This document shows positions 1 to 54,464 of a stretch of DNA of 54,464 nucleotides, in pieces (the stretch's first letter is position 1; each line of letters begins with the position of its first letter). The position numbers were made by a program, and so were the translations under genes. Source of the stretch: Kamptonema formosum PCC 10802 (lineage in GTDB: Bacteria; Cyanobacteriota; Cyanobacteriia; Cyanobacteriales; Oscillatoriaceae); assembly GCF_000332335.1 (NCBI RefSeq), contig NZ_KB235949.1, positions 52,909-107,372 on the forward strand, read 5' to 3'. The notes below the pieces were generated by a model. It did not search any database and was not told where the DNA came from. It saw only the letters and a list, made by a program, of their open reading frames with translations.

Positions 1-1
1 C

Positions 2-52
2 GCCGGTGCCGCCCACAAAATCGGTTTCAGCGCTCTTGGGGAGGGCGGACAT
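2..52 (-). CDS. Possible start of a gene running off the left edge
   Basis: On the minus strand an ATG at 50-52 opens a frame that stays open to the window edge and reads MSALPKSAETDFVGGTG. Only 17 codons are visible, there is no strong ribosome binding site, and a MITE-like element begins at 61, so the call is weak. It could be a chance frame. Confidence 0.22.
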   Translation of the reverse strand, partial: MSALPKSAETDFVGGTG

Positions 53-60
53 TTCCCAGA

Positions 61-202
61 TATAGCAGCAGTCATATTGGTTAGAACAATAGAAGCTTCG
101 GGAGCGGGTGGAGATCCTAAATGCTTACTGCTATATAGACGTAAGGCAGGCGTCCCGCCCCCCTGAAGGTCTAATGTTCTAACCTAAGTGCATACTGCTA
201 TA
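61..202 (+). mobile_element. MITE-like element, copy 1
   Basis: Begins TATAGCAGCAGTCATATTGG and ends CTAAGTGCATACTGCTATA. The ends form an imperfect terminal inverted repeat of about 28 bp. A second internal TIR-like junction (TACTGCTATATAGACG, about 126-141) splits the element into two abutting modules. It has no coding capacity. The same element recurs at 261, 1182 and, inverted, 4888. The TA at each tip fits a TA target duplication of the IS630/mariner type (inference). Confidence 0.75.
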
Positions 203-260
203 AGTTTTGTAAAAAATAAAACTTCTATAGCGATTTTCCCCAACAAATCCCCTGGCAAGA

Positions 261-432
261 TATAGCAGTAGTCATCTTGGTTAGGACAATAGGAGCTTCG
301 GGAGCAAGGGAGCCGGGGAGGAAGAGAGGCCGGAATGTAGGTTTCCTAAATGCTTACTGCTATATAGACGTAGGGCAGGCGTCCCGCCCCCCCTGAAGGT
401 CTAATGTTCTAATCTAAGTGGCTACTGCTATA
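261..432 (+). mobile_element. MITE-like element, copy 2
   Basis: Same ends and same two-module structure as the copy at 61-202. The left module is longer, with an extra G-rich stretch before CCTAAATGCTTACTGC. It lies only 58 bp from copy 1 and in the same orientation, upstream of the lipoprotein gene. Confidence 0.75.
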
Positions 433-600
433 CCGGACGGTGGGAGCGCACCCTAAATGATTTGTGAGAGCCCTCTCACTTTTCTTACCTTGGCGCTCCT
501 TCACGGGAGCGGAGAATTATAAAAATAACTTTTCCAGATCAATTAAACCCCGTATAGATAGTATTTCCCTCAGGCTAAAACGGCTTTCCTGCCGGTGTTA

Positions 601-652
601 AATCCAAAATCCAAAATCCAAAATTCAAAATCCAAAATCCAAAATCCAAAAT
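601..652. repeat. Heptanucleotide tandem repeat (ATCCAAA)n
   Basis: About seven copies of ATCCAAA with one variant unit (ATTCAAA), ending five bases before the lipoprotein ATG. It is the short tandemly repeated repetitive sequence type common in filamentous cyanobacteria. It replaces any recognisable ribosome binding site for the gene. Confidence 0.8.
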
Positions 653-656
653 AGGC

Positions 657-1157
657 ATGATTCACAGATTCCCCTGGAGTGCATTGAAGCAGTTTCTTCC
701 TAAAACTCCCACAGTTACAGTTAGCGCCTTTGTTGCTTTCTTGGTGGCCGGTTGCGGCAACAGCCAGGTGGCTGAGTGCAATAAACTGATTGACCCGATC
801 AATAAAGGGCACAATCATGTAACCAATTTTCAGGCCAGTGATGCGGCAGCTGCCAATAAGCTTGCTAGGGATCTCGAAGCCACGATTGGGGAACTGCAAA
901 AGGTCGAGTTAAAAGACGAAAAACTCAAAGGCTTTCAGGAACGCTTCACTCAGATATATCAGGATCTGAGCCAAGCATTCCGCACGACGGGTCAGGCGCT
1001 GAAAACCGCCAGCGGCGCTCCTCCCACCCCTGCCGGTGGGGAAACAGTGCGAAAGGCAAAAGCGGAAGTGCAAGCCGCTGGTAAAGTTGCTGAGTCAGCC
1101 GCTAAGAAGGCAGACGCTTTAGCAATTGAAATTAACAGCTACTGCAGCAAAATATAG
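657..1157 (+). CDS. Putative lipoprotein, hypothetical
   Basis: 166 residues. The N-terminus has basic residues, a hydrophobic run (about 19-31) and a lipobox-like FLVAGC, so Cys33 would be the lipidated residue. The mature part is helical and rich in Ala, Lys, Glu and Gln, with a low-complexity Pro/Gly linker near residue 122. It ends in a helix followed by a Cys close to the C-terminus. No family is recognised; an envelope-attached helical protein is the most that can be said. The ATG at 657 directly follows a heptanucleotide repeat tract, and the gene is flanked by MITE copies (261-432 and 1182-1345) in the same orientation. Confidence 0.7.
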   Translation: MIHRFPWSALKQFLPKTPTVTVSAFVAFLVAGCGNSQVAECNKLIDPINKGHNHVTNFQASDAAAANKLARDLEATIGELQKVELKDEKLKGFQERFTQIYQDLSQAFRTTGQALKTASGAPPTPAGGETVRKAKAEVQAAGKVAESAAKKADALAIEINSYCSKI

Positions 1158-1181
1158 GGTGCGCTCGCCCGCACTCAAAGT

Positions 1182-1345
1182 TATAGCAGCAATCATATTG
1201 GTTAGAACAATAGAAGCTTCGGGAGCGGGGTAGCAAGGAAAGCCGGAATGTAGTTTTCCTAAATGCTTACTGCTATATAGACGTAGGGCAGGCGGGACGC
1301 CCCCCCTGAAGGTCTAATGTTCTAACCTAAGTGCATACTGCTATA
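1182..1345 (+). mobile_element. MITE-like element, copy 3
   Basis: Same terminal inverted repeats and internal junction as copies 1 and 2. It begins 24 bp after the lipoprotein stop codon. Confidence 0.75.
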
Positions 1346-1687
1346 TCACCAATGGGGAGAAACCGGAGTTATGGCTAGGGAAAACCCTGTTTCGTAGAGA
1401 GGCGATATGTCGCGTCTCTACTGTCAGAAATCCCAGAATTAAACCTAACAGGCAGTCGGCCCAAAACCGCCCGCAATAAACCCGGTTTCTGAAAAAAACC
1501 GGGTTTCTGGATGTTTCTGACGGCTGTGGGAGCTTTCGGATAAGCTTTCAACGTACCGTAATGAACGATTTTGCAGCTCATATGAAGTCGGGTTAATTGT
1601 CCCTAATATCATGTTTCTAGCAATGCCATGCATGCGCCATGCGCACTGCCCCTCAGATATATTCCGGGGATTCAACCTGACACCCTA
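1346..1687. other. Intergenic, no gene seen
   Basis: The space between a MITE and the stop of the minus-strand gene at 1688 holds one palindromic AGAAACCCGG-family hairpin (1478-1510). The open frames here overlap the hairpin and have no coding character. Confidence 0.6.
1478..1510. repeat. Palindromic AAACCCGGTTTCT repeat
   Basis: AAACCCGGTTTCT is followed by its partner AAACCGGGTTTCT, so the element folds on itself. It is one of at least seven copies in the window (also 5381, 13347, 19571, 35424, 38325 and 39939), all between genes. Some sit where a terminator would be expected. Confidence 0.75.
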
Positions 1688-2179
1688 TCACTGATGGATC
1701 TCTAAATTTAAGATGTAGCGACCGAGTTGCACTTTGTCTGACCACAGCTCGTATTCCAGCCGCAGATGCTCTGGTAAAGGTTTGCCGGTGAGTGTCAAGC
1801 TGCGGGTGTAGTTGCGCAGACGAATCTGGCTGTTTGCGCCCAGTGTGTCGCCCTGGAGCCAAAAGCGGCTGATGCCATACATGCCTCGCTCCCAGAGGTG
1901 CCGGTAGCTGAACTGACCGTTACCCTGCATTGTCATGATCGCGCGGTAGGGCGATATCTCCAGCCACAGGAGCCGGGAGGTTTTGCCGGCGGGCAAGGTG
2001 GCCACTTCTGGAATGCCTGTGGGAGTTGCAATATCATAGATTGCCGGTTCTGTCAAGAGGATGTGGAACCGGTCTTGGTCTTTTTGATAGACGGTGGCGG
2101 CTGTTTCAATGACAGACCAGACCGGCAGGTCTGTGGACAGCAGTGACAGGCAGACGGGCTTGCGATGATGCGTCAGCAT
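1688..2179 (-). CDS. Conserved-looking hypothetical protein
   Basis: 163 residues, no signal peptide, no transmembrane segment. The sequence is rich in aromatic residues and Leu, alternating with charged residues in a way that suggests a beta-rich soluble fold (for example LLWLEISPYRAIM and LRLEYELWSDKVQLG). No family is recognised. The gene is transcribed away from aroA, and the 314-bp divergent space between them would hold both promoters. Composition resembles the neighbours. It is the longest sensible frame here, but the function is unknown. Confidence 0.65.
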   Translation of the reverse strand: MLTHHRKPVCLSLLSTDLPVWSVIETAATVYQKDQDRFHILLTEPAIYDIATPTGIPEVATLPAGKTSRLLWLEISPYRAIMTMQGNGQFSYRHLWERGMYGISRFWLQGDTLGANSQIRLRNYTRSLTLTGKPLPEHLRLEYELWSDKVQLGRYILNLEIHQ

Positions 2180-2493
2180 AACGTGTGAGGAGTTTTGACG
2201 AAAGAGATTTCAGGCGCGCTGTCACGGGTTCCCGGTCAAAAAGTCATCGGTCAAGAGGGCACCGGTTATTGCAATGGTCAGCGGTCAGTCAGTACCCCCG
2301 GGCGTCCCGCCTCGGGTCAGTGGGAAAACAAACATCACAGTTCACACAGCACTTGAGACCCCGCCCAGAGCCAGACCGCTGACAGCTGACAGCGGACAAA
2401 CAAATAACAGCGAACAGCTAACAGCACAGAGAGCGCCGGTTGAGCTGAGAAAACGGTAGGATAGCTAGCGCAATCCCTCATCAGTTTATCCCA
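2180..2493. other. Divergent intergenic region upstream of aroA
   Basis: No gene seen. It holds loosely repeated AACAGC/GACAGC words (about 2380-2430). The short open frames here do not look coding. Confidence 0.5.
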
Positions 2494-3840
2494 ATGCCTG
2501 CCCCGATCGCGATCGCCAATATTACGGACTCTCAGCAGCAGCTACTCATTCAAAGACCGGCGCATGGTTTATCCCTTTGTGGGAGGATTCGCGTTCCAGG
2601 GGATAAGTCCATCTCGCACCGAGCCTTGATGCTGGGCGCGATAGCCACAGGTGAAACTGCGATTGAAGGACTTCTTTTGGGAGAAGATCCCCGCAGCACT
2701 GCTAGCTGCTTTCGCGCTTTGGGCGCAGAGATTTCTGAACTGAACTCCGAACTGGTGCGGGTGCGGGGTGTCGGGATCGGGCAGCTGAGCGAACCGGCTG
2801 ATGTCCTCAATGCCGGCAACTCTGGCACCACTATCCGGCTGATGCTGGGTTTGCTCGCCGGCCAAAAGGGGCGCTTCTTTAGCGTCACCGGCGATGCGTC
2901 GCTGCGCTCGCGCCCCATGTCGCGGGTGGTCAAACCCCTGCGAGAAATGGGTGCGCAAATTTGGGGACGCCAGAATGACTCTCTGGCACCGCTGGCGATT
3001 GCTGGGCAGCAGCTGCGACCAATTCACTACCGCTCGCCGATTGCCTCCGCTCAGGTTAAATCCTGCATTTTGCTGGCCGGCTTGCTGGCGGAGGGCCAGA
3101 CGACGGTGACGGAACCGGCGCTCTCCCGCGACCACAGCGAGCGCATGCTCAAGGCTTTTGGTGCCGAAATCAGCACTGATCCGGAAACCCACAGCGTCAC
3201 TGTCACCGGCCCGGCCCGGCTCGCTGGCCAGCCGGTGGTTGTGCCAGGTGATATCAGCTCAGCGGCTTTCTGGCTGGTTGCTGCTTCTATTGTGCCCGAT
3301 TCTGAGCTGCTGATTGAAAATGTCGGCGTCAATCCCACCCGCACCGGCATCCTCGATGCTTTGGAGATGATGGGTGCCGATATTGCGCAGGAAAATCTGC
3401 GCCTTGTCGCCGGCGAGCCGGTGGCGGACTTGCGGGTGAGATCCGGGCAGCTACAGGCTTGTGAAATTGGCGGTAACATTATACCGCGACTGATTGATGA
3501 AATTCCGATTCTAGCGGTGGCGGCTGCCTTTGCCAAAGGCACCACAGTGATTCGAGATGCGGCTGAGTTGCGGGTGAAAGAGAGCGACCGGCTGGCGGTG
3601 ATGGCGGCGCAGCTGAGCCGGCTCGGTGCTCGCGTCACGGAATTGCCCGACGGACTGGAGATTGCCGGCGGTGCTCCCCTGACCGGCACCGAGGTGGACA
3701 GCCAGGACGACCACCGCGTGGCCATGAGTCTGGCGATCGCCGGTCTGATGGCCACCGGCACCACTACCATCAACCGCGCCGAAGCTGCGGCTATCTCCTA
3801 CCCCAACTTCACCCCCACCCTGCAACAAATTTGCGGTTAG
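2494..3840 (+). CDS. aroA: 3-phosphoshikimate 1-carboxyvinyltransferase (EPSP synthase)
   Basis: 448 residues, the normal length. The enzyme transfers the enolpyruvyl group of PEP to shikimate-3-phosphate in aromatic amino acid synthesis (shikimate pathway, cytoplasm). Visible motifs are [16 protein letters not shown] (residues 34-49, with the Lys/Ser/Arg substrate-binding set), [15 protein letters not shown] (105-119), [11 protein letters not shown] (139-149), a SRDHSERML segment and RVKESDRLA near the C-terminal third. The NSGTT form of the second motif is the kind seen in cyanobacterial and Bacillus enzymes. A GATCGCGATCGC stretch (HIP1) lies just after the start. A 20-residue N-terminal extension precedes the core. 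Monocistronic. Confidence 0.97.
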
Positions 3841-3842
3841 CG

Positions 3843-3910
3843 GGTATGGGGCGTGGCGCATGGGGCATGGGGCATGGCGCATGGCGCAAACGGGCATGGG
3901 GCATGAGGCA
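3843..3910. repeat. ATGGGGC/ATGGCGC tandem repeat after aroA
   Basis: Degenerate heptamers (ATGGGGC, ATGGCGC) in tandem directly after the aroA stop. The same words recur at about 7785-7815 and 11205-11245. Confidence 0.65.
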
Positions 3911-3968
3911 TTGGGATGATCTCACCCAACTGCCCTTGGCTATTTTGTGAAACCCTGGCACACCTTTC

Positions 3969-4087
3969 TAACTTCCGGAAGAAAGCATATATACAAAACC
4001 CGTCTAAAGTCGGGTTTTTGTAAAAACTTTTCTTCCGGATATCCCAAAATTAGATGGTTTGGCGTCCCCTAACACCCAGGATGGGGC
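3969..4087. repeat. Fold-back repeat, copy 1 of a direct duplication
   Basis: TTCCGGAAGAAAGCATATAT at the left pairs imperfectly with the AACTTTTCTTCCGGATAT at the right, and an inner AAACCCG/CGGGTTT stem lies between. The whole segment, including the following GGCGTCCC stretch, is repeated about 193 bp further on at 4162-4281. Confidence 0.7.
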
Positions 4088-4161
4088 ATAGATCCAGTGT
4101 CCAAGGGCCAAATTTCAGCCGATGGCCCATGACTCTTTGGTGAAAAAGCGATACAAATTTA

Positions 4162-4281
4162 TAACTTCCGGAAGAAAGCATATATACAAAACCGGTCTGC
4201 AGTCGTGTTTTTGTAAAAACCTTTCTTTCGGATATTTCTAAATTTGAGGGCTTGGCGTCCCATCTGCACCCAGCATGGGGC
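4162..4281. repeat. Fold-back repeat, copy 2
   Basis: Diverged direct duplicate of 3969-4087. Changes in one arm (CTTTCTTTCGGATAT) weaken the outer stem. No coding capacity. Confidence 0.7.
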
Positions 4282-4288
4282 TTCCAAT

Positions 4289-4330
4289 GCGATGATGCGA
4301 TGATGCGATGATGCGATGATGCGATGATGC
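4289..4330. repeat. (GCGATGAT)5 octamer repeat
   Basis: Five perfect tandem GCGATGAT units, about 90 bp upstream of the small gene at 4418. Confidence 0.8.
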
Positions 4331-4417
4331 CCAGTGCCCAGTGCCCCGATAGCACAAAGCTGAGTTGGGAACACTAGAGAAAACCCTCAGATCCATGCGG
4401 TTGGTGTTACCGGCAAG

Positions 4418-4843
4418 ATGTGGCGCAAGCTCAAAGAAATCGCTCTCAATTTCAGCACCTACACAGAGCTCACTCCGGATGTTCAGGCTAGGCGGCAGGT
4501 AAATCAGGCATTGCGCGATCGCCAAGCCCTAAACCTAGATCAGTGGTTTGATTTTTTTTGGCGACCTCGTGGGATGACCAGGCCGGTTGTCGCCTTTGTT
4601 TACACCTACCTGGAAAAATATTCCGGCTTGCAGATTGGGCGGCTGCGACCTTGCGACCGGCTCGAGCAAGATTTGCAGCTCACACTGGTGTGCTGGTTCG
4701 ACTGGCAAATGAATTTGTGTGAGGATTTTCTGGGCTGTTTTGGGGTGGATATCAGCGAGCGGGTTGACGTGTCTGCCTTTTCTACGGTGGAAGAATTTGT
4801 CAAGTTTCTGAATCACCAACTTCTGGCCATCAACCCAACTTAA
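4418..4843 (+). CDS. Small hypothetical protein, acyl-carrier-like (DUF1493-like)
   Basis: 141 residues, soluble, acidic and aromatic-rich. The middle and C-terminal part (VVAFVYTYLEKYSGL, then LRPCDRLEQDLQL, then LCEDFLGCFGVDIS) matches the pattern I know from the DUF1493 family. That family is related to acyl carrier proteins: a helix, a loop with an Asp-Leu turn, and a helix ending in FGVD. The Ser that would carry phosphopantetheine is not obvious, so a carrier role is doubtful. It stands alone between repeat blocks. Family assignment is from memory of the pattern and is tentative. Confidence 0.6.
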   Translation: MWRKLKEIALNFSTYTELTPDVQARRQVNQALRDRQALNLDQWFDFFWRPRGMTRPVVAFVYTYLEKYSGLQIGRLRPCDRLEQDLQLTLVCWFDWQMNLCEDFLGCFGVDISERVDVSAFSTVEEFVKFLNHQLLAINPT

Positions 4844-4887
4844 TAGGGGTGGGCATTGGGCATTGGGGATTGGGCATTGGGAGATTT

Positions 4888-5051
4888 TATAGCAGTATGC
4901 ACTTAGGTTAGAACATTAGACCTTCAGGGGGGGCGGGACGCCTGCCCTACGTCTATATAGCAGTAAGCATTTAGGAAACCTACATTCCGGCCTCCCTTGC
5001 TCTAGAGCTCCCGAAGCTTCTATTGTTCTAACCAATATGACTGCTGCTATA
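4888..5051 (-). mobile_element. MITE-like element, copy 4 (inverted)
   Basis: Reverse complement of the element at 1182-1345. It begins TATAGCAGTATGCACTTAGG and ends CAATATGACTGCTGCTATA. It lies between the gene at 4418 and a long heptamer repeat. Confidence 0.75.
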
Positions 5052-5052
5052 A

Positions 5053-5208
5053 ATGTTGGATGTTGGATGTTGGATGTTGGATGTTGGATGTTGGATGTTG
5101 GATGTTGGATTTTAGATTTTAGATTTTAGATTTTGGATGTTGGATTTTAGATTTTAGATTTTAGATTTTGGATGTTGGATTTTAGATTTTGGGTTTGGGA
5201 TTTTGGAT
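5053..5208. repeat. Heptanucleotide repeat tract (ATGTTGG / ATTTTAG)
   Basis: About 20 units of period 7, beginning as (ATGTTGG)n and shifting to alternating ATTTTAG and ATTTTGG units. It abuts the end of MITE copy 4. Confidence 0.8.
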
Positions 5209-5235
5209 GGGGAATTGAGTGTTTTGAACGCATCT

Positions 5236-5336
5236 CGATGCCCGATGCCCAATGCCCGATGCCCAATGCCCGATGCCCGATGCCCGATGCCCGATGCCCG
5301 ATGCCCGATGCCCGATGCCCCATGCCCCATGCCCTG
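5236..5336. repeat. Heptanucleotide repeat (ATGCCCG)n
   Basis: Fourteen or so units of ATGCCCG with ATGCCCA and ATGCCCC variants. Confidence 0.8.
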
Positions 5337-5380
5337 AATAGGAGCGCATAAAAAAACCGAAGTGTCAAGGGGCGCAATGA

Positions 5381-5413
5381 AGAAACCCGGTTTCTTAAAG
5401 AAACCGGGTTTCT
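5381..5413. repeat. Palindromic AGAAACCCGG repeat
   Basis: AGAAACCCGGTTTCTTAAAG followed by AAACCGGGTTTCT, an almost perfect hairpin. It lies 78 bp beyond the stop of the CAAD gene, which ends at 5492 on the minus strand, so it could act as its terminator (inference). Confidence 0.75.
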
Positions 5414-5491
5414 GGCACAAAGGCAATTTTCCTGTGCTGGCGACCGGCCCACTTGTGGGGTGTGCCGCAGGCCCCCAGCTGTTACGTTTTG

Positions 5492-5926
5492 TTAAGCTTT
5501 CGGGGAGTTTTGACCGACGACTTGTTCTTTGAAGGCTTGCAACTCCTCAGACAGCTCTTTGCGAGTATTGGCGCGGAGCAAATAGCGGTAGACGAACCAA
5601 GTGGTGTAGCCCAGACCAATTAACTCAAAGGTGGGCGCTAGCAGGGGAACGTCGTTAATCGCATCCAGCACAGCCAGGAACACTTTGACGGAAATCACAC
5701 CCGACAGGAGCAGGACGAGAGTGATAATCGGCTTTTGGTAGTCTGAAAAGAATCCGCCCACGTACTCTGGCAGCTCAGAGAGAATTTGGAGAACCTGATC
5801 TCTGATTCGCTGCCACGCTTGAGCCGGTTCCTCGGTAGCGCTGACTTTGGTGATGGCACCGGCTTGCTCGACATTGACTTGCACTCTTGTCTTTTCGGTT
5901 TCAGCTTGTTTGAGTTCTGGATTCAT
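5492..5926 (-). CDS. CAAD-domain (CURT1-like) membrane protein
   Basis: 144 residues from the ATG at 5924-5926. An upstream in-frame start (5989) would add 21 residues with no family character. The order is: acidic N-terminal region; an amphipathic helix (about residues 35-55); two transmembrane segments (around KPIITLVLLLSGVISVKVF and the segment holding LIGLGYTTWFVYRYLL); then a charged C-terminal helix (RKELSEELQAFKEQ). This is the CAAD layout shared with plant CURT1 proteins, which bend thylakoid membranes at grana margins. In cyanobacteria the domain also occurs inside some aminoacyl-tRNA synthetases and anchors them to membranes. A thylakoid or plasma membrane location is expected. Monocistronic. 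Confidence 0.85.
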   Translation of the reverse strand: MNPELKQAETEKTRVQVNVEQAGAITKVSATEEPAQAWQRIRDQVLQILSELPEYVGGFFSDYQKPIITLVLLLSGVISVKVFLAVLDAINDVPLLAPTFELIGLGYTTWFVYRYLLRANTRKELSEELQAFKEQVVGQNSPKA

Positions 5927-6241
5927 ATGGATATGCGGGTAACACCCCCGATGATGATAGCTGGAATATCTTACCCCTGTCAGCCGCACAACAGCCTCAG
6001 CCCTTGGAATGTCTTAATGCGCACCCTGCGGGAAGCGGCAACTCTGGCGTCTGAGAGGAAGGATCTTCTCCGATTCTAAGATCAGACAGGGTTTGCCGCC
6101 GCTGTCTGGCCCAAATTAGAGAGCAAATCTTCTGGAAGGGCACCGAACCCCCTACCGAGCCCCCACCCCCACACTCCAGTCCCATATCAGGGTGGGCAAG
6201 AACTGGCAAGATGGATAGAGACGAGTCAAGCTTTGCCCTCA
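5927..6241. other. Divergent intergenic region between the CAAD gene and selO
   Basis: No gene or clear repeat seen. It should carry the promoters of both divergent genes, but no strong -35/-10 pair was recognised. Confidence 0.5.
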
Positions 6242-7726
6242 ATGACCAATCCCTGCCAGCCCGAAACCTCAAATTCTCCCAATCCCTTGCGGTTGCTCGA
6301 TTACGAGCCGGCGCTAGAATCCCTCGGCGGCGATTATTTCGATGAAGTCGCCGCTGCGGAATTCCCCGATCACATCTTGCGCTGGCGCAACGACGCCCTG
6401 CTGCCCCAACTGGGGCTAGACCCCAAAACCGTTACCGATGGCCATTTCATCGAAGCCTTTGGCAAGTTTCAGGGGGTGCGGCCTTTTTTGGCGCTGCGCT
6501 ACCACGGCTATCAGTTCGGCGAATACAACCCCTATTTGGGAGACGGGCGGGGCTTTCTCTACGGTCAGGTGCGGGGCGCGGATGGCCAGCTGTACGATTT
6601 TGGCACCAAGGGCAGTGGGCGGACCCCCTACTCCAGAAGTGCGGATGGGCGGCTGACTCTCAAAGGCGGGGTGCGGGAAGTGCTGGCGGCGGAAGCGCTG
6701 CACCGGCTGGGAGTGCGCACCTCCCGCTGTCTTAGCTTAGTTGAAACCGGCGAGCAGCTGTGGCGGGGAGATGAGCCCTCTCCCACGCGCTCGTCGGTGA
6801 TGGTGCGTTTCAGCAGCTCCCACATTCGCTTTGGCACGTTTGAGCGCCTGCACTTTTTCCGCCGCAAGGATTTAATCGAGAAGCTGCTCGACCATGTAAT
6901 TGAGGAGTATTACTTCCCCTCACCCCCCAACCCCCTCTCCCACAAGGGGAGAGGGGGAGAAGAAAAGGAGGGTAAAGCTGAGCGGTACGCGCTGTTTTAT
7001 GCCGAGTTGGTGCGGCGGGTGGCGGAACTGGCGGCGCAGTGGATGGCTGCCGGCTTCTGTCACGGGGTGCTGAATACGGACAATATGTCAATTACCGGCG
7101 AGAGTTTCGACTATGGACCCTATGCATTTATCCCAACCTATAACCCGGGGTTTGCCGCCGCCTATTTTGACTATTACGGGCGCTACAGTTACGGCAATCA
7201 GCCGGGGATTTGCCGGTTAAATTTAGAGATGCTCCAGGGCCCGCTTTCGGCTGCGATTGACCCAGGTGACATGGAGGCGGCGCTAGCCCAGTTTGACGAT
7301 CGCTGTGACGTCACTTACCGGCAGCTGATGCTCAACCGGCTGGGGTTTGCCTCGCTGCCTGCCGAACTGGGGTCGGAGATGCTGCGACTGACGCTGCAGC
7401 TGCTGAGAGACACCCAGGTGGGGTATGGGGATTTCTTTGCTGAGCTGAGGGAACAGTTTTCCCCCGCTTGGCGGGATGATGCCAGTCTCATCTTTAGTGC
7501 GGCTGAGCCGGCAGAATTATTTCAGCCTTGGCGGCAATTCTATTACCACATTTTGCAGGGTTTGTCAACAGCTAAGATGGAGGAAATGGCGAGCCGGTTG
7601 CGCCGGCAAAATCCCTATCCCTTGTTAGTCAGACCGGAGATTGAGGCGGTTTGGGAGCCAATTGCGGTTGAGGATAACTGGCAGCCATTTTACGAGCTGT
7701 TAAAGCGCATACAGGCTGGGGATTGA
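6242..7726 (+). CDS. selO: Protein adenylyltransferase SelO (YdiU/UPF0061 family)
   Basis: 494 residues from the ATG at 6242; a TTG at 6233 would add three residues. SelO is a pseudokinase-fold enzyme that transfers AMP from ATP to Ser, Thr or Tyr of target proteins, linked to redox stress. Seen: [32 protein letters not shown] (nucleotide-binding loop with Lys), [19 protein letters not shown] (with the structural Glu), and [26 protein letters not shown], which holds the metal and catalytic Asn/Asp residues. Between ...HVIEEYYF and [11 protein letters not shown] there is a low-complexity stretch [19 protein letters not shown] that homologues do not need. At DNA level it is a C-rich/G-rich palindromic repeat. 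The protein is otherwise complete. Confidence 0.93.
6916..6973. repeat. Palindromic repeat inserted in frame within selO
   Basis: CCCCTCTCCC, CACAA, then GGGGAGAGGGGGAG form a stem. The unit is typical of dispersed intergenic repeats that translate as [11 protein letters not shown]. It keeps the selO frame and lies just before the conserved helix that leads to the active-site loop. Confidence 0.75.
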
Positions 7727-7750
7727 CTGTCAGGGGTGAGGGGTGAGGTG

Positions 7751-7818
7751 GTATTGCAGTAGGCACTTAGGGAACGGACATTAATGGCATGGGGCATGGG
7801 GCATGGGGCATGGGGCTC
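7751..7818. repeat. Single MITE end followed by ATGGGGC repeats
   Basis: TATTGCAGTAGGCACTTAGG resembles the MITE right end (reverse complement), followed after about 25 bp by tandem ATGGGGC units. No second terminal repeat is visible, so this is a solo or decayed end. It lies in the 293-bp space before the TPR gene, which also holds CCCTAACC-like repeats (about 7874-7922). Confidence 0.5.
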
Positions 7819-8019
7819 ATGCGCATGGAAAAGACTTTCTCGGCTGCTGCGGGCAGTCTCAAACCGGAAACCTCTTCCCCTAACCCCTAACCCCTATTCC
7901 CTAACCCCGATCCCCTATCCCCCAGTGGACAGTTGAAATACCGTAACAACGCGGTGGCATGGCAACTGATGTCCGTGCTTTGATAGAAGTGGGCTCACTT
8001 CTACACCAGGGACAGAGCG

Positions 8020-8493
8020 ATGAACAACACCGAACTGGCGCATCTGAAAAGCTACGAAAGCGCGCTGGCTGTCTATGACCGTTCCTTGGACAGCAATCCC
8101 AAGCACGCTAAAGCCTGGAACAACCGAGGCTTTGCCCTGATGCAGCTAGGAAACCACGAACAGGCGATAGCGTCCTACAACCGGGCCTTGGCCATCAATC
8201 CCAAGTATGCGAAAGCGTGGAATAACCTGGGCTTCGCACTGCGCCAGATGGGAGATTACGAACAAGCCCTGACCGCTTACGAACGAGCGCTAGCGCTCGA
8301 TCCCAATTCGGCTAAAGCTTGGAATAACCTCGGCTTTGCGCTGATGCAGCTAGGAAGATATGCAGAAGCGATGGCTGCGTATTATCACGCCCTAGAGATC
8401 GACCCCAGCTACACCACGGCGAAGAATAATCTGAGTGGCTTGCTCAAACAGTTGGGACTGGGTTTTGCCTGTGAGGATGACGAGATTGAGTAG
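8020..8493 (+). CDS. TPR-repeat protein
   Basis: 157 residues consisting almost only of four tetratricopeptide repeats of 34 residues. The consensus AKAWNNLGFALMQLGRYAEA...YERALALDPN is visible at about residues 29-62, 63-96 and 97-130, with a less regular N-terminal unit. It has no signal peptide and no other domain, so it is probably a cytoplasmic protein-protein interaction scaffold. The repeats are very alike at DNA level, which suggests recent internal duplication. It is convergent with the TPR-kinase gene ending at 8557, and the 63-bp space between them has room only for a shared terminator. Confidence 0.88.
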   Translation: MNNTELAHLKSYESALAVYDRSLDSNPKHAKAWNNRGFALMQLGNHEQAIASYNRALAINPKYAKAWNNLGFALRQMGDYEQALTAYERALALDPNSAKAWNNLGFALMQLGRYAEAMAAYYHALEIDPSYTTAKNNLSGLLKQLGLGFACEDDEIE

Positions 8494-8556
8494 AGGCTCC
8501 GGACAAAGAATTAAAAATTAAATATTAAAATTGGAAGAGTTTTTAAGTTTTAAGGT

Positions 8557-10689
8557 TTAATTCACCTGACTCTGAAGGTGTTTGAGCTGATTTTGCGATG
8601 CATTATAGCATGCGGTAAGCCCTTTGTCAAGACAGAGTTGGGAGGCTTTTTGAAAATCTTGAATGGCTCCCGGCTTGTCCCCAAACTGGAGGCGGGTCTT
8701 GGCGCGACCGTAGTAAGCTTGTTGGGAGTCGGGCTGCAGCTGAATCGCCTGCGTGTAATCCGCAAGGGCTTGTCTGTAATCTCCCAAGTCATAGTTAGTA
8801 TTTCCCCGGTTGCTGTAGGCACCGGCACTGCTGCCAAGGCGAATCGCCTGAGTGAAATCTTCGAGCGCCCCTGCTTTATCGCCGAGTGCGTAGCGAGCCA
8901 AACCCCGGTTGCTGTGGGCACCGGCATCGCTGGGGTTCAATTCAAGAGCGCGGGAGCAGTCAACAATGGCTTTTTGGTGCTGCGCGAGATTGATCTCGGC
9001 GGCGCACCGGCTCGAGTGAGCGGCGGCTAAATCGGGATTGAGCTGTAGCGCTTGGGTGCAGTCGGAGACAGCGGCGGGGAAATTGGAGAGATTCACTTGG
9101 GCGATACAGCGATTTAAGTAAGCACCGGCACCGGCAGGATCGCTGGTGACGGGAAGCGTGCCGGTATCGCTGGGATTTAGGCGCAGAGCTTGCGTGAAGT
9201 CCTCAATTGCCAAGTTCTGCTCTCCGACTGCAGAGAGAGCCAGCGCCCGGTTGCTGTAGGCACCGGCATCTTGGGGATTGAGTTGAATCGCCTGAGTGCA
9301 GTCTTCTATCGCTCGCCGAGAAGCTCCCAGCTGCAAGTGAACTGAGCAGCGGTTCTTGTAAGCGGTGGGGTTGCTGGCGAGGCGAATCGCCTGAGTGCAG
9401 TCGGAGAGAGCCTCTTCCAGCTGCTTGAGATGCAGGTGCGCCACGCAGCGGTTTTCGTAGGCGGAGGCGTCGCTGGGATTGAGCCGGATCGCTTCGCTGC
9501 AATCGTCTAGCGCGCCGTGAAAGTCTCCCATCTGCAAGCGGACTTTTCCCCGGCTGAAATACGCACCGGCATCGCTGGGATTGAATTGAATGGCGCGGGT
9601 GTAATCCTCTATGCTCCCTTGGGCGTCGCCTTGCTTGGCTCGCTCGGCTGCTCTGTTGTAAAACTGGTTGGCTTGGATCTGGATTTGGCTGTGGAAAATC
9701 AGAATCAGCCCGCCCGCCAGCAAAATTCCTACGCCGGCGGTGGTGATTTTGCGCAGCAGCGAATCTGTTTGCTCCCCCAGTGGGCTGCCTTGGGCTGCCA
9801 AAGGGGGCTCTGTTGTGGGAAAATCAATGATAGTTGCCGGCAGTTCGGGCGGGGCGGTTGTGGGGGCGATGTTTTGCAAGTCTTCGAGAACTTCTCTGGC
9901 TGACTGGTAGCGCTGCTTGAAGTCGTCGCGCACCATTGTATCGACGATATCGCCTAGCTTTGGGCTGATGCGGGCTTGCAGCCGCCACAGAGTTTCACCG
10001 CTGCTGGAATTGCTGGGATTTTTCAGGTGCGGTAAATCTTTGACGCTGGCTCCGGTAAGGGCTTGGATAGCGATTGTGCCCAAGGCGTAGATGTCGCTGT
10101 TAAATTGGGGCTGCCCCCGGAATTGCTCCACCGGCATGTACGCTGGGGTGCCGGTGGCTATTGTCCGGTAATCCCCCTCCTGCAGCTCAGCGGTTATTTC
10201 TTTAACCGCCCCAAAGTCGATGAGAACTAATTTGCCATCTGTCTCGCGGCGGATGATGTTTGCCGGCGTCACATCCCGGTGAATCACCCCCTGACTGTGC
10301 ACGAAGTCCAAAATCTCTAACACCTCTTGCAGCAGGGCGAGTGTTTGGATTTCGCTCAAGGGCGATCCGGGCACAATCTCGTCGGAGAGGGGATGACCGG
10401 GAATGAACTCTTCGACGAGGAAAAAGTGCTCCTTTGCTTCAAAATACGCCAGCAGCTGGGGAACTCGGTCGTGTTTTCCCAGCTTTTCCAAACTGTGCGC
10501 CTCTCTGAGAAATCGGCGGCGGGCGGCGAGTATCGATTTAGATGTGTTGCGAATGGGGCGCAGGTGCTTGATGACACATTTAGGGCAACCCGGGCGGCGA
10601 ATATCTTCTGCCAGATAAGTTTTTCCAAATGAGCCTGCGCCCAGGAAGTCAAGAATGCGGTAACGTCGATCTAAAAGTTTGCCAATCAC
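8557..10689 (-). CDS. Serine/threonine protein kinase with C-terminal TPRs (paralogue 1)
   Basis: About 710 residues from a GTG at 10689; an upstream GTG (10728) adds 13 residues that the paralogues do not share. Residues 1-270 are a PknB-type kinase: glycine loop GAGSFG (17-22), VIKH with Lys41, catalytic VIHRDVTPANII (the Lys of HRDxK is Thr here), DFGAVKE, and GTPAYMPVEQ as the P+1/APE segment. A single transmembrane segment follows (GVGILLAGGLILIF), then about nine TPRs of 34 residues. The kinase would be cytoplasmic and the TPRs on the other side of the membrane. One TPR junction carries an extra stretch (TGTLPVTSDPAG). A hairpin ACCCAA/TTGGGT lies 9 nt upstream of the start. Three paralogues lie further right. 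Confidence 0.93.
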   Translation of the reverse strand: MIGKLLDRRYRILDFLGAGSFGKTYLAEDIRRPGCPKCVIKHLRPIRNTSKSILAARRRFLREAHSLEKLGKHDRVPQLLAYFEAKEHFFLVEEFIPGHPLSDEIVPGSPLSEIQTLALLQEVLEILDFVHSQGVIHRDVTPANIIRRETDGKLVLIDFGAVKEITAELQEGDYRTIATGTPAYMPVEQFRGQPQFNSDIYALGTIAIQALTGASVKDLPHLKNPSNSSSGETLWRLQARISPKLGDIVDTMVRDDFKQRYQSAREVLEDLQNIAPTTAPPELPATIIDFPTTEPPLAAQGSPLGEQTDSLLRKITTAGVGILLAGGLILIFHSQIQIQANQFYNRAAERAKQGDAQGSIEDYTRAIQFNPSDAGAYFSRGKVRLQMGDFHGALDDCSEAIRLNPSDASAYENRCVAHLHLKQLEEALSDCTQAIRLASNPTAYKNRCSVHLQLGASRRAIEDCTQAIQLNPQDAGAYSNRALALSAVGEQNLAIEDFTQALRLNPSDTGTLPVTSDPAGAGAYLNRCIAQVNLSNFPAAVSDCTQALQLNPDLAAAHSSRCAAEINLAQHQKAIVDCSRALELNPSDAGAHSNRGLARYALGDKAGALEDFTQAIRLGSSAGAYSNRGNTNYDLGDYRQALADYTQAIQLQPDSQQAYYGRAKTRLQFGDKPGAIQDFQKASQLCLDKGLTACYNASQNQLKHLQSQVN

Positions 10690-11175
10690 AAACAAGCCAC
10701 CCAACCAGCTTTGGGTTGATTTTGCCACAAAATCCCTAGTTGCCGTTGGTTAGGTCGCAGCTAGGTTGCAGGAGCACCCCTTGTTTGTCCCCTGTTTCCC
10801 CTATGTGCCGAGGTGCCTTTCTGCCGAGGCTCCCGTTTGCAGTAGGGCTTTAGCCCCGTTTGTAGTATGGTTCCAGCCCCGGAAAGCAGTTGGGCTTTAG
10901 CCCCACCGGCGGGCTCACCACCAGACGGCCAAGACCGTCAGGCCGGCTCCATAGTTTCCCCAATCACAGAATGTCAATTTATGATAGCGCATTTATAGAG
11001 ATTTGTCAAGGTGCCATATCGGATCTTTTTCGGGAGAGGAGGCTTTCAATCCCCTGCCGGCGGAGAGCGAGCAGCCGGTGCCGGTGTTGTGGCGGTTGTC
11101 AAGGGGGACTGTTGCCGGCGGTTGCCGGTGGCGGCAGGCCGTTTGAAAATGCCGCCGGCGTCTCACAGCGCCAGA
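10690..11175. other. Intergenic region with GGGCTTTAGCCCC palindromes
   Basis: No gene supported. Two copies of GGGCTTTAGCCCC (about 10845-10857 and 10892-10904), the dispersed palindrome type common in cyanobacterial spacers, lie in GC-rich, CCGG-rich sequence. The hairpin ACCCAA-N6-TTGGGT at 10699-10716 lies upstream of the kinase start. Confidence 0.5.
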
Positions 11176-11331
11176 TATAGCAGCAGTCATATTGGTTAGG
11201 ACATTCATGGCATGGCGTCTGGGGCTCATGCGCATGGGGTATGGCGCATGGGGAAGACTCACACCAATGCGATGATGCCAGCGTGATGCCAGCGTGATGC
11301 TCATGTCCTAATCTAAGTGCATACTGCTATA
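11176..11331 (+). mobile_element. MITE-like element with different interior
   Basis: It has the same ends as the elements at 61 and 1182 (left TATAGCAGCAGTCATATTGG, right CTAAGTGCATACTGCTATA). The interior is unrelated: ATGGCGC-type heptamers and three GCGTGATGCCA-like units replace the usual core. It appears to be a separate subfamily sharing only the termini. Confidence 0.68.
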
Positions 11332-11853
11332 TCCCCTGCGCCCAACTGGGAGTGCCGGTGGGGGGAGCCCCTTGACCTATTTCTTATCGGCAATTGGCAA
11401 TTCGCCAAAGCGGGGTGCGCAAGACGAAAAGCAACTCACTCCGAGACCGCACCTCCCCAAGGTGCCGGTGTCTCCAGACATCGCCTCCCCACTCCGGGCA
11501 TTTTCCCCACCGGCTCTCACCCGCTGCTGTGGCAATCCTTCAGACCGGCTCAGTAATTTCCTCGATCGCCGGCGAATATAACCTAGCTCTCACTTTTGTC
11601 AAGTACGGATATCCGAATAAGACCTTTCCGGAAAGCACCCAAAAAAGAAGCGAACGGAATCCGCAAAAATACTGACTCATAAATAGAAAAGCATAAATTC
11701 GCAGAAGTCAACAGTAGAATTGCGGATTTGTGAGAGGCGGCTGACAGGGCCTCCTGCGAGATTCCCGATACGGCTTTGATTTAAGTAAACAGACTTGGGC
11801 CCTCCTGACAGCCACCTCTGCGGACATCTCTGAAACGACCGGGAGAAACCAAA
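11332..11853. other. Upstream region of the RTX gene
   Basis: No gene supported. It contains the perfect 10-bp palindrome CGGATATCCG (11606-11615). It also holds a long imperfect inverted repeat (11733-11751 with 11797-11819, GGCTGACAGGGCC versus GGGCCCTCCTGACAGCC) that could fold in the leader of the gene at 11854. The sequence CCGGGAGAAACC before the ATG gives a modest ribosome binding site. Confidence 0.45.
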
Positions 11854-13236
11854 ATGGCGATCATTGGAACCCCTGAAAGCGACACCCTTTTTGGGACTGA
11901 ATTCGATGACTCAATCGTGGGTGATGCGGGAAACGACTCTCTTTTCGGTCTGTTCGGCAACGACACCCTGGATGGCGGCGCTGATAGCGACACCCTGGAT
12001 GGGGGTGCCGGTGCGGACTCCCTGTATGGGGGTGCCGGTGCGGACTTCCTGGATGGCGGCGACGGGAACGACACCCAGTATGGCGGAGCAGGTGCGGACA
12101 CCCTGTACGGTGAAGAGGGTGACGACTACCAGTATGGCGAAGAGGGTGACGACTACCTGGATGGCGGATTAGGTGACGACTACCTCAATGCCGGTGCCGG
12201 CAACGACATCCTGTATGGCGGCGGCGGTACGAACTACCTGGATGGCGGCGCGGGAGACGACAACCTCTATGGCGGCAGTGGCACAGACATCCTGTATGGC
12301 CAAGACGGGGACGACAACCTCTATGGCGGGGATGGTGCGGACAACCTGTCTGGCGGTGCCGGTACAGACTTCCTAAATGGGGAAGCCGGCGACGACAACC
12401 TGTATGGCGGCGCTGGGATGGACATCATCGATGGCGGCGACGGCAACGACTTCATAGAAGGCAATGACGGGAACGACTTCTTGCATGGCGGAGGCGGTAC
12501 GGACTTCCTAGAAGGCGGTGCCGGTAGCGACTACCTGAATGGAGACGCCGGTAACGACTTCCTCGATGGCGGCGACGGCAACGACTTCCTCGATGGCAGC
12601 GATGGGAATAACGTCCTCGATGGCGGCAGCGGGAACGACTATTTGTCTGCCGGTGCCGGTAGCGACTCCATGCATGGCGGCGACGGTACAGACACCCTAG
12701 ACGGTCGCGACGGCAGCGACTACATGTATGGCGGCGCTGGCAATGATATAGTCTCAGGGGGTGCCGGTACGGATTTGCTATTAGGCGGCGATAATAATGA
12801 CAGCCTCAATGGCGGTGCCGGTTACGACAACCTCAACGGTGGTGAGGGTGCGGACACCCTGATTGGTGCTGACCAAAACGCAGCCACTCCTGGACTCTAT
12901 GAAATTGACAGCCTGAATGGCGGATTGGGGGCAGATAAGTTCGTTCTCGGGACTGAGAGCAAAGTCTTCTATGATGACAGCAACAACTACTATTGGTCAA
13001 ATGGCACGAGTGACTACGCTCTAATTGCTGACTTCAACAAGTTTGAGGATATTATTCAACTCCGAGGAAGCTCCTATGACTATATCCTCACATCCGCACC
13101 GTTCTCTGTTGGCGGTTCCGCAGCCGACACAGGGATTTATATCAACAAACCTGGTTCCGAGTCCGATGAGCTGATTGCAATTGTGCAAGATGTTTCCAAT
13201 CTAAATCTTACCAGCTCTTCCTTCTCTTACGTCTAG
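11854..13236 (+). CDS. RTX (hemolysin-type) calcium-binding repeat protein
   Basis: 460 residues. From about residue 10 to 330 it is an almost unbroken array of the nonapeptide GGxGxDxLx (for example GGAGNDTLYG-type units), which forms Ca2+-binding beta-rolls. The last 110 residues are the non-repetitive cap often seen in cyanobacterial members (LNGGLGADKFVLG..., FNKFEDIIQLRGSS, ending LNLTSSSFSYV). There is no N-terminal signal peptide, so type I secretion via a C-terminal signal is likely. No enzyme domain is present, so a surface, adhesion or S-layer-like role is possible. The DNA is a minisatellite-like 27-bp repeat. No ABC exporter is in the window. A second RTX protein lies at 35855. 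Confidence 0.92.
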   Translation: MAIIGTPESDTLFGTEFDDSIVGDAGNDSLFGLFGNDTLDGGADSDTLDGGAGADSLYGGAGADFLDGGDGNDTQYGGAGADTLYGEEGDDYQYGEEGDDYLDGGLGDDYLNAGAGNDILYGGGGTNYLDGGAGDDNLYGGSGTDILYGQDGDDNLYGGDGADNLSGGAGTDFLNGEAGDDNLYGGAGMDIIDGGDGNDFIEGNDGNDFLHGGGGTDFLEGGAGSDYLNGDAGNDFLDGGDGNDFLDGSDGNNVLDGGSGNDYLSAGAGSDSMHGGDGTDTLDGRDGSDYMYGGAGNDIVSGGAGTDLLLGGDNNDSLNGGAGYDNLNGGEGADTLIGADQNAATPGLYEIDSLNGGLGADKFVLGTESKVFYDDSNNYYWSNGTSDYALIADFNKFEDIIQLRGSSYDYILTSAPFSVGGSAADTGIYINKPGSESDELIAIVQDVSNLNLTSSSFSYV

Positions 13237-13241
13237 AAACC

Positions 13242-13343
13242 CCATGCAGTAGGGGCGGGGCAAGCCTGAAATAGAAGCCACCTAAGGCAGGATTGCAATA
13301 AACCGGCCCCCACCCCATGAATGCCGGTGCCGGTTTATCTGAT
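13242..13343. repeat. Dispersed repeat, GTAGGGGCGGG family
   Basis: GCAGTAGGGGCGGGGCAAGC, an AAATAGAAGCCACC block and ATGAATGCCGGTGCCGG match, in the same order, the two copies at about 29216-29430. Noncoding. Confidence 0.65.
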
Positions 13344-13346
13344 ATG

Positions 13347-13379
13347 AGAAACCCGGTTTCTTAAAGAAACCGGGTTTCT
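13347..13379. terminator. Palindromic AGAAACCCGG repeat, probable bidirectional terminator
   Basis: A near-perfect hairpin of the AGAAACCCGGTTTCTT family sits between two convergent genes (RTX stop at 13236, GTPase-like stop at 13411). The position fits termination of both, but no long U-run follows the stem. Confidence 0.5.
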
Positions 13380-13410
13380 GGGCTTTTCTCAGTTTTGGAT
13401 GGGTGTGCGC

Positions 13411-15678
13411 TTATCGGAAACGCGATGCGGGTTGCTGTTGCGTTGCTGCCGGCTGTGCCACCTTCTCAGCGCTGAGAGCGATGGGCAAAATGAACACATA
13501 TTCCGAGAGCTTTTGATTGGGCGGATGCCCCAACTCAATGGATTTGCTATCTTCTCCTTGCGCGGAAACCGGCAGGAAATAAACGGCATCTTCCTCCCCA
13601 AATGCCTGTTTGAGCATGGCGACAAGACGCACAGCTATCGTCTCTGACAGGGACTTCTTGAGCGGCGCGAGCTCTGGCTCGTCTCCTAACGCATTGCCAA
13701 TTTTAGCAAGGCACGAGAGCGCTTCTTGGGAAATCAGCTGCCCAATCTGTTTTTGCAACTCCACTCCCCGACTGTTAGCAATTTGCGAACCGGCACCCCC
13801 CAGAGAATAAAGACCGGCAAAAGATTCGCTGCGGTGCTGCCGGGATGAAACTAAAATCTGCCGCTGCTGGAGAGATTTGTAAAACTCTGTTAAGAAGAAC
13901 ATCTCCGGCTCCTCTGAATTAGCAAACAAATCCGACTTAGGAATCACGCAAATAAACTTGGTTCCTTGCAAGGTGTCCGCTCCTTTTTGCAGTTTTAAAT
14001 CCCGCACCAGTTTTTGCAGCAGCTGCAGCTGGCTGACTCCCGCTACTTGTTTCCGGGAATCGTTGACCCGCTTGTAGTTGTCTTCCAATACTTTCCAAAC
14101 GTTGCTATCATCGCCTTTTGTCAGCTTTTCCCGGACACAGGGCTCCACAGACAGGTCAAAGAAGAAAATAATGGTTTCTGCCTTTTTAAGAGTCCGGAGA
14201 ACTGCGGGGTTAGAGCCATACTCTGTTAAGCTGCTCGCGGCAACTTCGCCGGGAATATCGGTGAAAACAAAGTTGGTTGGGCGGTAGGGTTCGGCTGGGA
14301 ACTCAATGGACAGTTTGATACTTGTGCGGGCACCGTGCTGGGTTGGTTTGGGCATTTGGCCGGCCCAGTATTTCTCGCTTAATTCCTTCATGCGAGCTTC
14401 GTCATCTGGGGAATCAAAGCTCACTGTCGCTCCTAAGGCGGAGACATTGTTATAAAAGGCGGTAAAGCCGGTGAGCAAAACGGAAGATTTGCCAGTGCCA
14501 GGACTTCCTAATAGGATGACGGAGTGAGTTTTTTCGGGTTTGGGATACCAGCCACACTTGAGTGAGGTATGTTCGGCACCGGCTGTGTCGCCGGGTTTGT
14601 CGCCAATTGGGCCGGTGCAGGTAAAGTGGACAAACTTGGTAATTTGGTCGCCAAGGATCTCGATAATTTTATCCACTGCGTCAGGGGAGCCGTTTCCGAT
14701 TTGCAAGCCGGCACCAAAAACGCTACCATTGGGTTGGGGGTTGGCGTTGCCCTGCCGCACAGCTTCGACAAATTTAGCATCCCAGCCCAGATTGGGATTG
14801 CCCAAAACTACTTCCGAAGAGAGCAGTTTTTGCAGCAATTTGGGGGAGACGAGGGTTAAGCGGGGAAGGGTGAAGGGTACGTTGGTCTGGATGCTTAAGT
14901 CTGCCACTGTGTTGATGTGCGCTGCACTTTTATGCCCGAGGACGATGGCCAGAATAAACTGAACCCTTAAAACTCCTTCTTCTAAATTGGGGTCAGGGGT
15001 TTGGTTCAGGTGCCGGTCTAGCTGGAGCAGCTGCATCAAGTACCCCTGAATGTTGGGGCAAACTTCTTGAAGCAGGTCGTATAAGGCATGGCGCGATGCG
15101 CTGCACTTTTTCATCCACTGCGAGACGTATTTTTGTTCGAGAATTAAATCGACTAAGGGGCCAGAAATCGACCGGGGCTCAAGACCGGCAACCAGGATCT
15201 CTTTGGTGCGGTTGTAGAGTTTCTGGATTGAGGCTTTGCTGTCGTCGGAAAGGGGTTGGTCAAGCCGTTCTGAGAATTCAGTTCGCCGCATGAAAGAGTA
15301 GAAGTTTTGCGCCCACTCGAAATAGTCGATGTTGTTGCGAATGAATTGCTCAACTGCTTCGGCTCCCAGTGTGCCGGTGTAGACACCCCCCTCTCGCATG
15401 GCAGCATGGTCTGTTTGGTCTTTCTTGTAGGGTGAGTTGGCTTTAATTGAGGTAAAACCGGCAATGTTGACCTGTTCGAGGACATCTTCAATGCCTTCTA
15501 GGAAGCTGCGATAGTTGGTGATAGAGCCATCTAGCTCCAGTCGGGCATTTTCTGTGAGGATGGTGCTGTAAGTTCCCTGTTTGCGGATGCCGAGAATTGA
15601 GCCGCAGGCGGGACAGGTGATGCCACTGTGTCCGGGTTTGACTGTTTCCAGAAAGTCTTTAACGGTGTTGGATGTCAT
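13411..15678 (-). CDS. Large P-loop GTPase-like protein with N-terminal Cys pair
   Basis: 755 residues. The N-terminus has one zinc-ribbon-like pair (CPAC, residues 22-25). A helical region of about 350 residues follows, then a P-loop domain with Walker A GSPGTGKSS (391-399) and a TDIPGE motif (about 473-477) in the place of the DxxG/Walker B of TRAFAC GTPases. IPKSDLF lies further on, where NKxD would be expected. The C-terminal part is helical. No transmembrane segment. It resembles the large uncharacterised GTPases found in bacterial conflict and signalling loci, but I cannot name a family with certainty. It is divergent from the YbjN/sigma-like/DUF1822 genes, so co-regulation from the 400-bp space is possible. 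Confidence 0.75.
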   Translation of the reverse strand: MTSNTVKDFLETVKPGHSGITCPACGSILGIRKQGTYSTILTENARLELDGSITNYRSFLEGIEDVLEQVNIAGFTSIKANSPYKKDQTDHAAMREGGVYTGTLGAEAVEQFIRNNIDYFEWAQNFYSFMRRTEFSERLDQPLSDDSKASIQKLYNRTKEILVAGLEPRSISGPLVDLILEQKYVSQWMKKCSASRHALYDLLQEVCPNIQGYLMQLLQLDRHLNQTPDPNLEEGVLRVQFILAIVLGHKSAAHINTVADLSIQTNVPFTLPRLTLVSPKLLQKLLSSEVVLGNPNLGWDAKFVEAVRQGNANPQPNGSVFGAGLQIGNGSPDAVDKIIEILGDQITKFVHFTCTGPIGDKPGDTAGAEHTSLKCGWYPKPEKTHSVILLGSPGTGKSSVLLTGFTAFYNNVSALGATVSFDSPDDEARMKELSEKYWAGQMPKPTQHGARTSIKLSIEFPAEPYRPTNFVFTDIPGEVAASSLTEYGSNPAVLRTLKKAETIIFFFDLSVEPCVREKLTKGDDSNVWKVLEDNYKRVNDSRKQVAGVSQLQLLQKLVRDLKLQKGADTLQGTKFICVIPKSDLFANSEEPEMFFLTEFYKSLQQRQILVSSRQHRSESFAGLYSLGGAGSQIANSRGVELQKQIGQLISQEALSCLAKIGNALGDEPELAPLKKSLSETIAVRLVAMLKQAFGEEDAVYFLPVSAQGEDSKSIELGHPPNQKLSEYVFILPIALSAEKVAQPAATQQQPASRFR

Positions 15679-15767
15679 GGTGCGAATCTCTGTTTGACTT
15701 CTGTGTCTCTATCGGGAGACGCGCGGGAAAATATGCAAGGGGTAGCTGGAAAATTTTAAAAGATGCG

Positions 15768-15960
15768 TCGGGACAGGCGGGACGCCTGTCCTACGTCGGG
15801 AGAGGGGGAACGTGGGGACCGGCGGGGACAGGGGGGAGGTGGGGACAGCGGGGACAGGCGGGACGCGGGGACAGGGGGGGGACAGGGGGGGACAGGCGGG
15901 ACGTAGGGACCGGCGGGGACAGGGGGGACAGGCGGGACGCCTGTCCTACGCCTGGGGGAG
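15768..15960. repeat. G-rich GGGGACAGG low-complexity tract
   Basis: A run of GGGGACAGGCGGGACG-like units on one strand, flanked by GACAGGCGGGACGCCTGTCC palindromes. It fills about half of the space between the divergent GTPase-like gene and the YbjN-like gene. The strand asymmetry could allow G-quadruplexes (inference). The palindromic part resembles the core of the degenerate element at 32119. Confidence 0.7.
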
Positions 15961-16084
15961 ACGCCGGTGCCAGTTTCAAATGCCAGTTTCAAACAATTTG
16001 AAAATTTTTTGGGGGGTGCTGCATAATTCCTCTACCCTCTCCCGATGAACATACAGAAGGTAAGAGGAACATCCAGAGGTGATT

Positions 16085-16633
16085 ATGGCCACGACCCTAG
16101 CGCAGATCGCTCGCTATCTCGACGAGCGAAACTGGACATACGAGGTAGATTCGGAACATGACCGCATCATCACCGGCGTGAGAGCGGAAAACGTGGAGCG
16201 GTTTTTGCTTGCGATCGCCTTAAAGGAAGATGGAGAGTATTTCTCGCTCGGTGCGCCACAGCTGCTCAATGTCAGAGAGCATATCTATAAAGGTGTGCTG
16301 TTTCAAACTCTGCTGGCCCTTTCTTGGCAGGTTAAGATGGTGCGCTGGGAGTACAATCCGATGGATGGGGAAATCCGCGCCGCAATTGAGTTACCCTTAG
16401 AAGATAATACCCTGACTCAAAGGCAGTTTGAGCGGTGCTTGGACGGTCTGATTTATCTGGTAGATTCGGTGGCGATGCCGAGACTTCTGGCGGTGCTGGA
16501 AACCGGCACTGATCCCGGTGAGGCGGAATTGGGCGAACGGCTGTTGCTGGCGCTGCAAGAAATGTGGCCGTCTGGAGCGCTCACCCATTTGGAAAAAGCG
16601 CTCGCCGCTCGCAAGCAAAGAGGTGTGAGATAA
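16085..16633 (+). CDS. YbjN-like (type III secretion chaperone fold) protein
   Basis: 182 residues from ATG 16085, preceded by AGAGGTGATT as ribosome binding site; a GTG two codons earlier is less likely. The sequence (IARYLDERNWTYEVDSEHDRIITGV, then VERFLLAIALKEDGEYFSLG, then a helix and VRWEYNPMDGEIRAAIELPLEDNTLT) has the alpha-beta layout of YbjN-type proteins. These are thought to assist or regulate protein partners rather than act as enzymes. Cytoplasmic. It is the first of a co-directional run: the stop codon TAA shares its last A with an ATG at 16633, and the likely start of the next gene is 16708. Confidence 0.75.
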   Translation: MATTLAQIARYLDERNWTYEVDSEHDRIITGVRAENVERFLLAIALKEDGEYFSLGAPQLLNVREHIYKGVLFQTLLALSWQVKMVRWEYNPMDGEIRAAIELPLEDNTLTQRQFERCLDGLIYLVDSVAMPRLLAVLETGTDPGEAELGERLLLALQEMWPSGALTHLEKALAARKQRGVR

Positions 16634-16707
16634 TGCCGGTGATGAGTTGCTGTTTACCCCAGTCTGGGAAAATGGGATGCGAGCGTAAAACAAGTGTGAG
16701 GTGCACC

Positions 16708-18093
16708 ATGTGCGAGCGTCAGACTCTCATTGACAAGTTTTCCACTTTTGCTATAGTGGGAGAGCGCACCGGCTCTCTTGCTATCAGCCGGTGGGTTTAT
16801 GAGCCGGCATTGAAGCGCAGTATGCAGAGGATGGTTGAGCTAGATCCAGGGGCGAACGAAAATTTTTGGGCGCTGCACTGGCTGAAAGAGGCTGTGCCAG
16901 TTGCCCTCTATCCGCCGGCGAAAGGGCACTTGTCCGCTTACCTGGAAACCGCCTGCTATTGGACAGCTGTCAAAATTTGCCTGCAGTTTTCTGATAGGGG
17001 TCACACTCCCACAGATTGCTTTCAAATTGCCAGAGATTTTGCCGGCAATCCCGCGAAACTCTTTGCTAACTATGACTCTCGCCTCAGTAGCGTCCAGACT
17101 TATGCGCAAATGAGACTCAGGAGTTATCTGCTAGACGAGTTGCGCCGGGGGAGAGAGGCGGAGAAATATTCTGACTGGGCGCTGCTGCGCTCGCTGAGGA
17201 AAACTTCTCTGGAAGAGGCTTTAGAAAACTGCGGCTATACAGAGTCGCAGGTTGCTCTTTACCGGCTGGCTTGGCGCTGCTTCACAGACATTTACACACC
17301 GGCTTCTTCAGAAGGGAGCCGGAAGCTGCAGCCACCCAGCGCCGTCAAGTGGGAGGAGATTGCCGGTCGCTACAACCAGTTGCGCGGTCAGTTAAAATTG
17401 GAAGCAGAGGTTAGTGTAGAAGAGCTGCAAAATTTGCTGAATACTGTTGTTGATGCGGCTCGCCGGCAATCCCAAAATTCCCCCGCGTCAGCCGGCAGCC
17501 TTGAGGTAGCTCTGACCCCCTCAATGCCGGTTCCCCAGCCGTTGATATATAATGATATCAGCGAAGACGACAGCCCGGAATTTGAAAGGGAGCGAGTCAA
17601 TTCTATTTTATCTCAAAGCTTCCAATTGCTGCCAAAAGAGATTCGTAAAATGTTTGAACTCTGGCTGGGGCTGGGCTTTACCCAGAAGGAAGTGGCTGGC
17701 TTGTTCGGCTGGGAGCAGGAGAAGTTTTCCAGGCAAATGAAAAAGCAGGGCAAGGTTCTCTTGACTCAGCTGTTAAAAGAGCTGGGGAAATATGAGGGAA
17801 AGTCAAAGCTTGGCAAGAAGTCAAAAGAGATTGACAAGAAAGGCCAACTGATGAAGCTGTGGCTGGAAGAGCATTGCAAAGCGCCTTATGCCGCTTTCTT
17901 AGCTTCCTCTCTCACAAAGATGAAAATTTCGGAAGCCGGCGCAAAGGCACGTCTTGCAGAGGTGCGCAGCAGCTTGCGGGATGAATTGAAACTCTATGTG
18001 GAATCCCGCTTGCAGATTTCTCTGTCGCAACTCCCGCAGGCGGATAACCGGCTGGGGGCTTTTGTGAGAGACTGGAGCAATTTTTTGGAGTAA
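16708..18093 (+). CDS. Atypical sigma-70-like factor of cyanobacterial type
   Basis: 461 residues from ATG 16708, which follows GTGAGGTG at good spacing. In-frame ATGs at 16633 and 16672 are alternatives, but MCERQTLIDKFSTF matches the N-terminus I know for this family. The middle (AYLETACYWTAVKIC, then LRSYLLDELRRG, then SDWALLRSLRKTSLEEAL) resembles sigma regions 2 and 3. FQLLPKEIRKMFELWLGLGF, followed by TQKEVAGLFGWEQEKFSRQM, is a region-4-like helix-turn-helix. Core polymerase contacts look degenerate, so it may bind DNA or other proteins rather than act as a normal sigma factor. It is followed 26 bp later by the DUF1822 gene. Confidence 0.78.
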   Translation: MCERQTLIDKFSTFAIVGERTGSLAISRWVYEPALKRSMQRMVELDPGANENFWALHWLKEAVPVALYPPAKGHLSAYLETACYWTAVKICLQFSDRGHTPTDCFQIARDFAGNPAKLFANYDSRLSSVQTYAQMRLRSYLLDELRRGREAEKYSDWALLRSLRKTSLEEALENCGYTESQVALYRLAWRCFTDIYTPASSEGSRKLQPPSAVKWEEIAGRYNQLRGQLKLEAEVSVEELQNLLNTVVDAARRQSQNSPASAGSLEVALTPSMPVPQPLIYNDISEDDSPEFERERVNSILSQSFQLLPKEIRKMFELWLGLGFTQKEVAGLFGWEQEKFSRQMKKQGKVLLTQLLKELGKYEGKSKLGKKSKEIDKKGQLMKLWLEEHCKAPYAAFLASSLTKMKISEAGAKARLAEVRSSLRDELKLYVESRLQISLSQLPQADNRLGAFVRDWSNFLE

Positions 18094-18119
18094 TTTGGAG
18101 TAAATTCGGAGGAATTTCA

Positions 18120-19559
18120 ATGTTTACAGTGCCTGAACTTATGGTAGAATTCCCAGAGCAGCTGTGGCTGGAGTTCGACCGCAGGGAGCGGTCAGCGGCA
18201 TGGCCAAATGATGGGGAATACTCTTATAATGCGGCTCGCTGGAATGCTTTTCTGAACCGTTTGTGTCTGACTCTTGTGATTCAGTGGCTGGAAGAAGAGA
18301 GTGGATTGGCTGCTAAAGTGTGGCCAAGTGAGGCGGATTTGCCGGGGATTTGGGAAGTGGTAAATGGTACGGCTGTTGCGCTTGATAAAACGCGGTTTAT
18401 ACTGATTCCGAGTGAAGCGCTGGATATTGCAGAGTTCTGCGTTCCGCAGGAGTGGGTGGATATTCCGAGTTGGGCCGGTGACTATTATTTGGCGGTGCAA
18501 GTTAACCCGGATGGGGGCTGGTTGCGGGTGTGGGGGTACGCTACCCACGAGATGCTGAAAAGTAAGGGGATATATGATGAGTTGGAGCGGTGTTATTATT
18601 TGCGGCGGGAGGATGCAATTGAAAATCTGAATGTGATGTGGGTGGCGGTGGAAGTCGGTGCGGATGAAAGGGTGCCGGTGAAGTCTTTGCCGGTTTTGCA
18701 TACAATGTCGGCAGAAAATCTGCTGGCGCAATTGAGCCGGCATTCTCCTTATTCGCCTCGCCTGGATGTGGGGTTTGAGCAGTGGGGGGCGCTGCTGGAT
18801 AATGGGAGTTGGAGACAGCAGCTGTATAAGCGGCGGATGCTAGCTATTGCGGGAGCTGTTGCAGCAGCTGTTGCAGCAGCTGTTGCACCGGCACCTGCTA
18901 GCACATTAGTCAACTTAAGCCAGTGGTTTGAGAATGTCGTTGAGGCCGGCTGGCAGACCATTGAAGAACTTTTTGGAGTACCTGAAGTCAATTTAGCCCG
19001 GGGGTTTCGCAGTCGAGGCAGTGAATCAGGCGGTACTGAAGCCATCGCTAATAAAATTCGCCTGATTGATACCACTTCTGATGAAGGGCTGCTTAAAATT
19101 GCGGCGCAGAGATTGGGGGAAATTGGAAAGGGTTCCCCCCAAGCTGTTGAGGCTTTAATTTACCTGCTGGGCAAAACTACTGATGAGGAAACCCGCTGGG
19201 CGGCGGCTGAAAGCTTGTGGAAAATAGATCCAGGCAATCCAGCATCGGGTGTCCGAAGGGTAAAGGATTTGGGGATGCAGATAGCCGGTCATGCCGTAGC
19301 ACTGATGGTAGCGGCTTTGCCCAAAGCTGAAGGAAAACTTGCCATTCTCGTGCGGGTGTATCCTCTGGGGGGCAAGACTTCTCTGCCGCCGGGGTTGGGG
19401 CTGACGGTACTCGATGAACAAGGTGATATTTTTCTAGAAGTGCAAGCCCGGGATGCTGATGAGTGGATTCAGCTCAAGTTGGGCGGAACGCGGGGAGAGT
19501 GGTTCAGTGTTAAAGTAGGGTTAGAGGGGGTGAGTGTTTCGGAAAGTTTTGTTATCTGA
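18120..19559 (+). CDS. DUF1822 family protein
   Basis: 479 residues, start preceded by GGAGGAATTTCA. The first 220 residues have the DUF1822 pattern: PEQLWLEFDRRER, W..YLNRLCL-type helix, IPSEALDIAEFCVPQEWVDIPSWAGDYYLAVQV, WLRVWGYATHE. An Ala/Val linker follows (residues 241-256), then a HEAT-like block (IAAQRLGEIGKGSPQAVEAL, then IYLLGKTTDEETRWAAAESL) and a beta-rich C-terminal domain (LAILVRVYPLGGKTSLPPGL). Function unknown. In cyanobacteria DUF1822 genes commonly lie beside sigma-like, CHASE2/CHAT and DUF928 genes, as here. Probably cytoplasmic; no signal peptide. Confidence 0.85.
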   Translation: MFTVPELMVEFPEQLWLEFDRRERSAAWPNDGEYSYNAARWNAFLNRLCLTLVIQWLEEESGLAAKVWPSEADLPGIWEVVNGTAVALDKTRFILIPSEALDIAEFCVPQEWVDIPSWAGDYYLAVQVNPDGGWLRVWGYATHEMLKSKGIYDELERCYYLRREDAIENLNVMWVAVEVGADERVPVKSLPVLHTMSAENLLAQLSRHSPYSPRLDVGFEQWGALLDNGSWRQQLYKRRMLAIAGAVAAAVAAAVAPAPASTLVNLSQWFENVVEAGWQTIEELFGVPEVNLARGFRSRGSESGGTEAIANKIRLIDTTSDEGLLKIAAQRLGEIGKGSPQAVEALIYLLGKTTDEETRWAAAESLWKIDPGNPASGVRRVKDLGMQIAGHAVALMVAALPKAEGKLAILVRVYPLGGKTSLPPGLGLTVLDEQGDIFLEVQARDADEWIQLKLGGTRGEWFSVKVGLEGVSVSESFVI

Positions 19560-19570
19560 AAGCGCTGGGG

Positions 19571-19600
19571 AAACCCGGTTGACAGGAGAAACTGGGTTTC
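19571..19600. repeat. Diverged AAACCCGGTT palindrome
   Basis: AAACCCGGTTGACAGGAGAAACTGGGTTTC, a weaker member of the palindromic family. It lies directly after the DUF1822 stop and before the promoter of the next gene. Confidence 0.55.
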
Positions 19601-19626
19601 CGAAACTTGAGGGTTGACATTGAGGG

Positions 19627-19655
19627 TTGACAAAGGGCGAGCGTTCCGGTATAAA
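19627..19655 (+). promoter_or_regulatory. Near-consensus sigma-70 promoter for the CHAT-CHASE2/DUF928 pair
   Basis: TTGACA (19627-19632), exactly 17 bp, then TATAAA (19650-19655). The ATG follows 24 bp later with an AGGAGGG ribosome binding site, leaving a short leader. A second TTGACA lies 16 bp upstream. It suggests that the CHAT-CHASE2 and DUF928 genes can be transcribed apart from the upstream sigma-like/DUF1822 pair. Confidence 0.65.
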
Positions 19656-19679
19656 GAAATAGGACGCTAGAGGAGGGCA

Positions 19680-21971
19680 ATGGCTAGGAAATTAGTTTTT
19701 TTAAAGTTGGTGGGGGGAGATTTTCAGCAAGGATTTCCGGTGATTCTCCAGATTGGGGAAGAGGGGAGCGGACCCGACACCGAAATCAACGGCAAGTTGC
19801 CCCCTGCCCCCACAATACCCGCGATTTATGACGATTGGCAGTCCAAGTACCGGCGATTGAGTTTGCGGGTCAGACTGGATAAACCAGTCGCGCAAGTAAC
19901 GCAGATTTCTCCTGTCCAGGATTGTCGCGATGCTGCCGAGAGGCTGAAGAAGGTTTTGTGCGATTGGCTGAATTCCGAACCCTTTCGCTCGATTCGAGAG
20001 ACTTTGCTGGAAAAATTGCAGCCCTCTGATGAAGTGAGAGTAATCATTCAAGCTGAGGAGGGATTGCAGCGACTTCCCTGGGATTTGTGGGACTTTTTTG
20101 AGCGCTATCCCAAGGCGGAAATTTCTTTGAGCGCCCAAAAATATGAGCGCCAAGAAAAAGCGGCACCGGCGGGAGCGAAAGTTCGCATTCTGGCGATTTT
20201 AGGGGACAGCACCGACATTAATATCGAAGCAGACCGGGCGCTGCTGGAGCAATTGCCCAACACTGAACCTGTTTTTCTGCCAGAACCGGCACTAACGGAG
20301 ATAAATGACAAACTTTGGGAGCAGTCGTGGGAGATATTGTTTTTTGCGGGGCACAGCCGCACTGAAGACAAAAAGGGGCGTCTTTATATTAATCAGGAGG
20401 ACAGTCTAACGATTGACGAGTTAAAGAATGGGTTTAGAAAAGCGATTGCGCGGGGTTTGCAGGTGGCGATTTTCAACTCTTGCGATGGGTTGGGGTTGGC
20501 GCAGCAGCTGGCAGATTTGCAAATTCCGCAAGTTATTGTGATGCGAGAGCCGGTGCCGGATAAAGTGGCGCAGGAGTTTTTGAAGTATTTTTTGGAAGAG
20601 TTTGCCGGTGGCACGTCTTTATATATGGCGGTGCGCTCGGCGCGGGAAAGGTTGCACGGGTTAGAGCGTGAGTTTCCCTGTGCTAGCTGGATGCCGGTGA
20701 TTTGCCAGAATCCGGCAGAAGTGCCTCCGACTTGGGAGGAGTTGCGATATGGGAAGAGTGGGAAGAGCGGTGAGCGCGGAAGCCGGTATAATTGGGTCAA
20801 ACTTGGGGCGGCGTTTCTGGCAAGTTTGGCAGCCACTAGCTTGGTGCTGGGGGTGCGACAGTTAGGGGGGCTAGAAACACTGGAACTTAAGGCATTTGAC
20901 CAACTCATGCAAGTGCGCCCCGACGAAGGAGCTGACCCGCGACTGCTGGTGGTTGAAGCTACTTCTGATGATATCAAAAAATATGGCTTTCCGCTACCCG
21001 ATGGCATTCTGGCGCGGGTGATAGAAAAGATAGGTTCGCATCAGCCGCCGGTTATTGGTTTGGATATCTATCGCGACGTGCCGGTGGGAACTGGCAATGC
21101 TGAGTTAGTCAAACAGCTGCAAAATGACCGGCTTATTGTCATCTGTCAAGTTCCTCAAGAGAATGACCCCGGCATCCCACCGCCTCCTGCAGTGACTGAT
21201 GAAGACCGGCACGGCTTTAGCGATATTGTACCAGACTCGGACAAGGTTATCCGCCGGCACTTGTTGTTTTTCGATCCAAAGTTTAATTCTCCCTGTCGCG
21301 CTGACCATTCGTTTAGTTTGCGGCTGGCACTTGATTACTTAGATGAAAAAGAGGGCATCGCCCCTGCCCTCACTCAATATCTAACGTTAAGGAAGACTGT
21401 CTTCAAACCTTTGCAAATCAATCCAGACAAGCCTGCCGGTGCCGGTGGCTACCGCCATACGGATTTGCGGGGCTATCAAATTTTGCTGAATTACCGCACC
21501 TTCAAAGACGTGGCGCGGCGAGTTAGCATCGCGGATGTTTTGAATGGCCAATTTGACCCGAATTGGGTAAGGGATAGAATTGTCCTGATTGGCGTTACTG
21601 ACCCAACTAAACCTGACAATCACCCGACGCCGTACCAGACAATGCCCGGAGTGCTGATTCAGGCGCAGATGGTGAGTCAAATTCTCAGTGCGGTTCTGGA
21701 CAAGCGCCCCCTGTTGGGAGTTTGGCCGGCATGGGGCGAAACTATCTGGATCTGGGGGTGGTCATTTGCGGGCGGTGCGCTGGTTTGGGGGTGGCGCAAG
21801 CCGTTACATCGAGGGGTGGCAATTGCCGGCGCTCTTGTCATTTTGTCTGGAATCTGCTATATTCTTTTGATACAGGGCAGTTGGGTGCCGCTTGTTCCCT
21901 CAGCGCTGGCCTTGGGAATGACTGGAGGGATTGTGGTAGTTTATAGTGCATCGATAAAAAAGGGGTTATGA
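19680..21971 (+). CDS. Membrane CHAT protease fused to CHASE2 sensor domain
   Basis: 763 residues. Residues 1-350 form an N-terminal CHAT (caspase-like) domain: ILFFAGHS with catalytic His225 and VAIFNSCDGLG with Cys268, and ASWMPVICQNP closing the domain. Transmembrane segment 1 is at about 372-392. Residues 400-670 are a CHASE2 domain (LELKAFDQLMQVRP, LLVVEATSDDIKKYGFPLPDG, VIGLDIYRD, then VLIGVTDPTKPDNHPTPY). Three transmembrane helices follow at about 680-760. The CHASE2 part should lie outside the plasma membrane and CHAT inside, so an external signal could control a cytoplasmic protease. The catalytic dyad is intact. The stop overlaps the start of the DUF928 gene by 4 bp (ATGA). Confidence 0.92.
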   Translation: MARKLVFLKLVGGDFQQGFPVILQIGEEGSGPDTEINGKLPPAPTIPAIYDDWQSKYRRLSLRVRLDKPVAQVTQISPVQDCRDAAERLKKVLCDWLNSEPFRSIRETLLEKLQPSDEVRVIIQAEEGLQRLPWDLWDFFERYPKAEISLSAQKYERQEKAAPAGAKVRILAILGDSTDINIEADRALLEQLPNTEPVFLPEPALTEINDKLWEQSWEILFFAGHSRTEDKKGRLYINQEDSLTIDELKNGFRKAIARGLQVAIFNSCDGLGLAQQLADLQIPQVIVMREPVPDKVAQEFLKYFLEEFAGGTSLYMAVRSARERLHGLEREFPCASWMPVICQNPAEVPPTWEELRYGKSGKSGERGSRYNWVKLGAAFLASLAATSLVLGVRQLGGLETLELKAFDQLMQVRPDEGADPRLLVVEATSDDIKKYGFPLPDGILARVIEKIGSHQPPVIGLDIYRDVPVGTGNAELVKQLQNDRLIVICQVPQENDPGIPPPPAVTDEDRHGFSDIVPDSDKVIRRHLLFFDPKFNSPCRADHSFSLRLALDYLDEKEGIAPALTQYLTLRKTVFKPLQINPDKPAGAGGYRHTDLRGYQILLNYRTFKDVARRVSIADVLNGQFDPNWVRDRIVLIGVTDPTKPDNHPTPYQTMPGVLIQAQMVSQILSAVLDKRPLLGVWPAWGETIWIWGWSFAGGALVWGWRKPLHRGVAIAGALVILSGICYILLIQGSWVPLVPSALALGMTGGIVVVYSASIKKGL

Positions 21972-22729
21972 ACCGGGCCAACAAAATAACGCGGCTCACG
22001 CTCACCTTGGCGCTGATTAACTTACCCGGCACCCCCACAGGAGTGCCGGCACAGCCTGTCCCTGGAGAATTATTCAACGCCACCTCAATCGCTCAAAATA
22101 AAAGAAAGCGAGTGCGCTTTGTCAGTGCGCCGGTGAAAAACCCGACCCGCCGAACAAGTGCGGGAAGCCGGGGCGATAATAATTGCCGGGGAGCGGAAAA
22201 GCAGATTACAGCCTTAGTTACGGAGGAACTCATAGGGTTAACTGTCTCAGAGCGCCCGACTTTGTGGTTTTATATTCCCTATGCTTCCAAACCTGGATTT
22301 TCGGCAGAGTTTGTGCTGCGGGACGACCGGAAAAAAGACGTTTATCAGACTACTTTGCCGGTTCCGGGAAAGGGGATTGTGAGTGTCCCCCTCCCGGAAA
22401 CAGTGCCGCCGCTGGAGAGTGGCAAAACATACCAGTGGGTTTTCACTGTAATTTGCGATTCAGCCGACCGCATGAAAGATGATTTCGTGGAAGGGAAGGT
22501 GACGCGAGAGGCGCTTAAGCCTGAGGTTCAGAGCCAATTAGAGGCAGCCACCTCGGAACGCGACCGCGTTATCATTTATGCTGAGAATGGTTTGTGGTAC
22601 GAGGCTGTGACACTTTTGGCCGAACTCCGCCGCCGTTCCCCGGAGGATAAAACTTTTGCCGAGGACTGGGCGGATTTGTTGGGGGATGTTGGGTTGGCAG
22701 ATATGGCCACAGAGCCTTTTGTTCCGTGA
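21968..22729 (+). CDS. DUF928 family exported protein
   Basis: 253 residues. The N-terminus has Arg/Lys and a hydrophobic stretch (LTLTLALINLPG) acting as a weak signal peptide, followed by a low-complexity basic region (about 40-65). The domain shows the DUF928 features: NNCRG-type Cys, LTVSERPTLWFYIPY, AEFVLRDD, GIVSVPLPE, YQWVFTVICDSADR, then the helical end with WYEAVTLLAELRRRSPED and DWADLLG. Function unknown; likely periplasmic. Translation is coupled to the CHAT-CHASE2 gene (4-bp overlap), which argues that the two products act together, perhaps with DUF928 contacting the CHASE2 domain (inference). Confidence 0.9.
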   Translation: MNRANKITRLTLTLALINLPGTPTGVPAQPVPGELFNATSIAQNKRKRVRFVSAPVKNPTRRTSAGSRGDNNCRGAEKQITALVTEELIGLTVSERPTLWFYIPYASKPGFSAEFVLRDDRKKDVYQTTLPVPGKGIVSVPLPETVPPLESGKTYQWVFTVICDSADRMKDDFVEGKVTREALKPEVQSQLEAATSERDRVIIYAENGLWYEAVTLLAELRRRSPEDKTFAEDWADLLGDVGLADMATEPFVP

Positions 22730-22801
22730 TGTAATTCCGCAGTGCAGATCCGCTTGCGGGGACTTCTTTAACCCGCGCAGGCGGGTTTTGTTTGTGTAGA
22801 T

Positions 22802-23039
22802 GCGGTTTTTTACCGCCCGAAGTTTTAACCGCCAGACTGAAGTCTGGCGCTATACAAACGAAGTCCGCCTGCGCGGACTTCTGCTTGCCTTGTGGGTTTT
22901 GGGTGGTAGGCTGCGGTTTTTTACCGCCCGAAGTTTTAACCGCCAGACTGAAGTCTGGCGCTATACAAACGAAGTCCGCCTGCGCGGACTTCTGCTTGCC
23001 TTGTGGGTTTTCGGTGGTAGGCTGCGGTTTTTTACCGCC
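22802..23039. repeat. 111-bp tandem repeat, 2.1 copies
   Basis: Two nearly identical units of 111 bp starting at 22802 and 22913, with a third partial unit from 23024. Each holds the palindromes CCAGACTGAAGTCTGG and AAGTCCGCCTGCGCGGACTT separated by GCTATACAAACG, the same words as in the dispersed elements at 25651, 29590 and 45869. It fills most of the 720-bp gap after the DUF928 gene. Noncoding. Confidence 0.85.
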
Positions 23040-23452
23040 TGCGTTCCGCGCCACAATCCCACCCCCACCCAGAGACTGGGCGGCTTTCACCCTGATTGGC
23101 CAAGCCGAGTGTCCAGGATCTATTTGGAATTTGCCACAATTCGAGAAATTTTTTTCCCACCCCCCGCATAAAACAGTTTAGCCAGCCTGATGTATCTATA
23201 GAAGGCTACAGCCAAACAGAATCCTGGGCCAAGAGAATGCCCTCTTGCATTCTAGCCCCACTCAGCACGGGCGAAAGTCTGCCTTTGCGTGAGTTTCTAA
23301 TCGCCCGGATACTAGCTAAAGTCTTACACACCGGCAAGTCCATTGGAGAAATCCGCAGCTTGGCCCAACAAAACAAATTTCTGGGAAACCTGCATATTTC
23401 TCTAAACCACTCCCGATATATAGATGTAACCAGTTCAAAAACGACAGCACCC

Positions 23453-23833
23453 ATGAAAAATAAATCCCAGCCCCAAGAAAAACAGACCCTAGAGGAATTC
23501 TACCAGAATTTGACTGGCTTGATCAACCAACTGTTAGCAGAGGTGCGGAACTTTCTGCCGTCCGAACCAGAAATCCTTCCCGTAATGACCTATGACGACG
23601 CGATGCGGTACTTCGTAACTCAGCGCCCAAAAGATCCAAAGGTCAAAAAAGGAGCGATTATGCGGCAGCGCTCTCGTCATGGTCAGCTATTCATCCAGAT
23701 ATTTTTGGACAAAGACAACCAGTTGGTGTGCCAACCTAATGGTACACCATACGGGCGACAACTGACGGTGAAGAAATTGGACAAAGAGCTAAACGAAGCA
23801 TTTGGTGATGACAATTTAATTGTTGTTGAATAG
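23453..23833 (+). CDS. Hypothetical protein of the AAA+ cassette
   Basis: 126 residues from ATG 23453. The frame is open upstream to 23096, with candidate starts at 23237 and earlier, so a longer protein is possible. Sequence: Gln/Lys-rich start, helix (EEFYQNLTGLINQLLAEVRNFL), then VMTYDDAMRYFVTQRPKDPKVKKGA, a strand pair (HGQLFIQIFLDKDNQLVCQ) and an acidic end (LNEAFGDDNLIVVE). No family is recognised; soluble. It is followed after 11 bp by a small membrane protein and then an AAA+ ATPase. The tight co-directional spacing suggests one operon. Confidence 0.65.
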   Translation: MKNKSQPQEKQTLEEFYQNLTGLINQLLAEVRNFLPSEPEILPVMTYDDAMRYFVTQRPKDPKVKKGAIMRQRSRHGQLFIQIFLDKDNQLVCQPNGTPYGRQLTVKKLDKELNEAFGDDNLIVVE

Positions 23834-23844
23834 GAGAAAATCCA

Positions 23845-24162
23845 GTGGCCTTTTTGGAAACTCTTTGGCTGATTAGTTTAGTTACTTCGATTGCAGCTAA
23901 TATAGCCATTACTGTCTACATCGCTTACCTCACGTTTAGCGACATCGCTACCTGGTTTCGCAACCGGCAAAGCCGTATCAACAAGCGAAAAGTGGCATTT
24001 ACGCTCCAGCAAAAAATCAGCGCAAATAAATTCAAAACTATCCAGGGTATTTTCGATACGGAGTCTCAGAACCTGGATGAAGCGAGAACCATAAACTCCG
24101 ATAGTGTTGACCATCAGGTGGCAGACGCTCACCGCTACGACGAATTGGTTATTTACCAGTAG
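23845..24162 (+). CDS. Small single-pass membrane protein, hypothetical
   Basis: 105 residues from a GTG at 23845 with AGGAGAAAA upstream. Residues 3-32 are hydrophobic (LETLWLISLVTSIAANIAIT, then VYIAYL), so an N-terminal membrane anchor is likely. A basic linker (RNRQSRINKRK) would face the cytoplasm, followed by a polar helical tail (VAFTLQQKISANKFKTIQGI). No family is recognised. Position between the preceding soluble protein and the AAA+ gene suggests a membrane-anchoring subunit or substrate of the ATPase (inference). Confidence 0.65.
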   Translation: MAFLETLWLISLVTSIAANIAITVYIAYLTFSDIATWFRNRQSRINKRKVAFTLQQKISANKFKTIQGIFDTESQNLDEARTINSDSVDHQVADAHRYDELVIYQ

Positions 24163-24243
24163 AACCCACAAATCTGGTGGGGGGGGTTCTCTTTCCTCAC
24201 CAGTCTTTTCCAAACAAGGTGTTACAGAACCATTGCCTATCTG

Positions 24244-25461
24244 ATGAACAAAGGGATTAAAGTAATGAGCAAAACTCGGAAGCTCCGAATTCACGGCATA
24301 CCAGAAATTGTACCAGAACCTGATGCGGCAGTGTTCCGCTCAAGACTAATCAGGTCAGTTAATGAACTGCTTGACCAAACCGGCGTAGAAGATATCAAAC
24401 TGGTTATCGGGACAGAATTGCAAATGCCAAATGGCGGCAGTGTCACTAGCCACCTTAAAACAGCAGCCAATCTTGGCAAAAGTGGAGACAGTAATGATTC
24501 TTCAATTGCTGAACGTGCGCGTCAGTACCAAGCTGAATCACCACTGTATGATTTTGAGCAATTGGTAGTTCCTGACTTAGTGCTGGACACTCTCCTGTCT
24601 GCAGTGGATGCGATTGAAGTGGAGTTTACTGTTTTTGATGAGTGGGGGTTGAGAAAAATTCAGCCAAACCCGCGCACAGTTCTGAACTTTTATGGCCCTC
24701 CGGGAACTGGCAAAACATTGGCTGCACACGCTATCGCCGCCCGACTGGGAAAACCGATTTTGCTGGCTAGCTACGCTGATATTGAAAGCAAATTTCATGG
24801 AGATGGCCCTAAAAATCTCAAGGCTATCTTTTACGCAGCTGAGCGAGATGGTGCCCTGCTTTTCATTGATGAAGCGGATTCTTTACTCTCAAAGCGGCTA
24901 ACAGAAGTCAATTCTGGCTCAGAGCAAGCTATTAACTCGATGCGGAGTCAGCTACTAATTTGCTTAGAGCAGTTTCGCGGCATTGTCATTTTCGCAACAA
25001 ACTTGGTTGAGAACTATGACAAAGCATTCGAGACGCGGGTGCGGCATATCCACTTTCCAATGCCCGATGAAAAATGCCGCCGCGAGATTTGGCACCGGCA
25101 CCTGCCGGCAGAATTGCCTCTAGCAGCTGATGTCTCCCTCGATGAGTTGGCCAAAGTTGAAGATGTCTGCGGGCGAGAAATCCGGGAAGCCGTACTCGAT
25201 GCAGCAAATCGAGTGGCTTTGAAAGCCAAAAAGCAAGGGAAACATCCCAGACAGGGTGCTGTTGCAATGACAGATTTGCTTGAAGCGATTGCTCGCAAAA
25301 AGGCGGAACGTATTAACCAGCGTACCAGCAATTTAACCCCAACAGAGAAGGAGGAAGTACGCCAAACAGTGCAGTCAGCTTTAGCCAAGCAGGGAGAATC
25401 GCAGGATAAAGAAACCCCTCTCTATAATAACGGCAAACCTAATTCTACCAATTCGCAATAA
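24244..25461 (+). CDS. AAA+ ATPase (FtsH/VPS4-like single domain)
   Basis: 405 residues; the start may instead be ATG 24265, which has AAAGGG eight bases upstream. After an N-terminal region of about 100 residues with no known domain comes one AAA module: Walker A YGPPGTGKT (150-158), Walker B LLFIDEAD (205-212), sensor 1 FATN (250-253), FETRVRHIHFPMPD holding the arginine finger, and a helical lid (CGREIREAVLDAANRVAL). A charged tail follows. No protease domain is present, so it would remodel or unfold partner proteins. It ends a three-gene cassette (23453-25461). The Cys-Gly-Arg sensor-2 region is intact. Confidence 0.9.
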   Translation: MNKGIKVMSKTRKLRIHGIPEIVPEPDAAVFRSRLIRSVNELLDQTGVEDIKLVIGTELQMPNGGSVTSHLKTAANLGKSGDSNDSSIAERARQYQAESPLYDFEQLVVPDLVLDTLLSAVDAIEVEFTVFDEWGLRKIQPNPRTVLNFYGPPGTGKTLAAHAIAARLGKPILLASYADIESKFHGDGPKNLKAIFYAAERDGALLFIDEADSLLSKRLTEVNSGSEQAINSMRSQLLICLEQFRGIVIFATNLVENYDKAFETRVRHIHFPMPDEKCRREIWHRHLPAELPLAADVSLDELAKVEDVCGREIREAVLDAANRVALKAKKQGKHPRQGAVAMTDLLEAIARKKAERINQRTSNLTPTEKEEVRQTVQSALAKQGESQDKETPLYNNGKPNSTNSQ

Positions 25462-25493
25462 CTGGCCCACGAATTGCAACTTCTGAAAGATTT

Positions 25494-25757
25494 CTCGTTC
25501 CCAGGCTCTGCCTGGGAACGAGGACAAAGGAGGCTCTGCCTCCCGTCTTTCTGATAGACGATATGAAGGCATTTTCTCGCTCCCCTTGGCGCGAAACCAG
25601 CTCTCTGCCATAGAGGGCTGTGTCCGGCAGTCTCTCGGCGGTTGAAACCTCAGCTATACAGACAAAACCCGCTTCGGCTTGGGTTTTAAGAGTCTCGTTC
25701 TTCTTTTAGTCCGCGCAGGCGGACTTCGTTTGTATAGCCGCGAATTCCATTCGCCAG
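25494..25757. repeat. Composite dispersed palindromes
   Basis: First CTCGTTCCCAGGC with CTGCCTGGGAACGAG (25494-25522) and GAGGCTCTGCCTCC. Further on come ACCCGCTTCGGCTTGGGT (about 25667-25684) and GTCCGCGCAGGCGGACTT followed by CGTTTGTATAGCCGCGA (25709-25743). The same two palindrome types, in the same order or inverted, make up the elements at 29517-29651 and 45869-46014. Confidence 0.75.
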
Positions 25758-25862
25758 GAGCTTAAGTTGACACCAATGTGCCCCTGTGCCCGCCCCTTAC
25801 GGGTTTCTAAATGTTTCCTCACTCCCAGCCCCCGCCTAAGAACAACAAACGAGAAATTCAAT

Positions 25863-28800
25863 CTATTTCCACTCGCCCTGCAGGATAAAAGGTGCCCAGT
25901 AATGAGGCTTTTTCCCCTCTGCTATCATCGACAGTTGCGCCTCTCGCAACGCCCGCGCCGGCGGCAGCCCATCTTTCAGCATCTTCTGGTAAAATCTGCT
26001 CATCAGCTCCGGCGTACCCTCACCATCGCTCACAGTCCACAAACTCACCATCACCCGTTTGGCACCGGCATACATGAACCCTCGGGTCAGCCCCACAACT
26101 CCTTCCCCTTTAACCTCCTTTCCCTTGCCGGTTTCACAGCCACTCAGCACCACCAATTCCGCCGGCAAATTCAAATTGAACACTGCCGGTGTGAGCAGAT
26201 ACCCGTTTTGCTCTGCGCCAAACTGGTTGACGAGAGACAAAACGATCCCCGATAGTTGCGGGTTCTGGGAGTTGAGAAAGCCGTGAGTGGCAAAATGCAC
26301 GACCCGATAGTTACTTAGCACAGAGTCCGTTGCTTTGTCAAGATTCGCGTCAAAATCAAATGCCTGCATTTTCTCAGAATCTGGCACCAGAGATAAAATT
26401 CTTTCCGCTTCCAGGCGGGTGCCAGGAAGTGGATTCCAAGTTTTCCCCTCACTGTCAGTACCTCGGGTAAGATTGGGGGTTAACAGCGGCGGTGTCTGAG
26501 GTGTGGGGGTTCCCTTCACGCGCGGATCTTCAGCGCCAAACACCGGATCTGCCAGCACAGCAACAGCTTTGGGGGCGGGTTGACGATTGGCAGTATCCCG
26601 CCTGATAATAGAGAGAGTCGAGGCAGAAGGCAAGCTGACAATTTCGTGTTCTGCTATCAGGAGTTGGGGACTTTCGCCCGCTGCAGGCTGCACCGGCACC
26701 GGCAAAGCGCTGAAAGGAATGTATTGCAGTCCGCCGTCAGCAACTATCAGCAAGCGTTTCTGCTGCAACTGCTCGGCAACCGGCGCTAAAATTATTTTGC
26801 TCAGGGTAGCGGCTTTGACATCGGCGTCGGCTGAACCGCTATACCGAGGTGCCAAGTATTTGATGAATTCTTCGGCGGCGGTTTCGATATCGGCGCGTTT
26901 GGGCAGCTCGTAAGCGGTGATGGAAGTGGGGGTGACAGCCCACAGATAGCTGCGTTCTTCACCCAGCCAGTAAGACAGCAGGATGGTGTCCGCATCCACA
27001 ATTTGTTGCTGAATTTCTTTGAGGGTGAGAGGTTCCGGTTGAGTTAAGGTAGCGTAGCGGGGACTGGTGGCGCGGATTTGATATTGGACTTGTTGATACT
27101 GCTGCTGGAGCTGTGCAATCTCTTTGCTGATGGCAGCGATTTGTTGTTCCGTAGGTTGACTACTGAACAGTTGCAATTGGTATTGCGTTTTGGCAGCCAA
27201 TTGTTGTTCCAACTGGCGTTCCTGCTCTCGCAGCGCTGGATCAACTCCTTGTCGGATATCGGCACGCGCTTCGTTTAAGAGTTCGAGAAGAGTGCGAGCG
27301 CGACCGCGTTCGCTTACTTCAAAAGCTGTTAAATTGTACCTGGCATCTGGGTGCTGCTGATTCAATTGCATCAATAGGTCAATGTAGAAGTTGTAATATT
27401 TCCACGATCCTTCCGATATCAAATCGCGTTCTTCAGGACTAGACTTGTGTTTTTGACGCTCATTTTCAAGAATTTTAACAGACGCTTTTATTTGAGCTAA
27501 AGCTTCATTTAAATGTCCCAAGCTCCGCTCCAGTTTAGCAATATCCAAAAGCGTCATTGCTTCGCCACTGCGACTTCCCGAAGCCTGCCAGGTTGCGACC
27601 GCTTGGCTAAGGTATTCTCTTGCCTTTTGCTGCTGTCCCAATTCTATATAGAATAACCCGATAGCTCTAATAGTTTCTGCTTCTCTAACTCGATCTTTCG
27701 TAGCCCGTAATAAAGGCAGGGCCTCGTTTAAAAAGTCAATCCCTTTTGGCTTTTCTCCCAAAAGATTATATATAGCCGCGATATTAACCAACATATTCCC
27801 AGCTAAATTGTCCATTCTGAGGGAGCGAAAGAGAAGCACTGCCTGCTCCCAGTTCTCAATCGTATTTTTCTTATCCCCTAATGAATGGTATATTGTTCCA
27901 ATGCCCACAAAAGTAAAGGCTTCCTGCCGTTTGTCACCAATCTCTCGATATAGCAACACAACTTGCTTATAGGAGTCGATTTGGTTCTTTTTTTCACCCA
28001 AGGTGTGGTATATTCCAGCCAGGCTACTAAGCGTAAAGGCTTCCTGCCGTTTGTCACCAATCTCTCGATAAAGCAGCACAGCTTTTTTATAGGAGTCAAT
28101 TGCGTTCTGTTGTTCACCCAAGGTGCCGTATATTCCAGCAAGGCTACTAAGCGTAAAGGCTTCCTGCCGTTTGTCACCAATCTCTCGATAAAGCAGCACA
28201 GCTTGCTTATAGGAGTCGATTGCGTTTTGTTTTTCACCCAAGGTGCCGTATATTTCAGCAATTCTCCTGCGCGTAAAGGCTTTCCAACCTTGGTTTCCTA
28301 AAGCCTGCCATAGCAGAAGTGCTTGATTGTAGGAGTTTAACGCCTGTTGTTTTTGTCCTAAGGAGGCGTACATTTCACCGATGTTGCTGAGTGTGGTAGC
28401 TTCCCAACCTTGGTTTCCTAAAGCCCGCCATAGCGGCAGCGATTGAGTGTAGTAATATAGTGCCTTTCTTCCATCTTTGAATGATTGATATAGAGAGCCA
28501 ATACTGTTCAGGGTAACTGCTTCTCCCTGACGATTATCCGAAGCTCTATAAAGCGGAAGTGCTTGGTTGTAGTAGTTTAACGCCTGTTGCTTTTCACCTA
28601 GGGAGAGATAGACACTAGCAATTCTGTCTAAAGCCACAGCTTGCCAGGGTTGGTTGCCCAAACCTGTCCAAATTTCTAGTTCCTGATGAAAATAGTTGAG
28701 CGCTTGTTGTTTTTCCCCCAAGGATTCGTAAACCAAACCCATACGATTGACGGCTGCAGCTTCCCGATCGCGAGCGCCCACATTCCGCCACAGACGCAGT

Positions 28801-29090
28801 GCCTCTTCAAACTTTGGGAGCGCTTGTCGCAAGGATTCAGGCGTTTTTCGCTCAAATAGCCGAATCCCTTCATCAAGGGCTCGTTGGGCTGCTGCCCGAG
28901 TGCTATCGGAAGGCCCAGTCTGCTGTTGAGCCAACTGGCTCTGATTATTTTCTGACACAGACTGCGAACCATCTATCGCTTTGTGGAAGCCACTTTCCCC
29001 CCCCACCGGCACACTGCGCGAACCCACCGGCACCGCCGGCCAAAACAACACCGCAGCCATCCCCAAAACAGCCACTCTTGCCCCTCTCAT
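25863..29090 (-). CDS. Exported TPR-CHAT protease
   Basis: 1075 residues from ATG 29090; an upstream start at 29168 adds a Gly/Arg-rich extension. A signal-peptide-like stretch (ARVAVLGMAAVLFWPAVPVG) heads the protein. Next come about 10 to 11 TPR units of 40 residues (consensus LGEKQQALNYYNQALPLYR), a helical region (LREQERQLEQQLAAKTQYQL), and a CHAT domain of about 330 residues: VVHFATHGFLNSQNP (catalytic His), VVLSGCETGKGK (catalytic Cys), GLTRGFMYAGAKRVMVSLW, ending HYWAPFILQGEW. The protease dyad is complete. Export would place it outside the cytoplasm. Three of the TPRs (about 27905-28270) are nearly identical in DNA. It is convergent with the AAA+ cassette. Confidence 0.93.
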   Translation of the reverse strand: MRGARVAVLGMAAVLFWPAVPVGSRSVPVGGESGFHKAIDGSQSVSENNQSQLAQQQTGPSDSTRAAAQRALDEGIRLFERKTPESLRQALPKFEEALRLWRNVGARDREAAAVNRMGLVYESLGEKQQALNYFHQELEIWTGLGNQPWQAVALDRIASVYLSLGEKQQALNYYNQALPLYRASDNRQGEAVTLNSIGSLYQSFKDGRKALYYYTQSLPLWRALGNQGWEATTLSNIGEMYASLGQKQQALNSYNQALLLWQALGNQGWKAFTRRRIAEIYGTLGEKQNAIDSYKQAVLLYREIGDKRQEAFTLSSLAGIYGTLGEQQNAIDSYKKAVLLYREIGDKRQEAFTLSSLAGIYHTLGEKKNQIDSYKQVVLLYREIGDKRQEAFTFVGIGTIYHSLGDKKNTIENWEQAVLLFRSLRMDNLAGNMLVNIAAIYNLLGEKPKGIDFLNEALPLLRATKDRVREAETIRAIGLFYIELGQQQKAREYLSQAVATWQASGSRSGEAMTLLDIAKLERSLGHLNEALAQIKASVKILENERQKHKSSPEERDLISEGSWKYYNFYIDLLMQLNQQHPDARYNLTAFEVSERGRARTLLELLNEARADIRQGVDPALREQERQLEQQLAAKTQYQLQLFSSQPTEQQIAAISKEIAQLQQQYQQVQYQIRATSPRYATLTQPEPLTLKEIQQQIVDADTILLSYWLGEERSYLWAVTPTSITAYELPKRADIETAAEEFIKYLAPRYSGSADADVKAATLSKIILAPVAEQLQQKRLLIVADGGLQYIPFSALPVPVQPAAGESPQLLIAEHEIVSLPSASTLSIIRRDTANRQPAPKAVAVLADPVFGAEDPRVKGTPTPQTPPLLTPNLTRGTDSEGKTWNPLPGTRLEAERILSLVPDSEKMQAFDFDANLDKATDSVLSNYRVVHFATHGFLNSQNPQLSGIVLSLVNQFGAEQNGYLLTPAVFNLNLPAELVVLSGCETGKGKEVKGEGVVGLTRGFMYAGAKRVMVSLWTVSDGEGTPELMSRFYQKMLKDGLPPARALREAQLSMIAEGKKPHYWAPFILQGEWK
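27905..28270. repeat. 120-bp coding tandem repeat within the TPR-CHAT gene
   Basis: The block TTCCTGCCGTTTGTCACCAA starts at 27921, 28041 and 28161, exactly 120 bp apart (40 codons). The surrounding sequence is almost unchanged, which indicates recent duplication or gene conversion of TPR units. Confidence 0.85.
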
Positions 29091-29215
29091 CCGCCTCACC
29101 CCTCCCCACACACGCCAATCCCCGTCCCAACGCCCACCCATACCGCCACCTCCGCAGAAATTTGACACAAATTATATCCCGACTCACCCCCCACCGCAAT
29201 ACTCTGCTTATCTAT

Positions 29216-29435
29216 AAACCCGCCCCAACCCCAACCCCACGAATGCCTGTAGGGGCGGGTGAACCCAAAATAGAAGCCACCCAACGCCGAATTGTCATAA
29301 ACCCGCCCCGGCACCAACCCGCCCCAACCCCACGAATGCCTGTAGGGGCGGGTTCGTCCGAAATACAAGCCACCCAACGCAGGATTGTCATAAACCCGCC
29401 CCCACACCATGAATGCCGGTGCCGGTTTATCTAAC
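29216..29435. repeat. Two copies of the GTAGGGGCGGG dispersed repeat
   Basis: Two direct copies about 102 bp apart, each with CCACGAATGCCTGTAGGGGC, an ATAGAAGCCACCCAACG-like block and AATTGTCATAAACCCGCC or similar. They match 13242-13343. The second copy ends in ATGAATGCCGGTGCCGG. They occupy the upstream region of the TPR-CHAT gene. No gene seen in the whole 29091-29822 space. Confidence 0.75.
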
Positions 29436-29516
29436 CTATCTGTAACCGGCTTTGCTTATCTATAAACCCGCCCTACCCTGCAACTCGCTCGCTGCCGGTG
29501 GAGCTGATCGCAGAGC

Positions 29517-29651
29517 GCTCCCAGGCGGAGCCTGGGAACGAGGTAAACAGGAAAAAACCGCGCAGATTTTGAGAGTCTCGCTATACTCTTAGCCCGCGAA
29601 GGCGGGCTTTGTCTGTATAGCCGCGATTTCCAATCGCCAGGAACCTGGGCT
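29517..29651. repeat. Composite palindromic element
   Basis: GCTCCCAGGCGGAGCCTGGGAAC hairpin (about 29517-29542), then AAATCTGC-like and CGCTATACT sequence, then AGCCCGCGAAGGCGGGCTTT hairpin and TGTATAGCCGCGATTTCCAA. The inverted copy is at 45869-45995. Confidence 0.7.
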
Positions 29652-29822
29652 AATCGCGGAGGAACTAGCTGTAGGTCTAACCCCCCCTTAATTCGCCAAC
29701 AGCTTCTTTCCAATCACCCGGAAAGTAGCTATTCGCCAGGGAACTAGCAATGACAACCTGCCGGTGCCGGTTTATCGGGAAATCCTCCCACAATTCCCCC
29801 ACCGGCACACTCCCCTATCCCC

Positions 29823-32027
29823 CTACGGCTGCAACTTTTTCAACTGCAACTGCGCATCATTATAGCACCCCGTATTCCCCTGATCCAAACACAGCTTAGC
29901 AGCTTTTTGCAAATCCTGAATCGCCCCCTGCTTGTCCCCAATTTGAGCGCGGAGCAGCCCCCGCCCATAATAAGCCCCCTCATGCTCGCGCTTCAGACGA
30001 ATTGCCTGCGTGTAATCCTCAATCGCGCTGCTGCTGTCTCCCAAATCCAAGTGAGCCTCCGCACGCTTGCTGTACGCAACCGCATCGCTAGGATTGATGC
30101 GAATCGCTCTCGTATAATCCTCAATCGCCCCAGATTTATCCCCACCGGCAGAGCGAGCCAGCCCGCGATCGCTGTACGCTTGAGAATTATTAGGATTCAG
30201 CGCAATCGCCTGAGTGCAGTCCTCAATCGCATTCTGATAGTTGCCGAGATTAAAATAAGCCACACACCTGTTTTCCGCAGCAACCGCATCATTCGGATTC
30301 AACTTCAGCGCTGACGAGCAATCCTCAACCGCCCTCTCAAACTCAGACAGATTCAACTGCGACTCACAGCGGCTGCTGTAAGCACCGGCATACTGCGGAT
30401 TAATCCGAATCGCCTCAGAATAATCCTCAACCGCCCCCTGATAGTCCGCCATAGAAAAGCGAACCTTCCCCCGATTGTAAAAAGCCTCCCCATTATTATA
30501 ATCAATCCGAATCGCCTGCGTAAAATCTGCTAATCCTCCCCGCTGGTCCCCGCTGGCGGCGCGAGCCAGTCCGCGACTGATATAAGATTTCGCATCATTA
30601 GGATTTTGCTGAATCGCCCGCGTGCAGTCCTCAATCGCCGCCGGATATTCTCGCAACTCCAAGTGAGCCAGACCCCGCTTGTAATACGCCTCCCCGTCAT
30701 TGGGATTAATTCGGAGCGCCTCCGTATAATCATCCACCGCCGCTTGATACTCTTTCAAGTCGTAATTCGCCAAACCTCTGTTATAATAGGCATTAGCAAA
30801 GTTGGGATTGAGCCGGAGCGCCTGAGAGTAGTCCTCTTTTGCCTCCTTCAACTTCCCCGCATCGTAGTTGACATTTCCCCGCTTGTAATAAGCCTCCGCG
30901 TCATTGGGATTGAAGCGAATCGCCTGGTTGTAATCCTCAATCGCGCCGGTGCGATCGCCTCGCGTAGCTTTTTCCACCCCACGGCTTTTCAAATCCCCAG
31001 CGATGTTCTGAGTTTGAAGATAGAAACTCAAACCGAATCCGCCGGCAGCCACCAGTGCTGCCGGCACAGCGAAGAGCGGGGACAGCATGCGCCGGCTGCC
31101 CATCCCCCTCAAGTGCTGCTGCAATCGGAAGTAACTGTGCTCAACAACAGTTAGCGGCAGCCCCAACTGGCTACCTCCAGCCCTGCGCCTGATTCTTCTC
31201 AAATCCGCCAGGACTTCTGAAGCGCTCTGATAGCGCTGATTCAAATCGTAGCGCACCATTCTGTCAATCACTTCTGCCAGTTCGGGGCTAACCTGAGCTC
31301 GGTGCCGCCAGAAGAGTTCGCCTGCAGCCGAAGAGCCCGGATCTCGCACGGAGGCCAAATCTTCTGCACCCAAGCCGGTGAGCGCTTGGATGACAATCAT
31401 GCCGGTGGCATAGATGTCGCTTGCCGGCAGTGGGTTGCCTTGGACTTGTTCAATCGGTTTGTAACTTTTAGAAATCGGTTTCCCACCAGACAAAGGCGGC
31501 GTTTTCGGGGGAGTTGGTAATTGAGCGCTGATTTCTTTAAACGCCCCAAAGTCGAGCAGAACTAATTTTCCGTCTGACTGCCGCCGGATTAAATTCTCGG
31601 GCTGAATGTTCTGGTGGATTATCCCGTGCTGGTGCACAAAAACCAAAATTTCTAACATCTCTTCCAGCAGGCGGATCGCTTGGTCCTCCCGCAGGGGCTG
31701 ACCGGTCGCCATTTCCGCAGCCAAAGTCTGCCCAGCAATAAATTCTTCAACCAGGTAGAAGTCTTTATTTTCCTGAAAAACAGCTAAAAGTTGGGGAATA
31801 TGGTCGTGTTTCCCCAGTTTTTCCAGAGTTTCTGCCTTTTTTTTAAATAAAAGCTCCAGGACTTGCAGCGTTCTGGGGTGGTTGCTGGGAGAGCGCAGTT
31901 GCTTAACCACGCACTGCGGGTATCCAGGCCGGTGCGTGTCCGCAGCCAGATAGGTTTGTGCAAACGGGCTGGAACCCAGAACTTTAATAATCCGGTAACG
32001 CCGGTCTAAAAGTTGGCCAATCATCAC
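29823..32027 (-). CDS. TPR-kinase paralogue 2, probable pseudokinase
   Basis: 734 residues, starting MMIGQLLDRRYRI. The kinase-like domain (1-270) is degenerate: the glycine loop is GSSPFAQTYLA, and the catalytic loop is IIHQNIQPENLI, so His-Arg-Asp is His-Gln-Asn. The P+1/APE segment is SYKPIEQ. The ATP-binding Lys (VVKQL) and DFGAFKE remain. A linker with LFAVPAALVAAGGFGLSFYL as transmembrane segment leads to about ten TPRs (RLNPNFANAYYNRGLANYDL type). Without the catalytic Asp it probably cannot phosphorylate and may bind ATP or partners as a regulator. It lies 332 bp downstream of the intact paralogue at 32359, on the same strand. It could form an operon with it, although the gap holds repeats. 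Confidence 0.9.
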   Translation of the reverse strand: MMIGQLLDRRYRIIKVLGSSPFAQTYLAADTHRPGYPQCVVKQLRSPSNHPRTLQVLELLFKKKAETLEKLGKHDHIPQLLAVFQENKDFYLVEEFIAGQTLAAEMATGQPLREDQAIRLLEEMLEILVFVHQHGIIHQNIQPENLIRRQSDGKLVLLDFGAFKEISAQLPTPPKTPPLSGGKPISKSYKPIEQVQGNPLPASDIYATGMIVIQALTGLGAEDLASVRDPGSSAAGELFWRHRAQVSPELAEVIDRMVRYDLNQRYQSASEVLADLRRIRRRAGGSQLGLPLTVVEHSYFRLQQHLRGMGSRRMLSPLFAVPAALVAAGGFGLSFYLQTQNIAGDLKSRGVEKATRGDRTGAIEDYNQAIRFNPNDAEAYYKRGNVNYDAGKLKEAKEDYSQALRLNPNFANAYYNRGLANYDLKEYQAAVDDYTEALRINPNDGEAYYKRGLAHLELREYPAAIEDCTRAIQQNPNDAKSYISRGLARAASGDQRGGLADFTQAIRIDYNNGEAFYNRGKVRFSMADYQGAVEDYSEAIRINPQYAGAYSSRCESQLNLSEFERAVEDCSSALKLNPNDAVAAENRCVAYFNLGNYQNAIEDCTQAIALNPNNSQAYSDRGLARSAGGDKSGAIEDYTRAIRINPSDAVAYSKRAEAHLDLGDSSSAIEDYTQAIRLKREHEGAYYGRGLLRAQIGDKQGAIQDLQKAAKLCLDQGNTGCYNDAQLQLKKLQP

Positions 32028-32039
32028 AGCACCCCAATA

Positions 32040-32075
32040 GATTTTAGATTTTAGATGTTAGATTTGACATGTTCG
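32040..32075. repeat. Short heptamer tract (ATTTTAG/ATGTTAG)
   Basis: A few units of period 7, as at 5053-5208, directly upstream of the pseudokinase start. An extended -10-like TGGTATAAT lies at about 32090-32098. Confidence 0.5.
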
Positions 32076-32118
32076 GATTCCGTGAAAAATGGTATAATAT
32101 AATTCCCCTGATACGAAG

Positions 32119-32212
32119 TATAGGCGTAGGGCAGGCGTCTCGCCTGCCCTTAAGGTTTCTGGGACAGGCGAGACGCCTGTCCTACGTCCGTGCCCTAAGT
32201 GGCTAGTGCTAG
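32119..32212. mobile_element. Degenerate MITE-like element
   Basis: Begins TATAGGCGTAGGGCAGGCG and ends CCCTAAGTGGCTAGTGCTAGA. The ends are decayed versions of the MITE right module, and the centre is two palindromes (GGCAGGCGTCTCGCCTGCC and GGACAGGCGAGACGCCTGTCC). The rest of the 332-bp gap has no gene. Confidence 0.5.
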
Positions 32213-32358
32213 ATCTCTATTTTGGACTTTGAGGTTGCCGGTGCGCATTCGGGAGAGGTTGCAGAATACAAGAATTTTACCCCCGCTCCCCCTTTCCCGA
32301 AACCCCCTGGGCGTCCCGCACCAGACGCCAGAGCCCCCTGTCCCCACAGCTGGCGCGA

Positions 32359-34515
32359 TTACTGCCGCACCTGGCTGAGCTGCTGCACGGCGTCTTTGTA
32401 GGCGCTCAGCCGGCCTTGCTCCAGATAAAGGGTCGCCGCCTTCTGAATATCCTCCATCGCTCCTGCTTTATCCCCCAGCTGAGCCCGGGCCACACCCCGA
32501 CCGTAGTAGGCGCTGGCAAAGCTGGGATTGAGGCGAATCGCCTGAGCGTAATCGGCAATAGCGCTGCCGTAGTCTCCCCGATCCGATTGGGCAGCGGCGC
32601 GATTGCTGTAGGCCAAAGGCTCGCTGGGACTCAAGCGAATCGCCTGGGTGTAATCTTCAATCGCTCCCGCCTTATCATTGCCGGCGGCGCGAGCCAGCCC
32701 CCGGTTGCTGTAGGTTTTAGCTTTGTTTGGCAGCATCTGGATCGACTGCGTGCAATCGTCAATCGCTTTTTGGTGCTCTCCAAGATTCAGGTAGGCGACA
32801 CAGCGGTTGTCATAGGCGGTAACCTCTTTAGCATTGAGCTGAATCGCCTGCGTGCAGTCCTCAATCGCTTTGCGATAGTCGTTGAGATTGAGATAAGCGC
32901 CGCAGCGGTTGCTGTAAGCCTGGGCGTGCTGGGGATCGAGGCGAATCGCCTCGGTGTAATCTTCCATCGCCCCCTGATAGTCTGCCAGAAAAAAGCGAGC
33001 TCTGCCCCGGCTGTAGTAAGCGCCGGCATTTTTGGGATCGAGCTGAATCGCTTTGGTGTAGTCGTCGAGCGCTCCCTGCTTGTCGTCGGTGGCAGAGCGA
33101 GCCAGACCCCTCGCCTGGTAAGCTTTAGCGTCGTTCGCAGCCAGCTCGATCGCTTTGTTGTAGTCCTCAATAGCTGTCCGGAAGTCTTTCAGGTCGTGGT
33201 ACGCCAGACCCCGCTGGTAGTATGCCCCGGCTTCTTTGGGATTGAGCCGGATCGCCTGGTTGAAATCCTCGATCGCGCCGCGCGGGTCCTGCCGGTCATA
33301 CTTGGCCAAACCCCGGTTGTAATAAGCTTCGGCATAGTTGGAATTGCGCTCAATCGCCCGCGTGTAATCCGCGATCGCGGCATCCAATTCCTTCAGGTCA
33401 TAGTAGGCATTGCCCCGCTGGTAATACGCCCGGGGTTCGCTGGGATTGAAGCGAATCGCCTGGGTGTAATCGCCAATCGCGCCGCGCCGGTCCCCGCTCT
33501 CCGCCCGCTCCAGCCCCCGGTTGTAAAACGCTTCCGCCTTTGTCCGGTCGGGGCGCTGCAGCAGCAGCAGCAGCCCCAGCACCACGATCAGCGCCGCCGC
33601 CCCTGCGACGATGAACTGCACCGGCAGCTGGGGTCTGGGAATCGTCTCGTGCTCGGTGATGATAGTCGATGGCGGCGCTGGCACCTGCGAGGGGACGCGC
33701 AACTTGTTCAGGTGAGCCAGGGCAGCAGCCGCTGACTGGTAGCGCTGGCCATAGTGGTGGTGTACCATTTTGTCGATGATATCTGCTAGCTGCGGGCTGA
33801 CTCGGGCTCGGTGCCGCCAGATAATTTTCCCCGTATTGGGGTCTTGCAGTTTCGGCAAGTCAACCGCCGGCAAGCCGGTGAGCGCCTGCACGGCAATCGT
33901 ACCCAAAGCATAGATATCGCTATTAAATTGCGGGTTCCCCTGGAATTGCTCCACCGGCATGTAAGCCGGCGTCCCAGCCGCTATCGTCCACGGCGCTGGC
34001 CCCTGAGACAGGGCCGAGCTGATTTCTTTCACTGACCCAAAATCGATCAGCACTAATTTCCCGTCTGAGTCGCGCCGGATTAAGTTAGCCGGTTTAATGT
34101 CCCGGTGAATCGCCCGATTCCCGTGCACGAACACCAGAATCTCCAGCACCTCACACAGGATCTCGATCGTCGCCTGCTCTGACAGGTTAGCTCCGGGGAG
34201 AATCTCTTCCGTCAGCGGATGGCCAGGAGTGTACTCTTTCACGAGATAAAATCGCTGCCCTTCCGCAAAATAAGCCAGAAGTTGGGGAATTTTGTCATGT
34301 CTCCCCAGCTTTTCCAGGATTTCGGCCTCTCGTTTAAAGAGCCGGCCCGCTGCTTGCAGCGATAGAGAAGCGTTACTGATCGGGCTCAATTGCTTGACCA
34401 CGCATTTGGGCAGACCGGGGCGGCGAATGTCTTCTGCCAGATATGTTTGTCCAAAGGCACCAGAGCCCAGAACTTCAAGAATGCGGTAACGTCCATCCAA
34501 AAGCTTACCAATCAC
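32359..34515 (-). CDS. Serine/threonine protein kinase with TPRs (paralogue 3)
   Basis: About 718 residues from GTG 34515 (VIGKLLDGRYRI, aligned with the paralogues). An upstream GTG at 34563 would add 16 residues. The kinase domain is fully canonical: GSGAFGQTYLAED, VVKQL Lys, AIHRDIKPANLIRR, DFGSVKE, GTPAYMPVEQ. A transmembrane segment (FIVAGAAALIVVLGLLLLL) separates it from about ten TPRs of 34 residues (AIRLNPKEAGAYYQRGLAYH type). Both active-site Asp and Lys are present, so it should phosphorylate Ser/Thr of proteins. With the pseudokinase downstream on the same strand it may form an active/inactive pair. Transcribed away from the RTX gene at 35855. Confidence 0.94.
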   Translation of the reverse strand: MIGKLLDGRYRILEVLGSGAFGQTYLAEDIRRPGLPKCVVKQLSPISNASLSLQAAGRLFKREAEILEKLGRHDKIPQLLAYFAEGQRFYLVKEYTPGHPLTEEILPGANLSEQATIEILCEVLEILVFVHGNRAIHRDIKPANLIRRDSDGKLVLIDFGSVKEISSALSQGPAPWTIAAGTPAYMPVEQFQGNPQFNSDIYALGTIAVQALTGLPAVDLPKLQDPNTGKIIWRHRARVSPQLADIIDKMVHHHYGQRYQSAAAALAHLNKLRVPSQVPAPPSTIITEHETIPRPQLPVQFIVAGAAALIVVLGLLLLLQRPDRTKAEAFYNRGLERAESGDRRGAIGDYTQAIRFNPSEPRAYYQRGNAYYDLKELDAAIADYTRAIERNSNYAEAYYNRGLAKYDRQDPRGAIEDFNQAIRLNPKEAGAYYQRGLAYHDLKDFRTAIEDYNKAIELAANDAKAYQARGLARSATDDKQGALDDYTKAIQLDPKNAGAYYSRGRARFFLADYQGAMEDYTEAIRLDPQHAQAYSNRCGAYLNLNDYRKAIEDCTQAIQLNAKEVTAYDNRCVAYLNLGEHQKAIDDCTQSIQMLPNKAKTYSNRGLARAAGNDKAGAIEDYTQAIRLSPSEPLAYSNRAAAQSDRGDYGSAIADYAQAIRLNPSFASAYYGRGVARAQLGDKAGAMEDIQKAATLYLEQGRLSAYKDAVQQLSQVRQ

Positions 34516-34742
34516 GGCGGCACCCCAGCCTGCTACAGGTCGGTTGTGTTGCGGGAGATCCACACCGGCTCGACGCCGGAGCGCGAATCACCCTCCCTCT
34601 TTCTATTGTTGCCCAACCCGCCCGCTCTCAATCGCGCCCTCAGCAAGGGAGGGGGTGCCGGTGGTGCTAGAGATCGGGGCAGACAGGCAGCTTTTCAACG
34701 CGCCCAGCCGCTTGGCACGCCGCGACTGGGCGAAACGCACTT

Positions 34743-34897
34743 TATAGCAGTAGCCACTTAGATTAGGACGTAGGCGTCTCGCCTGTCCCAGAGATATTGA
34801 GGGCAGGCCAGACCCCTGCCCTACGCCTTCCCTCCCATAGCGAAGCGGGACGCGACAGCGTCCTGCCCGTGTCCTAAACTGACTGCCTACTGCTATA
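34743..34897. mobile_element. MITE-like element, diverged subfamily
   Basis: Left end TATAGCAGTAGCCACTTAG, right end ACTGCCTACTGCTATA; both match the TIR of the other copies. The interior holds GACGTAGGCGTCTCGCCTGT and a CCTGCCCTACGCC segment, not the core of copies 1-4. Confidence 0.65.
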
Positions 34898-35854
34898 CCG
34901 CCGGGCGCGTCCTGCAGAACCCGCCCCTGCGTAAGTCCTAACTACTTCAAAGTGACGCCTGTGCCCGGAAAGCTGGAACCCTTTGTGCCGCGCGCCCGCT
35001 CGATCCCCTTCAGCAACGACCGCAGCCTGCCACCAGTCTAGCAATATTTCCTGAACAGATTCAGCCGATTTCTTCCAATCCAGCCCCCCGGACAGAGCAG
35101 ATATTTAACCCCTTTTCAATTCTACTTCACAAACCATCCACTCCCCTATCCCCCCAGCTAGATTCCCCTGTTTGTTAGATTTTTCCGCCGGCGGTCAACT
35201 GCCTCTAACGGCTGGTGAACTTTCCCCATTTTCTCAAGCGCAGCCGTGCGGCTAGCCCCCTAGACTAATTCCTATCGTTTGCGCTTGCATCCAAATCCTT
35301 AAAACTAAAGGTATTTAGGGGATGAATGGAGAGCTATCAACATTTAGATTGCCTCTAAAAAGAGAGCGCCACCAGCTACATCACGTTACTTTAGTAGGCT
35401 ATATCCGGCCAGAAAAACAGGCCAGAAACCCGGGTTCTTTAAGAAACCTGGTTTCTTGATTTTCCCTTGATTTTTGCCGGCCTACTTATCGCCTCAATCT
35501 GGCATCACATTGCCTGAGTGGGGGATGCGACAAAGCGCGATATCGCACCCACCACCGGCTGCAGCTGCGACCTTTTAGCCGCATTCAGAAAGGGGGAAAC
35601 ACCTCACCCCCCTCCGAAACCACCGCACACTTCACTGAACCCTCAGAAGAATTGCCGGTGCCAAATGTACCGAAATATTACGGAGAATGGGGGGTTAGCT
35701 TTCCGCAGCGCTATAGTGAAACTACGGATATCCGGTGACGCAACTCAGCAATTACTTACGCGAAAATACGGATGAAACCGCCTGAGGTGCATTAGCAGGA
35801 ATCCCGCATTTTTCTCAAGCTAACTCTACATTTCGCATCAAAGGAAAGTTTCTA
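34898..35854. other. Long noncoding region upstream of the second RTX gene
   Basis: No gene supported in 957 bp. Seen: the AGAAACCCGG palindrome (35424-35456) and the perfect palindrome CGGATATCCG (35725-35734), which also occurs upstream of the other RTX gene. An AAAGGAAAG ribosome binding site precedes the ATG at 35855. The short open frames (for example 35518-35775) do not look coding. Confidence 0.5.
35424..35456. repeat. Palindromic AGAAACCCGG repeat
   Basis: AGAAACCCGGGTTCTTTAAG followed by AAACCTGGTTTCT, with a shifted CCCGGG in the left arm. Confidence 0.7.
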
Positions 35855-38125
35855 ATGGCAATTTTCATCGGAGACGAATTCGACAATTACCTCGTGGGCG
35901 AGAAGTCGGACGACTCACTAGCCGGCCTGGGAGGCAATGATACCTTAGATGGGGGCGCAGGCAATGACACCCTAGACGGGGGAGCGGGCGATGACCTCTA
36001 CATTATCAGTGCCGACGGCTCAGATCCGTACTCCTACTACTCTTACTCCAACGATACAGTCACCGAGCAGCTCGACAGCGGTGCGGATACAATTGAGTCT
36101 TCCGTTAACTTTTCCTTGCCGGCTAACGTGGAGACTCTCCTCTTCACAGGAAGCGACCCGATCGGCGGTTCTGGCAACGAACTAGACAATAATCTCACCG
36201 GCAATACCGGCGACAACTGGCTTTCTGGGGGTGCCGGCAATGACACCCTATACGGGAACGCCGGCAATGACTACCTCGACGGTGGAGAAGATAATGACAG
36301 CCTGATCGGGGGCGAGGGCAATGACAGCCTCTACGGCAATGGGGGCAGTGACAGCCTCTCTGGGGGCGCAGGCGATGACTACTACTCGGTTGACACAACC
36401 CTCGACACAGTAACCGAGGATGCCGGTGCCGGCACGGACACGGTTTACTCGGAAGTCAGCTACACCCTGGGAGCCAATCTGGAGAACCTGGAGCTTGGAT
36501 GGTCGGGAGCCTATTCAGGCACCGGCAACGCCCTCGACAACACCATCCGGGGAAATAATACCGACAACATCCTGGAGGGGCTAGAGGGCAGCGACACCCT
36601 CATCGGTCGCGGCGGCAATGACAGCCTCGACGGTGGCGCTGGCGATGACTACCTCTCCAAAAATGACTTTGACTATTACTACTACTCCGTGCCGGGCAAT
36701 GTCACGCTCAACGGCGGTGCCGGCAATGACACACTCACGGGGGGTGAGGGCGATGACCTCTACATCGTCGATAGTGCCGGTGACTCCGTTGTGGAGATGG
36801 ACGATGCCGGTTCTGGCGCAACACCGGCTAGCGACATCATCCTCCCGCCCCAACCTGCCGGTGGCGGGGGGATCGATACGGTGGAATCTTCCGTCAGTTG
36901 GACCCTGGGCGACAACCTGGAACACCTCACCCTCACCGGCACGGATAACACCAGCGGCACCGGCAACTCCCTGGACAACGCCATCACCGGCAGTGCTGGC
37001 AACAACAGCCTCATGGGAGGCGCAGGCAGCGACACCTTAGACGGAGGCGCAGGCAGCGACACCTTAGACGGAGGTGCCGGCAGCGACACCCTCACAGGGG
37101 GCGCGGGCGATGACCTCTACATCATCAATCCCAACGGCGGTGGCCCATCCTACTCCTACTCCTACGACCAAATCTCCGAGCAGTACAATAGCGGTACAGA
37201 CACAGTTCAGTCTTCTACCAGCATCTGGTCCCTAGCAGCCAACGTCGAGAACCTGATCCTCGTCGGAGGTGGCCCTATCTCCGGAACCGGCAACGAACTG
37301 GATAACACTATAATCGGCAATGCCACCGACAACTATCTGAACGGGGGTGCGGGGAATGACACCATCGACGGGGGCGCAGGCAATGACAACCTCAGCGGTT
37401 CATCCGGCAATGACAGCCTGATCGGGGGCGAAGGCAATGACACCCTTGACGGGTATGGGGGGAATCACACCCTGATCGGAGGTGCCGGCGATGATGTTTA
37501 CAACCCCAGCGGCACGCTTGACCAATTGATTGAGGATGCCGGTGCCGGCACAGACACGGTATACTCGAACGGCAGCTGGACCCTGGGGGCGAATCTGGAG
37601 AATTTAGTCCTGTGGGACGGAGTGAGAGGCACCGGCAACGCGCTCAACAATTCGATTACAGGGAATGCGAACAGCAACACCCTCAGCGGTTTGGAAGGCA
37701 ATGATACCCTCGACGGTGGGGATAATGGCACTGACACCCTGACCGGCGGTGCCGGCAGCGATTCGTTCCGCCTCAAATCCTACGGTGCGGACGTGATTGC
37801 CGATTTCAGCGCTGCGGAGGCTGACAAAATTCTTCTCTCGAAGTGGGATTTCTACGCGCTCACCAGCGCTCCCGGTGCCGGTTTTAGCGTGGCGGGCGAG
37901 TTTGCCACTGTCGAAAGTGATGCCGGCGCTTCCACGAGCGGTGCGACGATTGTTTACAGCACCGGCAGCGGGAACTTGTTCTACAACACGGATGGCTCTG
38001 CAGAAGGCTTTGGTTACGGGGGTCAAATTGCGGCGCTCACCGGCTCCCCCGCCCTCACTGCTGCCGATTTCATCATTGAGGAGAGATCCGGCTCTCTTGG
38101 CGGGCCGGTAATCAGCCCCCTGTAA
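35855..38125 (+). CDS. RTX-type calcium-binding protein 2
   Basis: 756 residues, no signal peptide. It has several blocks of GGxGxDxLx nonapeptides (for example GGNDTLDGGAGNDTLDGGAG near the start). They alternate with a longer repeated module, seen four or five times, that reads like DTVTEDAGAGTDTVYSEVSY, then TLGANLENLEL and GTGNALDNTI. This alternating layout is typical of cyanobacterial serralysin-like surface or secreted proteins. The last 110 residues (DSFRLKSYGADVIADFSAAE, then KILLSKWDFYAL) form a non-repetitive cap similar to that of the RTX protein at 11854 and probably carry the type I secretion signal. No enzyme domain is seen. Strong ribosome binding site AAAGGAAAG. Confidence 0.92.
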   Translation: MAIFIGDEFDNYLVGEKSDDSLAGLGGNDTLDGGAGNDTLDGGAGDDLYIISADGSDPYSYYSYSNDTVTEQLDSGADTIESSVNFSLPANVETLLFTGSDPIGGSGNELDNNLTGNTGDNWLSGGAGNDTLYGNAGNDYLDGGEDNDSLIGGEGNDSLYGNGGSDSLSGGAGDDYYSVDTTLDTVTEDAGAGTDTVYSEVSYTLGANLENLELGWSGAYSGTGNALDNTIRGNNTDNILEGLEGSDTLIGRGGNDSLDGGAGDDYLSKNDFDYYYYSVPGNVTLNGGAGNDTLTGGEGDDLYIVDSAGDSVVEMDDAGSGATPASDIILPPQPAGGGGIDTVESSVSWTLGDNLEHLTLTGTDNTSGTGNSLDNAITGSAGNNSLMGGAGSDTLDGGAGSDTLDGGAGSDTLTGGAGDDLYIINPNGGGPSYSYSYDQISEQYNSGTDTVQSSTSIWSLAANVENLILVGGGPISGTGNELDNTIIGNATDNYLNGGAGNDTIDGGAGNDNLSGSSGNDSLIGGEGNDTLDGYGGNHTLIGGAGDDVYNPSGTLDQLIEDAGAGTDTVYSNGSWTLGANLENLVLWDGVRGTGNALNNSITGNANSNTLSGLEGNDTLDGGDNGTDTLTGGAGSDSFRLKSYGADVIADFSAAEADKILLSKWDFYALTSAPGAGFSVAGEFATVESDAGASTSGATIVYSTGSGNLFYNTDGSAEGFGYGGQIAALTGSPALTAADFIIEERSGSLGGPVISPL

Positions 38126-38210
38126 ATCTCGCTCGTTTCGCTCGTTTCACCCGGGCTGGACAATTTCTTAGCGGTTGCGCATTTAATTTGCTCTATCCAC
38201 CTCTATTTTC

Positions 38211-38250
38211 TCGCTCCCAGGCTCTGTCTGGGAGAGCGGCTATGGAGGCT
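38211..38250. repeat. CTCCCAGGCTCTG palindrome
   Basis: CTCGCTCCCAGGCTCTGTCTGGGAGAGCGG-like hairpin with a degenerate GAGGCTGC second stem, the same family as 25494-25543. Confidence 0.6.
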
Positions 38251-38324
38251 GCATTTCATTTTTATTAAAAGCAGATTAAAAGCGTAACAGCTTGAGCGCG
38301 GTTTTCATCCGAGGTGAGGTACTG

Positions 38325-38357
38325 AGAAACCCGGTTTCTTAAAGAAACCGGGTTTCT
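38325..38357. repeat. Palindromic AGAAACCCGG repeat
   Basis: AGAAACCCGGTTTCTTAAAG then AAACCGGGTTTCT, identical in form to 5381 and 13347. It lies between the RTX gene and mnmE on the plus strand and could terminate RTX transcription (inference). Confidence 0.75.
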
Positions 38358-38494
38358 GGCATGTACTCCATCCAACTGAAAACCCCTATTAGCCCTGTTT
38401 TTTCACCGGCTGCCGGCGATTGTCGCTATTTTTATATAGGGGGGTTTTTGGCAGTGCTTGCTGAAAATTAGATTTTGTAGAAGCCGAGGCAACG

Positions 38495-39889
38495 ATGTCC
38501 GAAACATTTACACCAGGGACAACCATCGCGGCGATCGCAACAGCAATCGCGCCGCAACAGGGCAGCATCGGTATTGTGCGGCTGTCGGGACCGGAGGCGC
38601 TCTCGATTGCCAAAACCCTTTTTCACCCCGCCGGCAAGCGGCAAGTCTGGGAAAGTCACCGCATCCTTTATGGCTGCATCCGCCACCCGCAAACCCAACA
38701 GGTGGTGGATGAAGTTTTGCTGCTGGTGATGAAGGCTCCGCGCTCTTACACGCGCGAGGATGTGGTGGAGTTCCACTGTCACGGGGGCATTATGCCGGTG
38801 CAGCAGGTGTTGCAGCTGTGTCTGGAGGGGGGGGCGCGACTGGCGCAAGCGGGGGAGTTTACGCTGCGGGCGTTTCTCAATGGCCGGCTGGACTTGACTC
38901 AGGCGGAAAGCATTTCCGATTTGGTGGGCGCTCGCTCGCCGGCTGCAGCCCTTGCGGCGCTCGCCGGCCTGCAGGGGAAGCTGGCGGCTCCCATCCGCCG
39001 GTTGCGTGCCTCCTGTTTGGATATCTTGGCCGAGATTGAGGCTCGGATTGATTTTGAGGAAGATTTGCCGCCGCTGGATGAGGGGTATATTATAGCACAA
39101 ATCGAGCGGGTTTTGGCAGAGGTGTCAGGAATGTTGGCAACAGCAGATCGGGGGGAATTGCTGCGCACCGGCTTGAAGGTGGCGATTGTGGGGCGTCCGA
39201 ATGTGGGGAAATCGAGTTTGCTGAACGCCTGGAGCCGGTGCGACCGGGCGATTGTGACGGAGCTTCCGGGGACGACGCGGGATGTGGTGGAGTCGCAGCT
39301 GGCGGTGGGGGGGGTGCCGGTGCAGGTGCTGGACACTGCCGGCATTCGGGAGACGGCGGACGTTGTGGAGAAGATTGGGGTGGAGCGCTCCCGGCGGGTG
39401 GCGCTAGGCGCTGACTTGGTGCTGCTGACGGTTGACGCAGGTGCCGGTTGGACGCCGGAAGATGGGGAGATTTATGAACAGGTGCGCCACCAAAAGCTGA
39501 TTCTGGTGGTGAACAAAATCGACCTGGCTTCAGGGGAAAATCTGGCATCTGTACAGTACCCTGACAGCATCGGCTGCGTGGTGGCGACAGCCGCCGCCCA
39601 CAACCGAGGGATTGAGGAGCTAGAAAAAGCTATCTTGGAAGCGGTGAGCGCCGGCAACCTGCAAGCCGCTAATTTAGATTTTGCGATTAACCAGCGGCAA
39701 GCTGCCGCTCTGACTCGCGCCAAAGCGTCCCTACAGCAAGTGAGCGCTACGATTGCGAATCAGCTGCCTCTCGATTTCTGGACGATTGACCTGCGCTTGG
39801 CGATTCAAGCCTTGGGAGAAGTCACCGGCGAGGAGGTGACTGAATCAGTTCTCGACCGAATTTTCAGCCGGTTTTGTATTGGGAAATAA
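38495..39889 (+). CDS. mnmE: tRNA modification GTPase MnmE (TrmE)
   Basis: 464 residues, normal length. With MnmG it makes the 5-carboxymethylaminomethyl group at uridine 34 of certain tRNAs, using a formyl-folate bound by the N-terminal domain. Seen: N-terminal folate domain ([20 protein letters not shown], then [15 protein letters not shown]), helical domain, GTPase domain with GRPNVGKS (233-240), K-loop GTTRD (259-263), DTAG (280-283) and VVNKIDL. The C-terminal FCIGK (460-464) holds the Cys conserved in the family. The start is fixed by [17 protein letters not shown]. Monocistronic, cytoplasmic. Confidence 0.97.
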
Positions 39890-39938
39890 TTAGAAGTAGT
39901 GGGCGTTTTATAATAAAAAATGGCTTTCAGTTTGGAAC

Positions 39939-39971
39939 AAGAAACCGGGGGTCTTTAAGAAACCCGGTTTC
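39939..39971. repeat. Palindromic AAGAAACCGG repeat after mnmE
   Basis: AAGAAACCGGGGGTCTTTAAG followed by AAACCCGGTTTC, inverted member of the family. It is placed 50 bp after the mnmE stop, in the convergent space with the TPR-kinase at 40156. Confidence 0.65.
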
Positions 39972-40068
39972 AGGCCACCGATCAGGCTTAACAATTACTT
40001 GACAAATACGCTCTAAGGCCAATGCGTAAGCGTTGCGGCTCCGTAGGAGCGGCGCGCCCCACTCCCGC

Positions 40069-40142
40069 CGCAATGCGCCATGCCCAATGCGCCATGCCCA
40101 ATGCGCCATGCCCAATGCGCCATGCCCAATGCGCCATGCGCA
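40069..40142. repeat. 14-bp tandem repeat (AATGCGCCATGCCC)n
   Basis: Five perfect or near-perfect tandem units of AATGCGCCATGCCC ending just before the kinase stop at 40156. Confidence 0.85.
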
Positions 40143-40155
40143 AAATCGGTTTTGG

Positions 40156-41973
40156 CTAATACTGCTGAAGCTTGGTGAGCTGCAACTGCGTCCGGTTATA
40201 GTCAGCGGTCAGCCCTTGCTCAGAATAGATTTTTGCGGCTTGCTGAAAATCCTCAATCGCTTTGGATTCCTGTCCCAAATCAGCGCGGCTCAGACCCCGG
40301 TTAAAGTAGGCATTGGCAAACTTGGGCCTGAGCCGAATCGCTTGGGTGTAATCTTCAATTGCGCCCTGCTTATCTCCCAGGTTGGAGCGGACATTACCCC
40401 GACCGTTGTAAGCTTCCGCATATTTGGGATTTCGCCGCAGCGCTTGATTGTACTCCTGAATTGCCCCCTTGTAGTCTCGGAGTTCATTGCGGGCAGCGCC
40501 AAGGCTGCTGTAGAATCTGGCATCGTTGGGGTTGATGCCAATCGCCCGGCTGTAATCCTCAATCGCTGCCTTAAAGTCTCCCAGGCTGTAAAGGGTATTT
40601 CCCCGGTTGAGGTAGGCTTCAGCATCCTTGGGATTGAGCCGCACCGCCTCGGTGCAATCCCCGAGGGCTTCTGAATACTTGCCGAGAATGCGCTGAGCGC
40701 TGCACCGCAGGACGTAGGCGTCGGCGTAGTTGGGGTTGAGCTCAATCGCTCTGTTCCAGTCCTCAACTGCTCCCCGATATTCTTCGAGGAAGAAACGGAC
40801 TCTACCGCGCTCGTAGTAAGTTTGAGGGTCTTTGGGATTGAGCCCGATGGCCTCGGTGAAATCCGCAAACGCTCCTTGCTTATCTGCCCTGTCAAACTTT
40901 TCCAGCCCTTGGCTGTAATACTCTTTAGCCTTTAGCTTGGGCTGCAGGTTCGCCACCAGCCCGCCCACTACAATTAGAGCAGCTGTACCGGCCAAAATGA
41001 ACCGGCCTTCTCTCCAAGTCACGCGCTCGCGAATCTTGTCGATAGAAGAAGTTATGGCTGACTTTATCGCTGACTGGAGCGCTGAGCCTACAGAAGAAAC
41101 AGAAGACGCTGTCTCTGGCGTTAGCGCCGGCATCCTAAAGCTAGCGCGGATTTTTTTCAGGTCAGCGAGGGCTTCAGAAGCCGATTGGTAGCGCCGCAGG
41201 AACCCCGGGAGCACCATTTTGTCAATAACCTCTGCGAGCTCGGGGCTCACCCGCACTCGCTCCCGCCAGAGGAGCTGGCTGGTGTTGGGGCTGTCAGCTC
41301 CTTGAAGTCTTGCTAGCTCCTCCGCACTCATGCCGGTGAGCGCCTGGATTGCAATCATTCCTAAAGCGTAGATGTCACTGTTCAATCGCGGCTGTCCATG
41401 CACTTGTTCTAGTGGCATATAGCCCGGAGTGCCAACGATAACTGCGCGGAGGAATTGCCCCTGTGCCATTTGAGCGCCGAGCTGTTTAACTCCCCCAAAG
41501 TCAATCAGGACTATTTTGCCGTCTGTCTGGCGTCGGATTAAATTTGCCGGCTTGATGTTCTGGTGGTTCGCCCCATGCCGGTGCACGAACACCAAAATCT
41601 CTAACACTTCTGTCAGGAGGCTGATAACTCGATCCTCGCTCCAGGGCTGACCGGGCAAAATCTCATGGGTTAAGGGACGCCCCGAAATGAAGTCTTGAAC
41701 TAAGTAGAATTCTTGATTTTCTTCTAGCGCCGCCAGGAGAGAGGGAATGCGGTCGTGCTGGCTCAATTTTTCTAGGGTTTCTGCCTCTTGTTTAAAGAGC
41801 CGGCGGGCTGTTGTGAGGAATTGAGGGGCGTTATTTACGGGGCGCAGTTGCTTAACCACGCACTGGTAATTCCCGCTACGCTTGATATCTTTTGCCAAAT
41901 AGGTCTGACCAAATGAACCGCTGCCCAAGACTTGCACAATTTCATAACGTTCCTGCAAAAACTGACCAACCAT
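40156..41973 (-). CDS. TPR-kinase paralogue 4, probable pseudokinase
   Basis: 605 residues from ATG 41973 (MVGQFLQERYEI). An upstream start at 42021 would add 16 residues absent from the paralogues. The glycine loop GSGSFGQTYLAKD, VVKQL Lys, DFGGVKQ and GTPGYMPLEQ are intact. The catalytic loop is ANHQNIKPANLI, so the HRD Arg and Asp are Gln and Asn. This predicts loss of phosphotransfer, with ATP binding kept. A transmembrane segment (GRFILAGTAALIVVGGLVA) follows, then about six TPRs (AEAYLNRGNTLYSLGDFKAA). The hairpin ACCCAA-N6-TTGGGT lies 7 nt upstream of the ATG, as in paralogue 1. It ends 14 bp after a tandem repeat and is convergent with mnmE. Confidence 0.92.
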   Translation of the reverse strand: MVGQFLQERYEIVQVLGSGSFGQTYLAKDIKRSGNYQCVVKQLRPVNNAPQFLTTARRLFKQEAETLEKLSQHDRIPSLLAALEENQEFYLVQDFISGRPLTHEILPGQPWSEDRVISLLTEVLEILVFVHRHGANHQNIKPANLIRRQTDGKIVLIDFGGVKQLGAQMAQGQFLRAVIVGTPGYMPLEQVHGQPRLNSDIYALGMIAIQALTGMSAEELARLQGADSPNTSQLLWRERVRVSPELAEVIDKMVLPGFLRRYQSASEALADLKKIRASFRMPALTPETASSVSSVGSALQSAIKSAITSSIDKIRERVTWREGRFILAGTAALIVVGGLVANLQPKLKAKEYYSQGLEKFDRADKQGAFADFTEAIGLNPKDPQTYYERGRVRFFLEEYRGAVEDWNRAIELNPNYADAYVLRCSAQRILGKYSEALGDCTEAVRLNPKDAEAYLNRGNTLYSLGDFKAAIEDYSRAIGINPNDARFYSSLGAARNELRDYKGAIQEYNQALRRNPKYAEAYNGRGNVRSNLGDKQGAIEDYTQAIRLRPKFANAYFNRGLSRADLGQESKAIEDFQQAAKIYSEQGLTADYNRTQLQLTKLQQY

Positions 41974-42679
41974 AGCACAAACCCAACGCTCTTTGGGTTG
42001 ATTATGACATAACATACGCACTTCCTGTCAGGGCGCAGCGCTTTCCGGAGGGGGTCCGAGGCGCGGAACCTGTGGTTGGGGAAGCTTCACGGTACGGCAC
42101 CCCCACGGTGCTGGGGCGTCGGGAGCCTGTCCCGGCGCGCCGCCCTGAAGGTCGCCGGTCTGTTCGGGGGACGCCGGCGCTTGCTGCTGGCTGTTATCCG
42201 TGCTGGTGACAAGCATCACACAATCCCTAAAAAATTATCACGCCTGCATAAAGCTATCAATCACCAATCCCTCTCTGATTTTGCCCGATATTAATCCTTA
42301 ACAAAACAAATTGGGCTGTGGCGAAGGATTCGCTCTGAGCCATTCCCCTACAGTTTGTGTAAAGTTTCCGCCGTTTGGAGGTCAAATGCAATTTTTTTCT
42401 GCTATTTTTCAAGTTGGGTTGCTGCCAGCCCCCGCTCAAGGTAGCGATTTCGCTAGCCCCCATCGCGGTTCCAGCCGGCGCGACAGGACTTCTTCCGCTC
42501 TCCTAACTCTCTTGACCGCGCCAAGTTAGAGTTAATACATAGCGCTCTAATTGATGTGAAATTATTTTTTACTGCCAAGACGCCCTAGCGCCAAGAAAAG
42601 AAAAGAGAGAGGATTTCACAAATCTTTTAGAGCTGCTATATTTAATTTAGCTTTGAAGCCCGCGACTTTCAAATTTATG
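41974..42679. other. Intergenic region upstream of TPR-kinase 4
   Basis: No gene is firmly supported. A minus-strand frame of 63 codons (42028-42219) is Pro/Gln-rich and begins 190 bp upstream of the kinase. It lacks a convincing ribosome binding site and any similarity I recognise. The rest is AT-rich, with no repeat noted. Confidence 0.45.
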
Positions 42680-43085
42680 GATGGCAAATTTTCTCTGCCG
42701 GTGAGCCGCCGCTGGTTCGCTGCTAAATTAGAGCGCTTGCCGGCAGCGGGATTCTTGCGGGACAATTTCTGGGAAAATCCCAGTGAGTGCGCGCCGGCGC
42801 TCCCGCTACTGCCGTTTCAGACAGGATGCGCCCGCAAATCCCCTGCGGTGTGGCCACCGGCGACATCACCGGCACCAGCGCTGCGATTTGGAGCTGGTGC
42901 GACCGTCCCGCACGCATGATTGTAGAGTATTATACCACAGAATCTTTCCGCAACGCGCAGCGTGCTGTCGGGCCGGCTGCCTTGGAGAACAGCGACTTCA
43001 CGCGGATTTATCTTTCGGCTCTGCGGGCCCTACAGCAAAGATTTTATTGGTTCCCGGTTATTTGTGACGTAACTTTTTATTTATA
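42680..43085 (+). pseudogene. Remnant of a phoD-type alkaline phosphatase/phosphodiesterase
   Basis: The plus-strand frame from about 42827 to 43085 (RPQIPCGVATGDITGTSAAI, then WSWCDRPARMIVEYYTTESF, NAQRAVGPAALENSDFTRIYL) is the N-terminal beta-sandwich domain of PhoD (pattern GVASGDVT, IW, DRPARM, NDFT). A stretch in another frame just upstream (from about 42680, LPVSRRWFAAKL) looks like its Tat signal (SRR). The two are joined only by a frameshift, and the metal-binding phosphatase domain is absent: a stop follows at 43083-43085. This is a truncated relic of about 100 codons. Confidence 0.6.
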
Positions 43086-43265
43086 AATCAACAATTACGG
43101 CGATCATTGTGTTTATTGACCAGCATCTATTGAGCTGTTAAGAACAAGAATTTTAAATTTTAAAATTCCAGTTGGGGCGGGCTCACAGATATCCTTTGCC
43201 ACCAGCAGATATCCTGAATAAACCCGCCCAGGCTTCAGGGCAAATTCAAAATTGAAAATTCCAAG

Positions 43266-44789
43266 TTACCGGGGGCGTCCGAGGGTGGTGATGTACAGGA
43301 CCGCTTCATCAGCTGGGATGCCCAAGACTTCATTCACTTGGTCGTCAAAGAAGCCGCCGATGCCGCTGACGCCCAAACTGAGGTGGATGGCGGCTAAGTT
43401 AAGCCGCTGTCCGAGATGACCGGCATCCATGTGCAGGTAGCGGTAGACGCGATCGCCATACTGGGCTACGGCTTTTTTCAGGTCTGCGGTGTGGAACAGC
43501 ACGGCGGCGGCATCCCGACCCAGTTCTTGCCCCAAGCAGAGGTAGTGCAGCTCCCGCCGGAAGTTTTTGAACCGGATTTGCCGCAGTTCTTGGGCTTTGG
43601 GGGCGTAGTAGTAGCAGCCTTCTTCTAAGCCGGTGACTGCACAGACGGCGATGAATGTCTCTATCAAGTTTAGATCGAAATAGTCTGGGGAGCTATCCAA
43701 TCCCTGGTCGATATAGTGATGGGGCTGGTAGGTGAAGTCGAGGAGGGCTTTGAGTTCTTCCAGGGTGAGGGCTGCGCCGCTGTAAGCGCGGGTGGAGCGA
43801 CGCCGGAGGATGGTGCTTTCGAGCCCTTGCAGGTCTTTTCCCCAGAAAATGGATGGGGTGACGGTGCTGACTTTTGTGCAGAATGGGAAGTTGTATTTGT
43901 CCTGCTCTTCTTTGGGGTCTGGGTCTAGTTTCCAGCCGGCGGTGCCGGTGGGGTCAGCGGTGAGTTCGGTGGCGCTGTGGAAGTATGCGAGGAGTTCCCC
44001 ATCTGGGATTTTGGGATATTCGGTTTGGGTGGGGGAGGGTAAGGCGGTGCGGAACAGGGGCAGGTTTTGCTGGAAGTCCAGCTGGTCGGCTAGGGGAATG
44101 ACGGTGATGGCACCCTCTCTGTCACTGTCGAGGTAGAGCAGGTCTTTGAGGGCTTCATCGTTAAATCCGCCAATCAGGTGGGGGCGATAGTCGGTGAAGG
44201 CGCTGGCGAGTTCGATGTTGCCCAGGAGGTGGCCGGTGTCCAGGAAAATGCGCCGGTAGGCTCGGTCTTGGTAGCGCCAAGCTGAGCGGTAGAAGATGGC
44301 GCTGGTGGCGAGGGCGAGGAAGGTGCTCTCTAGGGCGGGGTGCCAGAAACAGGCGGCTTGCAGGGCTGACCAAACGTGGCTGTCCCAAAAATGGATCAGG
44401 GAGTGGGTGAGGGGCTGGTAGTTGTAGAGCCCGGCAGGCAGTTGGGGTGTGCCGCGAGAAATGATATAAACTTCTGCTGGGTACAAGCCACCGGCAGAGG
44501 GTGCGGCTCTCAGGTACATGGGGCTGCCGGTCATGGTTGGCACACGGGCTGTCAGTCCGTAGCTGCAAAACAGCAACCGGGACAGCCGCCGCCACCACTT
44601 GGCCTCTGGGTCAGTGACGTCGGTTTTGAGATAGGGTTTGAGGTCGAAGGATGTGCCTATCTTGTACTCTTTGAAGGGTACGGGCTGTTTTTCCCAGTCC
44701 AAGCCCTGACTTTTGGACGCCAGGGTCTGGGGGTCATATTTGGTGCGCTCGTGATAGTGCTGAGCGATGGAGACTGGAAGTTCTGGCAT
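43266..44789 (-). CDS. SagB-type nitroreductase-fold protein, two domains
   Basis: 507 residues. Two nitroreductase-like halves: the first (RLLFCSYGLTARVPTM, then YLRAAPSAGGLYPAEVYIISRG, GLYNYQPLTHSL, DTGHLLGNIELASAF) and the second (ESTILRRRSTRAYSGAALTL, then LNLIETFIAVCAVTGLEEGCYYY, HMDAGHLGQRLNLAAIHLSL, SGIGGFFDDQVNEVLGIPAD). Both have the APSAGGLYP / RRRSTRAYSG and DAGHLGQ elements of the SagB/ThcOx family. Those are FMN enzymes that oxidise azolines in peptide natural products, but similar double-domain proteins of unknown role are common in cyanobacteria. No YcaO-type cyclodehydratase or precursor peptide is adjacent. Cytoplasmic. Confidence 0.88.
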   Translation of the reverse strand: MPELPVSIAQHYHERTKYDPQTLASKSQGLDWEKQPVPFKEYKIGTSFDLKPYLKTDVTDPEAKWWRRLSRLLFCSYGLTARVPTMTGSPMYLRAAPSAGGLYPAEVYIISRGTPQLPAGLYNYQPLTHSLIHFWDSHVWSALQAACFWHPALESTFLALATSAIFYRSAWRYQDRAYRRIFLDTGHLLGNIELASAFTDYRPHLIGGFNDEALKDLLYLDSDREGAITVIPLADQLDFQQNLPLFRTALPSPTQTEYPKIPDGELLAYFHSATELTADPTGTAGWKLDPDPKEEQDKYNFPFCTKVSTVTPSIFWGKDLQGLESTILRRRSTRAYSGAALTLEELKALLDFTYQPHHYIDQGLDSSPDYFDLNLIETFIAVCAVTGLEEGCYYYAPKAQELRQIRFKNFRRELHYLCLGQELGRDAAAVLFHTADLKKAVAQYGDRVYRYLHMDAGHLGQRLNLAAIHLSLGVSGIGGFFDDQVNEVLGIPADEAVLYITTLGRPR

Positions 44790-45188
44790 AGATGGGTAAT
44801 TTTAGGACACTTCTGCTTTGCCTCGATCTTGACATTCCCGACCGCAATCTTGTCAGGGCTGCCGGTGATGCTGTACGCTTTAGGGCCATGAAAGTCCCTC
44901 CGGTCTCCAGCTCGGGTGCCGGTGCCGGGGGCGTGCCGGTGGGGGCGGGGGGGTGGGACTTCACCCCCTTGCGGTCTGGGGCGGGGGGAGTGGGGAGGAG
45001 AAATGTTCCGCCTTGGCTTTGGTGGGACGCTCCCCCGAAAACCTAAAAAAAGATTAAGCTTGCCAGGTTTTTCTTAACGTTACTTAACAATGTAAAGCGA
45101 GGTGAAGAAAAAAGGGAAGGAGCAACATGCAGTTTCCCATCCAGTCTGCCTGGCTGGTGGGGGTCGCTGCTTTTGGCGAACAGTCAAT
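44790..45188. other. Intergenic region between the nitroreductase and pentapeptide genes
   Basis: Divergent promoters are expected. It contains a GGTGCCGGTGCCGGGGGCGTG stretch with G-runs. An open frame from a GTG at 45102 runs into the pentapeptide gene but has no family character. Confidence 0.5.
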
Positions 45189-45725
45189 ATGCAAAAGGTA
45201 AGCGCGAAGGAGTTACTGGATGGGTATGCTGGTGGGAAAAGGGACTTTGGTGAGATTGATTTGAGGGAGGCGGATCTGTTTGAAGCTGATTTGCGAGAAA
45301 TTGACCTCAAGGGGAGCAATCTGACCGGAGTCTATTTGCCTTACGCTAATCTCAGCAAGGCTAATTTTGCCGGCGCTCAACTGAGCCGGGCTGAACTGAG
45401 TGACGCGAAGCTTTATCACGCTGACTTGTCTGGCGCTAACTTGCGGGGGGCGAATCTGTCTAGAGCGAATTTGCGCCGCGCCAATTTGCGGGGGGCTGAT
45501 TTGTCGGGGGCGAATCTCCTGGGAGCGAATTTATATGATGCGGATTTGTGTGAGGCTGATTTGAGGGATGCGGATTTGAGCCGCGCTAATTTAGAGCGGG
45601 CTCAGTTAGGGAAGGCGCAAATGGGTGGCTGCAACTGTTACCGGGCGAGGATGGTGGATTTCTCGGAGGCTTATCTGGATGACAGAACGGTTCGCCCGGA
45701 CGGGTATCGGGGGGATGGGGGTTGA
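45189..45725 (+). CDS. Pentapeptide-repeat protein
   Basis: 178 residues from ATG 45189 (MQKVSAKELLDGYAGGKRDF), which matches the usual start of the family; a GTG at 45102 would add 29 unrelated residues. About 24 pentapeptides of the form A(D/N)Lxx follow (ADLFEADLREIDLKGSNLTG, NLRRANLRGADLSG). They build a right-handed square beta-helix. A short non-repetitive C-terminus (MVDFSEAYLDDRTVRPDGY) ends the protein. No signal peptide or second domain. Function unknown; such proteins may act as interaction platforms or DNA mimics. Monocistronic. Confidence 0.92.
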   Translation: MQKVSAKELLDGYAGGKRDFGEIDLREADLFEADLREIDLKGSNLTGVYLPYANLSKANFAGAQLSRAELSDAKLYHADLSGANLRGANLSRANLRRANLRGADLSGANLLGANLYDADLCEADLRDADLSRANLERAQLGKAQMGGCNCYRARMVDFSEAYLDDRTVRPDGYRGDGG

Positions 45726-45868
45726 GAGAGTGTGAGGTTTATTGATATTAATTAGGGCGGGTTTGGGTGAAGGGAATATAGCCGGGCGATTGAGGTTGCC
45801 GGTGAATGGAATGATGCCGATCGCCAATTGATGAAGGGTTATATTTTTGGCTATGTTGCTATTTTACA

Positions 45869-46014
45869 GGCGATTGTAAATCGCGGCTATACAAACAAAG
45901 CCCGCCTGCGCGGGCTTTCATAGAATAGCGATTATCTCAAAATCTGCGCAAAAACGCGCAGATCCCTCGTTCCCAAGCACTGCCTGGGAACGTCACTTTG
46001 GAGGCTCTGCCTCT
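45869..46014. repeat. Composite palindromic element (inverted copy)
   Basis: GGCGATTGTAAATCGCGGC, CTATACAAACAAAGCCCGCC, CAAAATCTGCGC and CGTTCCCAAGCACTGCCTGGGAACG, in this order, are the reverse complement of the element at 29517-29651. A GAGGCTCTGCCTC stem follows, as at 25530. Confidence 0.75.
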
Positions 46015-46108
46015 TTAACTAGCAACTTAGGTCATCATAAATATGACTAAATGACAAATTTATATTTAGCCTATGACAATATCCCCGAACCGAGGAAAAG
46101 CGGATGTA

Positions 46109-46232
46109 ATATCATGTCCCGGAGTCTCGGTAGAGATGCGATTATTCATACAAAGTTCATACAAGATGTGCGGTCGGCGATAACCCTTATCTCTACGGAG
46201 GGCCAAACACAAGATGCTCCCGGACATGATAT
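46109..46232. repeat. Long fold-back element next to HEPN/MNT genes
   Basis: ATATCATGTCCCGGAGTCTC at the left pairs with GCTCCCGGACATGATAT at the right, and CGGTAGAGAT with ATCTCTACGG inside. It ends four bases before the HEPN stop codon (46236). It could be a MITE, an operator or a terminator for the minus-strand operon. Noncoding: an open frame on the plus strand (46051-46314) runs over the gene end. Confidence 0.65.
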
Positions 46233-46235
46233 AAT

Positions 46236-46631
46236 TTATGGAGAAGGAGGTGGCAGTGAATCAATATTAGCTAAAGCAAAATTTAGCATTTCTTCTCCAC
46301 GAGAGATGAGTTGATCTGCCTCTGCTTCTGTGATATCTAGTTCGGTATTGTAGTCGGCTCTCAAACGGGTTCTTTCTGCATCGATGAGATAGCGGTGCAA
46401 ATCCACCGGAACGCGCTTCGTGCGGGCAAATCGCGTTCCAAAAGCTGCTATAACCGCTGAGTGTTTGCAGTAAGAAAGCCCCTCGGCTTCTAAAAATGCT
46501 GTGGCGATGTAAAACATGGCGTAGTAGGCGCGGGAGGCGGCAAAATCTGGAAATCCATTGCTGTTTAATTCTCTGGCTGCTTGCAGGCTGCGATTGGCTT
46601 TGTCAAGCAGTTTTTGCTGTTCTGGTGTCAT
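46236..46631 (-). CDS. HEPN-domain protein (toxin of a HEPN/MNT pair)
   Basis: 131 residues, all helical. MTPEQQKLLDKANRSLQAAR, FPDFAASRAYYAMFYIATAF, then KRVPVDLHRYLIDAERTRLRADY hold the HEPN features: an Arg in helix 2 (SRAYYAMFY) and an Arg-x5-His-x-Tyr stretch (RVPVDLHRY) of the Rx4-6H type. HEPN toxins of such pairs are RNases or bind nucleotides. The partner nucleotidyltransferase can neutralise them by AMPylation of a Tyr near the active site (known from MntA/HepT). The start overlaps the stop of the MNT gene by 4 bp, so the two are translated together. Confidence 0.9.
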   Translation of the reverse strand: MTPEQQKLLDKANRSLQAARELNSNGFPDFAASRAYYAMFYIATAFLEAEGLSYCKHSAVIAAFGTRFARTKRVPVDLHRYLIDAERTRLRADYNTELDITEAEADQLISRGEEMLNFALANIDSLPPPSP

Positions 46632-46948
46632 AGGGGGATTCCTTCCCGGCGGATATTGCGAAAGAAACTGTTGTTATATTCGTGAAATTGTCGGCTGCTT
46701 GCCAAAGCGCAGCTTATCAAAATATTATATTTTAAGCACAAGTTGGCGATGAAAAGACTAATGCGATTGCTCTCTTCTGCGTGGTTGAAATCTCGGTTTA
46801 GGACGATTAATATATCGATGTCGGAGTCTGGTTCAGCATCACCTCTGGCTTGAGAACCATAGAGAATAATTTTGTCAAGATGGGGGCCATAAATTTTTTT
46901 GATCCCTTGACTGGTTTGACTTAAGATGGTTTTGAGAGTTTCTTTCAT
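46628..46948 (-). CDS. MNT-domain nucleotidyltransferase (antitoxin)
   Basis: 106 residues. GSQARGDAEPDSDIDILIVL is an exact GS-x10-DxD nucleotidyltransferase motif of minimal MNT proteins, followed by a short helical C-terminus. It is the first gene of the operon, upstream of the HEPN toxin with a 4-bp overlap. In MntA/HepT systems this protein transfers AMP to the toxin; whether that mechanism applies here is inferred. Catalytic residues are all present. Confidence 0.92.
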   Translation of the reverse strand: MKETLKTILSQTSQGIKKIYGPHLDKIILYGSQARGDAEPDSDIDILIVLNRDFNHAEESNRISLFIANLCLKYNILISCALASSRQFHEYNNSFFRNIRREGIPL

Positions 46949-47003
46949 CAGAGTTTAGGGGGTGCCTGTAGATTGATGGAAGTAGCTTAATTATAACCTT
47001 TTT

Positions 47004-47186
47004 ATGCCGGTTGGGTGGGGAGCGAGCGGGGAGTTTTTTGAGCCGATTGCCGGCGAGTGCCGGCGAGGGGAGGCGAGCGCTGACTCACACCCGCTGGCAT
47101 CAAGGGTGGTTTGTGGGGTGCCGGTGCTGTAGTAAAACCGCAATGCCGGCACCGGCGGCTTGAAATAACCCGCGCTCGGATTAAGT
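47004..47186. repeat. Direct repeat A, copy 1
   Basis: ATGCCGGTTGGGT, GGGAGTTTTTTGAGCCG, TTGCCGGCGAGTGCCGGCG, CTGACTCACACCCGC, GTGGGGTGCCGGTG, AGTAAAACCGCAATGCCGG and GGATTAAG occur in this order here and at 47517-47734. The two copies flank the broken small gene at 47181-47450. Confidence 0.75.
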
Positions 47187-47450
47187 GTCTTCTTGTTCCA
47201 AGAGTCTGTCCAATTTGTTCTCTATTGAGCTTAGCTTCCTAAGAATTGTAGGGCGGTCGTCATCCAAAGAAACGAGTAGGTTAGCAATGCCTTCTTGAAC
47301 ATTCGTTAAACGAACGACAGCATTTTGAAGTTGCATCATCCCCTCTCGGAGTTATTGGCGCTCTTGTCGAGCTTCAGTCATCGCGTCTAAGATCGCTTGG
47401 GCGGTTCTGGCATTACTTTCAACCAGTAGCTTGAGTTCTTCATCAGTCAT
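47181..47450 (-). pseudogene. Small hypothetical coiled-coil protein with in-frame stop
   Basis: From ATG 47448-47450 the frame reads MTDEELKLLVESNARTAQAI, then LDAMTEARQERQ, then TAA at 47352-47354 (codon 33). It then continues LREGMMQLQNAVVRLTNVQE and onward to NKLDRLLEQEDT and the natural stop at 47181. The total would be 89 codons. The continuous coding-like frame on both sides, and the match to small proteins I know from cyanobacteria (MTDEEL...VESNARSI...), point to a nonsense mutation or a sequencing error. Function unknown. Confidence 0.7.
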
Positions 47451-47516
47451 GGGGCTTACTTCATATTACTAGACTTTCTCCTTTATCATAGCTTGAAGTC
47501 TACCAAAGACTTTGTG

Positions 47517-47734
47517 ATGCCGGTTGGGTAGGAAGTAATCGGGGAGTTTTTTGAGCCGCTTGCCGGCGAGTGCCGGCGCTCGCTCGGTATCTGGGAAAGG
47601 GGGAGCGCCAGGGAGGCGAGGCGAGCGCACCCCTGACTCACACCCGCCGGCGGGGGTTTTGTGGGGTGCCGGTGTTGCAGTAAAACCGCAATGCCGGTGC
47701 CGGCTCATTGAAATAGCCGGTCATCGGATTAAGT
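47517..47734. repeat. Direct repeat A, copy 2
   Basis: Diverged second copy of 47004-47186, with an extra GCTCGGTATCTGGGAAAGGG segment. Both copies contain dense GCCGGTGCCGG words. Confidence 0.7.
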
Positions 47735-47893
47735 ATATGAACCGCAGAGAAGTAATAATCTACTTCAGAGGGCGAACTCACCCCTCACTCACACCCACCG
47801 GCATCTCGCGCCGCCCTTCCCTCTAACCCCGCCACCGGCACGGAGATTCCCCGCCATCCCGCCGCCCCAAAACCCCAACGGCGATCGTCCTTT

Positions 47894-48772
47894 CTAGAGC
47901 GATTCTGGTGCGGCAATTTCCAGAATATTCTCCAGCAGGTCAAAAATCGTTTGCTTGGCGGCTAAGAGGAGGGCGCAATCTTGCCGGTTGGGTATATTGT
48001 CCGCAAAAGAGCGAGCGCACGTTTGAGCGATCGCCTCTAAGTGCTGGCAAATTAAATGTGGGGCAATTTCTGCCGCACTTTCTTGCAGGATTTTAGGAGT
48101 TAATTGCAGGAGGTTGGCAAGTTTAGAAGCATCGGCAGAATTCCAGACACATTCGTTTAGGGGTTGGGGTGCCGGTGCGATTTGCCAGTGTCGCGTGTCT
48201 AGCTTTATAATACCTTGCCAGTGCGCTTCTTGCAGCAGGGTACAGCAACGGGCATGGGCAGATTGAACGCGATACAAGGTATCCTCAAAAGTAGGCTGTC
48301 CCGCCGTGCTAATATTGATAGGAGCAACGCCGGTTAAAGGAACGCGGAAACTGTGCCAGCGCAGAGCATCCATACCGATCGCTTTGATGAGTTCATCGGT
48401 GGGGATGTCGGGTAAGGGATGGATTTTCTGGGTGGGTTGGTGAAAGGCGTAGAGTTTGATAGGCTGAACGATGATAAATTGAAAGTGCTCTTTGGTGTAG
48501 CCTAAGCATTGCATGGCGGCTGTGAGTTGGATGTCATAGCCGGTGTATATGGGCGGACGAAAGAGGATGATTTTGTCATAGCCTTGTTGGAATATTTGGT
48601 GATAGCGGGTGATGTCTTCTAGGAGTTGGGTGAATTCGCCGTCGCGGTGTTGCAGAATTCTGTCGCAGTCGTCGCCAAAGTCGCCGGTTTTGATGTACCA
48701 GTCTTTGGGTTCGTCTTTGAGGGTGGTTTGTTCGATGTCAGGGGGTAAGTCGGCGGCGAACTGGCGCGACAT
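47894..48772 (-). CDS. Arginyl-tRNA synthetase-like DALR-domain protein without catalytic centre
   Basis: 292 residues from ATG 48772. The N-terminal half (FGDDCDRILQHRDGEFTQLL, then EDITRYHQIFQQGYDKIILF, GYDIQLTAAMQCLGY) follows the class I ArgRS segment DRVL..DG..TY...DIAYH...GFD, where catalytic ArgRS has GADHHGH. Here the HHG is replaced and no KMSKS is present. IGMDALRWHSFRVPLTGV and YRVQSAHARCCTLL continue the ArgRS pattern, and the C-terminal LLLAAKQTIFDLLENILEIA is the DALR anticodon-binding domain. It cannot charge tRNA and may bind tRNA or protein. The frame stays open, without a start codon, up to a TGA at 48984-48986. The real gene may therefore be longer and broken at the 5' end. 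Confidence 0.7.
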   Translation of the reverse strand: MSRQFAADLPPDIEQTTLKDEPKDWYIKTGDFGDDCDRILQHRDGEFTQLLEDITRYHQIFQQGYDKIILFRPPIYTGYDIQLTAAMQCLGYTKEHFQFIIVQPIKLYAFHQPTQKIHPLPDIPTDELIKAIGMDALRWHSFRVPLTGVAPINISTAGQPTFEDTLYRVQSAHARCCTLLQEAHWQGIIKLDTRHWQIAPAPQPLNECVWNSADASKLANLLQLTPKILQESAAEIAPHLICQHLEAIAQTCARSFADNIPNRQDCALLLAAKQTIFDLLENILEIAAPESL

Positions 48773-48983
48773 CGAGGCTTGGTAGATTTTGGGATGGGTT
48801 TTGAGGCTATCGAGGAAGGTTTCGGGGTTGGGGGTTGGTTTGGAAGGGGTTATGAGGGTGTGGTTGGTTTGTTGGAGTAGGGTTTTGAGGGGGTCGGTAA
48901 GGGTACAGCGCAGGTCGGCTGATGAGGTGAGTTGTTCTGGGGGGGTGGGTAGAGTATCGAGGTAGGTTTGTTGGGTTTGGGTT
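48773..48983 (-). other. Open upstream extension of the ArgRS-like frame
   Basis: In the same frame as the gene ending at 47894, codons upstream of its ATG read TYLDTLPTPPEQLTSSADLR, CTLTDPLKTLLQQTNHTLIT and NPETFLDSLKTHPKIYQASM without a stop. No ATG, GTG or TTG occurs in the frame. An ATG in another frame lies at 48985-48987, one base off. A frameshift in the 5' part of a longer gene would explain this. Confidence 0.5.
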
Positions 48984-48987
48984 CATT

Positions 48988-49214
48988 GTGTTGTTTTGGA
49001 GTGAGGGAGGATAATTGGGGGATCTTATTCGGAATAAAGTTTGAAAATCTGATCGCTCTATCCATTCCAAAAAGGCGAGCGAATCGTGAAAAGAAACAAA
49101 TAGGTGCTTCCCTTATAAACAGAACAAAAAGGCGATGGCTCTCCCCAGAATAAAAAGGCGATTGTCCTTCATATTAGAGGGGCAATCGCTGGACAATATA
49201 GTTTTGAAATTCAG
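48988..49214. other. Intergenic region after the protease gene
   Basis: No gene. Hairpin GCGATTG...CAATCGC (49158-49189, loop about 18 nt) lies just beyond the protease stop on the minus strand and could be a weak terminator. Confidence 0.4.
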
Positions 49215-52200
49215 CTACCAGCCGAACAATGATTTCATTTTATTGCCAACGCCAGAGAAGAAATTACCGACGCTTTTTGCCGCTTCAGTTACTTTATTAA
49301 AGCCCGTCTCTATAGTCTTATCAAGCTTATCCTTATAACCCAACTTGTCAGCAGCCCAATAACCGAAATCAAAAACCGTACTTGTAATCGATGCTGCTGT
49401 TAGCGCCATACCAGGACCACCAAGCATACCTACTGCTCCTGCAACAACGCTTGCCCCTGCCTTAAGCACCGCTCTGCGTTTTTCTTGTTCGGTTTTAGCT
49501 GTGAATACATCTCCAACCGTTAACGCTAAGTTTAGGCCATGAGCCAGAGGTCCCAAAAACCTAATTGCCTTGCCAGCCACTCTAGCAGCCTTTGGAACCC
49601 AAGGAAACTTTTTAGTAACGTTCCTTACAAACTTCGTTACAAACTTAGCCCCACTTGCGAGCCCTCTTCCAAATTTATTACCAAGCAAGAATTTTCTGGT
49701 TTCGAGGACTGCTCTCCTCGCCTTAAATTGCAACCAAACCTTGGTTTGAACTAGCTGTTTATTGGCGAAATTAGAAAACCTGCCGGCCCAGTTAGCTTTA
49801 TTGGCAAATCCAGGTTTGTTATTGAGAAAACGGCCAAATTCATAAACAACTTTAGCTGTCCCTTTGGTACTGACCAGCATACGATCTGTCTTACTTAGTC
49901 TGTATAAATTAGAGCTCGCATTGTACATCGCATTGTACACGTTCTGAACTCGACCATATAAAGTTCTGTATTGTTGGGTACCTTTCTTCAATGTCTGGTA
50001 GAAAGAATACCTGCCATCAGGCTGAACGTACAGAATGCCTTTACCAAAGTGATAGACAGTCACACCATTACTGAGATAGCTTCTGAGTGGATTGCCTAAT
50101 GCGCCTACTTTTCTCGTAACTTGATTGATAATTGCTTGTATTTGCTCTTGCTTGCGTCGTGCTTCCTCCTGTCGCCGGCGCTCCTCTTCTTGCTGTTGCT
50201 CTTGCTTGCGTCGTGCTTCCTCCTGTCGTCGGCGCTCCTCTTCTTGCTGTTGCAAATATCCAAAGTCTTCTGTTGGCACAAGAATCTGCTGACCTGGATA
50301 TATCAGGTTGGGATTAGAGATAACATTACGATTGCGTTCAAAGATTAAAGACCAACCAGCGCCGTTCCCAAGAGTTCGGGAAGCAATTGCCGACAAATTA
50401 TCGCCGGAACGGACAGTATATGGAACCCACTGATAAAACTTGCCGTTATACTGAGTAACTTCTACAGGTCTTTCTGATGGCGTTACTGCACCTTCTCCGC
50501 TCCAAGTCAAGGGAGATAGCAGAGGCTGAGGCTGATAGGTTTGTGGCTGAGTGCGTTTTGCTAGTTCTACTGCTGCCGCTATGTTAACCAAACCCGCTCC
50601 TGTTTCTTCATCCCAACCAGGCGCGTTGAGATCCACAGCAGTCTTTTTGAGAATTTCTTTGACCTGGATGTAGCTCAAACCTGGATTGGCTGCCCAAACT
50701 TGGGAAACTGCGCCCGTGACTTTAGCTGCTGCTACAGAAGTGCCAGCCATTTCACCAACCCCAAAGTCAAAGGACATGGAAAAATAATCGTCAGTTAGAG
50801 TTGAAACATCTGAATCGTCTACCGTTTTTTCTAAAGCTTCTAAAGCGTTAACAATCAAATCTGTGAAATCTTCGCCAAAGGCATCTAAGAATTGACTGAC
50901 TGCATCCAGAGCAGCACTAAAATATCCATCTAGCAATTCCAGAGATATTAAGCCCTTATCTGGATCGAGGCCATCGGACAATAGCTGTTGGAGTTCAGCA
51001 ATCGCTTGTTCCAAGACTTGCCGATCTTCAGAACTCAGCTCTTCTGGTGGCACTGCGTCAGGTTCGGACGCTCCAGTATCGAGCGAAGAGCCAAAGATTC
51101 CTTCAAAAGTAGCGTTGGCGATCGCAGACATTTCATCTTCTGATATCTCGTCATTGCTGCTGAACCCATCAAGATCGGCCCCCTCACCTACAGTTGAAAC
51201 AATAGGCTGATCGGACGTACCTCCACGCGCCACTATATCTAAACCATCCCCAAAGCTGGAGTATTCAGCGCGATTACCGTTATAGTCAATTGAGCCAACT
51301 GTAATAATATTGTCAAACTCCTGAGAAGCCTGACCGAGGGCAGACATGGTTCCCCCATCATTCCCCGCTGCCACTACAACCATCACCCCATTTTGACGGG
51401 CATATTCCAGGGCTTCCCGTTCTTGCGGTGTCAACTCGTAGCGCGTGGTGACACTGCCATCGGGGTTAATTTGGGTTAAGTCAAAACTGAGGTTCACCAC
51501 TGCATTCGGTTGACCGGATGCTTTAGCTGCATCGACAAACTCCCGGAGAGACTCCGCCCACTTACCCGAACCAACCGCACGACCAAGCCAAATCGGCGCA
51601 TCGTCATTCATGCCATCAATGCCAATGCCATTACTTTGAGTCGCGCCAATGATTCCTAAGACATGGGTGCCGTGTTCGTTGCCCTCTCCCGTTTCCAGTA
51701 AGGGGTTGTTATCGCCATCCACTAGGTCACGTCCCAGAATAATCCGGCTGTAGTCAATATCTGGATTCTTGCCATTGAAACCCGTGTCGATAATGCCAAT
51801 GAGCGGCTGATTTTTATCCTCAAAGTCCACCCACCTGACAGGGACATCAACATCGACTGCGGGGGTGACTTTGGCTAAATACACTGCCGCTGTAATATTC
51901 AGCAACCCAGCACCAGTTTCTTCGTCCCAGTTGGGAGTCTTCAAATCAGTTGCGGTGCGTTGCAGAATATCAATAACTTGGCGATAGCTCAACTTCGGAT
52001 TTGCCGCCCACACTAGGGAAGCAGCACCGGCTACTTTGGCTGCTGCCACAGAAGTCCCAGATGTGTTGCCGCTAGTGCCGTCCGCTAAGATGTCCAGGGC
52101 TTCCCCGCTGCCGGAATAATCCGCCGGCGCGTAAGCTTTGGACAGCGCCACCGCGTTGTTAACCCGTTTCGCCGCCCCCACAGCTATCACATTGTCAAAT

Positions 52201-54464
52201 TCCTTGGACAATTGACCCAGGGCAGACATTTTTCCTGGATTATCCCCAGCAGGAACTACAACCAAGACATTGTGTTTCTGCGCGTAGGCGATTGCCGCTC
52301 GCTCAGCCGGTTTCAGCTCGCGCGGCAGAATCGTCCCATCTTTTTTAACTTCTGTCAAATTCAAATTGATATTGACAATTGCGTTAGGTTGTGCGTCTGC
52401 CTTAGCCGCATCCACAAATTCAATCAGCGACTGCGCCCATTGCTCAGAAGAACCACTGGCACGCGCTGCGAACAGAGGCGCATCATCATTAATACCATCA
52501 ATGCCCTTGCCATTGTTCTGAGTGGCCCCAATAATCTCTAACGCGGGGCTTACCGGCTTGTTGCTTTCACCGGCACTCACCAACGGATTCGCATCCCCAT
52601 CCACCCTATCTTGCCCCAAAGTAATCCGCGAATAGTCAATATCGGGATTATTCGCAGCAAAACCGGTGTCAATCACACCCACTAACGGCTGATTCTGTTT
52701 CGGAAAGTCGAACACCGGCTGCTTGACAGGCGCAGCGACACTCGTCTTTTTGGGAGCAGATGCCGGCGCTGCCCCACTCGCGCTAGCAGCAATCCCTTGA
52801 CTGCTGCCGGTAATAATGTCTGCAATCGCCGCAGCTGAAACAGCCGGCTTATTAACAGTTACTGCATTTGTACTAACAACGTCCTGCACCGGCAGCCCGA
52901 CTGTAGGGACATTTGCAGCTGGAGCAGCCGGCACAACCGGCCCATTTGTCAATCCGCCTGCATTACCATAAACCGGCTTATTTGTCAATACATCTGCCGG
53001 CGCAACTGTCTGCCCTGCAGGTAAAGTGCCATTTGACGGCGCAACTGCCTGACCCGTCAGTACATCAGCAGTACCGCTATTTGGCGCAACGGGCTGGCCA
53101 ACCGCCACTTGGGCCATAGTGTCCGCCGGCGCAACCGGCTTATTTGTAAGTTGCGCTTCATTAACATAAATTAGAGAATTTGTCAAGACTTGTGGCGTGA
53201 CAGGTGCCGGCTGAATTGGCTGAGTGGCGGTTGAGACAGCGGTAACAATTGCCGGTGCGACTGGGTTGTCAGCTGTCGGAATTTCTGCGCTTGTCGCCGG
53301 TGGCGCAACAGGCGAGCTTGTCGGAGTGCTACTGACAGCCGGTGGCTTAACCGGGTTTGTTGTCGGAGTGGTGCTTATTGCCGGTGGCTCAATCGCCGAG
53401 GTTGTCGGAGTGCTGCTTATTGCCGGTGGCTCAACCGGCGAGGTTGTCGGAGTGGTGCTTATTGCCGGTGGCTCAATCGCCGAGGTTGTCTGAATTGTCT
53501 GAATTGTCTGAATTGTCTGAATTGTCTGAATTGTCTGAATGATCGGAATTTCCCCTATTGCCGGTGGCTCAACCGGCGCGATTGGCGCAACCGGGGAGCT
53601 TGTCTCAATTGTCGGAATTTCCGCTGCAGCCGGTGGCTCAACCGGCAAGCTTGTCAGAATTGTCTGAATTGTCTGAATTGTTTTAATTGTCGGAATTATC
53701 GGAATTTCCCCTATTGCCGGTGGCTCAACCGGCAAGCTTGTCGGAATTGTCTGAATTGTCTGAATTGTTTTAATTGTCGGAATTATCGGAATTTCTCCTA
53801 TTGCCGGTGGCTCAACCGGCGCGATTGGCGCAACCGGAGAGCTTGTCTCAATTGTCGGAATTTCCGCTGCAGCCGGTGGCGCAACCGGGGAGCCTGTGGG
53901 AATTATCGGAATTTCCCCTATTGCCGGTGGCTCAACCGGCGCGATTGGCGCAACCGGCTCGTTTGTCGGAATTGTCGGAATTTCCGCTACCACGGGTGGC
54001 TCAATCGCCGAGGTTATCGGAGTGGTGCTCGTCGCCGGTGGCTCAACCGACAAGCTTGTCGGAATTGTCGGAATTTCCCCTATTGCCGGTGGCGCAACAG
54101 GCGAGCTTGTGGGAATTGTCTCAATTGTGGGAATTGTCGGAATTTCCCCTAAAGCCGGTGGCTCAACCGCCGAGGTTGTGGGAATTATCGGAATTTCCCC
54201 TATTGCCGGTGGCTCAACCGGCAAGCTTGTCGGAATTTCCCCTATTGCCGGTGGCTCAACCGCCGAGCTTGTCGGAATTTCCCCTAAAGCCGGTGGTGAA
54301 ACCGGCTCGCTTGTCTCAATTGTCGGAATCTCCCCTACCGCCGGTGGCTCAACCGCCGAGCTTGTCGGAATTTCCCCTATTGCCGGTGGCTCAACCGGCT
54401 CGACTGTCGGAATCTCCGCGACAGCGGGTGACTCAACCGGCTCGTCTGTGGGAATTATCGGAAT
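49215..54464 (-). CDS. Giant multidomain subtilisin-like protease, 5' end outside the window
   Basis: At least 1749 codons; the frame is open to the right edge. Order from the N-terminal side: Pro-rich repeat region (units like [15 protein letters not shown], 53300-54464); a Val/Ala/Pro-rich stretch (about 52710-53300); S8 domain 1 with Asp ([14 protein letters not shown]) and Ser ([11 protein letters not shown]), but the His motif is [12 protein letters not shown], so no catalytic His; S8 domain 2 with [12 protein letters not shown]-type Asp, EHGTHVLGI His, VAAGNDGG and [12 protein letters not shown] Ser, interrupted before the Ser by a helical insertion of about 150 residues; LysM ([18 protein letters not shown]); a Glu/Arg/Gln coiled coil; and a Lys-rich C-terminal domain with a glycine-rich hydrophobic segment ([20 protein letters not shown]). 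Domain 1 is probably inactive. The signal peptide, if any, is not in view. Confidence 0.9.
50147..50254. repeat. 54-bp coding tandem repeat (coiled coil)
   Basis: Two nearly identical 54-bp units starting at 50147 and 50201 encode [18 protein letters not shown] (18 residues), the coiled-coil linker between LysM and the C-terminal domain. Confidence 0.85.
53330..54464. repeat. Coding repeat array, Pro-rich [11 protein letters not shown] units
   Basis: Units built from CCTATTGCCGGTGGCTCAAC and GTCGGAATT words, of mixed length, run to the window edge. Within them 9-bp tracts (TGAATTGTC)n at 53490-53541, 53665-53690 and 53750-53775 encode IQT repeats. The array keeps the frame throughout. Confidence 0.85.

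Follow-up and report, generated by a model that had tools for sequence, protein, structure and literature searches.

A candidate CHASE2-type EACC2 signalling operon in Kamptonema formosum PCC 10802 and other cyanobacteria

Genes for a sigma factor, a DUF1822 protein, a CHAT-CHASE2 protein and a DUF928 protein form a widespread cyanobacterial operon, one copy of which lies in the DNA analysed here, a stretch of 54,464 nt from contig NZ_KB235949.1 of Kamptonema formosum PCC 10802 (GCF_000332335.1), referred to below as the window. The operon can be read tentatively, with a likelihood a little short of even, as a CHASE2-type EACC2 signalling operon in which two cassettes meet at the inner membrane and a protease would act on the DUF1822 protein to release the sigma factor. 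Very little literature exists on DUF928 and DUF1822, both domains of unknown function, and to our knowledge the ligands of the CHASE2 sensor domain have long been unknown.

Layout and conservation of the operon

As the first-pass annotation had described, five genes run in the same direction with short spacings (Table 1). All five ORFs are present and open on the forward strand, and the successive gaps are 74, 26, 120 and -4 bases, the last reflecting a 4-base overlap between the DUF928 ATG and the CHAT-CHASE2 stop codon.

Table 1. Coordinates of the window genes and domains discussed in the text
Feature	Coordinates	Strand	Remarks
YbjN-like gene	16085-16633	+	182 aa; alternative GTG start 16079
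Sigma-70 family factor (by NCBIfam), long type	16708-18093	+	461 aa; mechanical ORF opens 16564
DUF1822 protein with HEAT repeats	18120-19559	+	479 aa
CHAT-CHASE2 gene, whole	19680-21971	+	
EACC2-type N-terminal domain and CHAT protease domain	19680-20744	+	residues 1-355, His225/Cys268
CHASE2 sensor domain and flanking membrane segments	20784-21971	+	residues 369-763
DUF928 protein	21968-22729	+	253 aa
TPR-CHAT protein	25863..29168	-	1101 aa; convergent, associated gene

Conservation was assessed in 102 CHAT-CHASE2 loci from 60 genomes and 20 families. DUF1822 lies upstream of CHAT-CHASE2 in 87 of the 102 loci and a sigma gene is present at 81, which, together with the window, reproduces the neighbourhood of ECF sigma and DUF1822 genes reported for EACC2 systems (Kaur et al. 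2021, eLife, PMC8195603). DUF928 is found at 82 loci, and all four genes occur jointly at 65 of the 102 loci, in 46 of the 60 genomes and 16 of the 20 families, with gene order kept across the 60 genomes and 20 families. For four of the five families originally named, linkage therefore extends far beyond close relatives.

The remaining gene is a rare, optional extra. Its YbjN label is weak, because the Pfam score of 18.7 bits falls below the gathering cut-off of 22, and relatives occur at only 4 of the 102 loci, including that of the window, each directly before a sigma gene of the long type. With none found at the 72 named loci retained for counting (78 less six repeats of earlier loci), YbjN was ruled out as a core member, and the five-gene unit first proposed stands for the window itself, with its leading gene reduced to an occasional addition. 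The boundaries assigned to that unit (16085..22729) also proved too narrow, since TPR-CHAT and two-partner-secretion genes commonly adjoin it. The TPR-CHAT family is near 69 of the 102 loci, and two-partner-secretion genes are near 56 of them as against 0 of 24 control loci that carry EACC2-CHAT without CHASE2. The TPR-CHAT protein of the window matches Pfam CHAT at 3.2e-65 and, judging by its N-terminal sequence read by eye, is probably secreted; two-partner-secretion genes were not found within the window. A promoter shared by the sigma operon and the secretion or TPR-CHAT genes was not detected by the best ungapped 30-base match between upstream regions, a test that a weak motif could escape (mean 18.24 for 112 pairs versus 18.37 for 345, p 0.89).

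The control loci carry a sigma gene in 9 of 24 cases and DUF1822 in 15 of 24. These two genes are thus also commoner with CHASE2 than without it, so that the division into two cassettes is not clean. Among 20 extra control loci, L231, L232 and L243 carry CHASE2 and were dropped; DUF928 lies downstream in two of these three.

Protein families of the two halves

Pfam matches identify the CHASE2 (2.6e-67) and CHAT (1.9e-14) domains of the receptor protein. The intact CHAT dyad recognized at the outset, His225/Cys268, is at the positions reported, and an alignment of 101 CHAT-CHASE2 proteins, those outside 740-900 aa having been excluded before the count, shows each residue conserved in 100. Family-mean hydropathy places membrane segments at residues 374-392, 687-705 and 713-731, which suggests that CHAT faces the cytoplasm and CHASE2 the exterior, in line with the topology predicted earlier. 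A fourth segment, at about 740-758, was read by eye. Membership of EACC2 is an assigned name that follows the published description, not a published alignment. In keeping with the EACC2 hallmark of a constant alpha+beta domain ahead of a caspase-like domain, nine EACC2-CHAT proteins are encoded in this genome, and their partners are of six kinds; all nine share residues 4-355, joined to CHASE2 (two proteins), nSTAND1 (two), pentapeptide (two), AAA_35, kinase or WD40, and in two of the nine the constant part is C-terminal. TRADD-N gave no match in a Pfam scan of the five window proteins, and the EACC2-CHAT-CHASE2 profile matched nothing in the PDB at 0.001. Membership of HetF was rejected, the score being 17 bits where 1200 is the cut-off.

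DUF928 tracks CHASE2 and not the protease, as it is absent from all 24 EACC2-CHAT controls while present at the 82 of 102 CHAT-CHASE2 loci noted above. Across seven genomes, a CHASE2 gene is found no more than 2.5 kb away from 52 of the 76 DUF928 genes, where 0.87 would be expected (two split DUF928 matches in G033 and two split CHASE2 matches in this genome were merged beforehand). The association holds for CHASE2 receptors in general: of the 72 CHASE2 genes that do not belong to the listed EACC2-CHAT type, 41 have a DUF928 gene nearby. The window protein matches Pfam DUF928 at 2.2e-63, and its AlphaFold model (pLDDT 85.6) finds its best fold match in the C-terminal domain of MtxA (4z29, E 4.4e-5); by sequence, the best PDB match had an E of 0.031, which is not meaningful. 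An N-terminal hydrophobic stretch is present in 135 of 168 DUF928 ORFs versus 4 of 554 control ORFs. Against this, the signal-peptide core of the window's own copy is weak, scoring 1.53 where the threshold is 2.0. The window protein is a probable secreted, Ig-TPR-like partner of CHASE2, as its earlier placement outside the cell had anticipated. No DUF928 was found in viral contigs.

Co-evolution of the two halves gave a mixed result that is suggestive only. In a set of 68 loci from across the order, DUF928 tracked CHASE2 (partial r 0.61 versus 0.11) and DUF1822 tracked EACC2-CHAT (0.59 versus 0.22), and the pattern changed stepwise at the membrane segment. The pattern failed in 49 named loci, where DUF928 followed CHAT more (0.57 versus 0.37); the pooled 117 loci gave 0.56 versus 0.12 for DUF928 with CHASE2 and 0.35 versus 0.10 for DUF1822 with EACC2-CHAT. 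Subsets by sigma type disagree.

The sigma-like protein is, by the NCBIfam model for sigma70-ECF (TIGR02937), a member of the sigma-70 family, scoring 48.1 bits against a cut-off of 42.9. The first-pass annotation, which had called it an atypical sigma-like factor, was thus too cautious. The window protein itself has no match in a Pfam scan; among 23 relatives, Pfam recognizes sigma region 4 in 14, and a profile of the relatives matches FliA at 7.9e-8. The best 43 Foldseek matches are all sigma or initiation-complex entries, none with E <= 0.001. 

The DUF1822 protein, with Pfam matches to DUF1822 (4.8e-95) and HEAT_2 (2.2e-6), may be an anti-sigma factor or adaptor as well as the protease substrate. 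A screen for sigma-DUF1822 fusions flagged four ORFs, of which two remain: among 5219 ORFs, DUF1822 is naturally fused to a sigma factor once (L197) and to EACC2-CHAT-nSTAND1 once (L024), single cases that link DUF1822 to its sigma and protease partners. Of the other two, L280 is NACHT-HEAT-sigma, with no DUF1822 by Pfam, and L287 appears to share that layout; both were rejected. A hydrophobic stretch occurs at residues 240-258 of the window protein; a membrane protein family was rejected, since hydrophobicity of that degree is reached in just 25 of 177 relatives. The DUF1822 profile had no sequence match among PDB chains at E <= 0.1, and hence no sequence link to the Csx30 protein discussed below.

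A proposed route from envelope to sigma factor

In the proposed route, CHASE2 and its dedicated secreted DUF928 partner would form an outside cassette that detects a change in the envelope. The signal would cross the membrane segment beside the CHAT domain and switch on the His225/Cys268 protease, which inside the cell would cut a DUF1822 protein holding the sigma factor, by analogy with Craspase, Csx30 and its sigma factor. The freed sigma factor would then redirect transcription, and a plausible output at many loci would be the surface proteins of the adjoining two-partner-secretion and TPR-CHAT genes. Gene order and its conservation, the intact dyad, membership of the sigma-70 family and the association of DUF928 with CHASE2 are observed; the finer topology, the activity of the protease, the part of DUF1822 as its substrate and as sigma inhibitor, and the genes under control belong to the proposal. 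A further claim, that the protease receptor combines two interchangeable cassettes, that DUF928 is a dedicated extracytoplasmic CHASE2 subunit across cyanobacteria and that in the EACC2 branch CHAT cuts a DUF1822 anti-sigma factor and thereby sets two-partner-secreted surface proteins, is unlikely. Were DUF928 the outer subunit of the CHASE2 receptor, ligand searches should take the pair and not CHASE2 alone; were CHAT to act through DUF1822 and so free the sigma factor, cyanobacteria would use caspase-like proteolysis in the control of envelope genes as well, beyond cell death and immunity.

Three rival readings were considered. In passages of PMC8195603, EACC2 systems are proposed to be counter-invader conflict systems activated by an autopeptidase that acts via the sigma factor; CHASE2 would then be one of many EACC2 sensors for immunity or cell death, the protease would activate itself and the sigma factor would serve defence genes. 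The variety of partners on the nine EACC2-CHAT proteins, with nSTAND1, AAA_35, WD40 and kinase among the six kinds, is the pattern from which those passages argue. Secretion genes and an envelope partner nevertheless sit beside the CHASE2 branch at most loci, and none of the five proteins matched a PADLOC model (0 families each at E <= 0.01), though absence there proves little; a conflict module is judged unlikely. The proposed autopeptidase activation also lends itself to a view in which DUF1822 is not the substrate but a scaffold bringing the sigma factor to the CHAT protease, which would cleave either the sigma factor or itself; the fusions in L024 and L197 would suit a scaffold as well. 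The experimental precedent for a CHAT protease paired with a sigma factor instead involves cleavage of a third, sigma-binding protein (PMC10028731, PMC9729208), and we consider a scaffold quite unlikely.

Linkage of DUF928 and CHASE2 could, finally, mark one co-travelling block of DNA without physical partnership. The two are contiguous in most of the 102 loci, so that shared inheritance could explain the 68-locus correlation, which was not repeated in the named set. Within this genome, however, the position of DUF928 relative to CHASE2 varies, upstream in some cases and downstream in others, beside differing effector proteins, and the MtxA fold match is independent of linkage; such a block is decidedly improbable. 

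Relation to known systems

The first-pass annotation took the joint system to be undescribed, a view superseded by PMC8195603, whose passages already present the core: EACC2 with a caspase-like protease and a variable partner that may be CHASE2, many such systems lacking a TRADD-N partner, and ECF sigma and DUF1822 in most neighbourhoods without TRADD-N. The window operon resembles these systems in its N-terminal domain and CHAT protease, its CHASE2 partner and its adjacent ECF sigma and DUF1822 genes. The operons compared here differ in that their sigma factor is often of the long type and in the secretion neighbours that many of them have, which are absent from the description in those passages, and L025 and L027 carry EACC2-CHAT C-terminally, not N-terminally as in the systems described there. 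In the main text of that paper YbjN has no matches and DUF928 does not appear, DUF1822 being the only word that begins with DUF.

A second relative is Craspase, the Csx29-Csx30-CASP-sigma system of type III-E CRISPR, in which, according to passages of PMC10028731 and PMC9729208, the TPR-CHAT protease Csx29 cleaves Csx30, a protein that binds and inhibits an ECF-like sigma factor. In both systems an ECF-like sigma factor is encoded together with a protease of the CHAT family and one further protein; the trigger of Craspase is target RNA via Cas7-11, whereas that of the window operon would be a membrane sensor. PMC10028731 also draws a comparison with RseA. On the outer side, passages of PMC4439547 describe Magnetospirillum MtxA as made for secretion, with mtxA followed by a CHASE2-cyclase gene and no phenotype discerned for an mtxA mutant. 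DUF928 resembles MtxA in its predicted Ig-like and TPR fold, its probable secretion and the adjoining CHASE2 receptor gene, and differs in sequence (about 12% identity) and in receptor output.

What look new here are DUF928 as a regular CHASE2 partner and the surface-secretion neighbours, the core having been known since 2021. In RseA/RseP and FecR-type signalling, proteolysis likewise relays a signal from the envelope to a sigma factor, with DegS and site-2 proteases as the enzymes; in the operon proposed here, the protease would sit within the receptor itself.

A CHASE2-type variant of the EACC2 systems

The five genes that the first-pass annotation read as one unit lie where it placed them, with open reading frames and a common direction in an ORF check. 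Its labels DUF1822, CHAT, CHASE2 and DUF928 drew strong Pfam matches, and YbjN fell under the Pfam cut-off. That annotation took the joint mechanism as not known to be described; however, the core of the arrangement is already published as the EACC2 systems (PMC8195603), in which a constant alpha+beta domain and a caspase-like domain are combined with partners that vary, CHASE2, kinase and STAND among them, and in which genes for an ECF sigma and for DUF1822 occur in most neighborhoods without TRADD-N. Autopeptidase activation with transcriptional output is the proposal of those authors (PMC8195603).

The Kamptonema formosum PCC 10802 genome fits this pattern, membership being assigned by match to the published description and not by its alignment. 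Residues 4–355 of the CHAT-CHASE2 protein are common to nine proteins of this genome, whose six kinds of partner are CHASE2 (the window protein and locus L023), nSTAND1 (L024, L028), AAA_35 (L026), pentapeptide repeats (L025, L027), kinase (L029) and WD40 (L030); DUF1822 adjoins or is fused to eight of the nine. The five-gene arrangement is a CHASE2-type variant of the published kind. Placement in the published systems is N-terminal, whereas in L025 and L027 the EACC2-CHAT portion is C-terminal. The same genome also holds two pairs of long-type sigma and DUF1822 genes (L031, L032), with no EACC2-CHAT gene within the fetched stretch.

Features of the window and of fetched loci, with coordinates
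Feature	Location	Strand	Remark
Five-gene unit	window 16085-22729	+	
DO-GTPase1 domain protein	window 13411-15678	-	Pfam 6.2e-9; upstream of unit, opposite strand
Short G-rich repeat runs	window 15780-15960		gggacaggcgggacg-like; upstream of YbjN-like gene
Two proteins rich in GGxGxDxLxGG-type repeats	window 11854-13236, 35855-38125		presumably RTX calcium-binding proteins, by motif
TPR-CHAT protein, 1101 aa	window 25863-29168	-	convergent to unit; signal-peptide-like start
EACC2-CHAT at C-terminus	L025 7125-10313; L027 6324-9188		after pentapeptide repeats and hydrophobic segments
858-aa ORF	L280 5394-7970; L287 130-2706		NACHT, HEAT repeats, short-type sigma domain (Pfam on L280 only; sigma part by profile built in this analysis)
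Broken CHASE2 gene	this genome, C3:2230805-2234003 (L111, L117, L127, L128)		adjoins DUF928 gene; intact CHASE2 gene close
Sigma–DUF1822 ORF	L197 6559-8463		

Sigma factor and conservation

The sigma protein, encoded by the second gene, was matched by no Pfam model; it scored above the cut-off of the NCBIfam sigma-70 ECF model, Pfam sigma region 4 was found in 14 of its 23 relatives, and a profile built from these relatives matched FliA in the PDB (7.9e-8). With an AlphaFold model (pLDDT 84.6, pTM 0.48), the best 43 Foldseek rows were sigma or initiation-complex entries, with low TM-scores and none reaching E 0.001. From these matches we conclude that the protein is a divergent sigma-70 family factor.

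The CHAT-CHASE2 protein found matches (E <= 1e-60) in at least 108 of 120 genomes of the order, among the matches listed, mostly eight scored per genome. One hundred full-length matches fetched from this list, with the window protein and L023, gave 102 loci from 60 genomes and 20 families. DUF1822 lay upstream at 87 loci; a sigma gene accompanied 81, of the long type in 25 and of the short type in 56, and 82 loci had DUF928 downstream. Linkage beyond close relatives thus holds for four of the five proposed families, with sigma, DUF1822, CHAT-CHASE2 and DUF928 together at 65/102 loci (46 genomes, 16 families); YbjN was found at 0 of 72 further named loci. This second set, the top-scoring loci of a scan and biased towards the window protein, carried DUF928 at 64, DUF1822 at 58, sigma at 39 and all three at 32. 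The counts of both sets are minima, since many regions are truncated at contig ends, and divergent members elsewhere can be missed because the first locus set was the basis of the detection profiles.

DUF928 as a probable CHASE2 partner

Against the 82/102 loci with CHASE2, DUF928 lay downstream at none of 24 EACC2-CHAT loci without it, seven from this genome and 17 from others (Fisher p 4e-14, the loci not being independent). DUF1822 (15/24, p 0.02) and sigma (9/24, p 1e-4) were also rarer without CHASE2. With curated Pfam models alone, seven genomes including this one gave 76 DUF928 and 86 CHASE2 matches, and CHASE2 lay within 2.5 kb of 52 of the 76, with 0.87 expected. Among the 72 CHASE2 genes that do not belong to the listed EACC2-CHAT type, 41 also had DUF928 nearby; the partnership is therefore with CHASE2 in general. 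In the literature searched, by titles and parts of papers, DUF928 is named in PMC5587647 only, where five adjacent Nostoc punctiforme genes encode two WD40 proteins, one CHASE2 protein and one DUF928 protein among them.

In the DUF928 model (pLDDT 85.6, pTM 0.77), helices follow a beta-sandwich. The top PDB match of this model was the MtxA C-terminal domain (4z29, E 4.4e-5, TM 0.56–0.57 by target length), lower rows being generic Ig, FN3 and carbohydrate-binding folds. MtxA combines an Ig-like with a TPR domain and is produced for secretion, and its gene precedes one with similarity to adenylate cyclase and CHASE2 (PMC4439547), much as DUF928 genes lie beside CHASE2. This agreement in distant bacteria between gene neighbor and predicted fold is the best evidence that the analysis adds. 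In 135/168 DUF928 ORFs the domain was preceded by a hydrophobic N-terminal core, versus 4/554 control ORFs, the controls being scanned over 60 residues and DUF928 ORFs possibly further; in the window's DUF928 protein this core is weaker (1.53 versus a threshold of 2.0).

Secretion neighbors and comparison with Craspase

Members of a TPR-CHAT family lay near 69 of the 102 CHAT-CHASE2 loci, at 50 of them convergent and downstream, and 56 loci had secretion genes of the TpsA or ShlB type nearby; the controls without CHASE2 gave 3/24 and 0/24. Since genomes carry up to about 20 secretion-domain genes among the matches listed, the chance content of a 19 kb stretch would be well under 0.1 if the real count is near 20. 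The window's 54 kb holds no secretion gene; at L023, a TPR-CHAT gene adjoins and a two-partner secretion protein is encoded about 3.5 kb beyond. A promoter signal common to the sigma operon and the secretion clusters was looked for and not found. The additions made here are the partnership of DUF928, with its modeled MtxA-like fold, with CHASE2 in general and the secretion neighborhood, which no work in the literature searched, by titles and parts of papers, joins.

One ORF of locus L197 combines a long sigma with part of DUF1822, as a natural fusion or local deletion, and in the single case of L024 DUF1822 is fused to EACC2-CHAT. A co-evolution test supported inside and outside cassettes in one locus set and in the pool, and not in the named set. 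The CHAT protease of Craspase cleaves Csx30, which binds and inhibits an ECF-like sigma (PMC10028731, PMC9729208). Because DUF1822 found no relative among PDB sequences, the likeness appears to be one of layout and not of descent, in which the three Craspase roles could be assigned to the CHAT protease, DUF1822 and the sigma factor.
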